Positions 1 to 64,000 of a DNA stretch of 64,000 bases are shown in pieces. Source of the DNA: Gemmatimonadota bacterium. Its GTDB lineage: Bacteria > Gemmatimonadota > Gemmatimonadetes > Gemmatimonadales > GWC2-71-9. Both the position numbers and the translations under genes were made by a program. Under the pieces are notes generated by a model. That model had not been told where the DNA came from. It saw only the letters and a program-made list of their open reading frames with translations, and searched no databases. Position 1 is the first letter of the stretch. Each line of letters starts with the position of its first letter. Location: NCBI GenBank assembly GCA_009692185.1, contig SHZT01000010.1:1-64000 (forward strand). Direction: 5' to 3'.

Positions 1-416
1 ATCGCCGCAAGCGTCGCGTTGGATTTCAGGTCGTCGAACACCACCTTGTCATACGTGTCCCGGTTGGTGTGCCAGGTGTAGTTCCCGTAGTTCCACCCCA
101 GGGAGCCCAGGCCGAACGACGGCGCGCCGTAACACGCGAACGATGCACCGTCGCTCCCGCCGCCCGACGGCGTGCCGGTGCCGGTGTAGGTGATCTGGCT
201 CTGGAGTTCGGCGGGGAGCTTGCCGAGCCACTGCTGAAGGTGCGCGCCGCCGTTCGGCAGCCCGCCACCGCCCATTCTCACCACGCGTCCGGTGCCGTTG
301 TCCTGGTTGAACGCCGCCTGGAGTCCCTTGATGACTTCGGGATGGTCTTCGGTCCACGCGCGCGAGCCGATGAGTCCGCTTTCTTCCGCGGCCCAGTGGC
401 CGGCAATGGTTGTTCC
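1..416 (-). pseudogene. M28-family zinc aminopeptidase, C-terminal fragment
   Basis: The minus-strand frame is open from a TGA at 417-419 to the left edge. Its translation begins GTTIAGHWAAEESGLIGSRA and ends near TWHTNRDTYDKVVFDDL. The paired glutamates in WAAEESGL match the catalytic/metal-binding Glu-Glu of M28 peptidases, and the HTNRDTYDKV segment matches the C-terminal zinc-ligand His region. The N-terminal half, which should carry the HxDS-type and Asp ligands, is absent: upstream of the fragment lie only a 28-bp tandem repeat and non-coding sequence. The C-terminus runs off the window. It is therefore a 5'-truncated, probably inactive gene, or a mis-join in the assembly. The family assignment is fairly secure; the cause of truncation is not known. 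Confidence 0.6.
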
Positions 417-480
417 TCACCCCCTGTCCCCCTCTCGTTGTTCCTCACCCCCTGTCCCCCTCTCCCATACGGGAGAGGGG
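409..480. repeat. 28-bp tandem repeat ending in a perfect hairpin
   Basis: A 28-bp C-rich unit beginning GTTGTTCCTCACCCCC occurs twice in exact tandem (409-436 and 437-464). The second copy runs into a 10-bp perfect stem, CCCCTCTCCC (457-466), loop ATAC, GGGAGAGGGG (471-480). It resembles the dispersed REP-like palindromes of many bacterial genomes. It lies exactly where the peptidase reading frame breaks, so it may mark an insertion or recombination point. No transposase is near. Confidence 0.6.
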
Positions 481-719
481 GAACATTGGGCGAGTGTTTT
501 GGGTTCGTCCCGCAAGAATTTGATGGGGCAGTCTCCGTAATACCTCATACCGTGTCACTCACTTGCTCTCATCCGTGAGGCGGCGATGCGGGAACGACAG
601 ATGGTAACCACCACACAGCAAGCCAGGCAGCTCCGAAGGCACCAGACACCTGGGGAGGCGTTCGGCTGGAAGCCTACCCGTTGAGTAGCTTACAGCCCTC
701 ACTCCAACACGAGGCAGTC
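481..719. other. Intergenic region without recognisable gene
   Basis: Between the repeat and the THX gene I see no frame with convincing coding character, no tRNA-like T-loop and no strong promoter consensus. The region must contain the promoter of the THX-DinB pair, but I could not place it. Confidence 0.4.
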
Positions 720-827
720 ATGGGCAAAGGCGACAGGAAGAGCAGGAAGGGCAAGATCTGGCGGGGCTCATTCGGCAACCGGCGCAAGCGCAAGAAGAAG
801 AAGACGGCGAACGCGTCGAAACAGTAG
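720..827 (+). CDS. 30S ribosomal protein THX (bTHX), 35 aa
   Basis: The 35-residue product starts MGKGDRKSRKGKIWRGSFGN and ends in a run of Lys/Arg. This closely matches Thermus thermophilus Thx ([20 protein letters not shown]...), a tiny basic protein that packs into the head of the 30S subunit. A GAGG at 711-714 lies five bases before the ATG. The gene is followed five bases later by the DinB-fold gene, so the two are probably co-transcribed. The extra eight or so residues at the C-terminus (KTANASKQ) extend beyond the Thermus protein. Such small genes are often missed by gene finders. The identification is strong from the conserved GKGD...GKIWRG core. Confidence 0.9.
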   Translation: MGKGDRKSRKGKIWRGSFGNRRKRKKKKTANASKQ

Positions 828-832
828 GGAAA

Positions 833-1396
833 ATGGCCCAGATTCAGAATCCCCAGCTCGCGGAACTCGCGACGAAACTCGAGGGCCACATGCGCCTCGC
901 CCAGGCGGTGGCGGGGGGCTTGAGCCCCGCGCAACTCGCGTGGCAGGCCAGTCCCGAGTCGTGGGGGGTGGCGCAGTGCCTCGAGCACCTCGTGTTCTCC
1001 ATCGAGGCGAACGAGCTCCCGGTTCCCTCCATGATGGCCGCTGCCGGCAAGCCGGCGACGCCCAGCTACTCGCCCTGGAAGTCCGGCTGGTTCGGCGGGT
1101 TCATCATCAAGGGGGCGACCCCCGGCTCACGGGCGGTGAAAACCCGGCGGAAATTCGTGCCCGTCACCGTGCGGCCCGACGTGCTCCGCCGCTGGGTCGA
1201 AAAGCACGAGCTGCTGATGAAGTGGATTCGCATGGCGGACGGGCTGGACGTGACGCGCATTCGCGTCCCTTCCCCGATTGTCCCGTTCCTGAGCTACCAC
1301 CTCGGCGACTCCCTGACCATTAACGTGATTCACGCCGAGCGGCATTTGCGGCAGGCGGAGCGGGTCAAGACGAAGCCGGGGTTTCCGAAGGCGTGA
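833..1396 (+). CDS. DinB-like four-helix protein
   Basis: The 187-residue soluble protein has the DinB/YfiT-like pattern: an N-terminal helix LAELATKLEGHMRLAQAVAGGL, a WGVAQCLEHL segment with a candidate metal-ligand His, and a C-terminal HAERHLRQAERV carrying two further histidines. DinB-superfamily proteins use three such histidines to bind a divalent metal; members include thiol-dependent transferases and many proteins of unknown role. The start ATG follows AGGGAAA, five bases after the THX stop. The exact substrate cannot be deduced. It is head-to-tail with padR across a shared hairpin. Confidence 0.75.
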   Translation: MAQIQNPQLAELATKLEGHMRLAQAVAGGLSPAQLAWQASPESWGVAQCLEHLVFSIEANELPVPSMMAAAGKPATPSYSPWKSGWFGGFIIKGATPGSRAVKTRRKFVPVTVRPDVLRRWVEKHELLMKWIRMADGLDVTRIRVPSPIVPFLSYHLGDSLTINVIHAERHLRQAERVKTKPGFPKA

Positions 1397-1406
1397 ACGC
1401 AGGAGA

Positions 1407-1453
1407 GGCAGGAGGGGCAGGTCTGCCTCCCTGCCTCGCCTGCCCCTCCTGCC
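1407..1453. terminator. Hairpin between convergent genes
   Basis: A 15-bp perfect inverted repeat, GGCAGGAGGGGCAGG (1407-1421) and its complement (1439-1453), lies with a 17-nt loop between the DinB gene (+) and padR (-). There is no clear T-run on either side, so it may act as a bidirectional transcription barrier rather than a textbook intrinsic terminator. Confidence 0.55.
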
Positions 1454-1462
1454 TACCTTCCC

Positions 1463-2002
1463 CTACCCTATCAGCGCTTCAATCTCTTTCGCCGCGCGAT
1501 CCAGGATCTCCGGAATCTTCTTTTTCTTCTCGATGTCCAGGCCCGACCGCATCGCGGCGCGGTAGGCCAGGGCCACGAGGCGGCTCGAAGCCTTGGTGAT
1601 GTCGGCGACCGGTTCGCTGACGAGCTGATCGATGGCGCCCGAGACGCGATCGAAAATGTCTTCCACGGTTCCCTTGTGGGTTTCGAGGAATTGCCGGCCC
1701 AGGTCGGTGATGGCGTAGACCTTCTTCTCATCCACGGTGCTCGCCTTGACCAGGCCTTCGTCTTCCAGCCACTGCAACGTCGGGTAGACCGTGCCGGGAG
1801 ACGGCTTGTAGCAGCCCTTCGTTTCCTCTTCCAGCGCCTTCATGACTTCGTAGCCGTGCATGGGCTTGTCACGCAGGAGCTTGAGGATCACGTACTTCAT
1901 GTCGCCGGACTCGAACCACTGTCCGCGCCGGCCACGACGCATTCCAGGACCCCAGAACCACGACCCCGGGTCGAACCCGAAGCCCCAAGCACTACCCCTC
2001 AT
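1463..2002 (-). CDS. PadR-family transcriptional regulator
   Basis: The 179-residue protein has a Gly/Trp-rich N-terminal extension (about residues 1-33), then the PadR winged helix: MKYVILKLLRDKPMHGYEVM, with the SPGTVYPTLQWLEDEGLV recognition helix and wing (about 34-110). A C-terminal helical dimerisation part follows and ends KEIEALIG. PadR proteins are usually ligand-responsive repressors, often of efflux or stress genes and of themselves. A GAGG lies five bases before the ATG. The gene has its own promoter, overlapped by a perfect palindrome, which suggests autoregulation. The gene it mainly controls is not evident; it is convergent with the DinB gene and downstream of a DoxX-like gene. 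Confidence 0.9.
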   Translation of the reverse strand: MRGSAWGFGFDPGSWFWGPGMRRGRRGQWFESGDMKYVILKLLRDKPMHGYEVMKALEEETKGCYKPSPGTVYPTLQWLEDEGLVKASTVDEKKVYAITDLGRQFLETHKGTVEDIFDRVSGAIDQLVSEPVADITKASSRLVALAYRAAMRSGLDIEKKKKIPEILDRAAKEIEALIG

Positions 2003-2043
2003 GATGACCTCATTAACTACTGTTGGGAACTACACTTACATCT

Positions 2044-2093
2044 TACGATACATCTACAAGTAGTATCGTACGATATATCTTTACGGTAGTCAA
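2044..2093 (-). promoter_or_regulatory. padR promoter with overlapping palindromic operator
   Basis: On the minus strand TTGACT (2093-2088) is followed after exactly 17 bases by TACGAT (2070-2065), a plausible sigma-70 promoter for padR. The -10 element lies inside a perfect 12-bp palindrome TATCGTACGATA (2064-2075). A further half-site TACGATAC (2044-2051) pairs with GTATCGTA (2063-2070). A bound dimer would block the promoter. The region is clearly more AT-rich than its surroundings. Confidence 0.65.
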
Positions 2094-2109
2094 GGCGTCC
2101 AGGTTTCGC

Positions 2110-2523
2110 CTACCCGCCCAGGCTGTACGGCCACGCCGAGCCGGCGTAGCAGGCCATGAACAGGGCCCCACCCATGAGCCCCAGGTTCTTCCAGAACATG
2201 ATCCGGTCGATCATCCGGCCGGTGGGGTCAGTCACGGTCCAGTAGTTGTGCATCATGAACGTCACGGGCAGGAGGAAAAGCACGACGAGCCCGGCACCGA
2301 TATAGCGGTGGTATCCCAGCGCGATCAGGATCGATCCCACCCACGCCATCGCCGCGCTCCCCAGGACGGCCATCTTGGGAGCCGGAACCTTCTTGCTCGC
2401 GGCATACCCGCTGAGTCCGGCGAGCTGGGTGAAATGGCCCGTCGTCAATACCGTGAAGCAGAGGGCGAACAACACGCGCCCCCCGATGTGCATCCATGGC
2501 CACAGCTGATCAAGCCATTCCAT
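2110..2523 (-). CDS. DoxX-like membrane protein
   Basis: From the ATG at 2523, preceded by GGAGG with five-base spacing, the product is 137 residues (MEWLDQLWPWMH...). An upstream in-frame start at 2616 would add an implausible extension that reads through the terminator of the next gene. Four hydrophobic segments are visible: about 8-30, 48-68, 72-92 and 110-130. The pattern fits the DoxX/DoxD-like family (four-helix inner-membrane proteins), some of which join redox or thiosulfate-linked complexes. There is no catalytic motif and the function is not known. It stands alone between a terminator upstream and the padR promoter downstream. Confidence 0.7.
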   Translation of the reverse strand: MEWLDQLWPWMHIGGRVLFALCFTVLTTGHFTQLAGLSGYAASKKVPAPKMAVLGSAAMAWVGSILIALGYHRYIGAGLVVLFLLPVTFMMHNYWTVTDPTGRMIDRIMFWKNLGLMGGALFMACYAGSAWPYSLGG

Positions 2524-2582
2524 GCGACCTCCAGTGGAAGCGGGGAAAAGGCATCTCTTGGAAGGTGTGCGGAAAGGCGGGG

Positions 2583-2625
2583 AAAAAGAAGCGGCGGGTG
2601 GAGCCAGGGATCCCACCCGCCGCTT
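2583..2625 (-). terminator. Intrinsic terminator after the PDZ gene
   Basis: On the minus strand a 13-bp stem AAGCGGCGGGTGG / CCACCCGCCGCTT (arms 2613-2625 and 2589-2601) is followed directly by CTTTTTCC. This is a strong rho-independent terminator 26 bases beyond the stop of the PDZ-domain gene. Confidence 0.85.
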
Positions 2626-2650
2626 TACTGCGTACCGTCGTACCAGCCTT

Positions 2651-3595
2651 CTAGTTCTGCCCCCAGAAGTAGCCGCGGTCTGTGGAAGGGACCTTGGCGG
2701 TCACCGTCACTCGCTTCTTCTGCCTGAGGACCTGGATCTCGAACGCTTCCCCACCCTCGTAAGAGCGCATGACGCGCATGGCCTGCGAGGGACTCGTGGC
2801 CTTGCGGGCGCCGATCGAGAGAATCACGTCGCCACCCTTCAAGCCCAGTGAACTGTCACGCGGGGCCCGGAGGACCAGGACACCCTCGGTCGTGCCGAAG
2901 TACTCGCCCAAATCCTTGTTCACCGACACCAGCTCGACGTCGAGCCAGCCGCCTGGGATCTTGCCGATCTCGAAGATCTCCGGCATGTCCATTCTCATCC
3001 GCTCGCCCGGGATTCTCGTGACCCCCCCGGGTTCGTCCGAGAACGCGTAGGCGTACCCGCCGGGCAACTCCATGGCCACCATGGTGATCCGCTTGCGATC
3101 GGCGGCACGACGGTATTCAACCGTCACCGTGTCACCCACTTCGATATTCTCGCCCTGCCGCATGATCTCGCTGGCCGGATCGTCCATCCCCTCCAGCTTG
3201 ACGCCGTTGAACAGCGTGACGATATCGCCAGAGCGGAGCCCCGCCTTTTCGGCCGGAGACCCCGGGGTGACCGCCGTGACCTTGGCGCCCGCGGTGTCGG
3301 GGAACTGGGACATGTTGAAGCCGAACTTGGGCCGGCGCATCATGGTGAGCTGTGGCGCGATCTTGAACGCGCGGCCCATTTCGCCCGGGGACAGGACCTC
3401 GACCCGCATGCGCGAACCGTCTCCCGCCTGGCCCAGGGCGCGACGCAGTTCCTGCAACTGCTGCTGCAGGTCTTCCAGTTTCTTTTCCGCCTCGCGGCGC
3501 TGGGCGTCGGTCATGGGCTGCTGCTGGACATATGCCTGCACCGTACCCGCGAATGTCGCGGTGAGCGCCAAGGCAACGATGAGTATGCGTTTCAT
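2651..3595 (-). CDS. Secreted protein with two PDZ domains
   Basis: The start is ATG 3595, preceded by GAGGAA; longer in-frame starts would overlap the anti-sigma gene. The 314-residue product has a signal peptide (MKRILIVALALTATFAGTVQA), then a short Gln/Glu/Lys-rich coiled coil (about 28-55). Two PDZ domains follow: one around 90-175 (AVTPGSPAEKAGLRSGDIVTLFNG) and one around 220-300 (VLRAPRDSSLGLKGGDVILSIG). No protease domain is present, so it is likely a periplasmic adaptor or chaperone that recognises protein C-termini, as PDZ modules of the HtrA and RseP systems do. It lies just after the ECF sigma/anti-sigma pair in the same direction, which suggests an envelope-stress operon; a role in regulated proteolysis of the anti-sigma factor is speculative. 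Confidence 0.8.
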   Translation of the reverse strand: MKRILIVALALTATFAGTVQAYVQQQPMTDAQRREAEKKLEDLQQQLQELRRALGQAGDGSRMRVEVLSPGEMGRAFKIAPQLTMMRRPKFGFNMSQFPDTAGAKVTAVTPGSPAEKAGLRSGDIVTLFNGVKLEGMDDPASEIMRQGENIEVGDTVTVEYRRAADRKRITMVAMELPGGYAYAFSDEPGGVTRIPGERMRMDMPEIFEIGKIPGGWLDVELVSVNKDLGEYFGTTEGVLVLRAPRDSSLGLKGGDVILSIGARKATSPSQAMRVMRSYEGGEAFEIQVLRQKKRVTVTAKVPSTDRGYFWGQN

Positions 3596-3621
3596 GGTTC
3601 CTCTTCTGGTGTCTTTCAGGT

Positions 3622-4212
3622 TCACATCCCGAGGTATGCCGCTCGGGTCACGTGGACGTTGACCAGTCCCTGCATCAACTCCACACGGTTCCGCCACAGG
3701 TCCTGCTCCCGGGTGGGCGAGCCGGAGGTCAGCACCGGCTGACCCAGCTGGGCGTCGATCGAGGCGATACGGTCTTCCAGTTCCGATACGGCACCCGCCG
3801 TGGCGCCGGTGAGCACCCGGCTCTCCGGGTCGATCGCGCGAAGCTTGGCTTCCAGCTCCTGCGAATGACTGATGAGCGCCGCCACTTCGACCGCGCGGGT
3901 CGCTTCCATTTTCCGGTGGTCGTACACCCGCGTGCCGATGATGCCCCCCAGCGAGGCCGCAATGGCGACGGCGGCCCAGCGGACATGGGTCGTCCGCTGC
4001 TGCCGCCGTTCCGCCACTACCCGATCGCGAATGACCGGCCAGCGGTCACGCGGCGGGTTCAATGTCGGCAGTGCCTTGAGCCGGGCGACGCGCTGATGCA
4101 GCACGTCCAGCTCTTTCTGGCACTCGGTGCACTCTCCGTGGTGGCGTCGGGCCCAGGAACTGCCCTCGCCGGCCTTGAGAGCGAGAAGGTCTTCCGTCGT
4201 GCAATGGATCAT
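3622..4212 (-). CDS. Zinc-binding transmembrane anti-sigma factor
   Basis: The 196-residue protein starts at an ATG that overlaps the sigma-factor stop (ATGA). The N-terminal domain contains H24-x3-C28-x2-C31 (in HHGECTECQ), the zinc-binding anti-sigma signature. A single transmembrane helix (about 79-95, AAVAIAASLGGIIG) follows, then a periplasmic region with a heptad-like helix (about 105-165). This layout matches membrane anchors that hold an ECF sigma factor until the periplasmic side is cleaved or bound. Translational coupling with the sigma gene supports a cognate pair. The inducing signal is unknown. Confidence 0.85.
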   Translation of the reverse strand: MIHCTTEDLLALKAGEGSSWARRHHGECTECQKELDVLHQRVARLKALPTLNPPRDRWPVIRDRVVAERRQQRTTHVRWAAVAIAASLGGIIGTRVYDHRKMEATRAVEVAALISHSQELEAKLRAIDPESRVLTGATAGAVSELEDRIASIDAQLGQPVLTSGSPTREQDLWRNRVELMQGLVNVHVTRAAYLGM

Positions 4213-4814
4213 TGGGTCAGCTCCTTGCCGAGCATTTTCTTCAGTCGTGTGTGGGCGCGGGCGAGCTGGGACTTGGAAAAGCTCACCGTCTTGCCCATGA
4301 GCTCGGCGATTTCCTCGTGCGTGTATCCCTCGACATCGTGCATCCAGACCACCGAACGAGACGTATCCGATAACCGGGCCAGTGCCGCCTCGAGATCGAG
4401 CTGGAGGCCCACGTCGGGCGGGGCCTCTCCCACCGCTATGCCTTCGCCTGCCTCGTCGTCCAGCGGCTCCGTGTCGCGGTACTTGGCCGACCGGTGCCGG
4501 ATCAGCGCCTTGCTCGCGGCGATCCGCTTGATCCAGGCCGTCAGGCTCCCGCCTTCGGTACCGCGAAACCGCGAGATACTGCGGCACACCTCGAAGAACG
4601 TTTCCTGCAACACGTCCTCGGCATCCTCCGCCGTCCGGCACATGCGCCTGGCCAGCGAGTACACCGTGCCTTCGTAGGCGCGAAAGAGCCCCTCCAGCGC
4701 GTCTGCATCGCCGGTCTTGGCGCGCTGGATCGCAAGCTCATCTACCGAGAGAATGTTGGCCAAGGTCCCCATGTTGTCGCTTGATAGATACACCGCAAGG
4801 CGCATTGGTCGCAT
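4209..4814 (-). CDS. ECF-type RNA polymerase sigma factor (RpoE-like)
   Basis: The 201-residue protein has the two ECF domains. Sigma-2 is at about 40-105 (FRAYEGTVYSLARRMCR, AEDVLQETFFEV), and sigma-4 at about 140-195 (VVWMHDVEGYTHEEIAELMG, a helix-turn-helix for the -35 element). It directs RNA polymerase to a small stress regulon. The start is uncertain: ATG 4814 gives 201 residues, while ATG 4772 (MGTLANIL...) gives 187; neither has a clear ribosome-binding site. It forms a coupled operon with its anti-sigma factor and probably the PDZ protein. The 5' region contains an unusual array of 8-nt repeats. Confidence 0.85.
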   Translation of the reverse strand: MRPMRLAVYLSSDNMGTLANILSVDELAIQRAKTGDADALEGLFRAYEGTVYSLARRMCRTAEDAEDVLQETFFEVCRSISRFRGTEGGSLTAWIKRIAASKALIRHRSAKYRDTEPLDDEAGEGIAVGEAPPDVGLQLDLEAALARLSDTSRSVVWMHDVEGYTHEEIAELMGKTVSFSKSQLARAHTRLKKMLGKELTQ

Positions 4815-4824
4815 ATGGGACTGG

Positions 4825-4976
4825 CGGATGAACGGATGAGCGGATGAGCGGTTGAGACAATCCGCCGTAAGTGGTTGCCATTTAACAGTTTACTGGCGAT
4901 GATGACGCCATGATGTCGCCATGATGTCGCCATAGGGTACAGTCCGCTCATCCGCCTATCCGCGCATCCGCCTCGT
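4825..4976. repeat. Paired 8-nt repeat arrays in inverted orientation
   Basis: Four copies of an 8-nt unit (CGGATGAA, CGGATGAG, CGGATGAG, CGGTTGAG; 4825-4856) lie before the sigma gene. An opposite-strand array (CTCATCCG, CCTATCCG, CGCATCCG; about 4947-4970) lies just before the iron-exporter start. The two could pair across an 88-nt loop. The loop itself contains three near-copies of an 11-mer like GATGTCGCCAT (about 4902-4934). A closely related unit flanks the terminator at 45.9 kb. Confidence 0.6.
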
Positions 4977-4977
4977 C

Positions 4978-6126
4978 ATGTATCATACTCCCGTGCCACC
5001 CACCCCCAACGGCCACACCGACCCGCGTACCATCGCCAACTGGCGGCACCATTTTGCCGACGAGGCGGATGCGGCGCACCTGTACCGCGTGCTCGCCGGG
5101 CTCGAGCCCAACCCCAAGGCCCGGGACGTGTACCTCCGCCTGGCCGATGTGGAAGACCGTCACACGACGATCTGGCGGAAGCTCTTGACCGACCACGGCA
5201 TCGAGGCCGGGACGCCCTCCCCGTCTCTCAAAGCCCGCCTCATGGCCTGGGCCGCCAAGCGGTTCGGGCCCTCGATTCTCCTCGGCGCCCTGCTGCGCGA
5301 GGAAGGCCAGGAGGTAAAGGGCTACCTCGACCTCTATAAGGAAACCAACCCCGGCAACGTGAAGGACGCGGCGCTCACGCTGGCCAAGGAATCCGCCGAG
5401 CACGCCGAGACTCTATCCGGCCTCGCGGGGAAGCCGGGCGAGCCGTGGCATCGCACGGAATCGGGCGGGTTTCTGCGGAACGTGGTCTACGGCTTCAACG
5501 ACGGCCTTACGGCCAACTTCGGCCTGGTGGCCGGCGTCATCGGCGCGGCTGTGGCGCCGCATGTCATTGTGGTCTCGGGCGTCGCCGGCATGATCGCCGA
5601 CGCTCTCTCGATGGGCTCGTCCGGCTACCTCGCCGCCAAGAGCGAACGCGAGGTGTACGCGCACGAGATCGAAATGGAGCGCGAAGAGATCGAGATGATG
5701 CCCGACGTGGAGCGGGAAGAACTGGCCCTGATCTATGAGGCCAAGGGCGTCCAGAAGGAGCAGGCCGAGCGGATGGCGCGGGACGTCATGGCCGACCCGG
5801 TGCGCGCGCTCGAGGAGAAGGTGCGCGAGGAGCTGAAGATCGGCGAGGCCCACACCACGCCGATGAAAGAAGCCTGGATCACGGGCACCGCCACCGCGGT
5901 GGGCGCGGTGATCCCCGTGGCGCCGTTCTTCCTGTTCGAGACCAGCGTGGCTATGTGGACGTCGTTCGCCATCTCGATGCTATCCCACTTCGGCGTGGGC
6001 GCCGCCCGGAGCGTGTTCACCGGGCGGGGTATTTTCCGGAGCGGCTTCGACATGTTCGTGGTGGGTTTGGGCGTGGCGGGCGTGGGGTACGTCGTCGGCG
6101 ACCTGGTCGCCAGGTGGATGGCCTAG
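4978..6126 (+). CDS. Ferritin-like/VIT1 membrane iron exporter (MbfA-type)
   Basis: The 382-residue protein joins two domains. The N-terminal part (about 20-150) is a ferritin-like (erythrin) four-helix domain with Glu/His pairs typical of a di-iron site: HFADEADAAHLYR, DVEDRHT, LREEGQEV, ESAEHAET. The C-terminal part (about 160-380) is a VIT1/CCC1-type transporter with GFNDGLTANFGLVAGV, a cytoplasmic acidic helix rich in Glu (about 230-290), and further membrane helices. The same fusion is known in MbfA, which exports iron and protects against iron and peroxide stress. The gene is divergent from the ECF sigma operon, and its stop overlaps the leuS stop in a shared CTAG. Fe or Mn specificity cannot be read from the sequence. 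Confidence 0.85.
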   Translation: MYHTPVPPTPNGHTDPRTIANWRHHFADEADAAHLYRVLAGLEPNPKARDVYLRLADVEDRHTTIWRKLLTDHGIEAGTPSPSLKARLMAWAAKRFGPSILLGALLREEGQEVKGYLDLYKETNPGNVKDAALTLAKESAEHAETLSGLAGKPGEPWHRTESGGFLRNVVYGFNDGLTANFGLVAGVIGAAVAPHVIVVSGVAGMIADALSMGSSGYLAAKSEREVYAHEIEMEREEIEMMPDVEREELALIYEAKGVQKEQAERMARDVMADPVRALEEKVREELKIGEAHTTPMKEAWITGTATAVGAVIPVAPFFLFETSVAMWTSFAISMLSHFGVGAARSVFTGRGIFRSGFDMFVVGLGVAGVGYVVGDLVARWMA

Positions 6127-8549
6127 ACCACCAGGCTCACCAGCTTGTTCTCGACGTAGACCGCCTTCCGCACCGGTTTCGCCTCGATAAACCGCTTCAC
6201 TCCTTCGTCTGCCAGCGCGAGCTTCACCGCGTCGTCCTGTGAAATACCCCGCGCCACCTTGAGACGTCCGCGCACTTTCCCGTTCACCTGCACCACCAGC
6301 TCGACCTCATCTTCCCGCGCCAGGGCCTCATCGAACGCGGGCCAGGTCGCGTCCACCACCGAGGTCTTGTGGCCGAGGCGTTCCCAGCACTCTTCGGCAA
6401 AGTGCGGGGCGAGGGGGGAGATGAGGATCACCATGGGTTCGACCAGCTCCGCAGGCACGCCGCCTTCGCCGCACTCGGCCCGGAGGACGTTGAGGCACTC
6501 CATGAGCGCCGCGATGGCCGTGTTGTAGCGGAGCTCGACCATGTCGGCCGTGATTTTCCGGATGGCCTGGTGGACCTTCCGGCGAGTCGCCTCGAAATCG
6601 GCCGGGTTTTTCTTCTTGTCAGCCGCCGCGACCGCTCCCCACAGCTTGTCGAGGAATCTCCGGATGCCGGAAATCCCCTCGTCGCGAAAGTCCCCCCCGA
6701 CCTGGTAGGGCCCGAGGAACATCATGTACATGCGGAACGTGTCCGCGCCCCACTGCGCCACGAAGTTGTCGGGGATAACGACGTTCCCCCGCGACTTGGA
6801 CATCTTGTTCCCGTCCTTGACGATCGTGCCATGAGCCCGGAATCGGACGTAGGGCTCCTCGAAATCGAGCAGGCCGAGATCCTTGAGCACCATGGTGGTG
6901 AAGCGGGAGTACATGAGGTGGAGCACGGCGTGCTCGTTCCCGCCGATGTACGAATTCACCGGCAGCCACCGCTTCGTCGTCGCCGGGTCGAACGCCTTGT
7001 CCTTGAAGCCGGTGGACGGGTACCGGAGGAAGTACCAGGCCGAGTCGAGGAACGTGTCCGACACGTCGGTCTCGCGCCGGCCCATTTTCCCGCACGTGGG
7101 GCACGGCACGCGGTACCACTCCTCGTGGCGCGCGAGCGGCGACACGCCCGAGTCGTCGGGCCGGTAGTCCTCGATCAGCGGGAGAATGACCGGAAGATCC
7201 TTCTCCGGTACCGGGACGATACCGCAGGCGTCGCAATAGATGACCGGAATCGGCGGGCCCCAGTACCGCTGCCGCGAAATGCACCAGTCGTGGAGCTTGT
7301 ACTGCACCTGAAGCGTCCCGAGTTTCTTCTCCGCCAGCCATGTCGTGATCGCGGGAATGGCATCATCGCACGACACGCCGTTGAACTTGCCGGAATTGAC
7401 CAGCTTCCCGTCCGAAGCAGAGAACGGCAGTTCCGTCTTCTCTGCGCCACCGTCCACCACCTGCACGATGGGGAGCTTGTACTTGGTGGCGAACTCGAAG
7501 TCCCGCTCGTCGTGGGCCGGCACGCCCATGATGGCGCCCGTGCCGTACCCCATGAGCACGTAGTCGGCAATCCAGATAGGGACGTTCTCGCCGGTAGCGG
7601 GGTTCTTCGCATAGCCGCCGGTGAAGACGCCGGTTTTTTCCTTGGAGCCCACGCGGCGCGTCACGACGTCCATCGCGGCGGCCTTGCGGCGATAGGCGTT
7701 CACGTCCGCGCGGCACTCCTGGCCGGTGACGGACTCTACCAATGGATGCTCAGGGGCCAGCACGAGGAACGTGGCGCCGAACACGGTGTCGGGCCGGGTG
7801 GTGAACACGGTGACCTCGCCGCCGGTCGGCGCCTTGAACCTGATCTCCGCTCCCACCGAACGGCCGATCCAGTTCTCCTGCGCCACCCTCGTGGACGCGG
7901 ACCAGTCGAGCGTCTCCAGGTTCTTGAGCAACCGCTCGGCGTATTTCGTGATCGCGAAGAACCACTGCTCGAGGAACTTCTGGGTCACCGCCACCGTGGG
8001 GTGCCGCTCGCAGAACCCGTTGATCACCTGCTCGTTCGCGAGGACCGTCTTGCACTCCGGGCACCAGTTGACCGCCGCCTTCTTCCGGAACGCGAGTCCC
8101 GCCTTGTGCAGCTGGAGGAAGATCCACTGCGTCCACTTGTAGTAGTCGGGGTCGGTCGTGGACAGCTCGTGCTCCCAGTTGAGCATGAGGCCGAGGCGCT
8201 TGAGCTGCCGCTGGAACTGGGAGATGTTCGCCGGGATGAGCCGCGCGGGGTGGGTATTCCGCTGCATGGCGAAGTTTTCGGAATGGATGCCGAACGCGTC
8301 GAACCCCATGGGCTCGAACACGTTCTTTCCCTGGAGCCGCTGGACCCGCCCGTTGATGTCCGCGCCGATGAACGCGAACGCGTTCCCCACGTGCAGCCCC
8401 TCGGCCGAGGGGTAGGGGAACATCATGAGGTTGTAGTAGGGCTCCTTGGCGCTCTTGAGGTCGGTGACGTGGGTGCGCCGCTCAACCCAGAGGCGCTGCC
8501 ACTTTTCCTCGACGGCCTGAGGATCGTACGCGTCATCGCGGTCGGTCAT
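6123..8549 (-). CDS. leuS: Leucyl-tRNA synthetase
   Basis: The 808-residue class Ia synthetase charges tRNA-Leu. Visible are the ATP-site region PYPSAEGLHVGN, the CP1 editing domain (FTTRPDTVFGA, GVPAHDERDFEFA), zinc-knuckle-like cysteines (NWCPECKTVL and CDACG), KMSKS within NKMSKSRGNV, and the C-terminal anticodon-binding part. The HIGH motif reads HVGN, with Asn replacing the second His, and the usual GWDAFGLPAEN is GFDAFGIHSEN, so it belongs to a divergent LeuRS type. The ATG overlaps the serA stop (ATGA), placing leuS last in the pncB-pncA-aminotransferase-serA operon. Length and domain order are normal for the family. Confidence 0.95.
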   Translation of the reverse strand: MTDRDDAYDPQAVEEKWQRLWVERRTHVTDLKSAKEPYYNLMMFPYPSAEGLHVGNAFAFIGADINGRVQRLQGKNVFEPMGFDAFGIHSENFAMQRNTHPARLIPANISQFQRQLKRLGLMLNWEHELSTTDPDYYKWTQWIFLQLHKAGLAFRKKAAVNWCPECKTVLANEQVINGFCERHPTVAVTQKFLEQWFFAITKYAERLLKNLETLDWSASTRVAQENWIGRSVGAEIRFKAPTGGEVTVFTTRPDTVFGATFLVLAPEHPLVESVTGQECRADVNAYRRKAAAMDVVTRRVGSKEKTGVFTGGYAKNPATGENVPIWIADYVLMGYGTGAIMGVPAHDERDFEFATKYKLPIVQVVDGGAEKTELPFSASDGKLVNSGKFNGVSCDDAIPAITTWLAEKKLGTLQVQYKLHDWCISRQRYWGPPIPVIYCDACGIVPVPEKDLPVILPLIEDYRPDDSGVSPLARHEEWYRVPCPTCGKMGRRETDVSDTFLDSAWYFLRYPSTGFKDKAFDPATTKRWLPVNSYIGGNEHAVLHLMYSRFTTMVLKDLGLLDFEEPYVRFRAHGTIVKDGNKMSKSRGNVVIPDNFVAQWGADTFRMYMMFLGPYQVGGDFRDEGISGIRRFLDKLWGAVAAADKKKNPADFEATRRKVHQAIRKITADMVELRYNTAIAALMECLNVLRAECGEGGVPAELVEPMVILISPLAPHFAEECWERLGHKTSVVDATWPAFDEALAREDEVELVVQVNGKVRGRLKVARGISQDDAVKLALADEGVKRFIEAKPVRKAVYVENKLVSLVV

Positions 8550-9145
8550 GGCCGTAATGTAGCGAGCCGCACCTCGATGATATCCGGCAGTGTGGCCAGT
8601 TTTTCCAGCAGCCCGGCATCCGGCGCCTGGTCCACCGCGATCACCGCCAGCGCTTCCTGGTTTTTCCGCGACACGTGGTACGACCCGATGTTGACCTTCG
8701 CCTCGCCGATCGCCGTTCCCACGCGGCCGATAACGCCCGGCACGTCGCGGTTCCTGAGCACGATGACGTAGCCCTCGGGCGTGATGTCCACCGCGAAGCC
8801 GTCAATCAGTATCACACGGCCCACCCGGTCGCCGAACAGGGCGCCGGACACCTGGGTCTTCTTGTCACCGGCGCGAAGCGACACGCCGACCGTCTTTTCG
8901 AACCCCGTCTCGGGGCTGCTGATCTTCCGGCTGAGCTTGATGCCCCGCTGCTCCGCAACCGAAAGCGCGTTCACCATGCTCACTTGCTCGACACCCATGC
9001 CGGCGAGCGCGCCTTCGACCGTAGCCAGCGTCAGCGGCTTGAGCGCCTCCTCGTCCGTCCCGCCGTACAGCACCTCGATGCCTTCGACTCGCCCGCGGCT
9101 CACCTGCGCCGCCAGGCGGCCTACCACGCGCCCCAGGTCCAGCAA
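8546..9145 (-). CDS. serA: D-3-phosphoglycerate dehydrogenase, C-terminal half (frameshifted)
   Basis: This frame encodes the part of SerA that follows the catalytic core. The intervening ASB-type domain starts LDLGRVVGRLAAQVSRG and contains a short VEGIEVLYGG segment. The C-terminal ACT domain (about 130-199) reads RDVPGVIGRVGTAIGEAKVNIGSYHV and normally binds serine for feedback control. It is in a different frame from the catalytic half: moving back from the TTG at 9145, the in-frame sequence LRPLLDLG joins the other frame at a CCC run (9155-9157). Removing one base there restores a continuous protein. It ends four bases into leuS. Either a consensus error or a true mutation is possible. 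Confidence 0.75.
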   Translation of the reverse strand: MLDLGRVVGRLAAQVSRGRVEGIEVLYGGTDEEALKPLTLATVEGALAGMGVEQVSMVNALSVAEQRGIKLSRKISSPETGFEKTVGVSLRAGDKKTQVSGALFGDRVGRVILIDGFAVDITPEGYVIVLRNRDVPGVIGRVGTAIGEAKVNIGSYHVSRKNQEALAVIAVDQAPDAGLLEKLATLPDIIEVRLATLRP

Positions 9146-9154
9146 CGGCCGGAG

Positions 9155-10130
9155 CCCGCGTGACGACCTCGCTCGAGAGCCCGGGCACGTTCACCGCGCC
9201 GCCGATCACGCCGGTGAGCAAGGCCTCTTTCACCGCGCGGCAGATCTCGACCGCCACGCGTTCCTGCGCCTCGGTCGTCGAGGCCGCGAGGTGCGGCGTG
9301 AGAATCAGGCGGTCGGACCCCCGGAGCGGGGATTCCTTGGGCAGCGGCTCCTGCTCGAACACGTCGAGCGCGGCGCCGGCCAGCTTGCCCGCGGTCACCG
9401 CCTCGAGCAGCGCGGCCTCATCTACCAGGCCGCCGCGAGCCGTGTTCACGAGCACCGAACTGGGCTTCATCAGGGACAGCCGGCGGGCGTCGATCAGGTT
9501 CTTCGTTTCTGCGGTCAGCGGCAGGTGGAGTGACACCACGTCGGCGCGCGCGAGCAGGTCATCCAGCCCGCAGAGCGACACGCCCATCTCGCGCGCCCGG
9601 TCTTCCGACAGGAACGGGTCATGGGCCAGGACGTCCATTCCCAGCGCCCGCGCCACGCTCGCGACGTGCGCGCCAATCCGGCCGAGGCCGACCAGCCCGA
9701 GGACTTTATCCCGGAGCTCGATGCCGCCGAACTTTTTCCGGTCCCATTCGCCGCGGCGCATGCTTTCGGCCGCCCACGGGACTCTCCGCACCAGCGCGAG
9801 CATGAGGGCAACGGCCTGCTCCGCCGCAGAGACCGTGTTCCCTCCGGGAGTATTCAGCACCGCGATGCCGCGACGTGTGGCGGCATCCACGTCCACGTTG
9901 TCCACGCCCGTGCCGGCACGCCCGACCACGCGGAGCAGGGGAGCCAGGGCCAGCATGGCCTCGGTGACCTTGGTCTCGGAACGGACGAGCAGCGCATGGG
10001 CGCGCGGGAGGATCTGGGCGAGTTGATCCGGCTTTCCCGCGGCGTAGGCCACTTCGAACTCGGGAATGGCGCGCAGGATTTCGAGGCCCCGTTCGTTCAC
10101 GGGGTCGGCGACGGCAACGACGTATTTCAA
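9155..10130 (-). pseudogene. serA: D-3-phosphoglycerate dehydrogenase, catalytic half (frameshifted)
   Basis: SerA oxidises 3-phosphoglycerate as the first step of serine synthesis. The start is TTG 10130, overlapping the aminotransferase stop as TTGA (KYVVAVADPVNERGLEIL). The substrate domain, the NAD-binding motif GLVGLGRIGAHVASVARALG, the catalytic RGGLVDEAAL arginine region and the HLAASTTEAQERVA histidine segment are all intact. After NVPGLSSEVVTR the frame loses homology at about 9157 and then stays open by chance to 8865. The rest of the protein continues in the neighbouring frame (8546-9145). One extra G in the minus-strand CGGGC explains the break. If real, the protein would lose its ACT regulatory domain but keep its catalytic core. 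Confidence 0.75.
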
Positions 10131-11218
10131 GACAGAATCCGATCGAGCAGGTTCAAAAGGTCCGTCAGGCCGGCAACCGTGTGGTCGCCCATGTGACCGA
10201 TACGGATCGTGTTGTCCTTGAGCTTCCCGTACCCCGACCCGATGGTCCAACCCTCTTTGAGGAACGCGTCGGTGATAGGCTTCGAGGTCTTTCCCTCGGG
10301 CAGCTTGAGGCAGGACACCGTCCACGAGCGGTGTCCTGCCACCGGCACGTACGAGACGCCGTGGCGTGCACCGGGGCCGGCCACCCACTTCTCGGTGGCG
10401 CGGAGCATGGCCTCGTGACGCGCCCACCGCGCCTCGATGCCGCCCTCGGCGGTGATCCGCTCCAGCTGGCGCTGCAGCGCAAAGAACAATGAGACCGCCG
10501 GCGTGTTGGTCGGCTGGCCCTCCACGAACGCCTCGTGATACGCCACGACGTCCAGGTACGCTCCTTTTTCGGGAATCGTCTTGGCGCGGGCCAGCATCCG
10601 GTCGGATGCGGCGCCCAGGGCCAGCCCGGGCGGAAGGGCCATGGCCTTCTGCGACCCGGTGAGGACGAAGTCGAGGTTCCACTTGTCGGTCTCGACCGGG
10701 GATCCCGCCATGGACGTCACCGCGTCTACCAGGAGCATCACGTCGTCGAATTCGTGGACCACCTTGGACAGCTCCTCCAGCGGTGCGAGAGCGCCGGTGG
10801 ACGTCTCGGAGTGGACCAGCGTCACGGCATCCACGTCGGAGCGCTTGATCGCGTCGCGGAGCACCTCGGGGTCCACGGTCTTGCCGAGCGGCACGTCGAG
10901 CCGGACGACCTCGCGGCCCGTGGCCCCTGCGATGGCGGCAAACCGCTCGCCGAAGGCCCCGGACACGAGCGACAGGCACCGCTGGCGCACGCCGCACCGC
11001 ACCGCCATTTCCATGAACCCGGTGGCCGAGCAGCTGCCGACAAACACCGTCTTCTCGGTGCGGAACACCTTTTTCATCGGGTCCGCGATGGCGTTGAGTA
11101 CCGCCGTCATGTCCTTGCCACGGTGCGCGATCATGGGGCGCGCCATGGCGGCCAGGATGTCCGGGTGCACGTCGGTGGGGCCCGGGAGGAAGAAGCGTCC
11201 GAATTGGTGCGTTGTCAT
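10127..11218 (-). CDS. Class V PLP aminotransferase (serine/alanine-glyoxylate or phosphoserine type)
   Basis: The 363-residue fold-type I enzyme has the PLP-lysine in TGSQKAMALPPGLALG. It also has the VHSETSTGAL and LLVDAVTSMAGSP motifs typical of the class V family that includes serine-glyoxylate, alanine-glyoxylate and phosphoserine aminotransferases. Its sequence is closer to the alanine/serine-glyoxylate group than to classical SerC. Direct coupling to serA (TTGA overlap) suggests it supplies the phosphoserine transamination step, as such enzymes do in several bacteria lacking a classical SerC. That assignment is inferred from context. Its ATG overlaps the nicotinamidase stop. Confidence 0.85.
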   Translation of the reverse strand: MTTHQFGRFFLPGPTDVHPDILAAMARPMIAHRGKDMTAVLNAIADPMKKVFRTEKTVFVGSCSATGFMEMAVRCGVRQRCLSLVSGAFGERFAAIAGATGREVVRLDVPLGKTVDPEVLRDAIKRSDVDAVTLVHSETSTGALAPLEELSKVVHEFDDVMLLVDAVTSMAGSPVETDKWNLDFVLTGSQKAMALPPGLALGAASDRMLARAKTIPEKGAYLDVVAYHEAFVEGQPTNTPAVSLFFALQRQLERITAEGGIEARWARHEAMLRATEKWVAGPGARHGVSYVPVAGHRSWTVSCLKLPEGKTSKPITDAFLKEGWTIGSGYGKLKDNTIRIGHMGDHTVAGLTDLLNLLDRILS

Positions 11219-11841
11219 GCGAGTCGGCTCGTTTGGGTTATGACCTGGTCGGTCGTGACCGTGGTAACGCCACGGCGGCGCCAGTCGTCCAGCAGGCCTT
11301 GCACGCGGGTTGCGTCAATGGGCTTCGTCGCGTCCGTCACCGCAAAAATCTTCGTGTTGGGGCGCCGGCCCAGCAGGCCTTCAATTGCGTAGCGGTTGCA
11401 CACGTCCAGCGCGACGCCGTATACGTAGATACGGTCGGGGTCCAACTGGCGCACCAACGGCTCCACGTTGAGGTTGGTGAACACATCGAACCAGTGCTTG
11501 TTGAACAGAATATCGCCGGCGGGAACACTGACGCCCGTTGCGTCCGGCTCGATGACCGTCGGCGACGTGAGCGCCGTTTCGGGAATCTTTGCCTGGCCGG
11601 GCGTCCCGTGCATGCAGTGCGGCGGGAACGTCTCCCGGTAATCCGGCGCCTCCGACAGCTCGCGGTGGCCCGCCACGTGATCGTCCGCGCTGGCCACGAT
11701 GCGGATGCCGGCCCTGTGGGCGTGGTCGGTGAGGCGTTTCAGGTTGGGAATGACCTGCTCGGCATCGGGCACGTAGAGTTTTCCGTCTGCGTGCATGAAA
11801 TCGTACTGCGTGTCGACATCCCAGAAAATCGTGCCCGGCAA
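11215..11841 (-). CDS. pncA: Nicotinamidase / isochorismatase-family hydrolase
   Basis: The 208-residue cysteine hydrolase has the catalytic triad of the isochorismatase family: an N-terminal Asp in FWDVDTQYDFM, a Lys in FNKHWFDVF and a Cys in ALDVCNRYAIEGLL. The metal-binding region (DDHVAGHRE) is like that of nicotinamidase. It would hydrolyse nicotinamide to nicotinate. The next upstream gene encodes nicotinate phosphoribosyltransferase, so the pair makes a two-step NAD salvage route. The start is TTG 11841, with GGAG about ten bases upstream. An isochorismatase or other amidase role is possible, but the neighbour makes PncA likely. Confidence 0.8.
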   Translation of the reverse strand: MPGTIFWDVDTQYDFMHADGKLYVPDAEQVIPNLKRLTDHAHRAGIRIVASADDHVAGHRELSEAPDYRETFPPHCMHGTPGQAKIPETALTSPTVIEPDATGVSVPAGDILFNKHWFDVFTNLNVEPLVRQLDPDRIYVYGVALDVCNRYAIEGLLGRRPNTKIFAVTDATKPIDATRVQGLLDDWRRRGVTTVTTDQVITQTSRLA

Positions 11842-11854
11842 CGCGGCCTGCTCC

Positions 11855-12913
11855 CTAGTCTACTCGCTCCAACCGGCTGTTCGGGCGGTACTTCCGCCCG
11901 GCCTTGGCGACGGATTTCCCGTCCACCATAACCACGTCGGCGGTGAAATCAAAACGCCCCTGGAACAGCGACGAGCCCACGCCGTACACGTCCACCGGCA
12001 CCTTTTCCTTTTCGAACTGGCGGATCTTGTCCACGGTGAAGCCGCCGGACACGATGATCTTCACGTGCCGGAAACCGGCCTGGTCCAGCGCGCGCCGCAC
12101 GTTCCACACCAGCTGGGGGTTCACGCCGGTCGGCTTGATGATGCCCATGTCCGGAATGATGGACTTGTCCACCATGGTTTCCGAGGTGTCCAGCCGGACC
12201 CCGTAGAGCTTGTCGCCCAGGGCCCGGGCGGCGGCGAGCGAGTCTCCCACGCAGTCGTTCCGGAAATCCACCAGCGTCACGAGGCGCACGCCCTCGGGCA
12301 TGTACTCCGCGAATTTCGTCGTGGCGAGCACGGTATCGCCGCCATAGGCCGCGATGATCGCGTGCGGCACCGTGCCGACGCCCTCGGAACCCCACCAGGA
12401 CGCCTGCGCGTCGGTGGAGACGCCGATCGCCCCGGCGATGTGCGCCGCGTAGCCGTCCCCGGTCTGCACCAGCCAGTGATCGTGCCGCGCCGGGAAGAAC
12501 ATGACTTCCTTTGGGCTGGCCGCCTCGACCACGGCCCGGGTGTTGGTGCCCACGCGGGTACGCCGGGCGAGCACGCCGAGGTAGAGCGTTTCCAGGTTGG
12601 CGAACGCGTCGTAGGGGCCCTCGATGGTCATCACGGTTTCCCACGGCTCGATCGGGTCGCCGTCGTAGAGCGCGTGCACCACGAGCTCGGGCCAGGACTG
12701 GGAGCAGAGCTTGAGGATCGCGATGGATTCGTCGATGCCGCCTACGAAGGCGTGCGTCTTCACGAAGACCTGCATGAGGACCCTGGGGCGGTGCTTGTCG
12801 GCGAGCAGGACTTCCCGTGCCCGGACGAAATACTTATCCGAGTAGTACCCGTCCCTCATCTTCTCGACGGGCAGGTTGAAAATCGCCGGATCCAGTCGCT
12901 GGCGGCGTGGCAT
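11855..12913 (-). CDS. pncB: Nicotinate phosphoribosyltransferase
   Basis: The 352-residue protein resembles the compact type II NAPRTase group, with MRDGYYSDKYFVRAREVL near the N-terminus, the GVRLDTSETMVDKSIIPDMG phosphoribosyl region and a C-terminal VYGVGSSL segment. It joins nicotinate to PRPP to give nicotinate mononucleotide in NAD salvage. It is the first gene of the five-gene minus-strand operon that runs to leuS. No ribosome-binding site is visible: the bases before the ATG are C/G-rich, and a candidate promoter puts the transcript start within a few bases of the ATG. Quinolinate phosphoribosyltransferase is the main alternative, but the length and motifs fit NAPRTase better. Confidence 0.85.
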   Translation of the reverse strand: MPRRQRLDPAIFNLPVEKMRDGYYSDKYFVRAREVLLADKHRPRVLMQVFVKTHAFVGGIDESIAILKLCSQSWPELVVHALYDGDPIEPWETVMTIEGPYDAFANLETLYLGVLARRTRVGTNTRAVVEAASPKEVMFFPARHDHWLVQTGDGYAAHIAGAIGVSTDAQASWWGSEGVGTVPHAIIAAYGGDTVLATTKFAEYMPEGVRLVTLVDFRNDCVGDSLAAARALGDKLYGVRLDTSETMVDKSIIPDMGIIKPTGVNPQLVWNVRRALDQAGFRHVKIIVSGGFTVDKIRQFEKEKVPVDVYGVGSSLFQGRFDFTADVVMVDGKSVAKAGRKYRPNSRLERVD

Positions 12914-12924
12914 GGCGGGCAGGG

Positions 12925-12985
12925 AACGTACCCGTGCGCCGGGGCGGCATCAAGTTGACAATGGTCGCGCGGCGCCGATTAGATT
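12925..12985. promoter_or_regulatory. Divergent promoters for pncB (-) and the Omp85 gene (+)
   Basis: Plus strand: TTGACA (12955-12960), then TAGATT (12980-12985; spacer 19, or 18 to the register TTAGAT), seven bases before the ATG at 12993. Minus strand: TTGATG (12953-12948), 17-base spacer, TACGTT (12930-12925), eleven bases before the ATG at 12913. Both would give transcripts with almost no 5' leader. Neither gene has a Shine-Dalgarno sequence. Confidence 0.55.
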
Positions 12986-12992
12986 CGCCGTG

Positions 12993-14180
12993 ATGCGGAA
13001 TTTGTCGCTCGCGGCGCTCGCCGCCGTGCTGTACGCCACGCCCGGCGGGGCCCAGCTGCCGCACCTCATGCCGGCCGGCTCCCTCTGGCTGGACGTCAAT
13101 TACCCCAAGGTCTTCTGGACGCCCACCGAAGGGCTCACGGCTGGCGGGTACCTCGCCTTGATCCGCCAGCTCAACTTCGACAACGCCGATGCCGCACCTC
13201 CATACGCCGGGTCAGTATCGCTCAACGGGCAGATCTCCACGTCCGGCAGCCGCGACCTGACGGTCGAGGGGCGGTTCCCCGCCCTCGTGCCCGGGTGGCG
13301 CTTCGTGGGAACCCTCGACGCATCGCGGGAGGCGCGCGCGAACTACTTCGGCATCGGGAACGCCACGGTCTACGACGGCGACCTGGTCACCGGCGCCCAG
13401 GAACACTTCTACCAGGCGATCGAGACACGTTGGCTCGCGCGGGGCGAGATCCAGCGTCGGCTCACGGCCGGGCTTCGGGTCCTGGCGGGCTTTCACACCG
13501 AACGCTGGCGCATGAGTCCGCTACCGGGCCCGAGCGTCCTGGCCACCGACATCGCGGCCGGCGCCGACCCCACACTGGGCGTGAACACGACCGACGTCAC
13601 CGTACGCGCGGGCCTCGTTTTCGACACGCGGGACGACGAGCCCGCCGCCAACCGCGGCGTGCTGGTGGAGGCGATTCACGCGGTTACCATCGGCGGCGAC
13701 GTGGACTACTCCCGCACGACGGTGAGCGCCGCGGGATACGTGCCGATCGGCGACCCGGCGGGCCCCCAGTGGGTGCTGGCCGCGCGCGTGCTGGCGCAGG
13801 GCATGGGGGGAACGCCACGGGTTGGTTCCTACCAGCTGATTGAGGCCAGCGACCGGCCCTTCACGGGGATGGGCGGCGCGCTGTCCCACCGCGCGCTCGC
13901 GGCCAACCGGTTCCTGGGGCGGAACAAGATCCTGCTCAACCTCGACGCCCGGTACCACGTGGTGAACCTGCCGCGCGCGGCGCGCGCCTCCATCATGGTT
14001 TTCCTGGACGCGGGCCGCGTGTTCGAGGGAGCACCCTTCACGCTGACAACGACGGATCTCAAGGCGGGCGGCGGGATCGGGATTTTCGCCCAGCTGGGGA
14101 GGGCGGGCATCATCGGCACGACGGCGGGCGTCGGGCCGGACGGCGTAGTGCTTGATTTCGCGACGCGCTGGATCTACTAG
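12993..14180 (+). CDS. Omp85-superfamily outer-membrane beta-barrel protein
   Basis: The 395-residue product has a signal peptide (MRNLSLAALAAVLYATPGGA). A C-terminal barrel typical of the bacterial surface antigen (BamA/TamA/patatin-barrel) family follows, with alternating aromatic/hydrophobic strands, VRAGLVFDTRDDEPAANRGVLVEA and a final strand ending in an aromatic residue (FATRWIY). No POTRA domains are visible, so it is a short Omp85 member rather than BamA. It lies divergent from pncB. Similar lone barrels may serve in surface export or lipid/protein insertion. The exact role is unknown. The start ATG 12993 is chosen because the signal peptide begins there and a promoter ends seven bases upstream. 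Confidence 0.8.
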   Translation: MRNLSLAALAAVLYATPGGAQLPHLMPAGSLWLDVNYPKVFWTPTEGLTAGGYLALIRQLNFDNADAAPPYAGSVSLNGQISTSGSRDLTVEGRFPALVPGWRFVGTLDASREARANYFGIGNATVYDGDLVTGAQEHFYQAIETRWLARGEIQRRLTAGLRVLAGFHTERWRMSPLPGPSVLATDIAAGADPTLGVNTTDVTVRAGLVFDTRDDEPAANRGVLVEAIHAVTIGGDVDYSRTTVSAAGYVPIGDPAGPQWVLAARVLAQGMGGTPRVGSYQLIEASDRPFTGMGGALSHRALAANRFLGRNKILLNLDARYHVVNLPRAARASIMVFLDAGRVFEGAPFTLTTTDLKAGGGIGIFAQLGRAGIIGTTAGVGPDGVVLDFATRWIY

Positions 14181-14187
14181 CCGCCGG

Positions 14188-14868
14188 TTATTTCAGCTCG
14201 CGAATCTTGACCCCGCGCTTCGACAAGGCGCTCAGGTAGGGCTCGAAAGGCACGGCGAGGTAGGACACCTTCACGCCTGGCCCCGCGGTTTTTCCCGCCA
14301 GCTGCAACTGCCCCGTGATGGACAGCGAATACCCGGTCGTCCGCATCATCGCGCTGATGCCGCGCCGGGCGTCGGCGCGGTCCAGCAGCTCGAATCCCAC
14401 CGTCGTCTTGTGCGTCCCCCGTTTTCCTTCCGCCACCACGCGAAGCGCGATGAGGTCGGGGTCGGCGCGCCGCAGCTGCGGATCCACCACCGCGACGAAG
14501 AGGTCCATCGGCGCCACCTTCTGGCCCTTCACGTCTACCGGCTCCTGGGCGAACAGGCCGAGCTGGCGAATAGCGCCGATGATCTCGGCGTGCCCGGGGT
14601 ACCGGAGCGTCTTGTACTCCATGGTCTTTACCTTGCCGCCATATGTCCACGGCATGGTGGAAATGCCGCCGGCGGTGTGGAAGGCCTCGAGCGAGCCGAT
14701 CCCGGTGAACCGGATCTGCTCCAGCTCGGAAAGCGCGTCGACCTGTGCCGGCTTCCCACCGCGAAGAATCCAGGAGGGTGTGGTGTAATAATCGAGTACC
14801 CCCTCCAGCGAGTAGACAATGTTGTAGTTGAGGGGGGGGAAGAGGATCTTGCGGCAGGCCGCCGACAT
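14188..14868 (-). pseudogene. Saccharopine dehydrogenase-family protein, C-terminal part (frameshifted)
   Basis: This frame continues the Rossmann protein encoded upstream at 14832-15328. It begins in register at CRKILFPPLNYNIVYSLEGV and carries the catalytic/substrate domain (HTAGGISTMPWTYGGKVKTMEYKTLRYPGHA), ending KRGVKIRELK. The shift lies in a run of eight Gs (14832-14839; eight Cs on the coding strand). With seven, the sequence reads QDPLPPLNYNIV without a break. The combined protein (about 380 residues) matches the LYS9/lysine-6-dehydrogenase type of saccharopine dehydrogenase. A homopolymer error is the simplest cause, though natural slippage is possible. Confidence 0.75.
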
Positions 14869-15328
14869 ACAGCTTGAGCGAGGTCACCGAATCCAGCCGG
14901 CGCATGGCCTCCGCCGCGAGGATGTTCACCATCCCGGGCGCGACGCCGCAGTCCGGAATGACCGACACGCCGCGCTTCTCAGCCCGCGCATCGAACGCTT
15001 CCTGGCGGCGCACGATTTCGGTGTTGCCGCCAAGGTCCGCGAAATGGGCGCCCGCCTCAATGGCGAGCTCCGCGGCCTGGGCGTTGAGGTAATAGGGAAG
15101 CGCGCTCAGGACGGCGGCATGGCCGTCCATTGCGCGCTGGAGGCTTGCGGGGTCCCGGCCGTCCACGCTGGCGAGCGACAGGCGCTTGCCCACGTGAGAC
15201 GCGAGGAACGGCGGCAGCCGGGTCGTGTCCCGGTCCGCCAGCGTGATATCCGCGTCGGATGTTTCGAGAAGATCGAAAGCGCAGGCGGAGCCTTGGAGTC
15301 CTGCGCCTAAAACCAGAATGCGCATCAA
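14832..15328 (-). pseudogene. Saccharopine dehydrogenase-family protein, N-terminal NAD(P) domain (frameshifted)
   Basis: The N-terminal Rossmann half starts MMRILVLGAGLQGSACAFDLL (GxGxxG). It continues through LSALPYYLNAQAAELAIEAG and the family hallmark DCGVAPGMVNILAAEAM, then YVGGLPQDPLPP, where an eight-base homopolymer breaks the frame. Relatives reduce or oxidise a secondary amine of lysine derivatives (saccharopine reductase, lysine 6-dehydrogenase, carboxynorspermidine dehydrogenase). The frame stays open to 14177 by chance but has no homology after the break. It is divergent from the TetR gene. The substrate is not certain. Confidence 0.75.
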
Positions 15329-15400
15329 TCGCCCTTTGATTGCGGGAAAGATACTCGCGGGCGACTTGGCGCGAGGACCTCAGGCCATGTACTGTTGCCA

Positions 15401-16009
15401 ATGATGTCGCAACGCGACCCAACGACGCCGCAAAAGCGCCGGGACGGTGCCGCCACGCGTGAACGCCTCATGCGCGCGGCCGTGGAGCTGTTCACGACCC
15501 AGGGGTACCACGCGAGCACCACGCCCGTGATCGCGGCCAAGGCAGGCATCGCCGAAGGCACGATCTACCGGCATTTCCCAAGCAAGCAACAGTTGCTGAA
15601 CGACGTCTACCGGTCTTCGGTCGGCCTCTTTACCCGGCTCCTGCGCGAGGCGCCGCGCGACGTGCCCTGCCGCACCCGCCTCGAAACCGTGGCGGCGGCC
15701 TGGCGCGATCTGGCCGCCCGCGAGCCGGCCATCGTGCGCCTCGTCTTCGTCGCCCGCGTCCGGAACCTGCTGGACCAGAAGAGCCGCGACGCCTGGAGTG
15801 AACTCCGTTCCGAGCTGGAAACCGTCATCGCGACGGGGAAAGCGGCGGGCCACGTGCGGCCCGGCCCGGTGGACCTCTGGGCCGACATCTGGCTGCAGCT
15901 CGTGGCGCTCATGCTCGAACGCGTGGCCAACAAGGACTGGGCGCCGGAAAACTCGGCGCCCGCCCAGGTCGTCGAAAGCGCGTGGGTCGTGATGAAAGCA
16001 GACGGATAA
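15401..16009 (+). CDS. TetR/AcrR-family transcriptional regulator
   Basis: The 202-residue protein has an N-terminal TetR helix-turn-helix (about 20-65): RERLMRAAVELFTTQGYHAS, then AEGTIYRHFPSKQQLLNDVY. A C-terminal all-helical ligand/dimer domain follows. TetR proteins normally repress nearby genes until a small molecule binds. Several start codons are clustered (TTG 15395, ATG 15401, ATG 15404) with no clear ribosome-binding site; ATG 15401 is a compromise. It lies between the divergent saccharopine dehydrogenase and the convergent dienelactone hydrolase, so its target is unclear. Confidence 0.85.
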   Translation: MMSQRDPTTPQKRRDGAATRERLMRAAVELFTTQGYHASTTPVIAAKAGIAEGTIYRHFPSKQQLLNDVYRSSVGLFTRLLREAPRDVPCRTRLETVAAAWRDLAAREPAIVRLVFVARVRNLLDQKSRDAWSELRSELETVIATGKAAGHVRPGPVDLWADIWLQLVALMLERVANKDWAPENSAPAQVVESAWVVMKADG

Positions 16010-16025
16010 GGCGATGGTGGATAGG

Positions 16026-16064
16026 GCGATGATGGAAGAGGCGATTCGCCTCTCCCGCCATCGC
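16026..16064. terminator. Bidirectional hairpin between TetR and hydrolase genes
   Basis: Nested inverted repeats form a long stem: GCGATG (16026-16031) with CATCGC (16059-16064), and AGAGGCGA (16037-16044) with TCGCCTCT (16046-16053). On the plus strand it is followed by TTGTTTCTTAC. It sits between convergent genes and probably ends both transcripts. Confidence 0.6.
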
Positions 16065-16071
16065 TTGTTTC

Positions 16072-16914
16072 TTACTTCAGGTTCGCCTTCACAAACGCGT
16101 GAATATCCGCCCAGGCCTGGTCTGCCTGCGCCTTTTCTGTTGCGCTGTCCGCCGCAGCCTTTCCCGCTCCCTGGCTCCGCAGGAATCCGTGGCGTGACCC
16201 AGGGTAGATCGTGCCCCGAAATGACTTGCCCGCCGCCTCCATCGCCTTCCCCACTCCCGGCACCGCCCCGCTGATCCGGTTGTCTTCACTGCCGTACGCC
16301 CCGAAGACCTTCGCCGTGATTCCCGCGTAGGTCGTCGAGTCGGGGTTCGGCCCATAGCAAACCACCGCGACCTTGAGGTCCGGGTTGTTCGTGGCATACC
16401 GGAATGACTGCCCGCCGCCCCAGCAGAACCCGATGGCGCCGATCGCGTCCTTCTTCACGGCCTTGAGGCTCTTGAGGTAGGCGGCCGTGGCATTGAGGTC
16501 CACGGTAATCGAGTCGGGCTGGAGCCCGCCGATCAGCTTGCGGGCCGAATCCGCGCTGACCGTGCCGCCCCGCCGGGTGAGCAAATCAGGCGCGATGGCC
16601 ACGAAGCCCTTCGACGCGAAGTCGTCCGCCACGGTACGGATCCAGTCCGACAGGCCGAAGATCTCGTGGATGATGATCATTGCCGGCGCGGGACTCGAGC
16701 CCATCGGGTAGGCGACGTAGGCCTTTACCGAATCCCCGCCCGGACCGGCGTACGTCACCCACTCGCCGTGCGTCTGCACCGACTCGAGTTTCGCGATGTA
16801 CGCGGCGCCGAACCCGGTGGCCGAATTGGTGGCCGAGGGCGGCACCTGGGCATCGGACGGAACGCATGCCGCCGCGAGCACACCCGCGATGGGAATCAAC
16901 CACGACCGTTTCAT
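16072..16914 (-). CDS. Dienelactone hydrolase-family lipoprotein
   Basis: The 280-residue alpha/beta hydrolase has a lipoprotein signal (MKRSWLIPIAGVLAAAC; lipobox Cys at about residue 17), so it is likely anchored in the periplasm. The Cys-Asp-His triad of dienelactone hydrolases is visible: Cys in GAIGFCWGGG, Asp in GSEDNRISG and His in YPGSRHGF. An early MIIIHEIFGL segment is also present. Such enzymes open lactone or ester rings; the natural substrate here is unknown. The ATG overlaps the E1-alpha stop (ATGA), so the gene is the last of the long minus-strand operon. Confidence 0.85.
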   Translation of the reverse strand: MKRSWLIPIAGVLAAACVPSDAQVPPSATNSATGFGAAYIAKLESVQTHGEWVTYAGPGGDSVKAYVAYPMGSSPAPAMIIIHEIFGLSDWIRTVADDFASKGFVAIAPDLLTRRGGTVSADSARKLIGGLQPDSITVDLNATAAYLKSLKAVKKDAIGAIGFCWGGGQSFRYATNNPDLKVAVVCYGPNPDSTTYAGITAKVFGAYGSEDNRISGAVPGVGKAMEAAGKSFRGTIYPGSRHGFLRSQGAGKAAADSATEKAQADQAWADIHAFVKANLK

Positions 16915-18050
16915 GAAGCCTCCTGGGCGTAAACGCCTTGTACCGCCGATGCCGGCGGCGGTTGGTTGGTCTCTCGGCTCGCGAGGGCCTCATCGGCCGC
17001 CCGCTCCACCTCGGACGTAACGCGATCTTCGATCTGCTGCAAGGTGGCGGGGGTGACGCCACGCCCCTTCAGGTGCTCCTCGAAGAGCCCCACCGGGTCC
17101 CGCCTGCCCCAATACTCGAACAGCGCGGCCGGCAGAACATGGCGAGCTTCCTGCTCGTCATGGGTCGCGTGCCCACCCATGCGGAATGTTTCGGCATCGA
17201 GAATCACCGGGCCCTCTCCCCGCCGGCACCGCTCGGCGGCCAGGCGGGCGGCGGCGAACGCGTCGAGCACGTTGTTGCCGTCGAACGACCACCCGGCGAT
17301 GCCGTAGGACTCGGCGACCTCGTGGAAGCGGCCCGGAAGGTGCGCATGCTTCACCTCGGTACCCAGCGCCACCTGGTTGTTCTGGATGATGAAAACCACG
17401 GGCAACTTCTGCACCGCGGCGAAATTGAACGCCTCGTGCGTGGGCCCCGACTTCACCGACCCGTCACCGACCCACGTGAGCGCCACCCGCCGCTCGCCCC
17501 GCAACACGAACGACAACGCGATCCCGCCGGTCACCGCCGGCATGTTGCCGATGTTGGAAATGGGCGGGAGCACGCCATGCGCGAAACTGCCCACGTGACC
17601 ATCGCGGCCGCGGGACGGCGAGTCGTACGTGCCAAGGTACCCGCGGAGCATGTCGGCGACGGGCATGCCCATTTCGCAGCAGGCGCCCGCGTTCCGGATC
17701 ATCGGCGCCACGATGTCGGTCGCGCGGTCCAGCGCGTGCACGGGCCCCACGGTGGCGGCCTCCTCGCCTGTTCCCAGCCAGGCCTTGGAAATCACGCCCT
17801 GCCGCACCCAGCGCTTGAGCGCCACATCGTGGAGCCGCGTGCGGACGAGTCCGGCGTAGAGGTCAAAGAGGTGACTGTGGGTAAGGGCTTCAATGATCGG
17901 GCGGCGGGCGGCGTCCCGGCGCCATACGTCGGTGAACTCCTGGACCAGCCCGGGGTCAGGCTGCCAGTTGAGGTATTCGGGAGGGTCGAAAGCGGGAAAC
18001 CGTTTTACTGCAGTGTCTCCTTCAACTTCTCCATCACGCCGGGCCCGCAT
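16911..18050 (-). CDS. Thiamine-diphosphate dehydrogenase E1 component, alpha subunit-like
   Basis: The 379-residue protein matches the alpha subunit of 2-oxo acid dehydrogenases (pyruvate, branched-chain, acetoin). It has the ThDP motif GDGSVKSGPTHEAFNFA...QNNQVALGT and the phosphorylation-loop region HATHDEQEARHV. Alpha subunits need a beta partner and E2/E3, yet no E1-beta, E2 or E3 gene is adjacent in the window. The only plausible start is ATG 18050, which overlaps the end of the kinase gene by 46 bases. Downstream it is coupled to the hydrolase. It could be an orphan subunit or assemble with partners encoded elsewhere. Confidence 0.8.
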   Translation of the reverse strand: MRARRDGEVEGDTAVKRFPAFDPPEYLNWQPDPGLVQEFTDVWRRDAARRPIIEALTHSHLFDLYAGLVRTRLHDVALKRWVRQGVISKAWLGTGEEAATVGPVHALDRATDIVAPMIRNAGACCEMGMPVADMLRGYLGTYDSPSRGRDGHVGSFAHGVLPPISNIGNMPAVTGGIALSFVLRGERRVALTWVGDGSVKSGPTHEAFNFAAVQKLPVVFIIQNNQVALGTEVKHAHLPGRFHEVAESYGIAGWSFDGNNVLDAFAAARLAAERCRRGEGPVILDAETFRMGGHATHDEQEARHVLPAALFEYWGRRDPVGLFEEHLKGRGVTPATLQQIEDRVTSEVERAADEALASRETNQPPPASAVQGVYAQEAS

Positions 18051-19054
18051 GCCTCCGCCATCGCGACCCCGAACTCGAGCGTCGTGGGATAGCGATTGTC
18101 CGGGTTCGCCTCGAGCGAGCGCATGATGACCTTCTCGAGCTTGGGCGGGAAGTCAGGACGGTACTGGCGGACCGGCACCGGCTGGCCGCGGAGCCGGGCG
18201 ATCATCATTTCCTGTGCGTTGCGCCCCTGGAACGGGAGCTTCGCGGTGAACATCTCAAACGCAAGGATGCCGAGTGCGTAGACATCGCTCCGGGCATCGA
18301 GCGGCTTGCCGCGGATCTGCTCGGGGCTCATGAACTCAGGTGTCCCCAGGATGATGCCCGTGGCCGTGAGTTTCTGGACCCCCGGATCCGACCGGTTCTC
18401 CTTGGCCAGCCCGAAATCCATGACGATGGCGTGGTCGTAGCCGTCATCCCCGGTGACGATCATGATGTTCTCGGGCTTGAGGTCCCGGTGCACGATGTTG
18501 AGCTGGTGCGCGTGGTGCAGCCCCGAGCACATCTCGGCCAGCATCGCGACGCCCAGCTCGGGGCCCATGGGCCCGACCCGCACTTCGCGGTCGGACAACA
18601 GCTCGCCCTTCAGGTACGGCATGACCAGGTAGATGATGCCGTCCTCGGTTTCGCCGAGTCGCAGGATGCGGCAGACATTGGGATGGTTGAGGCGCATGGC
18701 GAGGCCCGCCTCACGGCGCAGGCGCTCGACCGCGGTCTTGTCGCTCGCGAGCTTGGGGCTCATGACCTTGATCGCCACGCTGTGATCGGTGCCGACCTCC
18801 ACCGCCTCGTACACGTAGGACATGCCGCCTTCACCCAGTTTGCGGGTCACGCGGTAGCGGCCGTCCAGCGTCTGGTCCGGCAGCAACACGGCCTTGTCCA
18901 CCGTCGGTGGCGCCGTCTGGGCCTTGCGCACGGACGTGCCCGATTGCGCGGTGGACTGCCGCAGCGCGACGTCAACCAGCGGGCTCCCGTCCTTGGGGCA
19001 GAAGCGCGCCTCGCCCTCGTAGACGCTCCCGCACTTGAGACAGCGGCGGCTCAT
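18005..19054 (-). CDS. Hanks-type Ser/Thr protein kinase with N-terminal zinc ribbon
   Basis: The 349-residue soluble kinase starts with a two-cysteine-pair zinc ribbon (CLKCGSVYEGEARFCPKDG, residues 5-23) and a low-complexity linker. The kinase domain is at about 68-330: GEGGMSYVYEAV glycine loop, AIKVM lysine, HRDLKPENIM catalytic loop, DFGLAKE, GTPEFMSPEQIRG and DVYALGILAFEM. All catalytic residues are present. There is no transmembrane or PASTA domain, so it acts in the cytoplasm. Its ATG overlaps the stop of the diguanylate cyclase segment (ATGA), linking kinase and REC/GGDEF signalling in one transcript. Substrates are unknown. Confidence 0.92.
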   Translation of the reverse strand: MSRRCLKCGSVYEGEARFCPKDGSPLVDVALRQSTAQSGTSVRKAQTAPPTVDKAVLLPDQTLDGRYRVTRKLGEGGMSYVYEAVEVGTDHSVAIKVMSPKLASDKTAVERLRREAGLAMRLNHPNVCRILRLGETEDGIIYLVMPYLKGELLSDREVRVGPMGPELGVAMLAEMCSGLHHAHQLNIVHRDLKPENIMIVTGDDGYDHAIVMDFGLAKENRSDPGVQKLTATGIILGTPEFMSPEQIRGKPLDARSDVYALGILAFEMFTAKLPFQGRNAQEMMIARLRGQPVPVRQYRPDFPPKLEKVIMRSLEANPDNRYPTTLEFGVAMAEACGPGVMEKLKETLQ

Positions 19055-19605
19055 TGCATCACCCGGTTGCGCCCCGCGGCCTTGGCCCGATACAGGGCTT
19101 GGTCCGCCCGCGCCACCAGGCCGTCGGCCGAGTCGACCCCGTCACACGGGTAGGTCGCGAGCCCGAGTGACACGGTCACGCGCAGCGGCTCCTTGGGATC
19201 GAAGGAGTGTTCCTCGACGTGCGCGCGCACGCGTTCGGCGAATACCAGGCCGCCGTCGAGTGACGTATCGGGCGAAACGATCACGAATTCCTCTCCCCCG
19301 TACCGGGCGACGATGTCCACGGACCGCGCCTCGTGCCGCAACAGGTCACCGATCTGGCGCAGGACGCTGTCGCCCACCAGGTGACCGCGGCTGTCGTTGA
19401 TGCTCTTGAAGCGGTCCAGGTCGATCATGAGGATAGTCAGGACCAGGTTATAGCGCCGGGCCCGGTCCAGTTCTCGTTCCACGTTCTCGTGCAGGGCGCG
19501 GCGATTGAGGCAGCCGGTGAGCGCATCGGTGCTCGCCAGCCACTCGTAGCGCTCCTTGTCGGAAACAGCGGTCTCGAGGTCGTGGGCCTTCTCGATGGCC
19601 GCCAC
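19051..19605 (-). CDS. GGDEF diguanylate cyclase segment of an interrupted REC-GAF-GGDEF protein
   Basis: This 184-codon segment carries a complete GGDEF domain: STDALTGCLNRRAL, DLDRFKSINDSRGHLVGD, and the active-site signature ARYGGEEFVIV (GGEEF), ending ADQALYRAKAAGRN. It should make cyclic di-GMP. It is in the same frame as the GAF and REC segments upstream, separated from GAF by a TAG at 19639-19641. A GTG at 19605 lies five bases after GAGG, so separate initiation is conceivable. Its stop overlaps the kinase start. Whether it functions alone or only as part of a longer protein is unclear. Confidence 0.8.
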   Translation of the reverse strand: MAAIEKAHDLETAVSDKERYEWLASTDALTGCLNRRALHENVERELDRARRYNLVLTILMIDLDRFKSINDSRGHLVGDSVLRQIGDLLRHEARSVDIVARYGGEEFVIVSPDTSLDGGLVFAERVRAHVEEHSFDPKEPLRVTVSLGLATYPCDGVDSADGLVARADQALYRAKAAGRNRVMQ

Positions 19606-19638
19606 GGCGGCCTCGATGACCGTCGCCGCGAAGGCCGC

Positions 19639-20001
19639 CTAGGCCTCGGTGAGGGCCGGGTCTTCGGAGGTGGTCCGGAGGAAGAAGCAACCCGAGCGCT
19701 GGCCGCGCAGCGCGAACGGCAGGGCAATGGCCGACCGCGTGGTCACCCCGATGGCCTCGTGCGCCCATTCGGCGCGGACGTCGGCATACAGCGGGTCGGT
19801 CAGGACGTCGGTGACCAGCACCGGCTGCTGCGTGGCCAGCGCCCTGCGGATTTCCGGGTAGCGCCGGAGCTCGATCTTGAGGTTTCGCAGCATCGGGTTC
19901 TCGAACGCCGCCACCACCGTTCCCACCTCGTCATCCGCCGCGGCAATCACCACGGAGCACTTCGAAATACCGAGCGCCCGCGCTACCCGCCGCGCGAGGA
20001 T
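19639..20001 (-). pseudogene. GAF-domain segment between two in-frame stops
   Basis: The frame between the TAA at 20002-20004 and the TAG at 19639-19641 encodes a recognisable GAF domain: ILARRVARALGISKCSVVIA, then ALATQQPVLVTDVLTDPLY, TRSAIALPFALRGQRSGCFFL and EDPALTEA. It lacks a good start of its own, the first candidate being a GTG at 19953. It lies in the same frame as REC upstream and GGDEF downstream, without any frameshift. This strongly suggests the three were one response regulator/diguanylate cyclase. The stops fall in the two inter-domain linkers. Confidence 0.65.
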
Positions 20002-20517
20002 TTAATAGATCTCCTCCGGCTTGAGCGAGTCGGTGACTTCGCGCAGGATATCCACCATTTCGGTGCGAATCCGCGCTTCCTCGCTCTTCACCCGCACCTC
20101 GTCCCGCATGCGCAGGGTGTCCCGGCTCTGCTGCAGCCGGGCCTCGACGCGGGCCACCAGTTCGCCCACGCGGAACGGCTTGGGGATGAAATCCGCCGCG
20201 CCCAGCCCCAGGGAGCGGATAGTCGCATCCTCGGGCGGCATGGACGACACCATCAGCACCGGCAGGTCCTGCCACCGCGCGTCATGCTTGATGCGGTCCA
20301 GCAGCTCGAGACCGTCCACCTTGGGCATCATGATGTCGAGCATCAGCAGGTCGGGGTGCTCTTCTTCCAGCCGGGCGACGAGGTTCTCGCCGCCCGGCAC
20401 CGTCACCACATCGTAGCCTTTGCCCTTGAGGATGTAGGTCAGGGTGTGGAGCATGGCCGTGTCATCGTCGGCAACGACGATCTTGCTGGCGGGGACGACG
20501 GCAGGGACAGCGGTCAT
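20002..20517 (-). CDS. Response regulator receiver (REC) segment of an interrupted REC-GAF-GGDEF protein
   Basis: The 171-residue product starts MTAVPAVVPASKIVVADDDT. It has the receiver acidic pocket (ADDD), the phospho-acceptor Asp in LLMLDIMMPKVDG, the conserved Ser in LMVSSMPPED and the Lys in FIPKPF. A helical tail follows (QSRDTLRMRDEVRVKSEEAR) that normally connects to an output domain. Translation ends at TAA (20002-20004), after which GAF and GGDEF follow in the same frame. The ATG overlaps the last base of the threonine dehydratase stop (TGATG). As it stands it is a lone receiver; ancestrally it was probably the input of a c-di-GMP cyclase. Confidence 0.8.
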   Translation of the reverse strand: MTAVPAVVPASKIVVADDDTAMLHTLTYILKGKGYDVVTVPGGENLVARLEEEHPDLLMLDIMMPKVDGLELLDRIKHDARWQDLPVLMVSSMPPEDATIRSLGLGAADFIPKPFRVGELVARVEARLQQSRDTLRMRDEVRVKSEEARIRTEMVDILREVTDSLKPEEIY

Positions 20518-21482
20518 CAGGCGGCGACCGGTTTCAGGTCGGGGATCCGGGCGGGGTCGATATTCCCGCCGCTGACCACCAGCACGGTGGGCCCGGTCAC
20601 CCGCAACCGTCCGGACCGCAGGGCCGCCGTGGTGGCGGCGCCGGACGGCTCGACGGTCAGACCGACATCGAAGTGCAGCCAGCGGGTTGCTTCCACAATC
20701 GCCGTGTCCGAAACCGTCACCGGCTCGGCGCGTCCGAAAAGGTGCTTGAATGTAAGCGCGCCCACCGAAAGCGGGAGAAGGCCGTCCGCCACGCTGGCAG
20801 TCGAAGTGAGACGCACGGGCTTTCCCGCCTTTACGGCGGCCGCATACCCCGCGGCACCCTCCGGTTCGACCGCGTAGACCTTGGCCCCAGGCCTGAGGGC
20901 AGCCATGACCGTCGTGACGCCGGCAGCCATGCCGCCGCCCCCGATCGGCACGGCCACGACCGCGACGTCGGGCAGTTCCTCCAGGATCTCGAGCCCGATA
21001 GTCCCCTGCCCGGCAATGATGTCCGGGTGGTCAAAGGGCGGGATAATGCTCAGGCCGTCACGCGCCGCGATTTCCTGGGCGCGCGCGTAGCGGTGTTCCG
21101 ACGTCGTCCCCACGAGCACCGCCTCGCCGCCCCACTTTTTCACGCCGTCCACCTTGGCGGCCGGCGTGGTCTCCGGCATGACGATCACCGCCCGGATGCC
21201 CATGCGCTGGGCCGCAAATGCCAGCGCCTGGCCGTGATTGCCGCTCGAGTAGGTGATGACGCCCCGGTTCCGGACATCGGGCGCGAGCCGGCTGACGGCG
21301 TTCCACGCGCCCCGCAGCTTGAAGGCCCCGGTTGGCTGGCGCTGCTCGTGCTTGAGATAGACCGGGAAGCCCGCGATGCGCGAGAGTTCCGCCACCTCGG
21401 TGAGTGGCGTACGGACGGCGACGCCGCGGAGGCTTTCCGCGGCGCGCCGGATGTCTTCGATGGTGACGAGCGACGAGGGCAA
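20517..21482 (-). CDS. Threonine/serine dehydratase (PLP-dependent)
   Basis: The 321-residue fold-type II enzyme has the PLP-lysine in PTGAFKLRGAWNA, the SSGNHGQALAFAAQ loop, the glycine-rich PIGGGGMAAGV phosphate cradle and a C-terminal SGGN. It lacks the C-terminal ACT-like regulatory domain of biosynthetic IlvA, so it resembles catabolic threonine dehydratase (TdcB) or serine racemase/dehydratase. It converts Thr/Ser to 2-oxobutyrate/pyruvate and ammonia. The start is TTG 21482, three bases after the gyrA stop, so it is probably co-transcribed with gyrA. The specific substrate is not resolved. Confidence 0.85.
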   Translation of the reverse strand: MPSSLVTIEDIRRAAESLRGVAVRTPLTEVAELSRIAGFPVYLKHEQRQPTGAFKLRGAWNAVSRLAPDVRNRGVITYSSGNHGQALAFAAQRMGIRAVIVMPETTPAAKVDGVKKWGGEAVLVGTTSEHRYARAQEIAARDGLSIIPPFDHPDIIAGQGTIGLEILEELPDVAVVAVPIGGGGMAAGVTTVMAALRPGAKVYAVEPEGAAGYAAAVKAGKPVRLTSTASVADGLLPLSVGALTFKHLFGRAEPVTVSDTAIVEATRWLHFDVGLTVEPSGAATTAALRSGRLRVTGPTVLVVSGGNIDPARIPDLKPVAA

Positions 21483-21485
21483 GGT

Positions 21486-23990
21486 CTACACTTCCAGCTT
21501 TCCCTGCTCTCCCGTCACCGGGGTCTCGTCGCCGGTCGGGTCCTCTTCGCCGCCTTCTTCTTCCTTCACTACCCGCGCGACGTCAACCAGGGCGTCGCCG
21601 CCCTCCAGGTTCATCACCTTCACGCCCTGGGTGTTGCGGCCGATCACGCGGATGCCCTCGACCGGCACGCGGATGATGATGCCGTGACGGGTGATCATCA
21701 TGAGCTCGTCCTCCGGCAGGACCTCCTTCAGGGCGACGATCCGGCCCGTCTTGTCCGTGCGCTTGAGCGTGATGATGCCCTTGCCTCCCCGGTGCTGGAC
21801 CCGGTACTCCGACAGCTCCGAGCGCTTGCCCAGCCCGTGCTCGGTGACGGCGAGCAGCGTGGCGTCCCGGCGGATCACCACCATGCCGATCACCTCGTCG
21901 TCCTTCTCCAACTCGATGCCCCGGACACCGGTCGTCGCGCGGCCCATTTCCCGCACGTCCTTCTCGGTGAACCGGATGCTCATGCCCTCGCTGGTGCCCA
22001 GCACGATGTCGTTCGTGCCATCGGTCATCTGGACGTCGATCAGCCGGTCGCCGTCCTCGATGTTGATGGCGTTGATGCCGTTCGAGCGCGGATTGCTGTA
22101 GGCCGAGAGCACGGTCTTCTTCACGGTGCCCTTGGCCGTCACGAAGATCAGGTACTTGTCGTCGGTGAACGCCCGTACGCCCACGAACGCCGCGATCCCC
22201 TCGTTGGGCTTGATGGCGATCAGGTTGACGATCGGCTTGCCCCGTGCGCCGCGCCCGCCCTGCGGAATGTCGTAGACCTTGAGCCAGTAAAGCTGGCCGT
22301 TCTGGCTGAAGAAGAGCACGTAGTCGTGCGTGGACGCGACGAACAGGTGCTCGACCCAGTCGTCTTCCTTGGTCCCCATGCCGTTGAGCCCGCGGCCGCC
22401 CCGCCGCTGGCGGCGGTACGTGGACACGGGGATCCGCTTGATGTAGCCCGAGTGGGACACGGTGATCACCATGTCCTCCTCGGCAATCAGGTCCTCGACG
22501 CTGAAGTCGCCCTGGTCCGCCACGATCTCGGTGCGCCGGGCGTCGCCGAATTTCTCGACGACCTCGGCCAGCTCCGCCTTGAGCAGGTCCAGGCGCTTGG
22601 GCTTCGAGGCCAGCAGGCTCTTGAGCTCCTTGATGAGCTTGGTGACTTCCTTGAGCTCGTCCACCAGCTTGTCCACTTCGAGCGCGGTGAGCCGGGCGAG
22701 CCGCATGTTGAGGATCGCTTCGCTCTGCTTCTCGGACAGGCTGAACTTCTTCCGGAGTGAGGCGTCCGCCGAGGGAACGTCCTTGGCTTTCTTGATGATC
22801 TCGACGACTTCGTCGATGTTGTCAACGCAGATCTTGAGGCCCTCGAGAAGATGCTGGCGCGCCTCGGCCTGCTCGAGGTCGAACTTGGTCCGGCGGACGA
22901 TGACGTCGTGGCGATGGTCGATGAAGTGCCGCAGGAGCTCCGTCAGCGACATCACCTTCGGCTGGCCGTCGGTCAGCGCCAGCATGATGGCCCCGAACGT
23001 GGCCTGCATCTGGGAGTGCTTGTAGAGCTGGTTCAGCACGACCGCGGCATTGGCGTCGCGCTTGAGCTCGATGACGATCCGCATCCCGTCGCGATCCGAC
23101 TCGTCCCGCAGGTCCGAGATGTCGGCGACCTTCTTGTCTCTCGCCAGCTCCGCGATCTGTTCGACCAGCCGCGACTTGTTGACCTGGAACGGGATCTCGT
23201 TGATCACGATCTGGGACTTGCCGGTGGACTCCTTCTCTTCGACAACGGCACGGGCGCGCATGACAATGCGACCGCGCCCGGTCTCGTAGCACTCCTTGAG
23301 GCCCTCGCGGCCGTAGATGAAGGCCCCGGTGGGGAAGTCCGGGCCCTTGATGAACTTCATGAGGTCGGCAACCGTCGCGTCGGGATTGTCCACCAGGTGG
23401 TTCACCGCACCGGCGACCTCGCCGAGGTTGTGCGGCGGAATGTTGGTCGCCATGCCGACCGCGATGCCGGATGACCCGTTGACCAGCAGGTTGGGCACCC
23501 GCGACGGGAGGACCGTCGGCTCCTGGAGCCGGTCGTCGTAGTTCGGTACAAACGTGACCGTGTTCTTGTCGATGTCCTCCAGCAGGGAAAGCGCGATCGG
23601 CGTGAGCCGCACCTCGGTGTACCGGTATGCCGCCGCGCCGTCACCATCCACCGAGCCGAAGTTTCCCTGCCCGTCCACCAGCGGGTAGCGCAGTGAAAAA
23701 TCCTGCACCATGCGCACCAGCGCGTCATACACGGCCATGTCGCCGTGCGGGTGGTACTTGCCCAGCACGTCGCCCACCACCGTCGCCGATTTCTTGTGCG
23801 CGCGGCCGGGCACGAGACCCAGCTCGTTCATCGCGAACAGGATTCGGCGGTGCACCGGCTTCAAACCGTCGCGCACGTCGGGCAACGCGCGCGCGACGAT
23901 GACGCTCATCGAGTAGTCGATGAACGACTCTTTCATTTCGTCTTCGATAAGCCGGGGGAGGATGCGCTCGCGCTGATTGGGAGCGGTCAT
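21486..23990 (-). CDS. gyrA: DNA gyrase subunit A
   Basis: The 834-residue subunit cuts and rejoins DNA during negative supercoiling. The winged-helix domain contains the catalytic Tyr125 (YRYTEVRL). A long coiled-coil/tower region follows, then the six-bladed C-terminal domain opening with the GyrA box QRRGGRG, which marks gyrase rather than topoisomerase IV. The quinolone-determining region reads [16 protein letters not shown]: Met85 occupies the E. coli Ser83 position, while Asp89 (E. coli Asp87) is kept. The start is ATG 23990, with AGGTG five bases upstream; a GTG two codons earlier is possible. A terminator-like hairpin lies in the leader. Confidence 0.95.
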
Positions 23991-24015
23991 TGGCACCTGT
24001 AGCGAGGACTGGGCA

Positions 24016-24042
24016 AGAAAAACGGGGTCAAAAAGACCCCGT
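24016..24042 (-). terminator. Terminator-like hairpin in the gyrA leader
   Basis: On the minus strand ACGGGGTC (24042-24035), loop TTTTT, GACCCCGT (24029-24022) is followed by TTTTC. It is a good intrinsic terminator lying between the alcohol dehydrogenase gene and gyrA. Only 31 bases separate it from the gyrA ATG, too few for another promoter, so gyrA transcripts must pass through it. Confidence 0.75.
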
Positions 24043-24055
24043 CGGAGGTCTCAGT

Positions 24056-24084
24056 AACATACCTGGACCCAGTCCGCGGGGCAA
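24056..24084 (-). promoter_or_regulatory. Possible gyrA promoter upstream of the leader hairpin
   Basis: Minus strand TTGCCC (24084-24079), 17-base spacer, TATGTT (24061-24056). Each hexamer matches four of six consensus bases. If used, the transcript would start just before the hairpin. The evidence is consensus only. Confidence 0.35.
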
Positions 24085-24132
24085 CGTTGTAATTGATTGT
24101 GGCGTAGTGGTTTAGAGACCGTCAGAATGTCC

Positions 24133-25164
24133 TCAGATTTCGACGACAACCTTGCCGAACTGCACTCCACTCTCAAGTCGCTCGAAGGCCTGCAGGGCCT
24201 TTTGCATTGGGAACGTCGAGTCCACGGTGGGCTTGAGGTGTCCCTCCCCCAGTTGCCGCACGATCTCCTTGAACTCGGCCTCGTTCCCCATGGTCGAGCC
24301 CATGATCGTCCACTGGTACCAGAAGAGCCGGCGGACGTCGGTGAGCAGCTTGTGCCCGCTGGTCCCGCCGCAGGTCACGAGCCGGCCCCCACGGCCCAGG
24401 GCCCGGAGCGACTGTTCCCAGGTGGCCTCGCCGACGTTTTCGACGATGACGTCCACGCCCCTCTTGCCGGTCAGGACCCGGACCTCCTTGGCGACATCCA
24501 CCTTGTGGTGATTGATCCCCACGTCCGCGCCCAGCGCCTTCGCCCGCGCAAGTTTCTCCTCGCTCCCGGACGTCACGATCACCCGGGCCCCCGCGAGACG
24601 GGCAATCTTGAGCGCAGCGAGCGATACCCCGCCCCCGATGCCCCAGATGAGCACCGTGTCGGTCGCCTTCACCCGGGCGCGCGTGGTCATCATGCGCCAG
24701 GCGGTGAGCGTGACGAGGGTAAAGGCCGCGGCCTCCGGCCAGCCGATGCCAGCCGGCACGACTGCCACGTTGGATTCCGGTACGGTCACGTATTCGGCCA
24801 GCGTCCCGGAGACGTGCTCGCCCATCAGGCGGTACTCGACGCACAGCGATTGCTCGCCGGCACCGCAGTACTCGCATTTTCCGCAGGATAACCCCGGGTT
24901 GAGCAACACCCGGTCCCCCACCTTCACCGTGCGGACGTCGCCGCCCACCTCCTCCACGACGCCGGCGCCGTCACCACTCGGGATGTGCGGGAACTTGAGA
25001 TTGAGGCCGGGCAGGCCCTCGAGGGTCCAGAGATCGAGGTGGTTGAGTGCCGCCGCGTGCATCCGCACGAGGACGTGGCGGCTACTGGCAATGGCGGGCC
25101 TGGGAAGGTCGGCCATTTCGAGCTGCGAGAGGCCGCCGTGGCCTCTCATAACGAGCGCCTTCAC
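24133..25164 (-). CDS. Zinc-type alcohol dehydrogenase / quinone oxidoreductase family protein
   Basis: The 343-residue medium-chain dehydrogenase has an N-terminal GroES-like domain with HIPSGDGAGVVEEVGGDV. The structural zinc cysteines (CGKCEYCGAGEQSLC) are present, and the Rossmann domain contains IWGIGGGVSLAALKIARLAGARV. The first catalytic-zinc ligand position is not a clear Cys (AALNHLDLWTL), as in some quinone-reductase-like members. Substrate and cofactor are unknown; NADPH or NADH is likely. It lies 16 bases after the BIG2/TolB gene and is probably in that transcript, ending before the gyrA hairpin. Confidence 0.85.
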   Translation of the reverse strand: MKALVMRGHGGLSQLEMADLPRPAIASSRHVLVRMHAAALNHLDLWTLEGLPGLNLKFPHIPSGDGAGVVEEVGGDVRTVKVGDRVLLNPGLSCGKCEYCGAGEQSLCVEYRLMGEHVSGTLAEYVTVPESNVAVVPAGIGWPEAAAFTLVTLTAWRMMTTRARVKATDTVLIWGIGGGVSLAALKIARLAGARVIVTSGSEEKLARAKALGADVGINHHKVDVAKEVRVLTGKRGVDVIVENVGEATWEQSLRALGRGGRLVTCGGTSGHKLLTDVRRLFWYQWTIMGSTMGNEAEFKEIVRQLGEGHLKPTVDSTFPMQKALQAFERLESGVQFGKVVVEI

Positions 25165-25180
25165 GAAATGAAGGTGCGGG

Positions 25181-27436
25181 TCACCGACGGAATGACGGTG
25201 AGAATATCTGTTCCTGTGGATTCGCGGTCGGCACCTCGATGCGTATCCCGCCCGGGGCCGTGGGCAGCAGGATGAGCTTGCTCGAGGGAACGCGCCCGCG
25301 GACCTGCACGCTCGCGATGACCGCGATCATGTCTCCCTCGCGGGAAACGGAGAAGTCGCTGACGTTCATGTCCGTCGGCGTGAGGTTGGTGACCGGGCCA
25401 CCGGCGGCCTCGGCGCGCACCGCGACGCGAAGGACCGGAGCGTTTCGCGCGGGACCCTGCTTCTGTTCCTGTACAAAGCCGAGTTTGCCGTCGGGAAACC
25501 AGACCGGCATCATCTCGACCGCCGGGCTCCGGGTCACGTTCCGCTGGTTCGCCCCCCCGAGGTCCATCAGGTAGACCTCGTAGTTGCCGTCCCGGGTGGA
25601 CGTAAACGCGATGCTCTTGCCGTCTGGGGAGACCGTGGGCTGAGAGTTGAATGCGGGGCCCTCGGTAAGGCGTTTTGCCTCGGACCCTTCGGCGTTCATG
25701 ATCCAGACCTGGTATGAGCCGGTCGCGTTGGACGCATAGACCAGCTGCTTCCCGTCGGGTGTCCACCGTGGCGAGTCTTCCCCGCCCGCCGTACTGGTCA
25801 GCCGCCGGGCGTTCGAGCCGTCGGCGTCCATGACATAGATCTCCTGATTCTGATCGCGCGTGGAGATGAACGCGATGCTCGAGCCATCGGGGGAAAACGA
25901 CCCGCTGACATCGCTGGCGGGCTGCGCCGTCAACCTCGTGAATGCCCCGGGGGCCGCCCGGCTGGTCGTGTAGAGGTCCGCGTTACCGCCCTCGCGGGTC
26001 GAAACCACGAGCAGCTCGTTCTGCACGAACACCCGCACCGTGTCGGTCTTGCCCCACGTCGTCGTCGCCGTGATCAACGCCTGCCCCAAGCCCGTGGCCA
26101 TCACCGAGCCATCGTTGTCCACCGTCGCAACGGTGGGCGCCGACGTACCCCAGCGAAGCCCGTTGGCGGGACCGAAAGGCCGCCCGTTGTCGTCCACGAA
26201 CGACGCGCCGACCCGGGCGTGTTCGCCGGGCGCGATGCCGACGCGGTGGGTGCTCAGGCCGATCCCCCCGGCGACCACGCTGACGATCCACGCCGTGTCA
26301 CCCCACCCCGGGGCGCTGACCCTTAGGCGGGTAAGACCCAGGCGTTTGGGTGTCGCGATCCCCGTGTTGGGATCGAAACCGATCACCATGCTGTCCAGCA
26401 GCGTCCATTGGACCCGCGCTTCCGGAATGGCTGAACCGTCGGACGCCTGCGGCTGGGCGATGAAGCGGGCTGTTCCGCCCAGGGACACGCGTACGGTGTC
26501 CCGCGCCGGTGGGGACAGGGACAGGAACTCGATGGCCTTGTGAACCACGATGGGCGCCCGGATCTCCTGCAGGTACCCGCTGATCACGATCTCCGCCCGG
26601 CCGCCGGACACCGCGCTGACCACGCCGAATGGCGTTACCCGCGCGATGCTCTCGTCGGTCGAGCGCCACTGCACGGAGGTCACCGGGATGCGGCGGTTGC
26701 TCTGGTCGGGGATCACCACCATCAGGGTGTCCATCATGCCGGGCGACATCATGCCGCCCTGGGCGCGGCGAATCACCGCGAGCCCGGCATTCGAAACCTG
26801 GACCGGCACGCGGGACACGATGCCGCTCGTCCCCTGGACCTCGATCAACCCCTGGCCGGGGCTGATCGCGACTACCTGCCCGCTCGGGTCAACCGATGCG
26901 ACGGTGGGCAGGAGCGACTTCCAGGTCACGGCCATAGGCGTCGCGGCGGTTCCATCCTCCCTCAGGAACTCCACGGTGGGGCGGACCGCCTCACCCGGGA
27001 GCATGTAGAGGGCGCCGGGATTCACCTTGATCAGGGCAGCACCACCCGCATTGGCGAGGGGCGGCGGGGCGACGGGTCCGGCCCCTCCGACCTTCACTTC
27101 GACCGTTGCGGTGCCGCGTTTTGGCCCGGCCCAGGCCTCGACGATGGCCGACCCTGCGCTGACGCCTACGAGGACGGCGATGTCCTGCGACGTGCTATCA
27201 ACGTGAATCTGGACGACCTGGGGGTTCGACATGGTCCACCGGAGCCGTTCGATCGGAACGACGTTGCCGTTGGCGGCGTAGGCGGTCGCGAAAACGCTGC
27301 TCCGGCCACCAACCGCCACGGTCACGCTGGGTGGCGCTATCTGCACATCGGCCACGGCCTGGGCCGCGAGCGTGCCGAACCCGCCGAGCATGAGCCCGGC
27401 GAGGGTGCTGGCAACGCTCCGCGACGTCGGTGACAT
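25181..27436 (-). CDS. Secreted protein with Ig-like (BIG2) repeats and a TolB-type beta-propeller
   Basis: From ATG 27436 the product is 751 residues: a signal peptide (STLAGLMLGGFGTLAAQA), then roughly five BIG2-like Ig modules (such as LRWTMSNPQVVQI and VTWKSLLPTVASVDPSGQVV) across about residues 25-510. The C-terminal part (about 510-745) has TolB/PD40 propeller blades: GSFSPDGSSIAFISTRD, SPRWTPDGKQLVYASNA and PTVSPDGKSIAFTSTRDGN. The family is common in soil bacteria. Such proteins are exported and may bind proteins or polysaccharide at the surface; no enzyme motif is seen. Longer in-frame starts would run into the divergent promoter region and lack a signal peptide at the N-terminus. 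Confidence 0.8.
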   Translation of the reverse strand: MSPTSRSVASTLAGLMLGGFGTLAAQAVADVQIAPPSVTVAVGGRSSVFATAYAANGNVVPIERLRWTMSNPQVVQIHVDSTSQDIAVLVGVSAGSAIVEAWAGPKRGTATVEVKVGGAGPVAPPPLANAGGAALIKVNPGALYMLPGEAVRPTVEFLREDGTAATPMAVTWKSLLPTVASVDPSGQVVAISPGQGLIEVQGTSGIVSRVPVQVSNAGLAVIRRAQGGMMSPGMMDTLMVVIPDQSNRRIPVTSVQWRSTDESIARVTPFGVVSAVSGGRAEIVISGYLQEIRAPIVVHKAIEFLSLSPPARDTVRVSLGGTARFIAQPQASDGSAIPEARVQWTLLDSMVIGFDPNTGIATPKRLGLTRLRVSAPGWGDTAWIVSVVAGGIGLSTHRVGIAPGEHARVGASFVDDNGRPFGPANGLRWGTSAPTVATVDNDGSVMATGLGQALITATTTWGKTDTVRVFVQNELLVVSTREGGNADLYTTSRAAPGAFTRLTAQPASDVSGSFSPDGSSIAFISTRDQNQEIYVMDADGSNARRLTSTAGGEDSPRWTPDGKQLVYASNATGSYQVWIMNAEGSEAKRLTEGPAFNSQPTVSPDGKSIAFTSTRDGNYEVYLMDLGGANQRNVTRSPAVEMMPVWFPDGKLGFVQEQKQGPARNAPVLRVAVRAEAAGGPVTNLTPTDMNVSDFSVSREGDMIAVIASVQVRGRVPSSKLILLPTAPGGIRIEVPTANPQEQIFSPSFRR

Positions 27437-27624
27437 GATCTTTAGACCCGGGTTGGGGAAAGTCCGTAACCGCAAAGCCCGTAGGGAGATAACCGGACAC
27501 CAAGCATCCGAACGTAGCTCGCCTGAACGCGGAGTGTCAAGCAACTCGCGCGCTCCTCTTGCGCGGTGCCGTCGCACACACGAAATCTATAGCCCGGCAG
27601 CCACTTATTTGGAGGTAGATCACA

Positions 27625-27945
27625 ATGAGCTTGACCCACGACTTGAGCGCTTCGGGGCCTGGGGGCCCTGGCATGTGGGATCCCATGCCGCTGACGCCGC
27701 CTCTCAGACCAGCCGAGACGGCCCCACCGGCAATCTGGTCTCAGCCGGCCCCGGCGGCCGCACCGGCCGGTGGCAGCAAGTCTGCCGCCAAGCCCAAGAA
27801 GAAGGCCGCCAAGAAGAAGGCTGCAAAGCCGAAGAAGAAGGCCGCCAAGAAGAAGGCTGCAAAGCCGAAGAAGAAGGCCGCCAAGAAGGTTAAGAAGGCC
27901 AAGAAGGCCAAGAAGGCCAAGAAGGGGAAGAAGAAAAAGCGGTGA
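27625..27945 (+). CDS. Lysine-rich histone H1-like protein
   Basis: The 106-residue protein has a Pro/Ala/Ser-rich N-terminal half (about 1-50) and a C-terminal half made almost only of Lys, Ala and Pro. Repeats of AAKPKKKAAKKK are followed by KKAKKAKKAKK and end GKKKKR. This is the composition of eukaryotic H1 tails and bacterial H1-like/AlgP-type DNA-binding proteins, so it probably coats DNA or RNA non-specifically. A GGAGGT lies eight bases before the ATG. The GC-rich AAG/GCC codons produce an internal 36-bp tandem repeat, so length variation between strains is likely. Its stop overlaps the GTG of the amidohydrolase gene. Confidence 0.8.
   Translation: MSLTHDLSASGPGGPGMWDPMPLTPPLRPAETAPPAIWSQPAPAAAPAGGSKSAAKPKKKAAKKKAAKPKKKAAKKKAAKPKKKAAKKVKKAKKAKKAKKGKKKKR
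27805..27876 (+). repeat. 36-bp tandem repeat within the H1-like gene
   Basis: Two perfect 36-bp copies (27805-27840 and 27841-27876) begin GCCGCCAAGAAGAAGGCTGC, followed by a partial third copy. The period is a multiple of three, so gain or loss of units keeps the frame and changes the length of the lysine-rich tail by 12 residues. Confidence 0.85.
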
Positions 27946-29321
27946 GCCTGGCACTCTGGGGAAAGCGGGAAGGGGTCAGTCCCCTTCCCGCTTTTTGTTT
28001 TCTGGTCCTGGGCGCCGCCGCATGCGCCAAGCCGGCGCCGCCGCCGAGCGTCACCGCCTTCGTCGGCGCAAACGTGTTCGACGGAACCGGCCATGCCCCG
28101 ATCCGGAACGCCGTGATACTGGTTCGCGACGGGCGGATCATCGAGATGGGCCCCAACGTCAGCATTCCCGTAGGCGCCCGGTGGGTCGGGCTGGACGGGA
28201 AATGGGTGATCCCCGGGCTGATTGACGGCCACGTCCACGTCGATCGGTGGGCCATGTCGCGCTACCTGGCGTACGGGGTCACCAGCGTGCGAGATGTCGG
28301 GAACGACACGGACAGCATCGTCGCGTGGCGAGGGGAAGTCGGCGCGGGAACGATTGCGGGCCCCCGGCTCTTCATATCAGGCGCCCAGATTGACGGGGCC
28401 CCCGCCATCTGGGGCAGCTCGACCGAGCTCCACAGCCCGGACGAGGCCGCGGCGGCTGTCGCAGCCCGGGCCGCCGTCAACGTCTCGCAAATCAAGCTCT
28501 ACGTGCACACCACGCTCCCCCTCATGGAAGCGGTGGTGCGCGAGGCGCACGCGCGCGGGATCCCGGTCACGGCACACCTGGGCAGGGTGGACGCGCTCAC
28601 CGCCGCGAAAGCGGGCGTGGACGCCATCGAGCACCTGTCCGGGGTGGTTGAGGCGACGGTGCGGGATCCCCGGCCCTACTTCGCGGCGCATGAAAAGTTC
28701 TTCGACGGCTGGAAGGCGTTTCTACGGGGGTGGGCAGGCCTCGACTCCACGTCGCTGGACGGGACCGCCGCGGCGCTGATCAAGACCGGCCTGACCATCG
28801 TCCCGACGCTGGTACAGTCGGAGACGTATGCGCACCTGAATGACGCGGCGTACGCCCACGGGCTCGACGTGGCCGGCGTGCCGGGAGACATCCAGGCTTC
28901 GTGGGATATGCCCGACCTGCTTCGCCGGGCGGCGATCAGTGACGCCGACTTCGCCACGTTCCGGCGCTCGCGCATTCAGGAAGACTTGTTCGTGCGCCGG
29001 TATCGGGCGCTGGGCGGCAAGGTGGTTGCCGGGAGCGATTCACCGAATCAACTGCTGGCCCCGGGCGCGTCACTGCACCATGAGCTCGCCCTGCTGGTAC
29101 AGGCCGGCCTGTCGCCCTCGGATGCGCTCGTGTCTGCGACCAGCGCGGCGGCGACGTTGCTTCACGCGGACTCGATCGGCGTCCTGGCGCCGGGCAAGCT
29201 GGCGGATTTCGTCGTTCTGGTGGGAGACCCCCTGGCCGATATTGCCAACGTGGGGAGAATCGAACTCGTCGTGTTAGCCGGCCGGCGCTACCCGGCAGCG
29301 GAACTCAGGAAGAACTGGTAA
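27942..29321 (+). CDS. Amidohydrolase-family lipoprotein (imidazolonepropionase-like)
   Basis: The 459-residue metal hydrolase starts at GTG 27942, overlapping the H1-like stop (GTGA). Its first 30 residues give a weak lipoprotein signal (LPAFCFLVLGAAAC). The amidohydrolase barrel carries the HxH motif in LIDGHVHVDRW, further ligands in VTAHLGRVDAL and IEHLSG, and Asp in AGSDSPN. Relatives include imidazolonepropionase, prolidase-like and other deacylating enzymes; the substrate is unknown. Codons 8-20 double as an intrinsic terminator, and no other start codon exists before the signal sequence. The 3' end overlaps the nickel-transporter gene by 17 bases tail to tail. Confidence 0.8.
   Translation: MSLALWGKREGVSPLPAFCFLVLGAAACAKPAPPPSVTAFVGANVFDGTGHAPIRNAVILVRDGRIIEMGPNVSIPVGARWVGLDGKWVIPGLIDGHVHVDRWAMSRYLAYGVTSVRDVGNDTDSIVAWRGEVGAGTIAGPRLFISGAQIDGAPAIWGSSTELHSPDEAAAAVAARAAVNVSQIKLYVHTTLPLMEAVVREAHARGIPVTAHLGRVDALTAAKAGVDAIEHLSGVVEATVRDPRPYFAAHEKFFDGWKAFLRGWAGLDSTSLDGTAAALIKTGLTIVPTLVQSETYAHLNDAAYAHGLDVAGVPGDIQASWDMPDLLRRAAISDADFATFRRSRIQEDLFVRRYRALGGKVVAGSDSPNQLLAPGASLHHELALLVQAGLSPSDALVSATSAAATLLHADSIGVLAPGKLADFVVLVGDPLADIANVGRIELVVLAGRRYPAAELRKNW
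27962..28001 (+). terminator. Intrinsic terminator embedded in the amidohydrolase start region
   Basis: AAAGCGGGAAGGGG (27962-27975) pairs with CCCCTTCCCGCTTT (27981-27994) across a five-base loop, followed by TTGTTTT. The 14-bp perfect stem with a U-tract is the strongest terminator in the window. It begins 17 bases after the H1-like stop but lies inside the next reading frame. Confidence 0.9.
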
Positions 29322-30006
29322 GACGCACCAACCACCACACTCCCACGGCCATGCTGAGGAATGCCGTACCAAACGCCAGCCCGCGCGCCAGCCGGACCGA
29401 CTCTGCCGCCCGGCCAACCGCCAGTGCGGCGGCGCCGGCGTACGCACCCATGCCGAGGATCGTGCCGATTCCGAATGCCAGCAGGTACCCCAGCGCAGCC
29501 CCCAGGCTCGGCATGAGCGTCACCGGGACGAGGGCCACCACTGGGGCGGAGCCCGCGAGGCCGTGCACCGCACCGACCAGCGTCGAGAGATGCGCGTGGC
29601 GGGTTTCGGGCGCGTGCACATGGTCATGATGGTGATGCGCCGGGCTGGTCCCGTGAGTGTGGAGGTGGCCGTGGCTCCCGTGTTCTTCGGGTCCGTGAAG
29701 GTGCAGGCGCCGCGCGTTGAACCAGGCCCACACGCCCACCCCGATCAGTGCCAGCCCCACGCCTGCTTCGAGCCACGTTTGCGCCGATTCGGGAACCCGG
29801 AGCCCGCTCGCGGCGAGAAGACCGCCCGCCACGAGGACGACGGCCGCGTGGCCAATGCCCCAGCGCACGCCGAACCCCAGCGCCGAACGGAGACGGGGGT
29901 TGCCGCCCACGAAGGCGCCCAGCGCCACCATGTGGTCCACTTCGAGGGCGTGGGCCGTGCCCAGCGCGAAGGCGGCGGCGTAGGCGGCCCAGAGTTCACT
30001 CAACAC
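29305..30006 (-). CDS. Nickel/cobalt transporter-like membrane protein (NicO/HupE-type)
   Basis: The 233-residue integral membrane protein has about six hydrophobic segments. An N-terminal HALEVDHMV motif resembles the HX4DH nickel-transporter signature. A central loop is rich in His (about 105-140, GSHGHLHTHGTSPAHHHHDHVH), a typical metal-gathering stretch. It probably moves Ni2+ or Co2+ across the inner membrane; the direction is unknown. Its start is 26 bases from the divergent selD, which may hint at a shared metal/selenium or hydrogenase context, though no hydrogenase or urease gene is in the window. Confidence 0.8.
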   Translation of the reverse strand: MLSELWAAYAAAFALGTAHALEVDHMVALGAFVGGNPRLRSALGFGVRWGIGHAAVVLVAGGLLAASGLRVPESAQTWLEAGVGLALIGVGVWAWFNARRLHLHGPEEHGSHGHLHTHGTSPAHHHHDHVHAPETRHAHLSTLVGAVHGLAGSAPVVALVPVTLMPSLGAALGYLLAFGIGTILGMGAYAGAAALAVGRAAESVRLARGLAFGTAFLSMAVGVWWLVRLTSSS

Positions 30007-30032
30007 GTGACGAAGCTCCCGGTGAGAGACCT

Positions 30033-31088
30033 ATGACTGCCCGCGTCCGGCTGACATCACTGTCCCATGGGGCGGGCTGCGCATGCAAGCTCGGCGCCGA
30101 CGAGCTGGCCGAAGTCCTCAAGCACGTGCCGCAGATCAGCGACCCGCGGGTCCTGGTGGACGCCGCCACGCGGGACGATGCCGCGGTGTTCCAGTTTTCG
30201 GAGGACCGGGCCCTGGTTGCGACGCTGGATTTCTTCGCGCCCATCGTGGACGACCCGTACGCGTTCGGCGCGATCGCGGCAGCCAATGCGCTCAGCGACA
30301 TCTACTCCATGGGCGGAACGCCGCTCCTTGCCCTGAACATTCTCGCGTGGCCCCGGAAACCGGAGATCCTCGAGCTGCTCGGCGAGGTCCTCCGCGGCGG
30401 CGTAGAGACCGTCAACGCAGCCGGGGCGCTCCTCGTGGGTGGTCATTCGATCGACGACCCGGAACCAAAATACGGCATGGTGGCCCTGGGCGAGGTGCGC
30501 CCCGAAAACCTGATCACCAACGCAGGCGCCAAGGCAGGCGACCGCCTGGTCCTTACAAAGGCGATCGGGACGGGCGTCCTGTCCACGGCGCTCAAGCAGG
30601 ACCTCTTGTCGGAGGCGGACATCGAACCGGCCGTCCGGTCCATGAAGATGCTCAATGCCCTGGCGGCGGCCGCCATGCGGGCGGTCGGGAAGGCCGCGCA
30701 TGCGGCCACGGATGTCACCGGGTTCGGCCTCCTCGGTCACCTGGGCAACATGGTGCAGGCGAGCAAGGTGGGCGCGCGAGTCCAGGCCGGCGCGGTTCCG
30801 CTCCTGCCCCATGCGCGGGAGATGACGGCCCGGGGAGGCGTGCCGGGCGGGACGGAGCGCAACCGCCGCAGCACCGAAGCGGCAACCGCATGGGCGGGCG
30901 CTGTCGCCGAGGCGGACCGCATCCTCCTCAATGACGCGCAGACTTCGGGCGGCCTGCTCATCGCGGTAGATTCTTCGCGCACCGACGAGCTCGTCCGTGC
31001 GCTCAGGAAAATCGGGGAGCCGGTGACGGCCGCCGTGATCGGCGAGATCACGGCCGGGCCCGTGGGAACCATCGAGGTGACGGCATAA
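30033..31088 (+). CDS. selD: Selenide, water dikinase (selenophosphate synthetase)
   Basis: The 351-residue enzyme makes selenophosphate from selenide and ATP for selenocysteine or 2-selenouridine synthesis. The N-terminal glycine-rich loop reads HGAGCACKLGADEL: Cys16 and Lys19 align with the catalytic Cys17/Lys20 of E. coli SelD. It is therefore a Cys, not a Sec, form. DDAAVFQF, the ALSDIYSMGG metal/ATP region and VTGFGLLGHL are also present. The start ATG 30033 is chosen at the family's normal N-terminus. SelA/SelB or MnmH are not in the window. It heads a long plus-strand operon. Confidence 0.93.
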   Translation: MTARVRLTSLSHGAGCACKLGADELAEVLKHVPQISDPRVLVDAATRDDAAVFQFSEDRALVATLDFFAPIVDDPYAFGAIAAANALSDIYSMGGTPLLALNILAWPRKPEILELLGEVLRGGVETVNAAGALLVGGHSIDDPEPKYGMVALGEVRPENLITNAGAKAGDRLVLTKAIGTGVLSTALKQDLLSEADIEPAVRSMKMLNALAAAAMRAVGKAAHAATDVTGFGLLGHLGNMVQASKVGARVQAGAVPLLPHAREMTARGGVPGGTERNRRSTEAATAWAGAVAEADRILLNDAQTSGGLLIAVDSSRTDELVRALRKIGEPVTAAVIGEITAGPVGTIEVTA

Positions 31089-31702
31089 TGTCGGGGCTGG
31101 TCGTAGTGCACGCGGACGAAAGCTGCCTGGGGAATACCCGGGAAACGCCGAGCAAGGGTGGCGCGGCGTCGCTGATCGAAATCCGGGTGGGCGGCAAGAT
31201 CACCCGCCACGACCTGTACATATCCTCGCCCGCGACGACCAACAACCGGATGGCCCTGAACGGCGCGATCGCCACGTTCGCCCTGCTGTCGAAGAAGGGC
31301 CGGCACCTGACGGTCCTGTATATCTCCGACTCCGAGTACCTGGTGAAGGGCATGACCGAGTGGGTCCCGGGGTGGGAATCGCGCGGCTGGAAGCGAAAAA
31401 GCGGCGCGCTGGAAAACGTGGAACTCTGGCAGGCGCTGGTGAAAGTGAGCCGCGAACACAAGCCGGTGTGGCAATGGGTGCGGGGCCACAACGGCCACCC
31501 GAAGAATGAGTATGCCAATGACCTCGCCATTCGGGCGGCGACCGAGCAGTTGATGTCTGAGGGAGCAGTACCCTCGGAGTTCCCGGCATGGCTTGCAGTC
31601 CAGCGCGGCAAGGACCTGTTCCCGGGCTATGATCCCGACGCGGACTTCGCCCAGCTCGAATCCGGGCTCCGGGGCGGCAGCAATGGAAAGGTGCGGGCAT
31701 GA
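31088..31702 (+). CDS. RNase HI-like protein
   Basis: The 204-residue protein has the RNase H fold: an acidic residue in VVHADESCLGN, NNRMALNGAIATFALL with the second helix, LTVLYISDSEYLVKGM with the third acidic residue, and WVRGHNGHPKNEYANDLA with the histidine and final Asp. All four catalytic acidic positions and the GHxGxPxNExAD-type motif are kept. It should cut RNA in RNA-DNA hybrids. A 45-residue C-terminal extension is not typical. The ATG overlaps the selD stop by one base (TAATG). Confidence 0.85.
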   Translation: MSGLVVVHADESCLGNTRETPSKGGAASLIEIRVGGKITRHDLYISSPATTNNRMALNGAIATFALLSKKGRHLTVLYISDSEYLVKGMTEWVPGWESRGWKRKSGALENVELWQALVKVSREHKPVWQWVRGHNGHPKNEYANDLAIRAATEQLMSEGAVPSEFPAWLAVQRGKDLFPGYDPDADFAQLESGLRGGSNGKVRA

Positions 31703-32199
31703 CGGTTTACAAGGACGGGGTGAGCGCGAACACCCATGCGCTCAACCTCCTGCCCGACGGGGGCGCCGAGGACACGAACCGTATTCCTCTATACGAGGTC
31801 TACATGCGCATGGCCGAGGAGCTGGCCAAGCGTTCGACCTGCGCGCGACTGCAGGTCGGGACCGTGGTGACCGACGCCTTTCTCCAGAACGTCCTGGCCA
31901 TCGGATACAACGGGAATGCGCGGGGGCTCCCCAACAAGTGCGACTCGGCGGTGCCGGGCCAGTGCGGGTGCCTGCACTCCGAGGTGAATGCGCTGGTGAA
32001 GGCCACGGGCGGCCAGCGGGACAAGGTAGTGTTCGTGACGAACAGCCCCTGCGTCATGTGCGCCAAGCTGATGATCAACTCGGGCGCGACCCACGTGTTC
32101 TACCGCCGTGCGTATCGTGACCCGTCGGGAATCGAGGTCCTGGCCGCGGCCGGCGTGGTGCCCGTTCTGTACGACCGCTGGGAGCAGACCTGGCGATGA
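31699..32199 (+). CDS. Deoxycytidylate (dCMP) deaminase-like protein
   Basis: The 166-residue protein has the cytidine/deoxycytidylate deaminase zinc site: CLHSEVNAL (HxE) and NSPCVMCAKLMINSG (PCxxC). It also has SKRSTCAR-like and GYNGNARGLPNKCD segments typical of dCMP deaminase. It would deaminate dCMP to dUMP for thymidylate synthesis; thyA lies 8.5 kb downstream in the same direction. The ATG overlaps the RNase H stop (ATGA). A tRNA- or guanine-deaminase role is less likely given the GYNG motif. Confidence 0.85.
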   Translation: MTVYKDGVSANTHALNLLPDGGAEDTNRIPLYEVYMRMAEELAKRSTCARLQVGTVVTDAFLQNVLAIGYNGNARGLPNKCDSAVPGQCGCLHSEVNALVKATGGQRDKVVFVTNSPCVMCAKLMINSGATHVFYRRAYRDPSGIEVLAAAGVVPVLYDRWEQTWR

Positions 32200-32468
32200 C
32201 CCAGCACCCGGACGACGTCCAGCGGCTCTTCGACCGGCTGGTCGAGGTGCTGGCCGGCCGCGCGCCGCACCTGCTCGACGCGCCGATTCCCGTTTCTGAT
32301 CTGTATGAGACGCTGGTGCCCTACCGGACCCACCGGACATCGCTCGGCTTCGATTCCCACCAGGACTACGAGATGGCGCTCCTCCGCCTCCTCGCCGGCG
32401 AGCATGGCCTGGTGGACCTGGATAACGACGAAGCGACGAGGCCCTGCACGACGAGACGCGCGCGGTGA
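32196..32468 (+). pseudogene. Zinc-ribbon hypothetical protein, N-terminal part (frameshifted)
   Basis: The frame starts MTQHPDDVQRLFDRLVEVLA and shows a helical domain to about residue 77 (LLRLLAGEHGLVDLDNDEA). It then loses sense and stops at 32468. In a neighbouring frame EALHDETRAVNPHPGAFRAW continues directly into the zinc-ribbon gene, so a single-base loss near 32436 probably split one protein of about 215 residues. The ATG overlaps the deaminase stop (ATGA). I do not recognise a function for the N-terminal domain. Confidence 0.6.
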
Positions 32469-32851
32469 ATCCGCACCCCGGCGCGTTCCGGGCGTGGGGC
32501 GCGGCCCGCGTGCGATTGAACGCGGCCGCCGCCGATGCGGTGCTTCTCAGGCGCGAGGCGTTTGCCCCGCCGGCCGAAGCGGCCGCGGAACCGGACGCCC
32601 CGGCTGAGACGCTAGTCCCGGTTCGCCAGCTCCCGTTCGAGTTCGACAAAACGACGGAGACCGCCGGGAAGGACGCGAACTCACGGGCGTCGTGCCCGCA
32701 TTGTGATGAGACCCTGCCGGGCGGGCGCCTGGTGGTCTATTGCCCGTTCTGCGGCGGGAACGTGACGACCCGGGCGTGCCCGGAATGCGGAACCGCGCTC
32801 GAGACGGCGTGGAGGCACTGCATTACCTGCGGGTACAAGGTGGGCGGATAG
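32465..32851 (+). CDS. Zinc-ribbon hypothetical protein, C-terminal part
   Basis: The 128-residue frame (GTG start at 32465 if used alone) has a middle linker rich in Ala/Pro and a C-terminal pair of zinc ribbons: CPHCDETL, CPFCGGN, CPECGTA and CITCGYKVGG, that is, four CxxC knuckles. Similar double ribbons occur in proteins with structural or nucleic-acid-binding roles. Its true N-terminus most likely lies in the preceding frame (from 32196). It is followed four bases later by the dehydrogenase gene. Confidence 0.65.
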   Translation: MNPHPGAFRAWGAARVRLNAAAADAVLLRREAFAPPAEAAAEPDAPAETLVPVRQLPFEFDKTTETAGKDANSRASCPHCDETLPGGRLVVYCPFCGGNVTTRACPECGTALETAWRHCITCGYKVGG

Positions 32852-32855
32852 GGGC

Positions 32856-33938
32856 GTGAAGGCGCTCCGGATCGCGGTGATCGGCGGAGATGGAATCGGG
32901 CCGGAGGTCATCGAGGCCGCGATTCCCGCGATCGAGCTGGCGGCAAAATCAGAGGGCGCGACGATCGCGTGGGAGCGCCTGCCCTATGGCGCCGACCACT
33001 ACCTCAAGACCGGCGAAACTCTTCCCGACGCCGCGTTCGCCCACCTGAAGAACGCCGTCGACGCAATCTTCCTCGGTGCGATGGGCGACCCGCGGGTACC
33101 CGGCAACGAGCACGCGCGTGACATTCTCCTCGGGCTCAGGTTCCGCCTCGACCTGTACATCAACTTCCGGCCATGCACCTTGCTGCATCCGGATCTCTGC
33201 CCGTTGAAAGACCAGCGAGAGAACGAGGGAACAGGCGAACGGGGCCGGCAAGTCGATTTCGTCATCTTCCGAGAGAACACCGAAGGGCTCTACCTCGGGC
33301 GTGGGTCGTCGAAGAACGTCGGCACAGCGGACGAGGAGCAGATAGCGGAGGAAGTGAATACCGCGCCCAAGGTGGAGCGCATCATTCGCGCGGCATTCGA
33401 CTGGGCGCGGGCAAACAAGCGCACCCGCGTCACCATGGCCGACAAGTCGAACGCGATTCCGGCGCACCGCCTGTGGCAGCGGCTGTTCGGGGAAGTCGGG
33501 GCGAAGTATCCGGATATCACCCGCGACCACTTCTACATTGACGCGCTCGCGATGCAGATGGTGAAATCCCCCGAGCAGTTCCAGGTGATCGTCACCAACA
33601 ACCTGTTCGGGGACATCATTTCAGATCTCGGTGCCCAGCTGGTCGGCGGGCTTGGGGTGGCGGCGAGCGCCAATCTCCACCCGGGGCTGGCCGGGCTGTT
33701 CGAACCAGTCCACGGCTCCGCGCCGCCCATCGCCGGGAAAGGCATCGCCAACCCAATGGCCGCCGTACTCACCGGCGCGCTCATGCTTGCGGACCTTGGA
33801 TTCCCCAAGGCAGCCGCGCTGCTCGATGGCGCGGTGCGCGCGGCGCTCCGCGAGGGACAGCGGACACCCGACCTGGGCGGCTCGGCGCGCACCGCCGACG
33901 TGGGGCGGTGGATCGCGGATTACCTGCGAACCGCGTGA
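32856..33938 (+). CDS. Isocitrate/isopropylmalate dehydrogenase-family enzyme
   Basis: The 360-residue beta-decarboxylating dehydrogenase starts at GTG 32856 (KALRIAVIGGDGIGPEVI). Hallmarks are FLGAMGDPRVPG, LRFRLDLYINFRP, FVIFRENTEGLYLG, the VTMADKSNA lysine, NNLFGDIISDLGAQLVGGLG and EPVHGSAPPIAGKGIANP. The family covers LeuB, NAD-isocitrate, homoisocitrate and tartrate dehydrogenases; the GAMGDPRV and RENTEGLY segments suggest the LeuB/tartrate side, but the substrate cannot be fixed. No leuA/leuCD neighbours are present. Confidence 0.85.
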   Translation: MKALRIAVIGGDGIGPEVIEAAIPAIELAAKSEGATIAWERLPYGADHYLKTGETLPDAAFAHLKNAVDAIFLGAMGDPRVPGNEHARDILLGLRFRLDLYINFRPCTLLHPDLCPLKDQRENEGTGERGRQVDFVIFRENTEGLYLGRGSSKNVGTADEEQIAEEVNTAPKVERIIRAAFDWARANKRTRVTMADKSNAIPAHRLWQRLFGEVGAKYPDITRDHFYIDALAMQMVKSPEQFQVIVTNNLFGDIISDLGAQLVGGLGVAASANLHPGLAGLFEPVHGSAPPIAGKGIANPMAAVLTGALMLADLGFPKAAALLDGAVRAALREGQRTPDLGGSARTADVGRWIADYLRTA

Positions 33939-33984
33939 TATATTCCGCAATACGAGTCCCCGGCATGACATCGGAGCAAGCAGC

Positions 33985-35196
33985 ATGAAGACCCAGGGTC
34001 AGAATCGCGACGTCGTGTTTCTCTCCGGCGTCCGCACGGGTTTCGGTTCCTTCGGCGGCACCCTCAAAGACCTCTCCGCAACCGAGTTGGGCGCCATCGC
34101 CGCGCGGCACGCCGTCGAGCGATCCGGGTTGAAGCCCGCGCAGTTCGACCACGTCGTGTTCGGCAACGCCCAGCAGACATCCGCGGACGCCATTTACCTC
34201 GCGCGCCATGTGGGGCTCAAGACCGGACTCCCGATCGAGGTGCCGGCCGTTACGGTCAACCGTCTCTGCGGCTCCGGGTTCGAATCCATCATTCAGGGTG
34301 CCCAGCAGATCCTGCTCGGGGATTCGAACGCCGTCCTGGCCGGCGGCGCCGAGTCCATGAGCCAGGCACCCCACGTGCTACGCGGCGCCCGCTGGGGCAT
34401 TCGACTGGGTCCCCCGGCACCCCTCGAAGATTCATTGTGGGAGGCCCTCAAGGACCCACAGTGCGGACTTTCGATGGCGGAAACCGCGGAGAACCTCGCG
34501 GAGAAGTACCAGCTGACCCGCGAAGGCGTGGATCGCGTGGCTCTCCGCAGCCAGCAGCTCGCCAAGAAGGCGTGGGATGATGGCGTGTTCCAGGACGAGG
34601 TGATTCCGGTGCAGGTGAAGGACCCGAAGACGAAGCAGATGGTGGACTGGCGCGCCGACGAGCACATGCGCCCTTCGACGACGCTCGAGATTCTCATGGG
34701 CCTCAAGCCATACTTCAAGAAAGACGGCCTGGTCACGGCCGGGAACGCATCGGGCATCTGTGACGGCGCGGCCGCCACGGTGATTGCCAGCGAGGAGTTC
34801 GCGAAACAAGCCGGTGTTACACCAATCGGGCGAATCGTGGCGTGGGCGTTCGCGGGTGTTGAACCCAGGTTCATGGGGATAGGCCCGGCGCCGGCGGCTC
34901 GAAAGGCGCTCGCCAAGGCCGGCATGAAGCTGGCCGACTTGGACCTGATCGAGGTGAACGAGGCGTTCGCCCCGCAGTACCTGGCGGTCGAGAAGGAACT
35001 GGGGCTCGACCGGGAAAAGACCAACGTGCACGGCGGCGCGATCGCCATCGGGCACCCGCTCGCCGCATCGGGCACGCGCATCACCATTCACCTCCTGCAC
35101 GCACTCCGGCAGCAGAAGAAGCGCTACGGGCTCGGGTCGGCCTGCATTGGGGGCGGCCAGGGCGCCGCCATTATCGTCGAGGCCTTCGGCCGGTGA
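33985..35196 (+). CDS. Acetyl-CoA C-acyltransferase (thiolase)
   Basis: The 403-residue thiolase has the acyl-accepting Cys in VNRLCGSGFESI, the His in AIAIGHPLAASGTR and the second Cys in GSACIGGGQGAA. The start ATG 33985 has GGAG eight bases upstream. Together with the 3-hydroxyacyl-CoA dehydrogenase 850 bases downstream it can interconvert acetyl-CoA, acetoacetyl-CoA and 3-hydroxybutyryl-CoA, or serve in beta-oxidation. It might also feed isoprenoid or polyester synthesis, but no direct evidence is present. Confidence 0.92.
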   Translation: MKTQGQNRDVVFLSGVRTGFGSFGGTLKDLSATELGAIAARHAVERSGLKPAQFDHVVFGNAQQTSADAIYLARHVGLKTGLPIEVPAVTVNRLCGSGFESIIQGAQQILLGDSNAVLAGGAESMSQAPHVLRGARWGIRLGPPAPLEDSLWEALKDPQCGLSMAETAENLAEKYQLTREGVDRVALRSQQLAKKAWDDGVFQDEVIPVQVKDPKTKQMVDWRADEHMRPSTTLEILMGLKPYFKKDGLVTAGNASGICDGAAATVIASEEFAKQAGVTPIGRIVAWAFAGVEPRFMGIGPAPAARKALAKAGMKLADLDLIEVNEAFAPQYLAVEKELGLDREKTNVHGGAIAIGHPLAASGTRITIHLLHALRQQKKRYGLGSACIGGGQGAAIIVEAFGR

Positions 35197-36047
35197 CCGG
35201 CAGCGTTCCGGCAGGCCCCGGCCCGCGGCTCGACCGCGCCGCGGTGGAACGCGTCATCCAGCGAGCGGCGGAGCTCCAGGCCAACGAGCGCGACATCAGC
35301 GAGGGCCTGACCGAGCAGGAGCTCAAGTCGCTCGCGAACGACGTGGGGATTCCCGAGAGCCATTTCCGGCAGGCGCTGCTCGAGGAACGGACCCGGTCAG
35401 CGGTTCCGGCGGAACGCGGCCTCATTCCCTGGCTGGCGGGCCCGCGCCGGGTCGGCGCGTCACGGACCATGGCGGGCGAGGCACACCGGATCGAAGCGGC
35501 GCTCCAGCATTGGATGGCCGAGAATGAACTGCTCACGATCAAACGCCGGTTCCCTCAGCAGACCACGTGGGAAGCCAAGCAGGGGGCGGTCGCGTCCATC
35601 CGGCGCGCACTGTCGTTCGGCGGGCACTCGTACGTGCTCACGCGGGCGCGCGAGGTTGCGGGCCAGGTCATTCCGGTGGACAGCGGACGGTGCCATGTGC
35701 AGCTGGTCGCCGACCTGTCCAACACGATAACGGCGCGGATGAGCACGGCGACGGGATTCGTCGGCGCGGGCGTGGCCGCGTCGGTGGTCGGGACCCTGCT
35801 CGGCGTCGCCACCCTGGTGGTGTTCGCGCCGGTGATCGTGACCGGCTTGATTGGGTACGCCGTCCTTCGCACTCGCCGCGAAGAGGTGGCGCGCGTCCAC
35901 GTGGCGCTGGAACAGATTCTCGACCGGCTGGAGCACGGGGAAATCGAAGTCCAGCAACAGCAGCTTCGCGGCCCGCGGCCGAGCGCGTTCGTCCGGATTG
36001 CCGACGAGTTGCTCAAACAGCTGAGACCGGGAGACAAGCCGAAATGA
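35193..36047 (+). CDS. Uncharacterised protein with two membrane helices
   Basis: The 284-residue product starts at GTG 35193, overlapping the thiolase stop (GTGA). The N-terminal third (about 15-75) is a soluble helical region, LDRAAVERVIQRAAELQANE and LTEQELKSLANDVGIPE, resembling short helical domains in front of membrane segments. A central domain (about 95-180) is mixed. Two adjacent hydrophobic helices lie at about 190-235 (AGVAASVVGTLLGVATLVVF and VIVTGLIGYAVLRTRR). The tail is amphipathic. I do not recognise a catalytic motif. Its position between two fatty-acid enzymes may be a coincidence of the operon. Confidence 0.65.
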   Translation: MTGSVPAGPGPRLDRAAVERVIQRAAELQANERDISEGLTEQELKSLANDVGIPESHFRQALLEERTRSAVPAERGLIPWLAGPRRVGASRTMAGEAHRIEAALQHWMAENELLTIKRRFPQQTTWEAKQGAVASIRRALSFGGHSYVLTRAREVAGQVIPVDSGRCHVQLVADLSNTITARMSTATGFVGAGVAASVVGTLLGVATLVVFAPVIVTGLIGYAVLRTRREEVARVHVALEQILDRLEHGEIEVQQQQLRGPRPSAFVRIADELLKQLRPGDKPK

Positions 36048-36931
36048 CCGAGATCAAGACCGTTGGCATCCTCGGCTGTGGTCTCATGGGCAGCGGAATC
36101 GCCCAGGCCGCCGCCCAGAGCGGCCACAAGACCATCGTGCGCGAGGTGAACGACGCCCTGAACGAGCGGGGCAAGGCAGGCATCACCAAGTCGCTCGACA
36201 AGTTCGTGGAGAAGGGGAAGCTCGCCGCGGCGGACCGTGACGCAACGCTCGCCCGGCTCAGCTTCACCACCAAGATCGCCGACCTCAAGACGTGTGACAT
36301 CGTGATCGAGGCGGTCACCGAAGACCTCGACACCAAGAACACGATGTTCAAGGAACTCGACGGGATCGTAGGGCCGGAGACGATATTCGCGTCCAACACC
36401 TCCAGCCTGACGATCGCCGCCATGGCCGGCGTCACGAAGCGGCCGGACAAGTTCGTCGGCCTGCATTTCTTCAATCCCGTCCCGTTGATGAAGCTCGTCG
36501 AGGTGGTTCGGACGGTCACCACCAGCAAGGGCACGTTCGACCGCGCCTTTGCCTTTGCCCGGGCCCTGGGCAAGGAACCCATCACGGCGAAGGACAACTC
36601 CGGGTTCGTGGTGAACCTGCTGCTCGTGCCCTACCTGCTGGGGGCGATCCGGGCGCTGGAACACGGCGTGGGGTCGGTCGAGGACATCGACAAGGCCATG
36701 GTCCTGGGCTGCGGCCACCCGATGGGACCCCTGACCCTGCTGGACTTCGTCGGGCTCGACACGACGTACAAGATCGCGGAGATCATGTTCGACGAATACC
36801 GCGAGGCGCAGTACGCGCCTCCCCCGCTCCTCAAGCGGATGGTGCTGTCCGGCATGTTCGGCAAGAAGTCCGGGAAGGGCTTCTACGATTACTCGAGCAA
36901 CCCGCCAACGGTGAGCGCGCTCGGCCTCTAA
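36044..36931 (+). CDS. 3-hydroxyacyl/3-hydroxybutyryl-CoA dehydrogenase
   Basis: The 295-residue enzyme has the NAD-binding GILGCGLMGSGIAQAAA at the N-terminus, VIEAVTEDLDTK and FASNTSSLTIAAMA. The catalytic HFFNPVPLMKLVEVV His is present, as is the C-terminal helical domain (GCGHPMGPLTLLDFVGLD and GKKSGKGFYDY). It reduces acetoacetyl-CoA or oxidises 3-hydroxyacyl-CoA. The ATG overlaps the preceding stop (ATGA). Length matches Hbd/PaaH-type single-domain enzymes rather than the FadB fusion. Confidence 0.92.
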   Translation: MTEIKTVGILGCGLMGSGIAQAAAQSGHKTIVREVNDALNERGKAGITKSLDKFVEKGKLAAADRDATLARLSFTTKIADLKTCDIVIEAVTEDLDTKNTMFKELDGIVGPETIFASNTSSLTIAAMAGVTKRPDKFVGLHFFNPVPLMKLVEVVRTVTTSKGTFDRAFAFARALGKEPITAKDNSGFVVNLLLVPYLLGAIRALEHGVGSVEDIDKAMVLGCGHPMGPLTLLDFVGLDTTYKIAEIMFDEYREAQYAPPPLLKRMVLSGMFGKKSGKGFYDYSSNPPTVSALGL

Positions 36932-36946
36932 GCGAAGGGTTTCCGG

Positions 36947-37375
36947 TTGTCTCTCGCCCAGCTGCACTCGGCACTCAACGACTTCCCCGTAGCCCTGCTG
37001 GTCGCGTCGGTCGCCTTCGACCTCGCGGCGAGCGGCCCGCGGCGGCCGGCCCTCCAGGCCGCTGCGTACTGGTCGCTCCTGGCCGGGGCCGGCACCGCGA
37101 TCGTCACCGCCGTCTCTGGACTGGTCGCCGGGTACTTCGTCGAGCCGGAACCGGCCTTCCGCCAGACACTCCTGACCCACCGCGTGCTCGGCCTGGCTAT
37201 TGCCGTGGTGTTTTCCGCCCTGGCGGGGTGGCGCCTTTGGAGGAAGAACGTCTTCGGCGTCGAGGAACAGCAGTCCTATATCGTGGCGGCACTGGTGGGG
37301 GCACTGGCAGTCCTCTGGGCAGCCCACCTCGGCGGCATCATGGTATTCGAACACGGCGTCGGGGTCACGCCGTGA
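36947..37375 (+). CDS. DUF2231-type small membrane protein
   Basis: The 142-residue protein starts at TTG 36947, preceded by GAAGGG. It has four membrane segments (about 12-30, 40-62, 78-95, 108-128). The N-terminal LHSALNDFPVALLVASVAFD resembles the LHPxLVHFPIAL-type opening of DUF2231 proteins, with a His near the membrane face (LTHRVLG and AAHLGG). Some relatives are thought to be redox or haem-associated membrane proteins, but the function is not known. It is coupled to the following lipoprotein gene by GTGA. Confidence 0.65.
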   Translation: MSLAQLHSALNDFPVALLVASVAFDLAASGPRRPALQAAAYWSLLAGAGTAIVTAVSGLVAGYFVEPEPAFRQTLLTHRVLGLAIAVVFSALAGWRLWRKNVFGVEEQQSYIVAALVGALAVLWAAHLGGIMVFEHGVGVTP

Positions 37376-37863
37376 AACCCGCCCAACACACGTTCTTTTC
37401 CCTTCTATTAGTAAGCCAGGCCTGCACCGCCATCACCGTCCGGCCCACGTACCGCCCGTTCCCCCTGGCTGCGTTCGACACGGTCACAGCGAAGCCTCCC
37501 TCCGTGATTACAGGCGCCTCGGCCGACCTGGTACGTCTCGGCCTCACCGTCCGGACGATCACGGCCGCTGAGGGTTACCTCGAGACCCGCTGGTTCGACC
37601 TGGGCGAGAAACGGTCGCGGCGGGAGGTGGCGAATCCCGACCGGACGGTTCGCATTCGTGTCTGGGCAGACCTCGTGACGCCGCTTCAAAGCGAGGTCAT
37701 CGTCGAGGCGGTTCACCAGCGCTTGCTCGATCCGTCCGTTCCCGAGCGCGAGAACGAAGTCGTCGCCGTGGCGGGCTCTCCGGGCGATTCGATCGCCCAG
37801 GCGTTGCGCACGGCGATCAAGGCCCGGTTCGGCGGCGGGAAGGCGGCGGGCGGCAAGACCTGA
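37372..37863 (+). CDS. Putative lipoprotein of unknown function
   Basis: From GTG 37372 the product is 163 residues. It opens KPAQHTFFSLLLVSQAC, a lipoprotein-type signal with Cys at about residue 18. A compact domain (about 30-155) follows with VITGASADLVRLGLTVRTIT and RIRVWADLVTPLQSEVIVEA strands, somewhat like small beta-rich envelope domains. No known motif is seen. The start overlaps the DUF2231 stop. Confidence 0.6.
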   Translation: MKPAQHTFFSLLLVSQACTAITVRPTYRPFPLAAFDTVTAKPPSVITGASADLVRLGLTVRTITAAEGYLETRWFDLGEKRSRREVANPDRTVRIRVWADLVTPLQSEVIVEAVHQRLLDPSVPERENEVVAVAGSPGDSIAQALRTAIKARFGGGKAAGGKT

Positions 37864-37919
37864 CAAAACCCTCCCGCCTTACCGCCCTGCCGCACTCCCG
37901 ACAATATTCAAGGACGCCC

Positions 37920-38948
37920 ATGGCCCGCCGCTCACCCGACGCCACGTTTTGCCGGGAAATGCTCCCCAAGGTTTCCCGGACGTTTGCGCTGTGTATCCGA
38001 TTCCTGCCGCCGGGCGTCAACTACGCCGTGCTCGTCGCGTACCTCCTGTGCCGAGTCGCGGACACGATCGAGGACTCAGTCGTCCTTTCCGCGGCGGACA
38101 AGGACCGTCTCCTGGCCCACTTCCGCCGGTGCCTGGAGGAGGGCGGTCCGGACGCCACGCCGCTCGCCGCCGCATTTGCCGAAGGCCGGCAGGATGACGA
38201 ACAGCTCGCGGCGCGCGCCGACCAGGTCCTCCGCGAGTTCCGGGCTCTTCCGGCTCCCCAGCGCAACGCGATCCGTCCGTGGGTGCAGGAGATGTGTTCC
38301 GGCATGGCGGAGTTCGCCCGCCGGGCGAGCGCGCCGGGACAGCTCGAGGCGCTGACGAGCGTGGAAGATCTCGATCGTTACTGCTACTACGTGGCCGGCA
38401 CGGTGGGGCACCTGCTGACCGGGCTGTTCTGGCTGCATCACCGCCGCGGCTCCGAGGCCCGGCGCCAGCGCCTGGAGTCACTGGCCACGAGCTTTGGCCT
38501 GGGACTCCAATTGACCAACATCGTGAAGGATCTCGCCGACGACCGACGGCGCGGCTGGAGTTTTGTCCCGCGGCAGATGACCCGGCAGGCCGGCATCGAC
38601 CCCGAACAGATGGTGGATGGCGCGCACCGCGACGCGTCGCGCCAGGTCATGGATCTCCTGATCGACAAGGCCAATGCGCACCTGCGGGACGCGCTGGACT
38701 ATTGCACCGAGCTGCCGCGGTCCGAGTACCGTATCCGGCTCTTCTGCCTCACGTCGCTCTACTTTGCCGTGCGCACCCTGCGGCGCGCGCGCCAGGATCC
38801 CGGCCTGCTCGAGCCGCAGCACAAGGTCAAGATCAGCCGGGCCGAGGTCTATCGCACCGTCATCGTCACCCACCTGGTGGCGCCGGTGGACGGGCTGGTC
38901 AGGGCGTACTTCCGGCACCTCGAAGGCCAGGCGCGGGCTACCGCATGA
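37920..38948 (+). CDS. Squalene/phytoene synthase
   Basis: The 342-residue all-helical prenyl transferase has the first Asp-rich motif CRVADTIEDS and the second NIVKDLADDRRRGW. YCYYVAGTVGHLLTGLF is typical of squalene synthases (farnesyl diphosphate farnesyltransferase). It condenses two prenyl diphosphates, giving squalene for hopanoids/sterols or, less likely, phytoene for carotenoids. AAGGA lies five bases before the ATG, with 56 bases separating it from the upstream gene. The next gene is coupled by ATGA. No cyclase is in the window. Confidence 0.85.
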   Translation: MARRSPDATFCREMLPKVSRTFALCIRFLPPGVNYAVLVAYLLCRVADTIEDSVVLSAADKDRLLAHFRRCLEEGGPDATPLAAAFAEGRQDDEQLAARADQVLREFRALPAPQRNAIRPWVQEMCSGMAEFARRASAPGQLEALTSVEDLDRYCYYVAGTVGHLLTGLFWLHHRRGSEARRQRLESLATSFGLGLQLTNIVKDLADDRRRGWSFVPRQMTRQAGIDPEQMVDGAHRDASRQVMDLLIDKANAHLRDALDYCTELPRSEYRIRLFCLTSLYFAVRTLRRARQDPGLLEPQHKVKISRAEVYRTVIVTHLVAPVDGLVRAYFRHLEGQARATA

Positions 38949-40621
38949 AGTCCCCGTTTCCGGGATTCCGGGGTGCGGTCTTTACCGACATTCCCACCCG
39001 CAGCGCGTACAGCGAGGGCGCGGGCCCTTACCGGATCATCCCGGCGACCGTCGTCGTGCCCCGGGACCTCGACGACATCGTCGCCCTGGTGCGCCACGCA
39101 CGCGACGCGGGCCTCGCCCTCGTGCCCCGCGGAGCCGGCAGTGGCATGCCGGGGAACAACGTGGGCCCCGGAATCATGGTGGACATGCGGGCGTTTGGCG
39201 GCCCGCTCGCCGTGTCCGACGACGGCGTCACCAACGTCGGGGCCGCGGTGACGTGCGCGGCGATCGACCGGGTGGCGGCGCCGCTGGGGTTGCGCCTCGC
39301 CTCGAATCCGTCGAGCGGCCGGTTTTGCACGCTCGGGGGCATGGTGTCCACAAACGCGGCCGGCCCGCGCGTCGGCGTCGGGAGCGTGCGGCGCTGGGTC
39401 CGCGGCATCGAGTTCGTGACCACGGACGGCGAGGTCGGCTGGCTCGGACGACACTCGGTGCGGCGTGGCCCGCGGAGCCGCCGCTCTGGCGAGACGGTCA
39501 CGCACGACATGGCCCTCGGCGCCCTGCGGCGGTTCTTCCAGCAGGCGCAGGCCCGCATCGGTGGGGCAAAGGACGAGATCGCCGCCCGCTTCCCGAAGAC
39601 GACCAAGAACTCCTCGGGCTACGCGCTCGACCGGTACCTCGCGTCCGGGGACGTACTTGACCTGGTCATCGGGTCCGAGGGCACGCTCGGCTTTGTCACC
39701 CGGGTCGAGCTGTCGCTCGAGCGGAAGCCCGCGGCGGCCGCCGCGATCCTGCTGGGCCTGTCGGACCTCGGGGCGCTTCCGGGCGTCGTGCAGGACCTGC
39801 TTGCGTTCGATCCGGCCGCGGTGGAGCTCCTCGACCGGTCGTTTCTCACGGTGGCCGGGCCGGGCCTGCCGTTCAACGCGGCGGGCCTGGACTTCGTCCT
39901 GCTGGTCGAGTTCGAGCGGCCCGACGCCGCGGCCGCGACGGCTGCCGTCGAGGACGCGCTCGCGAAGGTGAAGCAGCATTGCGCGCTGACCGAGCGGGCG
40001 ATTTCCGAAGCCGAGCGCGGGCGGCTGTGGGCGGCGCGGCATGCCGCGAGCCCGGCACTCGCCGCGCTTCCCGGCAACCGCCGGTCGCTCCAGATCATCG
40101 AAGACGGGTGTGTGCCGGTGCGGGCGCTGGACCGTTACGTGCGCGGCGTACGCGCGGCGGCGGCACGGCACGAGGTGGACATCGTGGCGTTTGGACATGC
40201 CGGGGACGGGCACCTGCACGTCAACGCGCTCACCGACCCCGGCCGCGCGGGCTTCGAACAGCGCCTCGCGGGGTTGCTGGAGGACGTCACGAACCTGGTC
40301 ATCGAGCTCGGCGGCACGCCGAGCGGCGAGCATGGCGACGGGCGCCTGCGGGCCCCGCTGCTGGAGCGCGTGTACGGTGCGCGCCTCGCCAGCCTCTTCG
40401 CGGACATCAAGCGCGCGTTTGATCCGCAGGGCATCCTGAACCCCGGCGTGATCGTCCCGTTATCCGCCGACGCCGGCCGGTTGGTGCAGGACCTCAAGGT
40501 CGGGTCCCGGGCCCAACCCATTCCGGAGCACATCGAGAACCGGCTGAGGGACATCGAGCGTTCAGGGGGCTGGGACCAGGTCAAGAGCGACCTGGCCGAG
40601 GAATTCCGGGCGACGGCGTAG
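38945..40621 (+). CDS. FAD-binding oxidoreductase (GlcD/D-lactate dehydrogenase type)
   Basis: The 558-residue flavoprotein has a PCMH-type FAD domain ([20 protein letters not shown] and the [20 protein letters not shown] loop), then a C-terminal FAD-linked oxidase domain ([47 protein letters not shown]). No iron-sulfur domain is fused. Such enzymes oxidise D-lactate, glycolate or other 2-hydroxy acids. Its ATG overlaps the squalene synthase stop, so a link to terpenoid metabolism is possible but unproven. A C-terminal extension of about 60 residues is unusual. The substrate is unknown. Confidence 0.85.
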
Positions 40622-40658
40622 CGAACGCGGCGCGCGGAACGTCTTAGATTCCTCTCCA

Positions 40659-41453
40659 ATGAAGCAATACCTCGACCTCCTCAGTCACATCCTCGAGCAC
40701 GGCCGGAAGAAGGACGATCGCACTGGCACCGGGACGCTCAGCGTGTTCGGGTACCAGGCGCGGTACGACTTGGCCGACGGCTTCCCCCTGGTCACGACGA
40801 AGAAACTCCATTTCAAGTCGATCGCCCACGAGCTGCTGTGGTTCCTCCGCGGCGAGTCGAACACCACGTATCTCAAGGAGAACGGCGTCAGCATCTGGGA
40901 TGAGTGGGCCGACGCCAAAGGAGAGCTCGGGCCGGTGTACGGGCACCAGTGGCGCCACTGGCCGGCGCCGGATGGCGGGACGATCGACCAGATCGACACG
41001 GTGATCCGCCAGATCCGGACCCAGCCCGATTCCCGCCGGCTCATCGTGAGCGCGTGGAACGTGGCCGACCTTCCCCGCATGGCGCTCGCGCCCTGCCACG
41101 TGATGTTCCAGTTCTATGTGCAGGGCGGGCGGCTGTCCTGCCAGATGTACCAGCGGAGCGCGGACGTATTCCTCGGCGTGCCGTTCAACATCGCGTCGTA
41201 TGCCTTGCTCACCGTCATGATCGCGCAGGTCACCGACCTCGAGCCCGGCGAGTTCGTCCACACGCTGGGGGACGCCCACTTGTACCTGAATCACCTGGAG
41301 CAGGCGCGCCTGCAGCTGACCCGCGAGCCGAAGCCCCTGCCTACGCTCCGGCTCAACCCCGCGGTGCGCTCCATTTTCGATTTCCGCTTCGAGGACCTCG
41401 CGCTGGGCGCCTACGAGCCGCACCCGCACATCGCCGCGCGGGTCGCCGTCTGA
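40659..41453 (+). CDS. thyA: Thymidylate synthase
   Basis: The 264-residue enzyme (the same length as E. coli ThyA) makes dTMP from dUMP and methylene-tetrahydrofolate. The catalytic Cys lies in [13 protein letters not shown]. The [12 protein letters not shown] arginine loop, [32 protein letters not shown] and HLYLNHLEQ are all present. A TAGATT hexamer ends eight bases before the ATG and there is no clear ribosome-binding site. The stop overlaps the folA start. The dCMP deaminase upstream would supply dUMP. Confidence 0.96.
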
Positions 41454-41938
41454 TCCTGTCCCTGATCGCCGCGATGGCCGAGAACCGGGTCATCGGCCGC
41501 GGCAACACCCTTCCGTGGCGCCTGCCGGCCGACATGAAGCGCTTCAAGGCGCAGACCATGGGACACGCCGTCATCATGGGCCGGAAGACGTTCGACACGA
41601 TGGGGAAACCGCTCACCGGCCGGCGCAACATCGTGATCACGCGGGACCGGTTGTGGTCACGGCCGGGCGTTGACGTGGCGCACGATCTTGCCGGGGCGAT
41701 TGCGCTGGCGGGCGCCGAGGACCTGGTATTCGTCGCCGGTGGCGCGGAGATCTACGAACTCGCGCTACCCCGCGCGAATCGCATCGACTTGACTGTCGTG
41801 CACGCCCAGGTCGAGGGTGATGCGCGTTTCCCCGAGTTTTCTCCCTCCGAATGGTCGCTCGTCACCGAAGAACGGCACGCCGCGGACGAGCGTCACGCAT
41901 TTCCATTCACTTTTCGACGGTACGACCGCACGCAATAG
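41450..41938 (+). CDS. folA: Dihydrofolate reductase, apparently with a CTG start
   Basis: The 162-residue enzyme regenerates tetrahydrofolate used up by ThyA. It shows [29 protein letters not shown] (catalytic Asp), [25 protein letters not shown], and [13 protein letters not shown], ending FTFRRYD. The reading frame has no ATG, GTG or TTG near the expected N-terminus: the first residue of a full-length protein falls at CTG 41450, overlapping the thyA stop as CTGA. The next ATG (41474) would delete the first beta-strand. Translational coupling from thyA probably allows initiation at the CTG. Confidence 0.85.
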
Positions 41939-41994
41939 GCCCGATCCTCGAAAATCTCCGCGTCGCTCAGTTCCAACGAGAATGCAAAACTCTA

Positions 41995-42023
41995 TTGCAT
42001 AACGTTTCGCTAATCTGTATTTT
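41995..42023 (+). promoter_or_regulatory. Candidate promoter of the ATP-grasp/KamA operon
   Basis: TTGCAT (41995-42000), 17-base spacer, TATTTT (42018-42023). It lies in an AT-rich patch (about 41952-42035) that contrasts with the surroundings, with a small inverted repeat ATGCAA/TTGCAT just upstream. Hexamer matches are only moderate; the AT-rich context is the main support. Confidence 0.45.
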
Positions 42024-42055
42024 TTTCTGCAACGGCAACTCCGATGCGGAGATTG

Positions 42056-43150
42056 ATGCGCTTAGGGCTCGCGTACAACCAAAGACCTGACTCTGCGACG
42101 GAGAGCGCGAACAAACTCTCCGACCCAACTCAACCCCCCAGTACTTCCGACGCGTACGTGGAGTGGGACGAGCCGACCACCATTGACGCGGTGGCGCGCG
42201 CACTTCGCATCTTCGGTGACGTGGTGCATCTCGAAGCCGTCGGAGACTTCGCCTCGCGTCTCGCCGCCTCCCGTATCGATCTCCTGTTCAACATGGCCGA
42301 GGGTCACTCGGGGCCGAACCGCGAGGCCCACGTGCCCGCGATCGCCGAGTTCCTGGGCATCCGCTACACCGGTTCCGATCCGCTGACGCTCTCGGTCGCG
42401 CTGCACAAGGCGCGCGCGAAGGACGTGCTCGCCCAGCGTGGCGTACCCACGGCGCCGTATGTGCTGGTCGAGCGCGTGGACGACCTCGGCCTGCTTCGCA
42501 CGGCCAACATCTATCCGGCGTTCCTCAAGCCGGTGTGGGAGGGGTCGTCGAAGGGCATCAGCCAGGAGAACTACGTCGAGACGCCGCGCCAGGCCATGGC
42601 CCGCGCGGCCTTCCTGCTGGACCGCTATCGGCAACCCGTCCTGGCGGAGACGTATCTCCCCGGGCACGAGTTCACGGTCGCGATCATGGGCAACGATCCC
42701 TCGCCGCGGTGCCTGCCGACGATCCGGTTCCAGTTCGAGGGTCTGCCGGCCGGTTCGCTCCCGGTCATGGGGTACGAGGCGAAATGGCTGTGGGACGTCC
42801 CCGAGTCGCCGCTGCACGTTCTCGAGTGCCCGGCGGGCATTCCGGACAAGGCCGACCAGTCCATCCAGCGCGTGGCGCTGGCAGCCTACCGCGCGCTCGG
42901 GTGCCGGGACTGGGCCCGGGTCGATGTCCGGATGGACGCGTACGGCGCGCCCCACGTGATCGAGGTGAATCCCCTGCCCGGCATCATTCCCGACCTCACG
43001 GCGAATTCGTGCTTCCCGAACGCGGCGCACGCCGCGGGCATCGGCTATGCCGAATTGATCCAGACCGTCACGCGCATCGCCTGGCGGCGGCTCACCGGTC
43101 TCGAGCTCGAGGCCAGCGCCCCACGGCGCCGGCTGGCGGGGGCCGCGTGA
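42056..43150 (+). CDS. ATP-grasp ligase 1 (D-Ala-D-Ala ligase-like, non-canonical)
   Basis: ATG 42056 has GGAG four bases upstream and is preferred over ATG 42044; the product is 364 residues. It belongs to the ATP-grasp superfamily and resembles D-Ala-D-Ala ligases: LLFNMAEGHSGPNREAHVPA, YTGSDPLTLSVALHKARAK, FLKPVWEGSSKGI, ARVDVRMD and VIEVNPLPGI (metal-binding Glu/Asn). The Ddl substrate loop HGxxGEDG is replaced by AEGHSGPNREA, so housekeeping Ddl activity is unlikely. It probably joins an amino or beta-amino acid to a carboxylate through an acyl phosphate. It is coupled by GTGA to a second such ligase, then GNAT and KamA. Confidence 0.85.
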   Translation: MRLGLAYNQRPDSATESANKLSDPTQPPSTSDAYVEWDEPTTIDAVARALRIFGDVVHLEAVGDFASRLAASRIDLLFNMAEGHSGPNREAHVPAIAEFLGIRYTGSDPLTLSVALHKARAKDVLAQRGVPTAPYVLVERVDDLGLLRTANIYPAFLKPVWEGSSKGISQENYVETPRQAMARAAFLLDRYRQPVLAETYLPGHEFTVAIMGNDPSPRCLPTIRFQFEGLPAGSLPVMGYEAKWLWDVPESPLHVLECPAGIPDKADQSIQRVALAAYRALGCRDWARVDVRMDAYGAPHVIEVNPLPGIIPDLTANSCFPNAAHAAGIGYAELIQTVTRIAWRRLTGLELEASAPRRRLAGAA

Positions 43151-44169
43151 AGGTCATCGTGTTGTACGACGGCGTGGCCATCGACTGGACCGCCGAGGAG
43201 ATCTCCTCGGTGATGCGACCGGTGAGCCAGATCGCGCGCATTCTCGCGGACGAGGGGCACGATGTGACGCGGGTCGGCGTGCGTCATGACATGCGCTGGC
43301 TGGCCAAGGTGCGCCGGGCCGACATGGTCTTCAACCTGTGCGAGGGCATCAACGGCGTCAGCCGGTTCGAGGACCTGGTGACGTCCACGATGGAGCTCGC
43401 GGGCATCCCGTTCACCGGGACGCGCGCGTGGACCACCGTGGTCTGCCATCACAAGGGCCTGCTCAACTCGTTCCTGCAGTCCGCGGGGCTACCGGTCCCC
43501 CGGTGGGTGGTGCCGCGGGGCCACAAGGTCGCGAAGGATTTCCCGCTCCCGGCCATCGTCAAGCCGGCCGCGGAAGATGCCAGCGCCGGCATCGAGCAGG
43601 ACTCGGTGGTCACCACCCGGCGCCAGCTCGAGACCTGCGTAGCGCGCCTCTCGGAGACGTACGACGAGGTCATCGTCCAGGAATACGTGGACGGCCGGGA
43701 ATTCGCGGTTGGATTCGTAGGCGACCTGACCCTGCCGGTGTCCGAAATCGACTTCGGCAAGATGCCCGCGGGCTCCTGGCGCATCCTCACCTTCTCCGCC
43801 AAGTGGGAGAAGGGCTCGCTGGATGACATCGGCACCAGGCCCGTGTGTCCGGCGCCCATAGATAAGGAACTGGAAAAGCGGCTCACTACGACGGCCGCCG
43901 CCGCGTGGCAGCTGGTCGCCGGGTCCGGGTACGGCCGGGTGGACATGCGGGTGGATGCCCAGGGCCGGCCGTGGATCCTCGAGGTCAATCCCAATCCCGA
44001 CATCTCGGACGACGCCGGCCTGTCGGCCATGGCCGCGGCGCTCGGCTGGACCTACCCGGAACTGGTGCTCCGCATTTTCGACCTGGCCCGCTCGGCCGCC
44101 CAGCGCGAACAGTCCGTCGCGGGCCTGGCTGGCACTCCGGCTCGCGCGTCGAACCCCGCGACGGCATGA
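43147..44169 (+). CDS. ATP-grasp ligase 2 (D-Ala-D-Ala ligase-like, non-canonical)
   Basis: The 340-residue protein starts at GTG 43147, overlapping the first ligase stop. It is a divergent paralogue of its neighbour: MVFNLCEGINGVSRFEDLV, YTG-like FTGTRAWTTVVCHHKGLL, AIVKPAAEDASAGIEQDS, VIVQEYVDGREFAVGFVG, GRVDMRVDAQGRPWILEVNPNPDIS. The EVNPNPD metal site is intact. The Ddl signature loop is again altered (CEGINGVS). Two distinct ligases in tandem suggest two successive amide bonds or a heteromeric enzyme. The C-terminal about 20 residues are Ala-rich and disordered. Confidence 0.85.
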   Translation: MKVIVLYDGVAIDWTAEEISSVMRPVSQIARILADEGHDVTRVGVRHDMRWLAKVRRADMVFNLCEGINGVSRFEDLVTSTMELAGIPFTGTRAWTTVVCHHKGLLNSFLQSAGLPVPRWVVPRGHKVAKDFPLPAIVKPAAEDASAGIEQDSVVTTRRQLETCVARLSETYDEVIVQEYVDGREFAVGFVGDLTLPVSEIDFGKMPAGSWRILTFSAKWEKGSLDDIGTRPVCPAPIDKELEKRLTTTAAAAWQLVAGSGYGRVDMRVDAQGRPWILEVNPNPDISDDAGLSAMAAALGWTYPELVLRIFDLARSAAQREQSVAGLAGTPARASNPATA

Positions 44170-44657
44170 CGGTGAAGCCCAGCGTGGTCACGCTCAAGTC
44201 ACCCGCGGCGAGGCACCGCACGCGGGTGCGCGAAATCGTGGACGCGACCGGGCTGTTCCGGCCGGAAGAAGTGGAGATCGCGCTCGAGGTGTTCGATGGT
44301 GCGACGGAGGAGCCGGGTGTGGACTACACGGCCATTGGCGCCTTCGAAGATGAGTACCTGGTCGGGTTCGTGTGCTTCGGGCCGACGTCCGGCACGGTCG
44401 GAACCTGGGATCTCTACTGGATCGCGGTGGATCCCGCCGGCCACCGCCAGGGGATTGGCCGCAAGCTGGCAAGTGCGTGTGAACGCGTCATGGCGGGAAA
44501 CAACGGACGGCTGGTCGTCGCCGAAACGTCGTCTCGCGCCGATTACGGTCCGACCCGCGCGTTTTATGAGGCGCTGGGCTACACGGTCGCTGCACGGGTG
44601 GCGGACTTCTACGCCCAGCAGGACGACCTCGTGGTCTATACCAAGCGCCTGTCCTGA
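44166..44657 (+). CDS. GNAT-family N-acetyltransferase
   Basis: The 163-residue protein has the GNAT fold: GTWDLYWIAVDPAGHRQGIGRKLASAC holds the acetyl-CoA pyrophosphate loop (R/Q-x-x-G-x-G/A, here HRQGIGRKL), and ADYGPTRAFYEALGYTVAARV is the C-terminal motif B. ATG 44166 overlaps the ligase 2 stop (ATGA). In the same operon as a lysine aminomutase it is a natural candidate to acetylate beta-lysine or the ligase product. It is only about 163 residues, clearly shorter than the beta-lysine acetyltransferase AblB, so it is not called AblB here. Confidence 0.85.
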   Translation: MTVKPSVVTLKSPAARHRTRVREIVDATGLFRPEEVEIALEVFDGATEEPGVDYTAIGAFEDEYLVGFVCFGPTSGTVGTWDLYWIAVDPAGHRQGIGRKLASACERVMAGNNGRLVVAETSSRADYGPTRAFYEALGYTVAARVADFYAQQDDLVVYTKRLS

Positions 44658-44679
44658 GTGAGAGGAGAGCGCCCTATCC

Positions 44680-45873
44680 ATGACTGACTGGTCGAAACGA
44701 CTGCGCGAACAGAGCATGACCTCGCTCCAGCAACTGGTCGACCGTTTCGGGGCCGAGCATTTCCCCGATCTGCCGAGCCTGCAACAGGCCTCGGACAACT
44801 TCGAATTCCGCATCTCCCCGGCCATGGTCGAGCTGATCAAGGAGCCGGGAGACGCCATCTGGCGGCAGTACGTGCCGGACCTGCAGGAGCTCGAGGTCGT
44901 GGACGGAATGGTCGACAGCCTGAACGAGGACGCCGACAGTCCGGTGCCGAACATCACGCACCGCTACCCGGACCGGGCGCTATTCCTGGTGAGCCCGGTG
45001 TGCGCGGCCTATTGCCGGTTCTGCACGCGACGCCGGAAGGTGGGCGACCCCGAAAAGATTCCCATGTCGCAGTTCGAGAGCGCGTTCCAGTATCTCGAAA
45101 AGCACACCGAGATCCGCGACGTCATCATGTCGGGGGGCGACCCGCTGCTCCTGTCGGACCGCCGGCTGGACCAGATCATCGGCCGGCTGCGCCAGATTCC
45201 GCACCTGGAAATCATCCGGATCGGGAGCCGGGTACCCTGCCACATGCCCGAACGCATTACCCCGGAGCTCTGCGCCGTGCTGAGCAAGTACCATCCCTTC
45301 TTCATCAACACGCACTTCAATCATCCGGACGAACTGACGCCGGCGGCGGTGCGCGGCCTCGGGATGCTGGCCGACGCGGGAATCCCGCTTGGCTGCCAGA
45401 CGGTGCTGCTCAAGGGCGTCAACGACGACGTCGAGACAATGAAGTTGCTCATGCGGAAGCTGCTCGCCGCGCGGGTCCGCCCCTACTACATCTATATGTG
45501 CGACCAGGTGGCCGGCGTCGAGCACTTCAAGACATCGGTCGAGACGGGCCTGGAAATCATCAAGGGCCTGCGGGGCTGGACCAGCGGGCTCGCCGTGCCC
45601 CATTTCGTGATCGACGCGCCCGGCGGCGGCGGCAAGATCCCGCTCCTGCCGGAATACGTCGAGAGCGTCACCGACGACGAAGTCGTGATGCGGAACTTCC
45701 GCGGGAAGCGCTACGTGTGGAAGCAGCCGCCCGGCGAGGACTCACTCGTTGCGGCTGGGATTCACGAGCCGGAGTACGGGTTCCTGCCGAACTTCGAAGT
45801 GGGCAGCGACAACGGGAACGGCAAGAACGGCAACGGGAAGAAGAACGGGAAGAGGAAGAAACTGGGCGGATGA
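44680..45873 (+). CDS. kamA: Lysine 2,3-aminomutase (radical SAM, PLP)
   Basis: The 397-residue enzyme carries the radical-SAM cysteines Cys108, Cys112, Cys115 in VCAAYCRFCTRRRK and the PLP-lysine Lys319 in DAPGGGGKIP. Two acidic residues that bind the substrate amino group in characterised lysine 2,3-aminomutase are kept (Asp275 in YMCDQVAGVEHF, Asp312 in VIDAPGG), whereas glutamate 2,3-aminomutases replace them. This favours L-lysine to L-beta-lysine. GAGGAGAG lies upstream of the ATG. The C-terminal about 20 residues form a basic Asn-Gly-Lys tail (GNGKNGNGKKNGKRKK) absent from usual members. It is the last gene of the ATP-grasp operon. Confidence 0.9.
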   Translation: MTDWSKRLREQSMTSLQQLVDRFGAEHFPDLPSLQQASDNFEFRISPAMVELIKEPGDAIWRQYVPDLQELEVVDGMVDSLNEDADSPVPNITHRYPDRALFLVSPVCAAYCRFCTRRRKVGDPEKIPMSQFESAFQYLEKHTEIRDVIMSGGDPLLLSDRRLDQIIGRLRQIPHLEIIRIGSRVPCHMPERITPELCAVLSKYHPFFINTHFNHPDELTPAAVRGLGMLADAGIPLGCQTVLLKGVNDDVETMKLLMRKLLAARVRPYYIYMCDQVAGVEHFKTSVETGLEIIKGLRGWTSGLAVPHFVIDAPGGGGKIPLLPEYVESVTDDEVVMRNFRGKRYVWKQPPGEDSLVAAGIHEPEYGFLPNFEVGSDNGNGKNGNGKKNGKRKKLGG

Positions 45874-45962
45874 GCGAATGAGCGGATAGGCGGATAAGAA
45901 AACGGGACCCGAGTGGGTCCCGTTCTCTTGTCCGCTCATCCGCTCACCCGCCCATCCGCCTA
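45865..45962. terminator. Bidirectional terminator framed by inverted 8-nt repeats
   Basis: The core AACGGGACCC (45901-45910), loop GAGT, GGGTCCCGTT (45915-45924) is followed by CTCTTG. On each side lie four copies of an 8-nt unit in opposite orientation: GCGGATGA, GCGAATGA, GCGGATAG, GCGGATAA (about 45866-45897) and TCCGCTCA, TCCGCTCA, CCCGCCCA, TCCGCCTA (45931-45962). They extend the stem to the stop codons of kamA and the EF-G gene. Confidence 0.8.
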
Positions 45963-48059
45963 CTTCTTCTCCGCCGCCTCCAGCTCCTTCTTGTGCGCCT
46001 CGACCACTTTCGCGGTCACTTCCGGCGGCGCTTCCTGGTACCCGTGGAACTTCTGGCGATACGTCCCGCGGCCGTGGGTCACCGAGTGCAGGGCGGTGGC
46101 GTACCGGTCCAGCTCGGCTTCCGGCACCAGCGCCTTGAGCTTGGTGAGTTTCCCGTTCGGCTCGCTGCCGAGGATCTTGCCCCGGCGCGAGGACAGGTCG
46201 CCCATCACGGCGCCCAGGTGCTCGTCGGGTGTCAGGGCCTCCACCTCCGCGATCGGCTCAAGGAGAATCGGCCGTGCATGCGGCGTCACGTTCCGGAACG
46301 CCAGGATGCCGGCCATCTTGAACGACATTTCGTTCGAGTCCACGTCGTGGTATGAGCCGTCGTACAGCTCGACCTTGATGTCCACCATCGGGTAGCCCGC
46401 CACCGGACCCTTGGGCAGTGCGTCGATGATGCCCTTCTCCACCGCAGGTATGTACTGCCGCGGGATCACGCCGCCCACGATCTCGTCCACGAACTGAAAG
46501 CCCGAGCCGCGCGGGAGCGGCGCGACGCGGATCCAGCAATCGCCGTACTGCCCCCGCCCGCCGGACTGTTTCTTGTGCTTGCCCTGCCCTTCGGCCTTGC
46601 CCTTGAGCGTCTCGCGGTAGGCAACTTTCGGTTTTCCCAGCGTCGAGTGAACGCCGAATTTCCGCGCCAGCCGGCCGGCGATGATCTCGAGGTGCCGCTC
46701 GCCCCGGCCCCGGACGAGGGTCTGTCCCAGCTCGGGGTTGAACTCGCTGTGAAACGTCGGGTCCTCCTCCGACAGGCGGTGGAGCCCGGTGGACAGCTTG
46801 TCTTCCTCGCCCCGCGTCTTCACGTCGATGGACAGCGTGATGATCAGGTCCGGGAAAGGAATGCGGGGGAGCGCGACCGGGACGGCCGCCGTGGACAGTG
46901 TGTCGTCGGTGTGCGTGTTCCGGAGCTTGGCCACGACCCCGATGTCCCCGGCGTGGAGAGACGGCACTTCAATCCGATCCTTGCCCAGCCCGACGGACAG
47001 GTGGTTGAGTTTCTCCATGGAATCCCGCGGGGCGTTGAAGACCTCGGCCCCGTTCGCCACGACGCCCGAGATAACGCGGAAATACGTGACGTCACCGACA
47101 TGCGGCTCGGACACCGTCTTGAATACCTGCGCGACGAACGGTCCGTCATCCTTCGCCGTCAGGACAATCGGCTTCATCTCGCCCCAGGTCTTTACCTCGA
47201 TCGCCGGCCGCTCGGTCGGCGCCGGCATCAGCTCCACCAGCTCGGTGAGGAGGACCCGACTCCCGTAGGTCAGCTCGGCCGACCCGCAGAGCAGCGGGAC
47301 CAACTCGCCGTTGTCCACGCCCAGGTGCATCGCCCGTACCAGGTCATCCTTCGCGATCGTTTCGCCGGCCAGGTAGCGCTCGAGCAGTGCGTCGTTGGTG
47401 GTCGCCACCGTCTCGATCAGGTTCTGCGTGTACTGCTCGACCTGCGCCTTGAGTTCGGGAGGTGGCGGCGCCTCGTCCGACTCGCCTGTCTTGGTCCCCT
47501 TCTTGAACAGGAGCGCCTTTCCAGTGATGAGATTGACGATCCCCCTGAAATCCGACCCTTCGCCGATGGGAACCTCCACCGGGACCACCTTGGCGGTCAG
47601 CTTGCTCTTGATGTCATCGACCACGCGGTTGAAGCTGGCGTGTTCCTTGTCCATGAGGGAGACGTAGAACATGCAGGGCAGGCCGCGATCCTCGCAGTAC
47701 TGAAACACCTGCTCGGTCCCCACTTCCACGCTGCCGGTGGCGCTCACCACGATGAGCCCGGCATCCGCGGCCCAGACACCAGCCACCGCGTCGCCCGCGA
47801 AGTCCAGGTACCCGGGCGTGTCGATGAAGTTGATCTTGGTGTCCATCCACTCGGCGTAGGCCAGCCCGAGGCTGATGGAGTACTTGCGTTCGATTTCGTC
47901 GGGCGTGTAGTCGGTGAGCGCGGTACCGTCCTTGACGGACCCATGCCGCTTGGTGGTTCCGGCCACGAACGCGAGGGCATCAACCAGGGCGGTCTTGCCG
48001 CAAGCGCCGTGGCCCAAAACCGCCACGTTTCGTATGTGTTCTCCCGTATAGACCCGCAT
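45960..48059 (-). CDS. Elongation factor G paralogue (EF-G2-like)
   Basis: The 699-residue translational GTPase has all five EF-G domains. The G domain shows P-loop GHGACGKT (16-23), a switch I variant IERKYSIS in place of the usual RGITI, and DTPG (80-83). The guanine-recognition motif NKxD is replaced by SLMD (134-137). Domains II-V include GRGERHLEIIAGRLARKFGV and the C-terminal RGTYRQKFHGYQEAPPEV. Such divergence marks the EF-G2 group of accessory factors rather than the main FusA. GGAGG lies eight bases upstream of the ATG. It converges on kamA. Its GTP dependence and role (translocation, recycling or stress) cannot be read from sequence. Confidence 0.85.
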   Translation of the reverse strand: MRVYTGEHIRNVAVLGHGACGKTALVDALAFVAGTTKRHGSVKDGTALTDYTPDEIERKYSISLGLAYAEWMDTKINFIDTPGYLDFAGDAVAGVWAADAGLIVVSATGSVEVGTEQVFQYCEDRGLPCMFYVSLMDKEHASFNRVVDDIKSKLTAKVVPVEVPIGEGSDFRGIVNLITGKALLFKKGTKTGESDEAPPPPELKAQVEQYTQNLIETVATTNDALLERYLAGETIAKDDLVRAMHLGVDNGELVPLLCGSAELTYGSRVLLTELVELMPAPTERPAIEVKTWGEMKPIVLTAKDDGPFVAQVFKTVSEPHVGDVTYFRVISGVVANGAEVFNAPRDSMEKLNHLSVGLGKDRIEVPSLHAGDIGVVAKLRNTHTDDTLSTAAVPVALPRIPFPDLIITLSIDVKTRGEEDKLSTGLHRLSEEDPTFHSEFNPELGQTLVRGRGERHLEIIAGRLARKFGVHSTLGKPKVAYRETLKGKAEGQGKHKKQSGGRGQYGDCWIRVAPLPRGSGFQFVDEIVGGVIPRQYIPAVEKGIIDALPKGPVAGYPMVDIKVELYDGSYHDVDSNEMSFKMAGILAFRNVTPHARPILLEPIAEVEALTPDEHLGAVMGDLSSRRGKILGSEPNGKLTKLKALVPEAELDRYATALHSVTHGRGTYRQKFHGYQEAPPEVTAKVVEAHKKELEAAEKK

Positions 48060-48169
48060 GACGGAGACCTCCTGCCAAGGGGATGGAGAACATGGAACCG
48101 GGGACCGGTGGTGTCCAGTGCTGGCGCGGGGCCGGGCGTGACGTATGATTGATGGGTTAGGAGGTCGGC

Positions 48170-48583
48170 ATGAGACGAATTGGGACGGTGCTTGCCGTGG
48201 TGTCGGTCGGTGCGTCGGCCTGCATGACGGGGCCGTTGAGCGTGGCCGGTTCGCCGGGGGCCTACCTCGCGGCCAACCCGCCGTCGCGCGCGTGGGTCGT
48301 GTTGAACGACGACCGGCACTTGGTGGTGGACGGGCCGCAGGTCATTTCGGACACGCTGTTTGGCTTCACCAATGGCAACGCGGTGACCATCGCTTCCGAC
48401 CAGTTACGGGACGTCAAGGTTCGCCGGCTCTCCGTCTTCCGGACCGCCTTGATCCCTGGCGCGCTGATGATGGGCGCCGTGGCGGGGGTGGTGTTCGTCA
48501 AGAGTCTCCAGCCTACCGTCGACCCGTGGGACGGGAACAGCCACGACGATGAAAATAGCCCGGGCGGGACCCTCAACCCGTAG
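48170..48583 (+). CDS. Putative lipoprotein of unknown function
   Basis: The 137-residue product starts MRRIGTVLAVVSVGASACM, a lipoprotein signal with Cys at residue 18, and GGAGG precedes the ATG. It has a short beta-rich middle (RAWVVLNDDRHLVVDG, DTLFGFTNGNAVTI), a hydrophobic segment at about 92-112 (ALIPGALMMGAVAGVVFV) and a Asp/Pro-rich tail. The pattern (lipobox, 'DGP-V-SDTLFGF' strands, C-terminal helix) recurs in small envelope proteins of related soil bacteria, in my impression, but I know no function. It is divergent from the EF-G gene and convergent with the ABC transporter. Confidence 0.65.
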   Translation: MRRIGTVLAVVSVGASACMTGPLSVAGSPGAYLAANPPSRAWVVLNDDRHLVVDGPQVISDTLFGFTNGNAVTIASDQLRDVKVRRLSVFRTALIPGALMMGAVAGVVFVKSLQPTVDPWDGNSHDDENSPGGTLNP

Positions 48584-48594
48584 GGGCCTTCGAG

Positions 48595-50487
48595 CTAGCG
48601 ATACCCGGCGGCCTGGAGGTTAAACAGCTCCGAGTAAAGCCCGCTCTTGATCAGCAGCTCTTCGTGGGTCCCCTGTTCCACCAGTTCGCCCTGCTGTAAC
48701 ACGATGATCCGGTCCGCCATGCGCACCGTCGAAAACCGGTGGGAGATAATCACGGCGATCCGGTCCCGCGTCAGCTCGGTGAACCGGAGAAACACCTCGT
48801 ATTCGGCGCGCGCATCGAGCGCCGCGGTGGGCTCGTCGAGAATCACCACCTGGGCGTCCCGCATGTAGGCCCTCGCAAGGGCGACCTTCTGCCACTCGCC
48901 GCCCGACAACTCGACGCCGCCCTCGAACCGCCGGCCCAGCTGGTGCTCGAAGCCCTTTTCCAGGCGGCCGGCCACCGTGTCGGCGAGGCTCCGGCCCGCG
49001 GCGGCCGCGACCCGCTCCTTGTTTTCCATCTCCCCAACTTGCCCCACGCCGATATTCTCCCGGAAAATCAGGTCGTAGCGCACGAAGTCCTGGAAAATGA
49101 CGCCGATGTGAGCCCGCAGGCTGTCCACGTCGTACTCCCGGAGGTCCACGCCGTCGAGCAGGATCCGCCCCTCGGATGGGTCGTAGAGCCGCGCGAGCAG
49201 TTTGACCAGCGTCGTCTTGCCGGCGCCGTTTTCCCCGACCAATGCGACCGACTCATTGGGCGCGAGCGTGAACGACAGGTCCCGCACGGCCCAGCGGCCC
49301 TTCTCGCCGTACCGGAAGCTCACGTGCTCGAACACGAACCCTTCCCGAATCGGGACCGGGACTGGTCGTGCCCCCGGTTTCGAGCGGATCGCGGGTTCCA
49401 GGGCAAAGAACACGAACAGGTCAGAGAGGTAGAGCGCGTTCTCGTAGATCTGCGAGAGCGACATGAGGAATCGCTGAATCAGTTCACGGCTCTGCCGGAA
49501 CGAGGCGGCCAGGAACGTCAGCACGCCGATGGTGAACAACCCTGCCGCGGACCGATGGCCGATCACCGTGAGATAGATGATCACCACGTAGGCGCCGTAG
49601 TAGCCGAGCGTCCCGACCAGGGCGAGGAGGGTGGAGACGGTCGCGCGTTTCGTAGAGAGCGCCTTGTTTTCTTCGTAGAACTGCTTGGCCAGCCGGTCGT
49701 AGCGCTCGACCAGGAACGGGGCGAGGCCGAACAGCTTGACCTCCTTGACCGTCGTGTCGGTCGCACCCACCCAGCGCAGGTAGTCCAGCAGGCGGCGTTC
49801 CGGCGTCCACCGGAACAGCAGGGAGTAGCCGAGCGAGGCAAAATGCGTCTCGCCCAGGAACGCCGGGACCACGGATATGGCCAGGAGGACCATGAGCCAG
49901 GGCACGTACAGCACCAGCGCCACCGCGAGGGACGCGAGCGTGATCAGGTCCTGGGCCGATGTCAGGACCAGGCCGAGCAGGCCGATGCGGCCCACCGTCT
50001 GCCGGCGAGCCCGCTCGAGATGATCGTAGGTGTCAGGGTCCTCGAACTGCGCGAGGTCGAGCGTCGCAGCATGGCGCAGCAGCTGGACCGAGATCCGGTT
50101 GGAAAATAGGTCGCCGAGAAGACTTTCGAGCAGGGACGATCCCCGGGCGAGCGCTTCGCCGAACACGCCGATCGCAAGCTCCAGCCCGACGAGTTGTCCC
50201 AGGTGACGCCAATCAACGGGAGCCCCGGCCCCAGCACCAACCGCGTGGACGACCGCGTCTATGATGAGCTTCCCGACCCAGAGCCCGGCCAGCGGCACGA
50301 CTCCGCGAACCAGCCGGAGCGCCACGATGCCGACGGTGTACCCCTTGTGCGTCTGGTACACCATGCTGAGGAGGGGCCCGACGTAACGAAGCGCCTGGAG
50401 CCGTTCGCTCCAGGTGGGCTGGTGATCGGTGTTGCGGGGGCTCCGGGCGAACCGGGGCAAGCCGTGCAGGAATGGCGGGCCGCTCAT
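48595..50487 (-). CDS. ABC exporter, fused permease-ATPase
   Basis: The 630-residue half-transporter has an N-terminal membrane domain (about 40-350, six helices) and a C-terminal ATPase. The ATPase has Walker A GENGAGKTTLVKL, Q-loop VIFQDFVRYDL, signature LSGGEWQKVALARA, Walker B VVILDEPTAALD and H-loop IISHRFSTV. It is a type IV exporter that works as a dimer. The substrate (lipid, peptide or drug) is unknown. A TAATAT hexamer seven bases before the ATG and the lack of a Shine-Dalgarno site suggest a leaderless start. Confidence 0.9.
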   Translation of the reverse strand: MSGPPFLHGLPRFARSPRNTDHQPTWSERLQALRYVGPLLSMVYQTHKGYTVGIVALRLVRGVVPLAGLWVGKLIIDAVVHAVGAGAGAPVDWRHLGQLVGLELAIGVFGEALARGSSLLESLLGDLFSNRISVQLLRHAATLDLAQFEDPDTYDHLERARRQTVGRIGLLGLVLTSAQDLITLASLAVALVLYVPWLMVLLAISVVPAFLGETHFASLGYSLLFRWTPERRLLDYLRWVGATDTTVKEVKLFGLAPFLVERYDRLAKQFYEENKALSTKRATVSTLLALVGTLGYYGAYVVIIYLTVIGHRSAAGLFTIGVLTFLAASFRQSRELIQRFLMSLSQIYENALYLSDLFVFFALEPAIRSKPGARPVPVPIREGFVFEHVSFRYGEKGRWAVRDLSFTLAPNESVALVGENGAGKTTLVKLLARLYDPSEGRILLDGVDLREYDVDSLRAHIGVIFQDFVRYDLIFRENIGVGQVGEMENKERVAAAAGRSLADTVAGRLEKGFEHQLGRRFEGGVELSGGEWQKVALARAYMRDAQVVILDEPTAALDARAEYEVFLRFTELTRDRIAVIISHRFSTVRMADRIIVLQQGELVEQGTHEELLIKSGLYSELFNLQAAGYR

Positions 50488-50539
50488 GGGACGGATATTA
50501 ATGCTGGGTGACTCACGGCGTCTCTAGACCACACGGACA

Positions 50540-52279
50540 ATGCGCTATCAACCGAACGTGACCCCGACCTCCCGTTCCCTGGCGGGCGCCCTGCTCCTCA
50601 TGGGGCTCGCGGGCCTGGCCGTACCGCCCGCAGGCATCTGGCGCGCGCCTTCCGGCACACCACCCGATTCGGCCGCGCGCGCGCGCGCCCTGCACGCCCT
50701 CAATCGCCTCACCTACGGCCCCCGCCCCGGCGACGTGGACCGCGTGGTCGCCATTGGTATTGACCGGTTCATTGATGAGCAGCTCTCACCCGAGAAGATC
50801 TCCGACCAGGCGCTCGAACAACGCCTTGCGACATACGAGGTCCTGAAGACCTCGCCGGAGCAGATGGCCCGGGTCTTCGCCCAGGCCCAGCGCCAGCAAC
50901 TCCAGCAACGCCGCGAGCGCGGCGACTCCATGCGGCCCCAGCCGCCCGAGCCCGGCATGATGCCCGACTCGGCCCAGCGCGCCCGCCTGCGGCAGGACGC
51001 CATGGACAACCCCCTGCGCCGCCTGCTCGGCCAGTACCAACAGGCGACGATGGCGCGGGCGGTCATGTCTGAACGCCAGCTTTACGAAGTGATGGTGGAC
51101 TTCTGGACCAATCACTTCAACGTCTTCATCGGCAAGGGCGCCGACCGGTTCCTCCTGCCGGGCTACATCGAAGAAACTATCCGGCCGCGCGCGCTGGGCA
51201 CGTTCGATGACCTGCTCATCGCCGTCGCCAAGAGCCCGGCCATGCTGTTCTACCTCGACAACGCACAGTCCGTGGCGCCCGGCTCCGAACCCCCACAGCT
51301 CGCTCGCCTTCGGCAAGCACGGGGGCGGCCAGGGCGAATGGGATTCGGCATGAACCCGGAACGCGCCGAGTCGCTCATGGCGCGCGCCGAGGAACGGAGA
51401 CCGAAGGGCATCAACGAGAACTACGCGCGGGAGCTGATGGAGCTCCACACGCTCGGCGTGGACGGCGGCTATACCCAGCAGGATGTCCAGAACGTGGCCC
51501 GCATCCTCACGGGCTGGAGCATCAACCAGCCGCGGCAGCGCCCCGAATTCGTATTCAACGAATGGGCGCACGACCATGGCGTGAAGACGGTCCTGGGCCA
51601 GCGGTTCCCCGCCGGCCGCGGAATGGACGAAGGGGTCGAACTGCTCCACGCGCTGGCAAAACACCCCGCGACCATGCGCCACGTGAGCGAGAAGCTTTGC
51701 GCCCGGCTGGTGCGGGACGACCCGCCCGACGGCTGCGTGGATGCAGCCGTTCACGCGTGGGAGAGGACTGGAGGCGACATTCGCGCCGTGGTTCGTGCGA
51801 TCGTGACGTCGCCCGACTTCTGGGCCCCGGAAAACCGGGCCGCCAAGGTGAAGACACCGCTCGAGTTCCTCGTGAGCGCCGTGCGCGCGGTGGGCGCCTC
51901 GCCGGATACAACCCCGGCGCTGGCAATGCTGGTCGCGCGGCTGGGACAGCCGCTCTTCGGCCAGCAGCCGCCGACCGGCTACCCGGAAACCCGGGAATCA
52001 TTGGTCAACTCGGGTGCGTTGCTCCAGCGGATGAACATCGCGCTCGGCATCGCGGCGGGTCGGGCGCCCGGCGTGCGGGTGGACCTGGACCGGCTCGCGC
52101 TCCCTACGGCCGACATCGAGACCCTGGTCTCCGCGGTGAATAAAACGGTGCTTAACGGGACCGCGTCGGCCAACACGCTGAAAACGATGCGAGACCAGAC
52201 TCGGGATTTGAGCGGCGAGACCGCCCGGACCATGGTCGTCGGCATGGCACTTGGCAGCCCGGAGTTCCAGAGACAATGA
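50540..52279 (+). CDS. DUF1800-domain secreted protein
   Basis: The 579-residue protein has a hydrophobic N-terminal signal (about 14-35, LAGALLLMGLAGLAVPP). The DUF1800 family features follow: HALNRLTYGPRPGDVDRVV near the start, VDFWTNHFNVFIGKGADRFL and NENYARELMELHTLGVDGGYTQQDVQ. A Gln/Arg-rich insert is at about 118-150. DUF1800 proteins are almost always encoded beside DUF1501 proteins, as here (ATGA overlap with the next gene). They are exported, possibly through Tat with their partner. No catalytic role is established for the family. Confidence 0.85.
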   Translation: MRYQPNVTPTSRSLAGALLLMGLAGLAVPPAGIWRAPSGTPPDSAARARALHALNRLTYGPRPGDVDRVVAIGIDRFIDEQLSPEKISDQALEQRLATYEVLKTSPEQMARVFAQAQRQQLQQRRERGDSMRPQPPEPGMMPDSAQRARLRQDAMDNPLRRLLGQYQQATMARAVMSERQLYEVMVDFWTNHFNVFIGKGADRFLLPGYIEETIRPRALGTFDDLLIAVAKSPAMLFYLDNAQSVAPGSEPPQLARLRQARGRPGRMGFGMNPERAESLMARAEERRPKGINENYARELMELHTLGVDGGYTQQDVQNVARILTGWSINQPRQRPEFVFNEWAHDHGVKTVLGQRFPAGRGMDEGVELLHALAKHPATMRHVSEKLCARLVRDDPPDGCVDAAVHAWERTGGDIRAVVRAIVTSPDFWAPENRAAKVKTPLEFLVSAVRAVGASPDTTPALAMLVARLGQPLFGQQPPTGYPETRESLVNSGALLQRMNIALGIAAGRAPGVRVDLDRLALPTADIETLVSAVNKTVLNGTASANTLKTMRDQTRDLSGETARTMVVGMALGSPEFQRQ

Positions 52280-53553
52280 CCTGCAACGGCGACGTGGATC
52301 GCCGCGTCTTCGTGAAGGCTGGGGGGCTGGCGCTGGTAAGCCTGGGCCTCGACCCCATTTTCCTCACGCGCGCGGCGTACGCGGTTCAGCGCGCGGGCGG
52401 GCCCGCCGCAGGCAAGAAAACGCTGGTGTGCATTTTCCAGCGCGGCGCGGTGGACGGCCTCAACATGATCGTGCCGTACGGGGACCCGTTCTACTACCGG
52501 GAGCGTCCGCGGATCGCCATTCCCCGCCCGGGCGCAAACGGCGGCGCACTCGACCTCAATGGTTATTTCGGCCTGCATCCCGCACTCGCGCCCCTGTTGC
52601 CGCTGTATCAACGCGGCGAGCTGGGCGTCGTTCACGCGATCGGCTCGCCCGACGTTACGCGCAGTCACTTCGACGCCCAGGACTACATGGAGACCGGTAC
52701 GCCGGGCGTGAAGTCCACCTCGGACGGCTGGCTCAATCGGGCACTGGTGCACGCGAAGGACCATGCCGAAACGCCGTTTCGCGGCGTGGCGCTGGGGCAG
52801 CAGCTGCCGCGCGCGCTGCGAGGGGCCGCCCCGGCGCTCGCGATCGACAATCTTCAGACGTTCGGATTGCGCGGGAACCGGGAAGACGTCCGCGACCGGC
52901 TGGCCAGCGCGTTCGAACAACTCTACCAGGGGTCGGCCACCGGCGTCGTTGCTTCGTCGTCGGCCGAGGGGTTCGAGGCGGTACGCATGCTCAAGACCGC
53001 GAACCCCACGCAGTACGAGCCCGCGAACGGCGCCGCATACCCGAGAGGGCCCTTCGGGAACGCGATGCGCCAAATCGCCCAGCTCATCAAGTCCGACCTG
53101 GGACTCGAAATCGCGTTCGCCGATGTGGGCGGCTGGGACACGCACGTGAACCAGGGATCGAGCGAAGGCCAGCTGGCCCAGCGGCTCACCGAATTCGGGG
53201 GCTCGCTCGCCGCGTTCACGCGGGACCTGGGCGACCGCATGCAGGACGTCGTCGTGCTGACCATGAGCGAGTTCGGCCGGACGGTCGCCGAAAACGGAAA
53301 CGTCGGGACCGACCATGGTCACGCGACAGCGATGATGGTGCTGGGCGGCGGCGTGAAGGGCGGCAAGGTCTACGGCCGCTGGCCGACCCTCGACCCGGCA
53401 AAACGCTTCGAGGGGCGAGACCTCGCCGTGACGACGGATTTCCGGAACTTGTTCGCCGAAATCCTCTCAGGCCACGTGGGTACGGCGGACCTCGGGGCCG
53501 TGTTTCCCGGTTACGCGCACGATCCAGCCGGGCGCCTTGGAATCCTAGGGTGA
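52276..53553 (+). CDS. DUF1501-domain protein (sulfatase-like fold)
   Basis: The 425-residue protein belongs to the DUF1501 family, whose members look like alkaline-phosphatase/sulfatase-fold proteins: TLVCIFQRGAVDGLNMIVPYG, HPALAPLLPLYQRGELGVVHAIGS, SRSHFDAQDYME-like RSHFDAQDY, FADVGGWDTHVNQGS, VVVLTMSEFGRTVAENGN and TDHGHATAMMVLGGGVKGG. The His and Asp residues in these segments are where metal ligands would lie. The N-terminal DRRVFVKAGGLALVSLGL resembles a twin-arginine-type export region with only a DRR pair. It is coupled to the DUF1800 gene. The function is unknown. Confidence 0.85.
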   Translation: MTCNGDVDRRVFVKAGGLALVSLGLDPIFLTRAAYAVQRAGGPAAGKKTLVCIFQRGAVDGLNMIVPYGDPFYYRERPRIAIPRPGANGGALDLNGYFGLHPALAPLLPLYQRGELGVVHAIGSPDVTRSHFDAQDYMETGTPGVKSTSDGWLNRALVHAKDHAETPFRGVALGQQLPRALRGAAPALAIDNLQTFGLRGNREDVRDRLASAFEQLYQGSATGVVASSSAEGFEAVRMLKTANPTQYEPANGAAYPRGPFGNAMRQIAQLIKSDLGLEIAFADVGGWDTHVNQGSSEGQLAQRLTEFGGSLAAFTRDLGDRMQDVVVLTMSEFGRTVAENGNVGTDHGHATAMMVLGGGVKGGKVYGRWPTLDPAKRFEGRDLAVTTDFRNLFAEILSGHVGTADLGAVFPGYAHDPAGRLGILG

Positions 53554-53835
53554 CGCTCCCTGCCCCAACAACGATCAGGCCTCGGCACCGCACACTCCAC
53601 GGTCCGCAAACCCGGAAACCGCGAGCGCATCGACCGGGCCTTCGCCGTCGGGAAGATCCACGCGTTGTGGAACAGCAACCTGGTGGAGATCACGCCGGGC
53701 ATGGTGCGCTACAAGGACGACGCAGCGGGCGTGCAGCGGGAAACGCCGAACGACTACGTGTTCGTCTTCGCTGGCGGTGAACTCCCGACGGATTTTCTCA
53801 AGGCATGCGGCGTGGCAATCGACACCCGCCGATGA
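53554..53835 (+). pseudogene. Remnant of an FAD/NAD(P) oxidoreductase (thioredoxin-reductase-like)
   Basis: Directly after the DUF1501 stop, in the same frame, about 85 codons remain: VRKPGNRERIDRAFAVGKIH, LVEITPGMVRYKDDAA, and NDYVFVFAGGELPTDFLKAC, ending AIDTRR. The last segment is the typical C-terminal signature of thioredoxin-reductase-like flavoproteins. There is no start codon and no N-terminal FAD or NAD domain, so only the tail of a once longer gene is left. A deletion joining the upstream DUF1501 gene to it is the simplest history. Confidence 0.6.
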
Positions 53836-53843
53836 TGACGACC

Positions 53844-53873
53844 TTGGGGCGAGGCATGACTCAAAGATATCAT
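53844..53873 (+). promoter_or_regulatory. Candidate leaderless promoter of the PaaI-like gene
   Basis: TTGGGG (53844-53849), 18-base spacer, TATCAT (53868-53873), then seven bases to the ATG at 53881. The start point would fall at or next to the ATG. It is consensus-based only. Confidence 0.4.
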
Positions 53874-53880
53874 TCCCGTC

Positions 53881-54312
53881 ATGGCAGACTGGCCGACCGA
53901 CACCGAGCGGCGCGACTTCGAGCGCCAATGGAACGACCACCCCGGCATGCGGCACCTGGGCGCCCGCGTAGACCTGTCCACCCCTGGAGAGGTGCGATGC
54001 ACCGTAGACCCGGTTCGACCCGAGCATCGCGGCGGGCTGGGGACCGAGGCCGTAAACGGAGCGGTGATCGCGGGTGTGTTTGACCTCGTGATCGGCCTGT
54101 CAGGCTACGTGCACACCCGCGGCCGCCGCGCCGGCGTGGCCCAGTTGTCCATCCAGTTCTTGCGCCCGGTCCTCGGCGACCGGTTCACGACGGTGGCCCG
54201 CGCGTCGCGCGTGGGAACCAACCTGGTGTTCTCCAGTGCCGAGTTGACCGATGAGCGCGGGGTCGTGTGCGCGCGATGCGACGGGATCGTGGCGGTGGCG
54301 GGGACGTCGTGA
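53881..54312 (+). CDS. PaaI-type hot-dog thioesterase
   Basis: The 143-residue single hot-dog domain shows PEHRGGLGTEAVNGAVIAGVFDLVIGL (with the catalytic-region acidic residues) and RRAGVAQLSIQFLRPVLGDRFTTVARASRVG, typical of PaaI/YiiD-like acyl-CoA thioesterases. It probably hydrolyses aromatic or medium-chain acyl-CoA esters. No ribosome-binding site is evident, and a promoter hexamer ends seven bases before the ATG. It converges, with one base between stops, on the hybrid kinase gene. Confidence 0.8.
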   Translation: MADWPTDTERRDFERQWNDHPGMRHLGARVDLSTPGEVRCTVDPVRPEHRGGLGTEAVNGAVIAGVFDLVIGLSGYVHTRGRRAGVAQLSIQFLRPVLGDRFTTVARASRVGTNLVFSSAELTDERGVVCARCDGIVAVAGTS

Positions 54313-54313
54313 T

Positions 54314-57109
54314 CTAGGTCCGGACCGGCGTTGCCTCGTCCAGGATCGACCGCACGCGGGTGATCAGGTCCTGCACGGTCCACGGCTTCGGCAGGAACGG
54401 CACGGACGCCTCAAGGGAAAGCTTCGAGCGCGACTCCCGCCCGACGTAGCCGCTGGTAAACAGGAACTTCATCGTCTTGCCCAGTTCCCGCACGGCATCA
54501 TAGAGCTGCTGCCCGTTCATGCGCGGCATGACGACATCCGACAGGACGAGATCGACCTGGGCCCCCTCGGCGGTGAGCAGCTCCAGCGCCGCCTGACCGT
54601 CGGCGGCCAGCAGGACACGGTACCCGTAGTGCTCCAGGATCCGGCGTGCCGACGCACGAATCCGCTCCTCGTCCTCCACGACCAGGATCGTCTCTGACCA
54701 GCCCCTGAGGGCGGTTGCCGACGACGGTGCGTCCGCCCCGGCCTCGGCCGCGCCCTCCGCGGGCGCCGGCGTGCCGGCATCAGCCGTCACGAGGGGCAAG
54801 TAGATGCGGAACGTGGTCCCGCGGCCGCGCTCGCTGTCTACCGCGATATAGCCACCGCTCTGCTTCACAATTCCGTATACCGTCGCCAGCCCCAGGCCGG
54901 TGCCCTTGCCAAGTTCCTTGGTCGTGAAAAAAGGCTCGAAAATGTGGGCCTGCACGTCCGGGTCCATGCCCTCCCCGGTGTCGTGCACCGCGAGCAGCAC
55001 GTGCGGGCCGGTCATGGCGCCGGGATGCCGCCGGACGAACGCGTCGTCCAGGTCCCGGTGCGCCGTCTCCAGCGTCACCGTCCCGCCTTGGGGCATGGCG
55101 TCCCGGGCGTTCACGACCAGGCTGACGAGCGCCTGTTCGATCTGTCCCCGGTCAGCGCGCACGGATGCCAAGTCGGGGTGAAGCAAGGTCACCAATTCGA
55201 TGTCTTCGGAGATGAGCCGGCGCAGGAGGCGCTGCACGTCCCGCACGACGCGATTCAGGTCCAGCAGCTCCGGGCGCAGGAGCTGACGGCGGCTGAAGGC
55301 GAGCAGCTGGCGGGTGAGCGCCGCGGCGCGCGAGGCGGCCGACTTGATGTCGGTGGCATCTTCCAGTCGCGGGTCGGCCGGTGAGAGGCTCGCCAGCAGC
55401 AGCTCGACGGATCCCAGCATGGCCGTGAGCAGGTTGTTGAAGTCGTGCGCCACGCCCCCAGCCAGCCGCCCGATCGCTTCCATTTTCTGCGCCTGCCGGA
55501 GCTGCGCCTCGAGATCCCGCCGCTCGGTGACATCGCGCCGGGTGCCCCAGGCCCGCTTCAGCTGCCCGCCCTCGATGAACCCAATCAACGAATTCTGGAA
55601 TGAGCGGGGCCGCCCCTCGCGATCCCGATCCTGCGTCTCGGTGTCCGTCAGTCGGTACCCGGCACGGATGAACGCGCGGAGCATTTCCTCGTTGGTCGGG
55701 TCGGTCCGCACCAGGAGATCCCCCAGGCGGGTGCCGAGCAGGTCGCCCGCGGCATCGTAGCCGTACATGCGAGCCATGGCGTCGTTGCACTCGGCCAGGT
55801 ACGCGTGCCGGTACCAGTGCTCGATTTGCTCGTCTTCCGGGCGGGCCACCGGGAGCGGCGGATCCACCTCGAACCGGTAGATCGCTTCGGTGGAATGCGC
55901 GATGAACGAGCGATAGCGTTCTTCCGCGGTGTGGCGGGCGACCTCCACCTGCCGCTGTTCCGTGAGGTCCTCCACCACGGCCAGCCAGCACCGCTGGCCG
56001 GACACCTCCACCGGCGTGAGGCTCATGAGCGCGTCGTAGCACCCGCCGTCCTTGCGGCGGAACCGCACTTCGTGCCGATGCAAATACCCGTTGCGCTGTG
56101 CCAGCTCGAGCGCCTCCTGGCGCTCATCCTCATGACAGTAGAGCCGGGCCACGTTGCCCAGCTCCTCGATGTCCCCCGCGGTGTAGCCGCCCGGCGCCCG
56201 GATCGCGTCGTTGAATGCCAGCAGGTTCCCGGTCTCGTCGGCAATGCCGAGGCCGATGGGCGCGTTCTCGAACAGCGCGCGGTACAGGCCTTCCCGTTCC
56301 TTGAGCGCGTCTTCGGCCGTCTTGCGCTGGGTAATGTCGCGCGTCACCGCCAGCATGACGGGAGACGGAACTCCTGGTCCCTGTACCGCAACCGCATAGG
56401 ACTCGAGCCAGCGCCGCTTGCCCTTGAGCCCGGTCACCTCGAACCGCAGGGTGCGTGATTCTCCGCGGAAGACTTCCTCGCCAAACCGGGTGAAGGCCTC
56501 CCGATGCTCCGGCGCAATCAGTGCGATGACCGGAGTCCCCTTCACATCTTCGAGGCTGGCGGCGTCGATTACGGCGAGCCCCGCGGGATTCATGTGGATC
56601 ACTGTCCCGCCTGACGACACCAGCTTCACGCATTCGGGCGAGGCTTCTACGACCGCCTGGAACAGCATCTCCACCCGTTGCAGGTCGCTCACGTCGCGGT
56701 AGCGGATGACGATGGCACGGATCTTGGGGTCCTCCAGCCGGTTGAGCGCCACCAGCTGGATGGTATGATACGAGCCGTCGATCAGCCGAGTGCGGACATC
56801 GGCCGTCACGCCGACATCCGGCTGCTCGAGGAGGGACGTCAGCAGCTGGCGAGACCGGGCGAGGTCCTCCGGGTGCACGAGATCGAAGGCGCTCCGGCCG
56901 ATCATTGCGCCCGCGGTGAAACCCAGGATGTACCCGCGCCCGACGCTGGCGTTGAGAACCTTGCCCTCACGATCGACCAAGGCGACGACATCAGCGCTGT
57001 GCTCGAGCACCGTCCGGAGAACGTCGGCGCTGAGCGCGCCGGGGGCCGCCGCGCGCGGCTTGGCCTTGCGAGGGGCACGATGGCTGCGAGCCAGGCGCTT
57101 CTTCTTCAT
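54314..57109 (-). CDS. Soluble hybrid histidine kinase with four PAS domains and a receiver
   Basis: ATG 57109 gives 931 residues; upstream in-frame starts add a poorly conserved tail overlapping the divergent promoter region. The first about 22 residues are Lys/Arg-rich. PAS domains lie at about 25-145, 148-262, 272-385 and 398-530 (such as [20 protein letters not shown] and [16 protein letters not shown]). The HisKA domain has phospho-acceptor His555 in [11 protein letters not shown]. The ATPase has a NARDAM N-box, DTGEGM and [13 protein letters not shown]-terminal receiver has the acceptor Asp in VLSDVVMP. No membrane helix is visible, so it senses a cytoplasmic signal. No response regulator gene is adjacent. 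Confidence 0.9.
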
Positions 57110-57278
57110 ACCGATGAAAGTTGCGCTCCGAACGTTGGCGCCGCGCTCATGTCCGTGTCCACCGTTGTCGTAGCGATCAATGCGCAGTTGCTGGCCCGGT
57201 CGCGGGTGGCCGGCCCGGAGCGCTAGTACCGCAGCCGCCCGCGAACGACGTCTTCGGGACGTCTGGCAAGGAGGATGT

Positions 57279-57539
57279 ATGCAGCTCGATGCAAGAGGAT
57301 TCGGAATCGCCGCCGGGACAACGGCGGCCGCATTGTCGGCCGTGTGCTGGGCGGTGATCGCCGTGGCGCCGAGGGCCGCGACGCAGCTGTTCGGCATGAT
57401 GATCCACGTGGATCTCGGCAACCTGCTACGCGCCGCGACCGTGCCGAGCTTCGTGGTGGGCGTGGTCTGCTGGGGAGTCGGTACCGGCCTGGTATTCGGG
57501 TTCGGTGCCTGGGTCTATAACCGAATGCAGATCACGTGA
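57279..57539 (+). CDS. DUF5676-type small membrane protein
   Basis: The 86-residue protein (ATG 57279, GGAGG four bases upstream) has two hydrophobic segments: about 8-30 (GIAAGTTAAALSAVCWAVIAV) and 58-80 (SFVVGVVCWGVGTGLVFGFGAWVY). A Met/His-bearing loop FGMMIHVDLG lies between them. This fits the small DUF5676 membrane family often found beside heavy-metal efflux genes. It is the first gene of the efflux locus and is coupled to the next by GTGA. Its role is unknown; the MMxH loop could bind copper. Confidence 0.7.
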   Translation: MQLDARGFGIAAGTTAAALSAVCWAVIAVAPRAATQLFGMMIHVDLGNLLRAATVPSFVVGVVCWGVGTGLVFGFGAWVYNRMQIT

Positions 57540-58360
57540 CCGGCGCGAATGCGATGTCGGGCCTGCCGGCGCTTCCCGCCGTGGTAGCGGCCTTGGCGCT
57601 CCTGGCGGGCCCCTCGCAGCTCGCGGGGCAGATCGACTACCGGAATCTGGACGACGACCGCCCCACCGTTATCGAGGATGCCTACCCGGTGGAGCGATAC
57701 GCATTCGAAATCCTGCTCCCGTACCGCTTCGAGCGGGAACCTGGTGGCGGCGTCGTGCACGCCGCCATTCCGGAGCTTGCCGGAGGCCTGCTCCCGAACT
57801 TCCAGTTGGGGCTCAAGGTTCCCATCGCGGTCGAGCGCTCCGGCGGAGTCACCACGCGTGGGCTGTCGGGTCTCCGGGTCTTTGCACTGTACAACTTCAA
57901 TACTGAGAGTCGTGTCCTGCCGGCTGTGTCACTCCGGTTCGACCTCGCGCTCCCCGCCGGACCGCTTGGGGGCGATGTCACGCGCGCGGCCGTCAAGGCC
58001 ATCACCACGCGATCGTGGGGACGCAACCGCATTCACCTGAACGCGGCCTATTCCGTGGGACGAGCCGGCGTGGCCGCGGCGGCGGAGCCGTTAAGCCGTT
58101 GGTGGGCGGGAGCCGCGGTCGACCGCACGCTGTTTCGCCACAGCACGCTGGTGGTAGGCGAGGTCTACGCCGCTCAGGCGGAGCGCGGCAGCCGAGCCGA
58201 AGTGGTCGCATCGGTAGGCGTCCGACGACAGGTAACGCCGACTACCGTCCTGGACCTCGGCATTGCCCGGGGCCTTCGCGATGGGCCCAGCGCGGCGTTT
58301 ACCGTCGGCCTGTCGCATGCATTTGCCGTCGCCGCGATCATGCCCGGCGGCGGACGGTGA
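57536..58360 (+). CDS. Putative outer-membrane beta-barrel protein
   Basis: The 274-residue product starts at GTG 57536 (or ATG 57551) with a signal sequence (LPALPAVVAALALLAGPSQLAG). It then alternates hydrophobic and polar residues through about ten strands: YAFEILLPYRFERE, NFQLGLKVPIAVERSG, RIHLNAAYSVGR, TLVVGEVYAAQAERGS and AAFTVGLSHAFAVAAI. This suggests an outer-membrane porin-like barrel of the transporter/phenol-degradation MetA-like type. It overlaps the DUF5676 stop and the next start, so it is part of the metal locus. No specific relative is known to me. Confidence 0.65.
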   Translation: MTGANAMSGLPALPAVVAALALLAGPSQLAGQIDYRNLDDDRPTVIEDAYPVERYAFEILLPYRFEREPGGGVVHAAIPELAGGLLPNFQLGLKVPIAVERSGGVTTRGLSGLRVFALYNFNTESRVLPAVSLRFDLALPAGPLGGDVTRAAVKAITTRSWGRNRIHLNAAYSVGRAGVAAAAEPLSRWWAGAAVDRTLFRHSTLVVGEVYAAQAERGSRAEVVASVGVRRQVTPTTVLDLGIARGLRDGPSAAFTVGLSHAFAVAAIMPGGGR

Positions 58361-59385
58361 GGGGCCAGGTGCCTACGACCATCCTCAGGATCGGCGCCGT
58401 GCTGCTCCTTGCCGGCGCGGCCCGGCCCACCGTAGCGCCCGCCCAGGACCAGCGGGGCGAGCAGTTCTACTACCCGGGATCGTTCAACTGGGAGTTCCTG
58501 GGCCGCTACCCCGATGCCGCTCGGCTGTTCAACGCCTTCGATTACGGCCACGCGGTGCTATACGAACGGCTCTACACGGCCCGGGACTCGGCCGCCCTCT
58601 CGCAAGCCCTGGACCGGGAGTATCAGCTCCTTACGACCGACCTCCTGGTCCGGCCACCCCGGTTCGCGGTCGCCGAAGAAACCGTCGCACCCGGCTACGC
58701 CAAGCTCGCGTGGCGGGCCAAGCTGATGTTCGACTGGGCGCACGTCCTCCACCGACAGATCTACGATATTCACGCCGATGAGCGGCTGAGTGAAGCCCTC
58801 AAAGACTCGTTGGTCGAGCGGGTCACCGACTACTACCTGAGCAAGCGCGAAGCCGCTTTTGTCACAGCGCCGAAGTCCATGCATCTCATGGACGAGCAGT
58901 ACTACAGCCAGACCTTCCGTACTCGGTATCGCGCCTTCAACGGCCTGATCTGGGCCTACCACTGGCTTCAGGTCGGGCTCTACGAGCCGTTGCTCGCGGG
59001 CCGACAGGAGGGGGAACGGCAGGACGGCGTGCGAGCGACGATCACCAGGTTCTGGGACATGCTGCGCGACCCACCAACCAACATGCCCGGCATGATGCCC
59101 ATGACCGTGACGGTTGCCCCCCGCTTCACCCAGCGGCATCCGAGGGCCGCCGCCATTTTCGACAACCTGCACATGCTTCACGACATCATCAGCGACATTC
59201 TCGCGTCCGAGAAAGTCGGCGACAAGCGCCAAGCCATCTATGCGATGCTGGCAGAGTTCCAGGACGCGAGCCGGAACGTCATGACGCCGGCCGAATGGCG
59301 CGAGATGGGAGAGATGATGGGCGGCGTGGACGCGATGGGCGGTGCGGTCCCGATCCGGACCGGATCGGACCCCATCACGCCATGA
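58357..59385 (+). CDS. Uncharacterised secreted Met-rich protein of the metal-efflux locus
   Basis: From GTG 58357 (overlapping the previous stop) the product is 342 residues with a signal peptide (ILRIGAVLLLAGAARPTVAPA). The body is mostly helical with conserved-looking Tyr/Trp/His (YYPGSFNWEFLGRYPD, FDYGHAVLYERLY, WRAKLMFDWAHVLHRQIYDI, LIWAYHWLQVGLYEPLL). Two Met-rich stretches stand out: NMPGMMPMTVTVAP (about 240) and EMGEMMGGVDAMGG (about 315-330). Met-rich motifs of this kind bind Cu(I)/Ag(I) in other proteins. I do not recognise the family. The position in an RND efflux operon suggests a periplasmic metal-binding partner. Confidence 0.7.
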   Translation: MRGQVPTTILRIGAVLLLAGAARPTVAPAQDQRGEQFYYPGSFNWEFLGRYPDAARLFNAFDYGHAVLYERLYTARDSAALSQALDREYQLLTTDLLVRPPRFAVAEETVAPGYAKLAWRAKLMFDWAHVLHRQIYDIHADERLSEALKDSLVERVTDYYLSKREAAFVTAPKSMHLMDEQYYSQTFRTRYRAFNGLIWAYHWLQVGLYEPLLAGRQEGERQDGVRATITRFWDMLRDPPTNMPGMMPMTVTVAPRFTQRHPRAAAIFDNLHMLHDIISDILASEKVGDKRQAIYAMLAEFQDASRNVMTPAEWREMGEMMGGVDAMGGAVPIRTGSDPITP

Positions 59386-59433
59386 CGCAAAAGCGCGATG
59401 AAGCAAGGGACCACGTTCGTCCCTGACTGCGCC

Positions 59434-59463
59434 TTGACACCGTAACGTTCCGCCCCCTAGCAT
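59434..59463 (+). promoter_or_regulatory. Candidate leaderless promoter of the His-rich protein gene
   Basis: TTGACA (59434-59439), 18-base spacer, TAGCAT (59458-59463), six bases before the ATG at 59470. The -35 hexamer is a perfect consensus. The transcript would start at the ATG. A weak hairpin AGGGAC/GTCCCT (about 59407-59425) lies just upstream and may end the preceding transcript. Confidence 0.5.
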
Positions 59464-59469
59464 CCGCTC

Positions 59470-59799
59470 ATGCGCCTGTCTGGTATCCGACTGTCGAGGC
59501 TGGCGGTAGCAATCCTGCTTCTGGAATCAGCGGCGGGGTTGCCACTACCTGCTCATGCCGATCACACGGCGCAGGTTTCACACGTCGAGCAGGCACACGG
59601 CGGTCACGATACCATCATCATCCGGAGCACAGAACGTCAGAAGCCTGACGCGACGGTACTGGCACTGCCGGCAACGCAAGTAGTCCTCGCCGACCCGCCG
59701 GACGTACCGGTCCGAGGCACCCAGGCGGAGCCGAAGGCACCAGCGGCCCGGCCCCCTACCTGCGAAACGCTCCCCAGGGCACCACCGATTCTCCTCTAG
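59470..59799 (+). CDS. Small secreted His-rich protein of the metal-efflux locus
   Basis: The 109-residue product has a signal peptide (LSRLAVAILLLESAAGLPLPAHA). The mature N-terminus contains five histidines in twenty residues (HADHTAQVSHVEQAHGGHD), followed by a beta-like IIIRSTERQ, then a Pro/Ala-rich disordered tail. It could gather metal ions in the periplasm for the adjacent pump. No homologue is recognised; the gene is supported by its promoter, signal peptide and position rather than by known family. Confidence 0.55.
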   Translation: MRLSGIRLSRLAVAILLLESAAGLPLPAHADHTAQVSHVEQAHGGHDTIIIRSTERQKPDATVLALPATQVVLADPPDVPVRGTQAEPKAPAARPPTCETLPRAPPILL

Positions 59800-59910
59800 C
59801 ACCGATGCGCCGCCCGCGCAGTTTCGCGCGCGCGGAAATCGCTCTTTCGCCCGCCTCCGGCCCCGCCTGTGGCGTCGGCTGTGGACGGGAGAACTTGCTG
59901 GAGGTCCCAA

Positions 59911-61173
59911 GTGCATTTCAGAGCCGGAATCCTCATTGCCGCCAGCCTGCTGCTTGGCGTCCCGCCGGAGGCGCCCGCCCAGGAACCCGTGCGCCGGGTG
60001 ACCTTGGACGAGGCCCTCGCACTGTTCGCGTCAAACAGCCTGGAGCTGCGGATCGCCCGCGCCGGTGCGACCGAGGCATCGCTAACCGCGCGGCAGGCGG
60101 CCGCCTACCCCAACCCGGCGCTAACCGCGACTCACGAGGCCCTCGGCAGCGGGGCGGCCCGCTATCGCGAGTCGTATCTCACCGTTAGCCAGCGGCTGGA
60201 TTGGCCGTGGCTCGCCTCCGCTCGCCGGGCCGCCGCAGGACACCGCTCCGGGGCGGCCGTAGCGCGCGTGGCCGCCGACAGCATCCGACTCGCCTTCGAC
60301 GTGCGGCGCGCGTTCGGTGAAGCCGCCGCCGCCGAGGACCTGACCACCGCGCTTGCCGAGGCAACGGAGTTGGTGCGCCGGGCCGAGCGGCAGGCGAGCG
60401 AGCGCGCCGCGTCGGGCGACATTTCGCGTTACGAGTTGCGGCGTCTCCGCGTCGAGCGGCTCCGGTACGAAAACGAACTGGGGCAGGCCGCGAGTGCGCT
60501 GGGCACCGCGAGGCGCCGGCTGGGTGGCATGGTCCTTACCGGCGGCTCCGGAGAAGTGGCGCCCTCCGCGCCGCTGCCGGGACACCCGCCTCGCGTTTCC
60601 CTCGAGGTCGCCGTGGAGAGGGCCGTCGGCCTTCACCCGGCCGTCGCCGAGGCCGCGGCGTTGGCCGCGGCCGCCCGGAATGCCCGTCAGGCAGCCGCAT
60701 CGGACCGCTTGCCGGCGCCGACGATCACGGGCGGCTACAAGGGCCAGTCCGACGGGTTCAGCGGGTTGTTCCTGGGTGCCGGAGTGTCGCTTCCTCTGTT
60801 CGACCGCCGCGGCGCCGCCCTGGCCGCGGCCAAAGCGCAAGCCGAAGGATCCGCCACCGCCGCCGCGCTCGCAACCCGGCTCGCGGAGAACGATGTGCGG
60901 CGTACCCACGCGGCCTACGGGGCCGCGCTGGCCCGCGCCGCGCTCCAGGGCGACAGCGCAGAGGCCGAGGCGGACGCGCTGCTCCGAATCGCTCGACTTG
61001 CATACGAAGAGGGCGAGATGAGCCTCATTGAGCTCCTCGACGCCGTAGATGCGTACCGCACGAGCCGCGCGGCAGCCGTCGAAGCCGGCGTGAATCTCTG
61101 GACGAGTTTCTTCGATCTCGAACGCGCTGTGGGCAGCCCGCTGGCTGACCTGCAAAGGAAGGAGGGGCAATGA
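59911..61173 (+). CDS. TolC-family outer-membrane efflux channel
   Basis: The 420-residue product starts at GTG 59911, with GGAGG six bases upstream, and has a signal peptide (FRAGILIAASLLLGVPPEAPA). It is Ala/Arg-rich and almost wholly helical, with two repeats of the outer-membrane efflux (OEP) domain: DEALALFASNSLELRIARAG and VERAVGLHPAVAEAAALAA open each. The helical hairpins form the TolC tunnel. It supplies the outer-membrane exit for the RND pump encoded next. The stop overlaps the adaptor start (ATGA). Confidence 0.88.
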   Translation: MHFRAGILIAASLLLGVPPEAPAQEPVRRVTLDEALALFASNSLELRIARAGATEASLTARQAAAYPNPALTATHEALGSGAARYRESYLTVSQRLDWPWLASARRAAAGHRSGAAVARVAADSIRLAFDVRRAFGEAAAAEDLTTALAEATELVRRAERQASERAASGDISRYELRRLRVERLRYENELGQAASALGTARRRLGGMVLTGGSGEVAPSAPLPGHPPRVSLEVAVERAVGLHPAVAEAAALAAAARNARQAAASDRLPAPTITGGYKGQSDGFSGLFLGAGVSLPLFDRRGAALAAAKAQAEGSATAAALATRLAENDVRRTHAAYGAALARAALQGDSAEAEADALLRIARLAYEEGEMSLIELLDAVDAYRTSRAAAVEAGVNLWTSFFDLERAVGSPLADLQRKEGQ

Positions 61174-62672
61174 TGCGGCAGATTCTGCTTCGCACGGCAT
61201 TGGCCGGGGTCAGCACCGCCGCCATCCTCGCGGGATGCGCTCGCCGCTCGGGCATGGAGGCTGCGGACCTGGGCGGCGGTGGCAGCGTCACGATGTGGAC
61301 CGACTCCACCGAGCTCTTCATGGAGTACCCGCCGCTCATCGTGGGCACACCTGACAAGTTCGCGGTCCACCTTACCGATGTCACGGACTTCGCCCCCCTC
61401 CGGGGCGGAGATGTCCGCTTCGTGTTCACCCCGCGCGACGGCGGTGATCCAGTGGTGGTCGAGCAGAAAGCCCCGCGGGCACCGGGCATCTACGGCACCG
61501 AGCCAACGTTCCGGCGCGCCGGCGTGCACGATCTCATGATCGTGATCAGCAGTCCGCAAATCCGGGACACGATTCGCGTATCCGGACTCCGGGTGTACGA
61601 ATCCGCCTCGGCCACACCCGCACCCGGCGCCGCAGCCGAGGGCGGGATTCCGTTTCTCAAGGAACAGCAATGGAAGACCCCGGGGTTCGCGACGGCGTTT
61701 CCCGCGCGGGTGACGGTGTCGTCCACCATATCCGCCCCCGGGGAGATCCTGCCGGCGGCGGGGCGCCATGCCCGCGTTACCGCACCGGTGAACGGACTCC
61801 TCGAGTTCGGCGACATCGACGCCTCGCTGGCGCCAGGAGTGGCCGTGCGGCGGGGCCAGCGACTCGCCCTGATTACTCCTTCGATCGGCGAAGGAGGCAG
61901 TGCCCTGGCCGCCGCGCGACGGGAATTACGGGAAGCAGAAGACGAGCATGCCCGCGCGACGCGGCTGTTTGCGGCGGAGGCGATTCCCCAGCGACGCCTC
62001 CACGAGGCCGAAGGGCGTCTGGCGGCGGCCCGTGAGACGGCCGCCGGCGTAGGGGGATCCGCCGTCGCGGATTCCGCCGGACGGCTGGAATTGCGATCCC
62101 CGCTCAGCGGGATCGTGGTCGAACACCGCGTCATCCCGGGAAGCCGGGTCGAGGCTGGTGAACACCTCATGACGATTGTCGATCCGTCGGTGGTGTGGCT
62201 CAGCGTGCGGGTCCCGGCGAGCCAGGCCGCGGGCGTGCGGCGCACCCGGGGAGCCGGATTCCGGCAACCGGGCGAGAACACGCGCCATCATACCGGCCGC
62301 GTCCTCTCGGTCGGGGCCGTGCTCGATTCAGTGACCCGCACCATCCCGCTCCTGTTCGAGGTCGCGAACCCCGCGGGCCTCATCACCATTGGCAGCCTGG
62401 TCCAGGCCGACGTGGAAACGGGCGAGGGAGTCACGGGGATCGGCGTCCCCATATCGGCGATCCTCGAGGAAGACGGTCGCCCGTTGGCGTACGTCCAGGT
62501 GTCCGGCGAACGGTTCGAGCGACGGGACCTCGTGCTGGGCGGGCGCGACGCCACCCACGCACTGGTCCTCTCGGGCCTCTCAGAATCCGATCGGGTGGTG
62601 ACCGGGGCCGCCGTGCAAGTCCGCCTCGCGTCGTTGTCCACGGCAGTCCCGGCTCACGGGCACGAGCACTGA
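61170..62672 (+). CDS. RND efflux periplasmic adaptor with an extra N-terminal domain
   Basis: The 500-residue lipoprotein (AAILAGC at residue 22) is a CusB/CzcB-type membrane-fusion protein. An uncommon N-terminal beta domain (about 35-160; LIVGTPDKFAVHLTDV, VRFVFTPRDGGDPVVVEQ, GVHDLMIVI) precedes the lipoyl/hairpin region (about 175-330; APGEILPAAGRHARVTAPVNG, EDEHARATRLFAAEAIP). The beta-barrel and membrane-proximal domains follow, ending in a His-rich tail PAHGHEH. The extra domain looks like an Ig/FixH-YtkA-like module, possibly metal binding. It links the inner pump to the TolC channel. Confidence 0.85.
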   Translation: MMRQILLRTALAGVSTAAILAGCARRSGMEAADLGGGGSVTMWTDSTELFMEYPPLIVGTPDKFAVHLTDVTDFAPLRGGDVRFVFTPRDGGDPVVVEQKAPRAPGIYGTEPTFRRAGVHDLMIVISSPQIRDTIRVSGLRVYESASATPAPGAAAEGGIPFLKEQQWKTPGFATAFPARVTVSSTISAPGEILPAAGRHARVTAPVNGLLEFGDIDASLAPGVAVRRGQRLALITPSIGEGGSALAAARRELREAEDEHARATRLFAAEAIPQRRLHEAEGRLAAARETAAGVGGSAVADSAGRLELRSPLSGIVVEHRVIPGSRVEAGEHLMTIVDPSVVWLSVRVPASQAAGVRRTRGAGFRQPGENTRHHTGRVLSVGAVLDSVTRTIPLLFEVANPAGLITIGSLVQADVETGEGVTGIGVPISAILEEDGRPLAYVQVSGERFERRDLVLGGRDATHALVLSGLSESDRVVTGAAVQVRLASLSTAVPAHGHEH

Positions 62673-62680
62673 GAGATGCC

Positions 62681-64000
62681 ATGCTGAACAGACTCATTGC
62701 CTGGTCGCTCGCGAACCGCGTCCTGGTTCTTGCAGCCGCCGTCCTCGCCCTGCTCACAGGCGCCTGGACCGCATCGCGGATGCCGGTGGACGTATTCCCG
62801 GACCTCACGGCGCCGACCGTCACCGTGCTCACCGAGGCGCACGGCATGGCCCCGGAAGAGGTCGAGGCACTCGTCTCATTCCCCATCGAGACCGGCGTGA
62901 ACGGCGCCACCGGAGTGCGTCGAGTCCGTTCGTCCACCTCGCAGGGGATTTCCGTGGTCTGGGTCGAGTTCGATTGGGGCATGGAGATCTTTCGCGCACG
63001 ACAGATTGTCTCCGAGAAGCTCCAGACGGTGGCGAGCGCGCTCCCGCCCGGCGTTTCCGCCCCCCTGCTAGCCCCGGTGTCGAGCGTCATGGGCGAAATC
63101 ATGATGATCGGCCTCACCGGGCCCCAGACACCGATGGAGCTGCGGACGGTGGCCGACTGGACCATCCGGCGCCGGCTGCTGGCGGTGACGGGGGTGGCAC
63201 AGGTTATCCCCATCGGCGGTGACGTAAAGCAGTACCATGTGCTGGCGGACCCGGCCCGCATGCAGGCCACCGGGGTCACCCTCGAGGAGGTTCTCCGCGC
63301 GGCCCGGGGCTCAAATGAAAACGCCTCCGGCGGCGTCTACATGGACCGGGGACAGGAGTTCGTCATCCGCGGCATTGGCCGGATCCAGGGCGCCGACGAC
63401 ATCGCGAACACCGTGGTCGCGGTAAAGAGGGGAACGCCGGTACTCCTTGGCCATGTGGCAGACGTGCAGGTCGGCCCGGCGCCCAAGTACGGCGACGGGT
63501 CGGTGAACGCCAAGCCGGGCGTGGTGCTCGCGGTCCAGAAGCAGCCGGGCGCGAACACGCTGGATCTCACCCGCCGGATCGAAACCGAGTTGGCCGACAT
63601 GCAGCGAACGCTGCCACCGGGCATGACGATTCACTCGCAGCTCTTCCGCCAGTCCGATTTCATCTCGATCGCCATCCACAATGTGATCGTAGCGCTCCGG
63701 GACGGCGCAATCTTCGTGGTGGTGATCCTGTTTCTGTTTCTCTGGAACGTTCGCGCCACGGTGATCTCCATTCTGGCCATCCCGCTCTCGATCGTGGTGG
63801 CCATCTTCGCGATGCAACTACTCGGGGTGACGATCAACACCATGACCCTGGGTGGCATGGCCATCGCCATCGGCGCGCTGGTAGACGACGCGATCATCTA
63901 CGTGGAGAACGCGTTCCGCCGGCTCAAGGAGAACCACCACCTGCCCGCCGAGCGCCGCCGCCCGCCGCTGGCCGTGATCTATCACGCGGCCAGTGAGATC
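62681..64000 (+). CDS. Heavy-metal RND efflux pump (CusA/CzcA family), partial
   Basis: The 440 residues visible (ATG 62681 to the right edge) are the N-terminal part of a pump of about 1,030-1,060 residues: first transmembrane helix (LIAWSLANRVLVLAAAVLAL), VFPDLTAPTVTVLTEAHGM, porter domain (VSFPIETGVNGATGVRRVRS), GGVYMDRGQEFVIRGIG, then TM2-TM4 with IGALVDDAIIYVENAFRR. The acidic pair in the last motif belongs to the proton relay. The sequence fits the heavy-metal (HME) group, most likely copper/silver or cobalt/zinc/cadmium; substrate residues lie partly outside the window. It is nine bases after the adaptor stop. Confidence 0.88.
   Translation, partial: MLNRLIAWSLANRVLVLAAAVLALLTGAWTASRMPVDVFPDLTAPTVTVLTEAHGMAPEEVEALVSFPIETGVNGATGVRRVRSSTSQGISVVWVEFDWGMEIFRARQIVSEKLQTVASALPPGVSAPLLAPVSSVMGEIMMIGLTGPQTPMELRTVADWTIRRRLLAVTGVAQVIPIGGDVKQYHVLADPARMQATGVTLEEVLRAARGSNENASGGVYMDRGQEFVIRGIGRIQGADDIANTVVAVKRGTPVLLGHVADVQVGPAPKYGDGSVNAKPGVVLAVQKQPGANTLDLTRRIETELADMQRTLPPGMTIHSQLFRQSDFISIAIHNVIVALRDGAIFVVVILFLFLWNVRATVISILAIPLSIVVAIFAMQLLGVTINTMTLGGMAIAIGALVDDAIIYVENAFRRLKENHHLPAERRRPPLAVIYHAASEI

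Follow-up and report, generated by a model that had tools for sequence, protein, structure and literature searches.

Several described systems resemble parts of the locus considered here. In the PcoA-PcoB and CopA-CopB systems, an outer-membrane barrel and a periplasmic copper-associated protein with Met/His-rich segments are encoded in one operon (PMC12509749). CutF/CruR (DUF2946), which sense copper as nascent chains, and CzcI are small exported proteins encoded directly before metal genes, with metal-binding residues and a Pro-rich or RAPP-containing C-terminus (PMC9973294, PMC9426467); OEP genes are the commonest followers of CutF-like leaders (PMC9973294), and His-only CutF-like clusters have already been published. 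The RAPP motif, at which CruR arrests the ribosome, is avoided in bacterial proteomes, and arrest at this motif has been demonstrated in vitro (PMC12992588). The tripartite exporters CusCBA (Cu/Ag) and CzcCBA/ZneCAB (divalent ions) share the order of a TolC-type protein, an adaptor and a heavy-metal RND pump, whilst FapF and the COG4313 channels provide the barrel fold that is relevant below. Periplasmic copper handling in Gemmatimonadota and similar environmental bacteria has been little studied.

The locus lies at the end of a 64,000-nucleotide stretch of a Gemmatimonadota contig (SHZT01000010.1), which is referred to as the window. All the genes listed in a preliminary description, four for small envelope proteins followed by three for an efflux pump, were found in place by ORF and profile checks, as were, at 57536 and 58357, the GTGA overlaps that couple the first three small genes. 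That description had joined the pump with the four small proteins in a single module. The reading that we consider more probable is that two separate metal units adjoin one another: one, for copper, consisting of a DUF5676 protein, a barrel and a 342-residue secreted protein, and the other of a 109-residue protein with the marks of an arrest leader, followed by TolC, adaptor and RND genes. The reasons for this separation are that the barrel-342 pair and the 109-aa/pump unit occur on different contigs in two other genomes (G238 and G019), that the second unit has its own promoter at 59434, and that the 3' end of the 342-aa gene recurs, as a 171-bp copy, beyond the RND gene on the window contig. 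Homologues of the 109-aa family, moreover, do not stand beside the 342-aa gene.

The DUF5676 protein (57279..57539, + strand; 86 residues, two transmembrane segments) matches Pfam PF18926 with an E value of 2.6e-11 and 44.7 bits against a cut-off of 27.6. Of the 298 genomes of the phylum, 20 have the domain; it directly adjoins the pair in the window alone, lies within 7 kb of it in one other case, and elsewhere accompanies DUF2933-like, HMA, CopA or CusCBA-type genes. It is only loosely associated with the pair, and in the window it stands where a leader ORF is found in many relatives. A plasmid search with the window's DUF5676 protein gave no match, and a literature search returned no paper on DUF5676.

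The two genes that follow form a conserved pair. The 274-residue protein (57536..58360, + strand) is modelled by AlphaFold2 as an outer-membrane beta-barrel channel (pLDDT 91), for which Foldseek gives FapF as the closest solved fold (E 2.5e-9) and a COG4313 channel as a further match (E 1.4e-7). PF13557 (Phenol_MetA_deg) is matched by 25 of 72 barrel relatives and not by the window barrel itself, and none of the aligned barrel-family members matches the CopB model PF05275. A barrel directly adjoins the 342-aa gene in 100 of the 103 loci with room for one; the order is swapped in Methylobacterium, where the barrel is recovered at E 4e-24, and at eight remote Gemmatimonadota loci. About six in-frame fusions join the two, with no signal peptide between the domains and the 342 domain at the C-terminus of the barrel, a terminus that is periplasmic in barrels of the FapF/COG4313 kind. 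The proposal of an undescribed envelope module holds up for this pair, on which a literature search found nothing, and fails for a unit comprising the pump and all four small proteins.

The 342-residue protein (58357..59385, + strand) belongs to a family present in 89 of the 298 genomes (about 30% of those sampled), and thus the window ORFs are genes rather than chance ORFs; a match in ‘Kuenenia’ (L111), possibly a misbinned Gemmatimonadota contig, was left out of the evidence on spread. Its Met-rich runs, NMPGMMPMTV and EMGEMMGGVDAMGG, are present as reported earlier; the conserved Met from the two runs are M247, M249, M317 and M321, and most of the others are local. Alignment of 73–87 homologues shows six invariant His (H65, H129, H132, H202, H272 and H275) and four near-invariant Met (M175, M178, M247 and M249), and the six His are kept in Methylobacterium homologues at 27–30% identity. 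Among 21 remote homologues, the six His are retained in all ten with a codirectional barrel and in none of the eleven with no barrel, counts that are not corrected for kinship; in eight of these ten M175 is replaced by His, whereas in one homologue (L188) the His are no longer present despite an adjoining barrel on the opposite strand. The AlphaFold2 model (pLDDT 93) is an all-helical, compact folded core, with the invariant His on four predicted helices and two of their pairs spaced as HxxH. Foldseek found no PDB fold match for this model, a PDB sequence search gave no significant match for either the 342-aa or the barrel family, and Pfam and NCBIfam hold no family for the protein. Pfam likewise finds no multicopper-oxidase or cupredoxin domain in the family, and HD-domain, vanadium haloperoxidase and ferritin-like motifs, considered as candidates, received no support from Pfam or Foldseek.

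Judged by the neighbours of its relatives, copper is the likeliest metal of the pair. Of 80 loci, 28 have a CopA-type ATPase near the pair, 20 CopZ, 18 CsoR and 14 CopC/D, and the Cu(I) motifs CPC, YN and MxxSS are present in many of these ATPases. At the 72 core places of the pair, CsoR lies within 8 kb in 16, against about 0.3 expected by chance, and CopC in at least five. At 38 of 81 distinct loci, a small exported ORF that is rich in His and Cys and has a Pro-rich tail stands just 5' of the pair, as against 3 of 513 control genes; these ORFs end in PPTPPP or PEPPPPR and contain the Cys motifs Cx5C/Cx7C. A leader or a copper gene is present at 55 of 70 pair loci and neither at the remaining 15. 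Homologues of the 342-aa protein that lack the six His adjoin CopC/CopD, so the copper linkage does not depend on these residues, and the Methylobacterium pair adjoins complex I-like genes rather than copper genes. In the window itself, neither a CutF-like leader nor a CsoR, CopA or CopC gene adjoins the pair, and CsoR is missing from the genome, so that copper is assigned here from the relatives only. A literature search found no link between Gemmatimonadota and CutF-like leaders. In the model that we favour, the barrel would be an outer-membrane channel of the FapF/COG4313 type and the 342-aa protein its periplasmic partner, which may bind copper through the six His and the nearby Met and could handle periplasmic copper, by binding or oxidising it, together with the channel, much as PcoA does with PcoB, and a CutF-like exported leader would head the pair in many relatives.

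The second unit has a σ70-type promoter (59434..59463, + strand; TTGACA-18-TAGCAT, a 10/12 match) placed 6 nt 5' of the ATG of the 109-aa gene (59470..59799, + strand). It is the only match in 57100–60000, and the same layout, TTGACA-18-TACGAT-ATG, precedes the homologous gene in G019; a search by eye for a MerR-type operator in this promoter gave nothing convincing. The 109-aa protein has an N-terminus with a hydrophobic core and an AHA end, signal-peptide features seen by eye, and the His cluster described earlier, which amounts to five His in 18 residues (29–46) and reads DHTAxxxHVExAHGGHD in the family; the motif is His-only, the Cys metal motifs CXXC and CXXXC being absent. Its C-terminus, RAPPILL, consists of RAPP (residues 103–106, codons 59776..59787, + strand; a predicted ribosome-arrest motif) followed by three residues. 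The gene also has the features expected of a CutF/CruR-like leader, namely fewer than 150 residues, PP within the last 15 and a codirectional metal gene 3' of it, here TolC, which starts 111 nt further on. All six family members lie directly 5' of TolC-adaptor-RND genes and keep RAPP 2–3 residues from the end, and the middle of the protein varies. The ORF was rejected by a codon-based gene caller, but it is real, since the six members share one layout. A single-sequence search with the 109-aa protein at E values up to 10 matched 82 genomes, of which its own, G238 and G019 are real and the rest noise (E > 0.008), and at the same limit the DUF2946 model (PF11162) matched neither 109-aa proteins nor seven of the pair's leaders. 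Compared with shuffled sequences, the intergenic RNA 5' of TolC shows no better folding (z −0.7), which leaves a stem-loop hiding the TolC ribosome site unsupported; at other loci ribosome-site pairing is weakly raised (p 0.02). Rather than the periplasmic capture component first proposed, the 109-aa protein bears the marks of an arrest leader, and a role as nascent-chain metal sensor is more probable than one as scavenger or periplasmic carrier: the nascent chain would sense metal through its His motif, and the ribosome is predicted to stall at RAPP.

Downstream, one gene cluster encodes a TolC/CusC/CzcC-type outer-membrane efflux protein (59911..61173, + strand; Pfam OEP, E 1.1e-27), an RND periplasmic adaptor with a weak N-terminal YtkA-like domain (61170..62672, + strand; HlyD_D23 E 4e-22, TIGR01730 over its cut-off, YtkA E 0.025) and a heavy-metal RND pump of 1046 residues (62681..64000 in the window, + strand; ACR_tran, with TIGR00914 as the best model), whose gene runs 1821 bp past the window end to contig position 65821. 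In an alignment to CusA (3k07) and ZneA (4k0e), the CusA triad M573/M623/M672 corresponds to S569, A619 and H663, residues encoded beyond the window, and the same S/A/H is found in the pumps of four relatives of this unit (L122, L198–L200). As the Met triad is absent, the earlier assignment of the pump to Cu(I)/Ag(I) finds no support, and the copper suggested by the Met runs is retained for the barrel-342 pair only. The pump probably exports divalent ions, and the unit would be a tripartite exporter switched by the 109-aa leader.

This bears directly on whether the four small proteins might nevertheless work with the pump as a single Cu(I)/Ag(I) module that captures the metal and delivers it to the RND exporter. 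The common strand, the GTGA overlaps among the first three genes and the Met and His runs speak for it, as does the CusA Met triad in RND proteins near the pair at three other loci (L040, L056, L085), but only 13 of 109 loci have an RND homologue near the 342-aa gene, contrary to the co-occurrence anticipated, the DUF5676 gene is unlinked, the second unit has a separate promoter, and the 109-aa family goes with the pump and not the pair; in its six members the expected association with pumps is borne out, except that the pump lacks the CusA-type triad. A lack of conservation beside pumps and substrate residues of a non-thiophilic kind had been named as findings that would tell against the module; both are found in part, and it appears very unlikely. 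With the two units kept apart, the pair could still serve copper uptake, the channel admitting copper, the 342-aa protein loading or storing it and the leaders shutting off expression when copper is plentiful, as with CruR and its TonB receptor. COG4313 channels have been implicated in uptake (PMC4493636) and importers can be controlled by CruR-type leaders (PMC9426467), whereas the main neighbours of the pair are the detoxification genes CopA, CsoR and CopZ, and uptake is judged unlikely.

The function of the 342-aa protein itself might also be enzymatic. Six invariant His over four predicted helices with two HxxH pairs, His in place of M175 in remote members and SnoaL-like domains or neighbours among the relatives would suit a redox enzyme with a two-metal site, such as a Cu(I) or phenol oxidase of a new fold whose substrate is supplied or exported by the barrel; however, neither Pfam nor Foldseek detects a tyrosinase fold or sequence and the spacing is HxxH rather than HxxxH, so that this, too, is an improbable minority reading. 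It is harder still to see the barrel as a FapF-like secretion pore and the 342-aa protein as cargo working outside the cell: FapF, the closest solved fold, is a polypeptide transporter, and both proteins are exported and translationally coupled, but the fusions place the 342 domain on the periplasmic side and its core is compactly folded, which makes secretion most improbable. As for the 109-aa protein, probable export and a conserved His motif would fit a mature periplasmic metal chaperone whose Pro-rich end has no regulatory role. Retention of the proteome-avoided RAPP (PMC12992588) near the end in every member, over a variable middle, argues against such a chaperone, which we hold to be distinctly unlikely.

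Compared with the known systems, the two-unit arrangement differs at each point of resemblance. The pair parallels PcoA-PcoB/CopA-CopB, but the window barrel does not match PF05275 and the 342-aa protein is helical and devoid of a multicopper-oxidase domain; CopB is found in 27 of the 298 genomes and the 342-aa family in 89, and genome G000 is without CopB. The present results connect a family that has six invariant His, and neither a named domain nor a known fold, with an outer-membrane channel and with copper genes. It is possible, albeit speculative, that this family represents a new class of cuproproteins, with a new helical fold, a two-metal six-His site, its own channel and often a nascent-chain copper sensor, serving in Gemmatimonadota as a widespread alternative to PcoAB, and that the 109-aa protein is a His-only RAPP leader sensing a metal other than copper. 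The barrel shares its predicted fold with FapF and COG4313 channels at 12–14% identity, with another partner and in another context, and the pump, which keeps the CusCBA and CzcCBA/ZneCAB gene order, departs at the positions of the Met triad from both CusA and ZneA. From CutF/CruR, the pair's leaders are set apart by the C-termini and Cys motifs given above, and the 109-aa family by its His-only motif without CXXC or a DUF2946 match. If these are true leaders, nascent-chain metal sensing extends to downstream genes not previously linked with it, and the pump's His-RAPP leader offers a testable case of such sensing without a Cys motif.

The window lies on a contig of 82,978 bp in a genome of 2.63 Mb whose close relatives are Gemmatimonadota, and every gene named in the preliminary description was found in its place, with the RND gene (start 62681) running past the window to contig position 65821. 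The proposal that four small proteins and the pump form a single capture-and-delivery module is not confirmed: in G238 (same genus) and G019, its two nearest relatives, the pair formed by the 274-aa barrel gene (57536-58360, +) and the 342-aa secreted-protein gene (58357-59385, +) and the unit of 109-aa (59470-59799), TolC, adaptor and RND genes lie on separate contigs, and RND genes occur in 10 of 80 pair loci. Part of the 342-aa gene's 3' end recurs, as a 171-bp copy with 95% identity, 6906 bp further downstream, past the RND gene and beyond the window (3'-end copy noted at contig 66065-66274, 96% identical; this is 2065-2274 of L003, the locus counted from contig position 64,000). The pump unit is thus flanked by two copies of this 3' end, which fits a recent joining of pair and pump unit by recombination; the copy and what follows it may be a recombination scar around the pump unit. 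Other elements were seen nearby: an apparent cut-down cation-diffusion-facilitator frame follows the copy (by eye; no Pfam match), a Met/His-rich LTXXQ (Spy/CpxP-like) secreted protein, possibly another metal-stress protein, is encoded about 7 kb past the pump (L003 8718-9215, -), and a tRNA-Cys (L003 16126-16198) adjoins a tyrosine recombinase (16306-17622) near the contig end, possibly the edge of a genomic island.

What stands of the undescribed envelope module is the pair itself, which is well supported as a conserved, copper-linked system of a channel plus a protein. Similarity to the 342-aa protein yielded 109 loci (some being one contig in two collections), with 81 distinct barrel loci. 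Of the 103 loci with room for it, 100 have the barrel gene immediately adjacent to the 342-aa gene, about six loci encode both in a single open frame whose linker lacks a signal peptide, and the pair persists with its order swapped in eight remote Gemmatimonadota loci and on plasmids of Methylobacterium; together, these observations are strong evidence that the two proteins function jointly. On one such plasmid (L161, M. fujisawaense; pair at 11977-14332), complex I-like membrane-arm genes adjoin (15903-23231) and the 342-aa homologue carries a Tat-like signal. A survey of 298 genomes of the phylum placed CsoR no more than 8 kb from at least 16 of 72 core 342-aa genes, against about 0.3 expected, and CopC equally near at least 5; the 80 pair loci include CopA-type ATPase (28), CopZ (20), CsoR (18) and CopC/D (14) genes, none of which neighbours the window's own pair. 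We infer the biochemical role of the pair. The barrel (AlphaFold2 pLDDT 91) has FapF and the COG4313 channel as its nearest solved folds, and PF13557 matches 25 of 72 family members; it is not CopB (PF05275).

Searches of Pfam (with 73 members), NCBIfam and PDB sequences gave nothing above cut-off for the 342-aa family, and the confident, all-helical AlphaFold2 model (pLDDT 93, pTM 0.89) resembles no fold in the PDB (best hit at E 0.47, with TM no higher than about 0.2). Many members carry a SnoaL-like domain or long Met/His-rich tails. H65, H129, H132, H202, H272 and H275 are invariant, and Methylobacterium homologues at 27-30% identity retain these six, though not M178 and M249. Among 21 remote homologues, the six are complete in 10/10 with a codirectional barrel and 0/11 without a barrel (p 2.8e-6, a statistic that ignores phylogeny); in L188, additional to these, the barrel is on the opposite strand and the histidines are lost. 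Residue 175 changes from Met to His in eight of the ten, as expected of a ligand swap. The six histidines presumably bind metal, whose identity we infer. Homologues lacking both the six His and a barrel in L175, L177, L178, L179, L182 and L186 adjoin CopC/CopD genes, are often followed by a gene for a secreted protein of about 350 aa, and make up a second, distinct subfamily.

The 109-aa protein, counted earlier as part of the module, is best read as a metal-sensing arrest leader of the pump operon. Its six family members, from three taxonomic families, all lie directly 5' of TolC-adaptor-RND genes and terminate in RAPP followed by two or three residues. CruR (PMC9426467) has as its arrest motif a RAPP placed three residues before its C-terminus, and its arrest was demonstrated in vitro (PMC12992588). 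The three closest members share DHTAxxxHVExAHGGHD. In the window a promoter, TTGACA-18-TAGCAT, immediately precedes the ATG of the 109-aa gene, a layout repeated at the homologue in G019. Since a hairpin masking the Shine-Dalgarno site was unsupported in this operon, a Rho-dependent route of the CruR kind and one of the CutF kind are equally possible. The Cu(I)/Ag(I) substrate first suggested for the pump is not supported: S569, A619 and H663 occupy the positions of the CusA Met triad, as S/A/H do in four other pumps of such units, and the leader is His-only, both pointing away from these ions; a divalent ion would be our guess. Three RND pumps near the pair elsewhere (L040, L056, L085) have the triad.

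Upstream of the window's pair, the leader position is occupied by the DUF5676 gene (57279-57539), from which a large PAS-domain hybrid histidine kinase with no metal-sensor domain seen (54314-57109, -) diverges about 170 bp away. DUF5676 recurs in L163, L164, L165 and L169 with HMA-like, DUF2933-like and membrane methyltransferase-like proteins, near two-component or CusCBA-type genes. Elsewhere, 38 of the 81 distinct loci have a small His-rich ORF, usually with Cys, directly before the pair, whereas only 3 of 513 control genes do; such ORFs also precede the swapped pair. They combine an N-terminal hydrophobic stretch with a Pro-rich end (PPTPPP or PEPPPPR); most pass the published filters for CutF-like proteins (PMC9973294), though none of seven searched matches the DUF2946 model at E up to 10.
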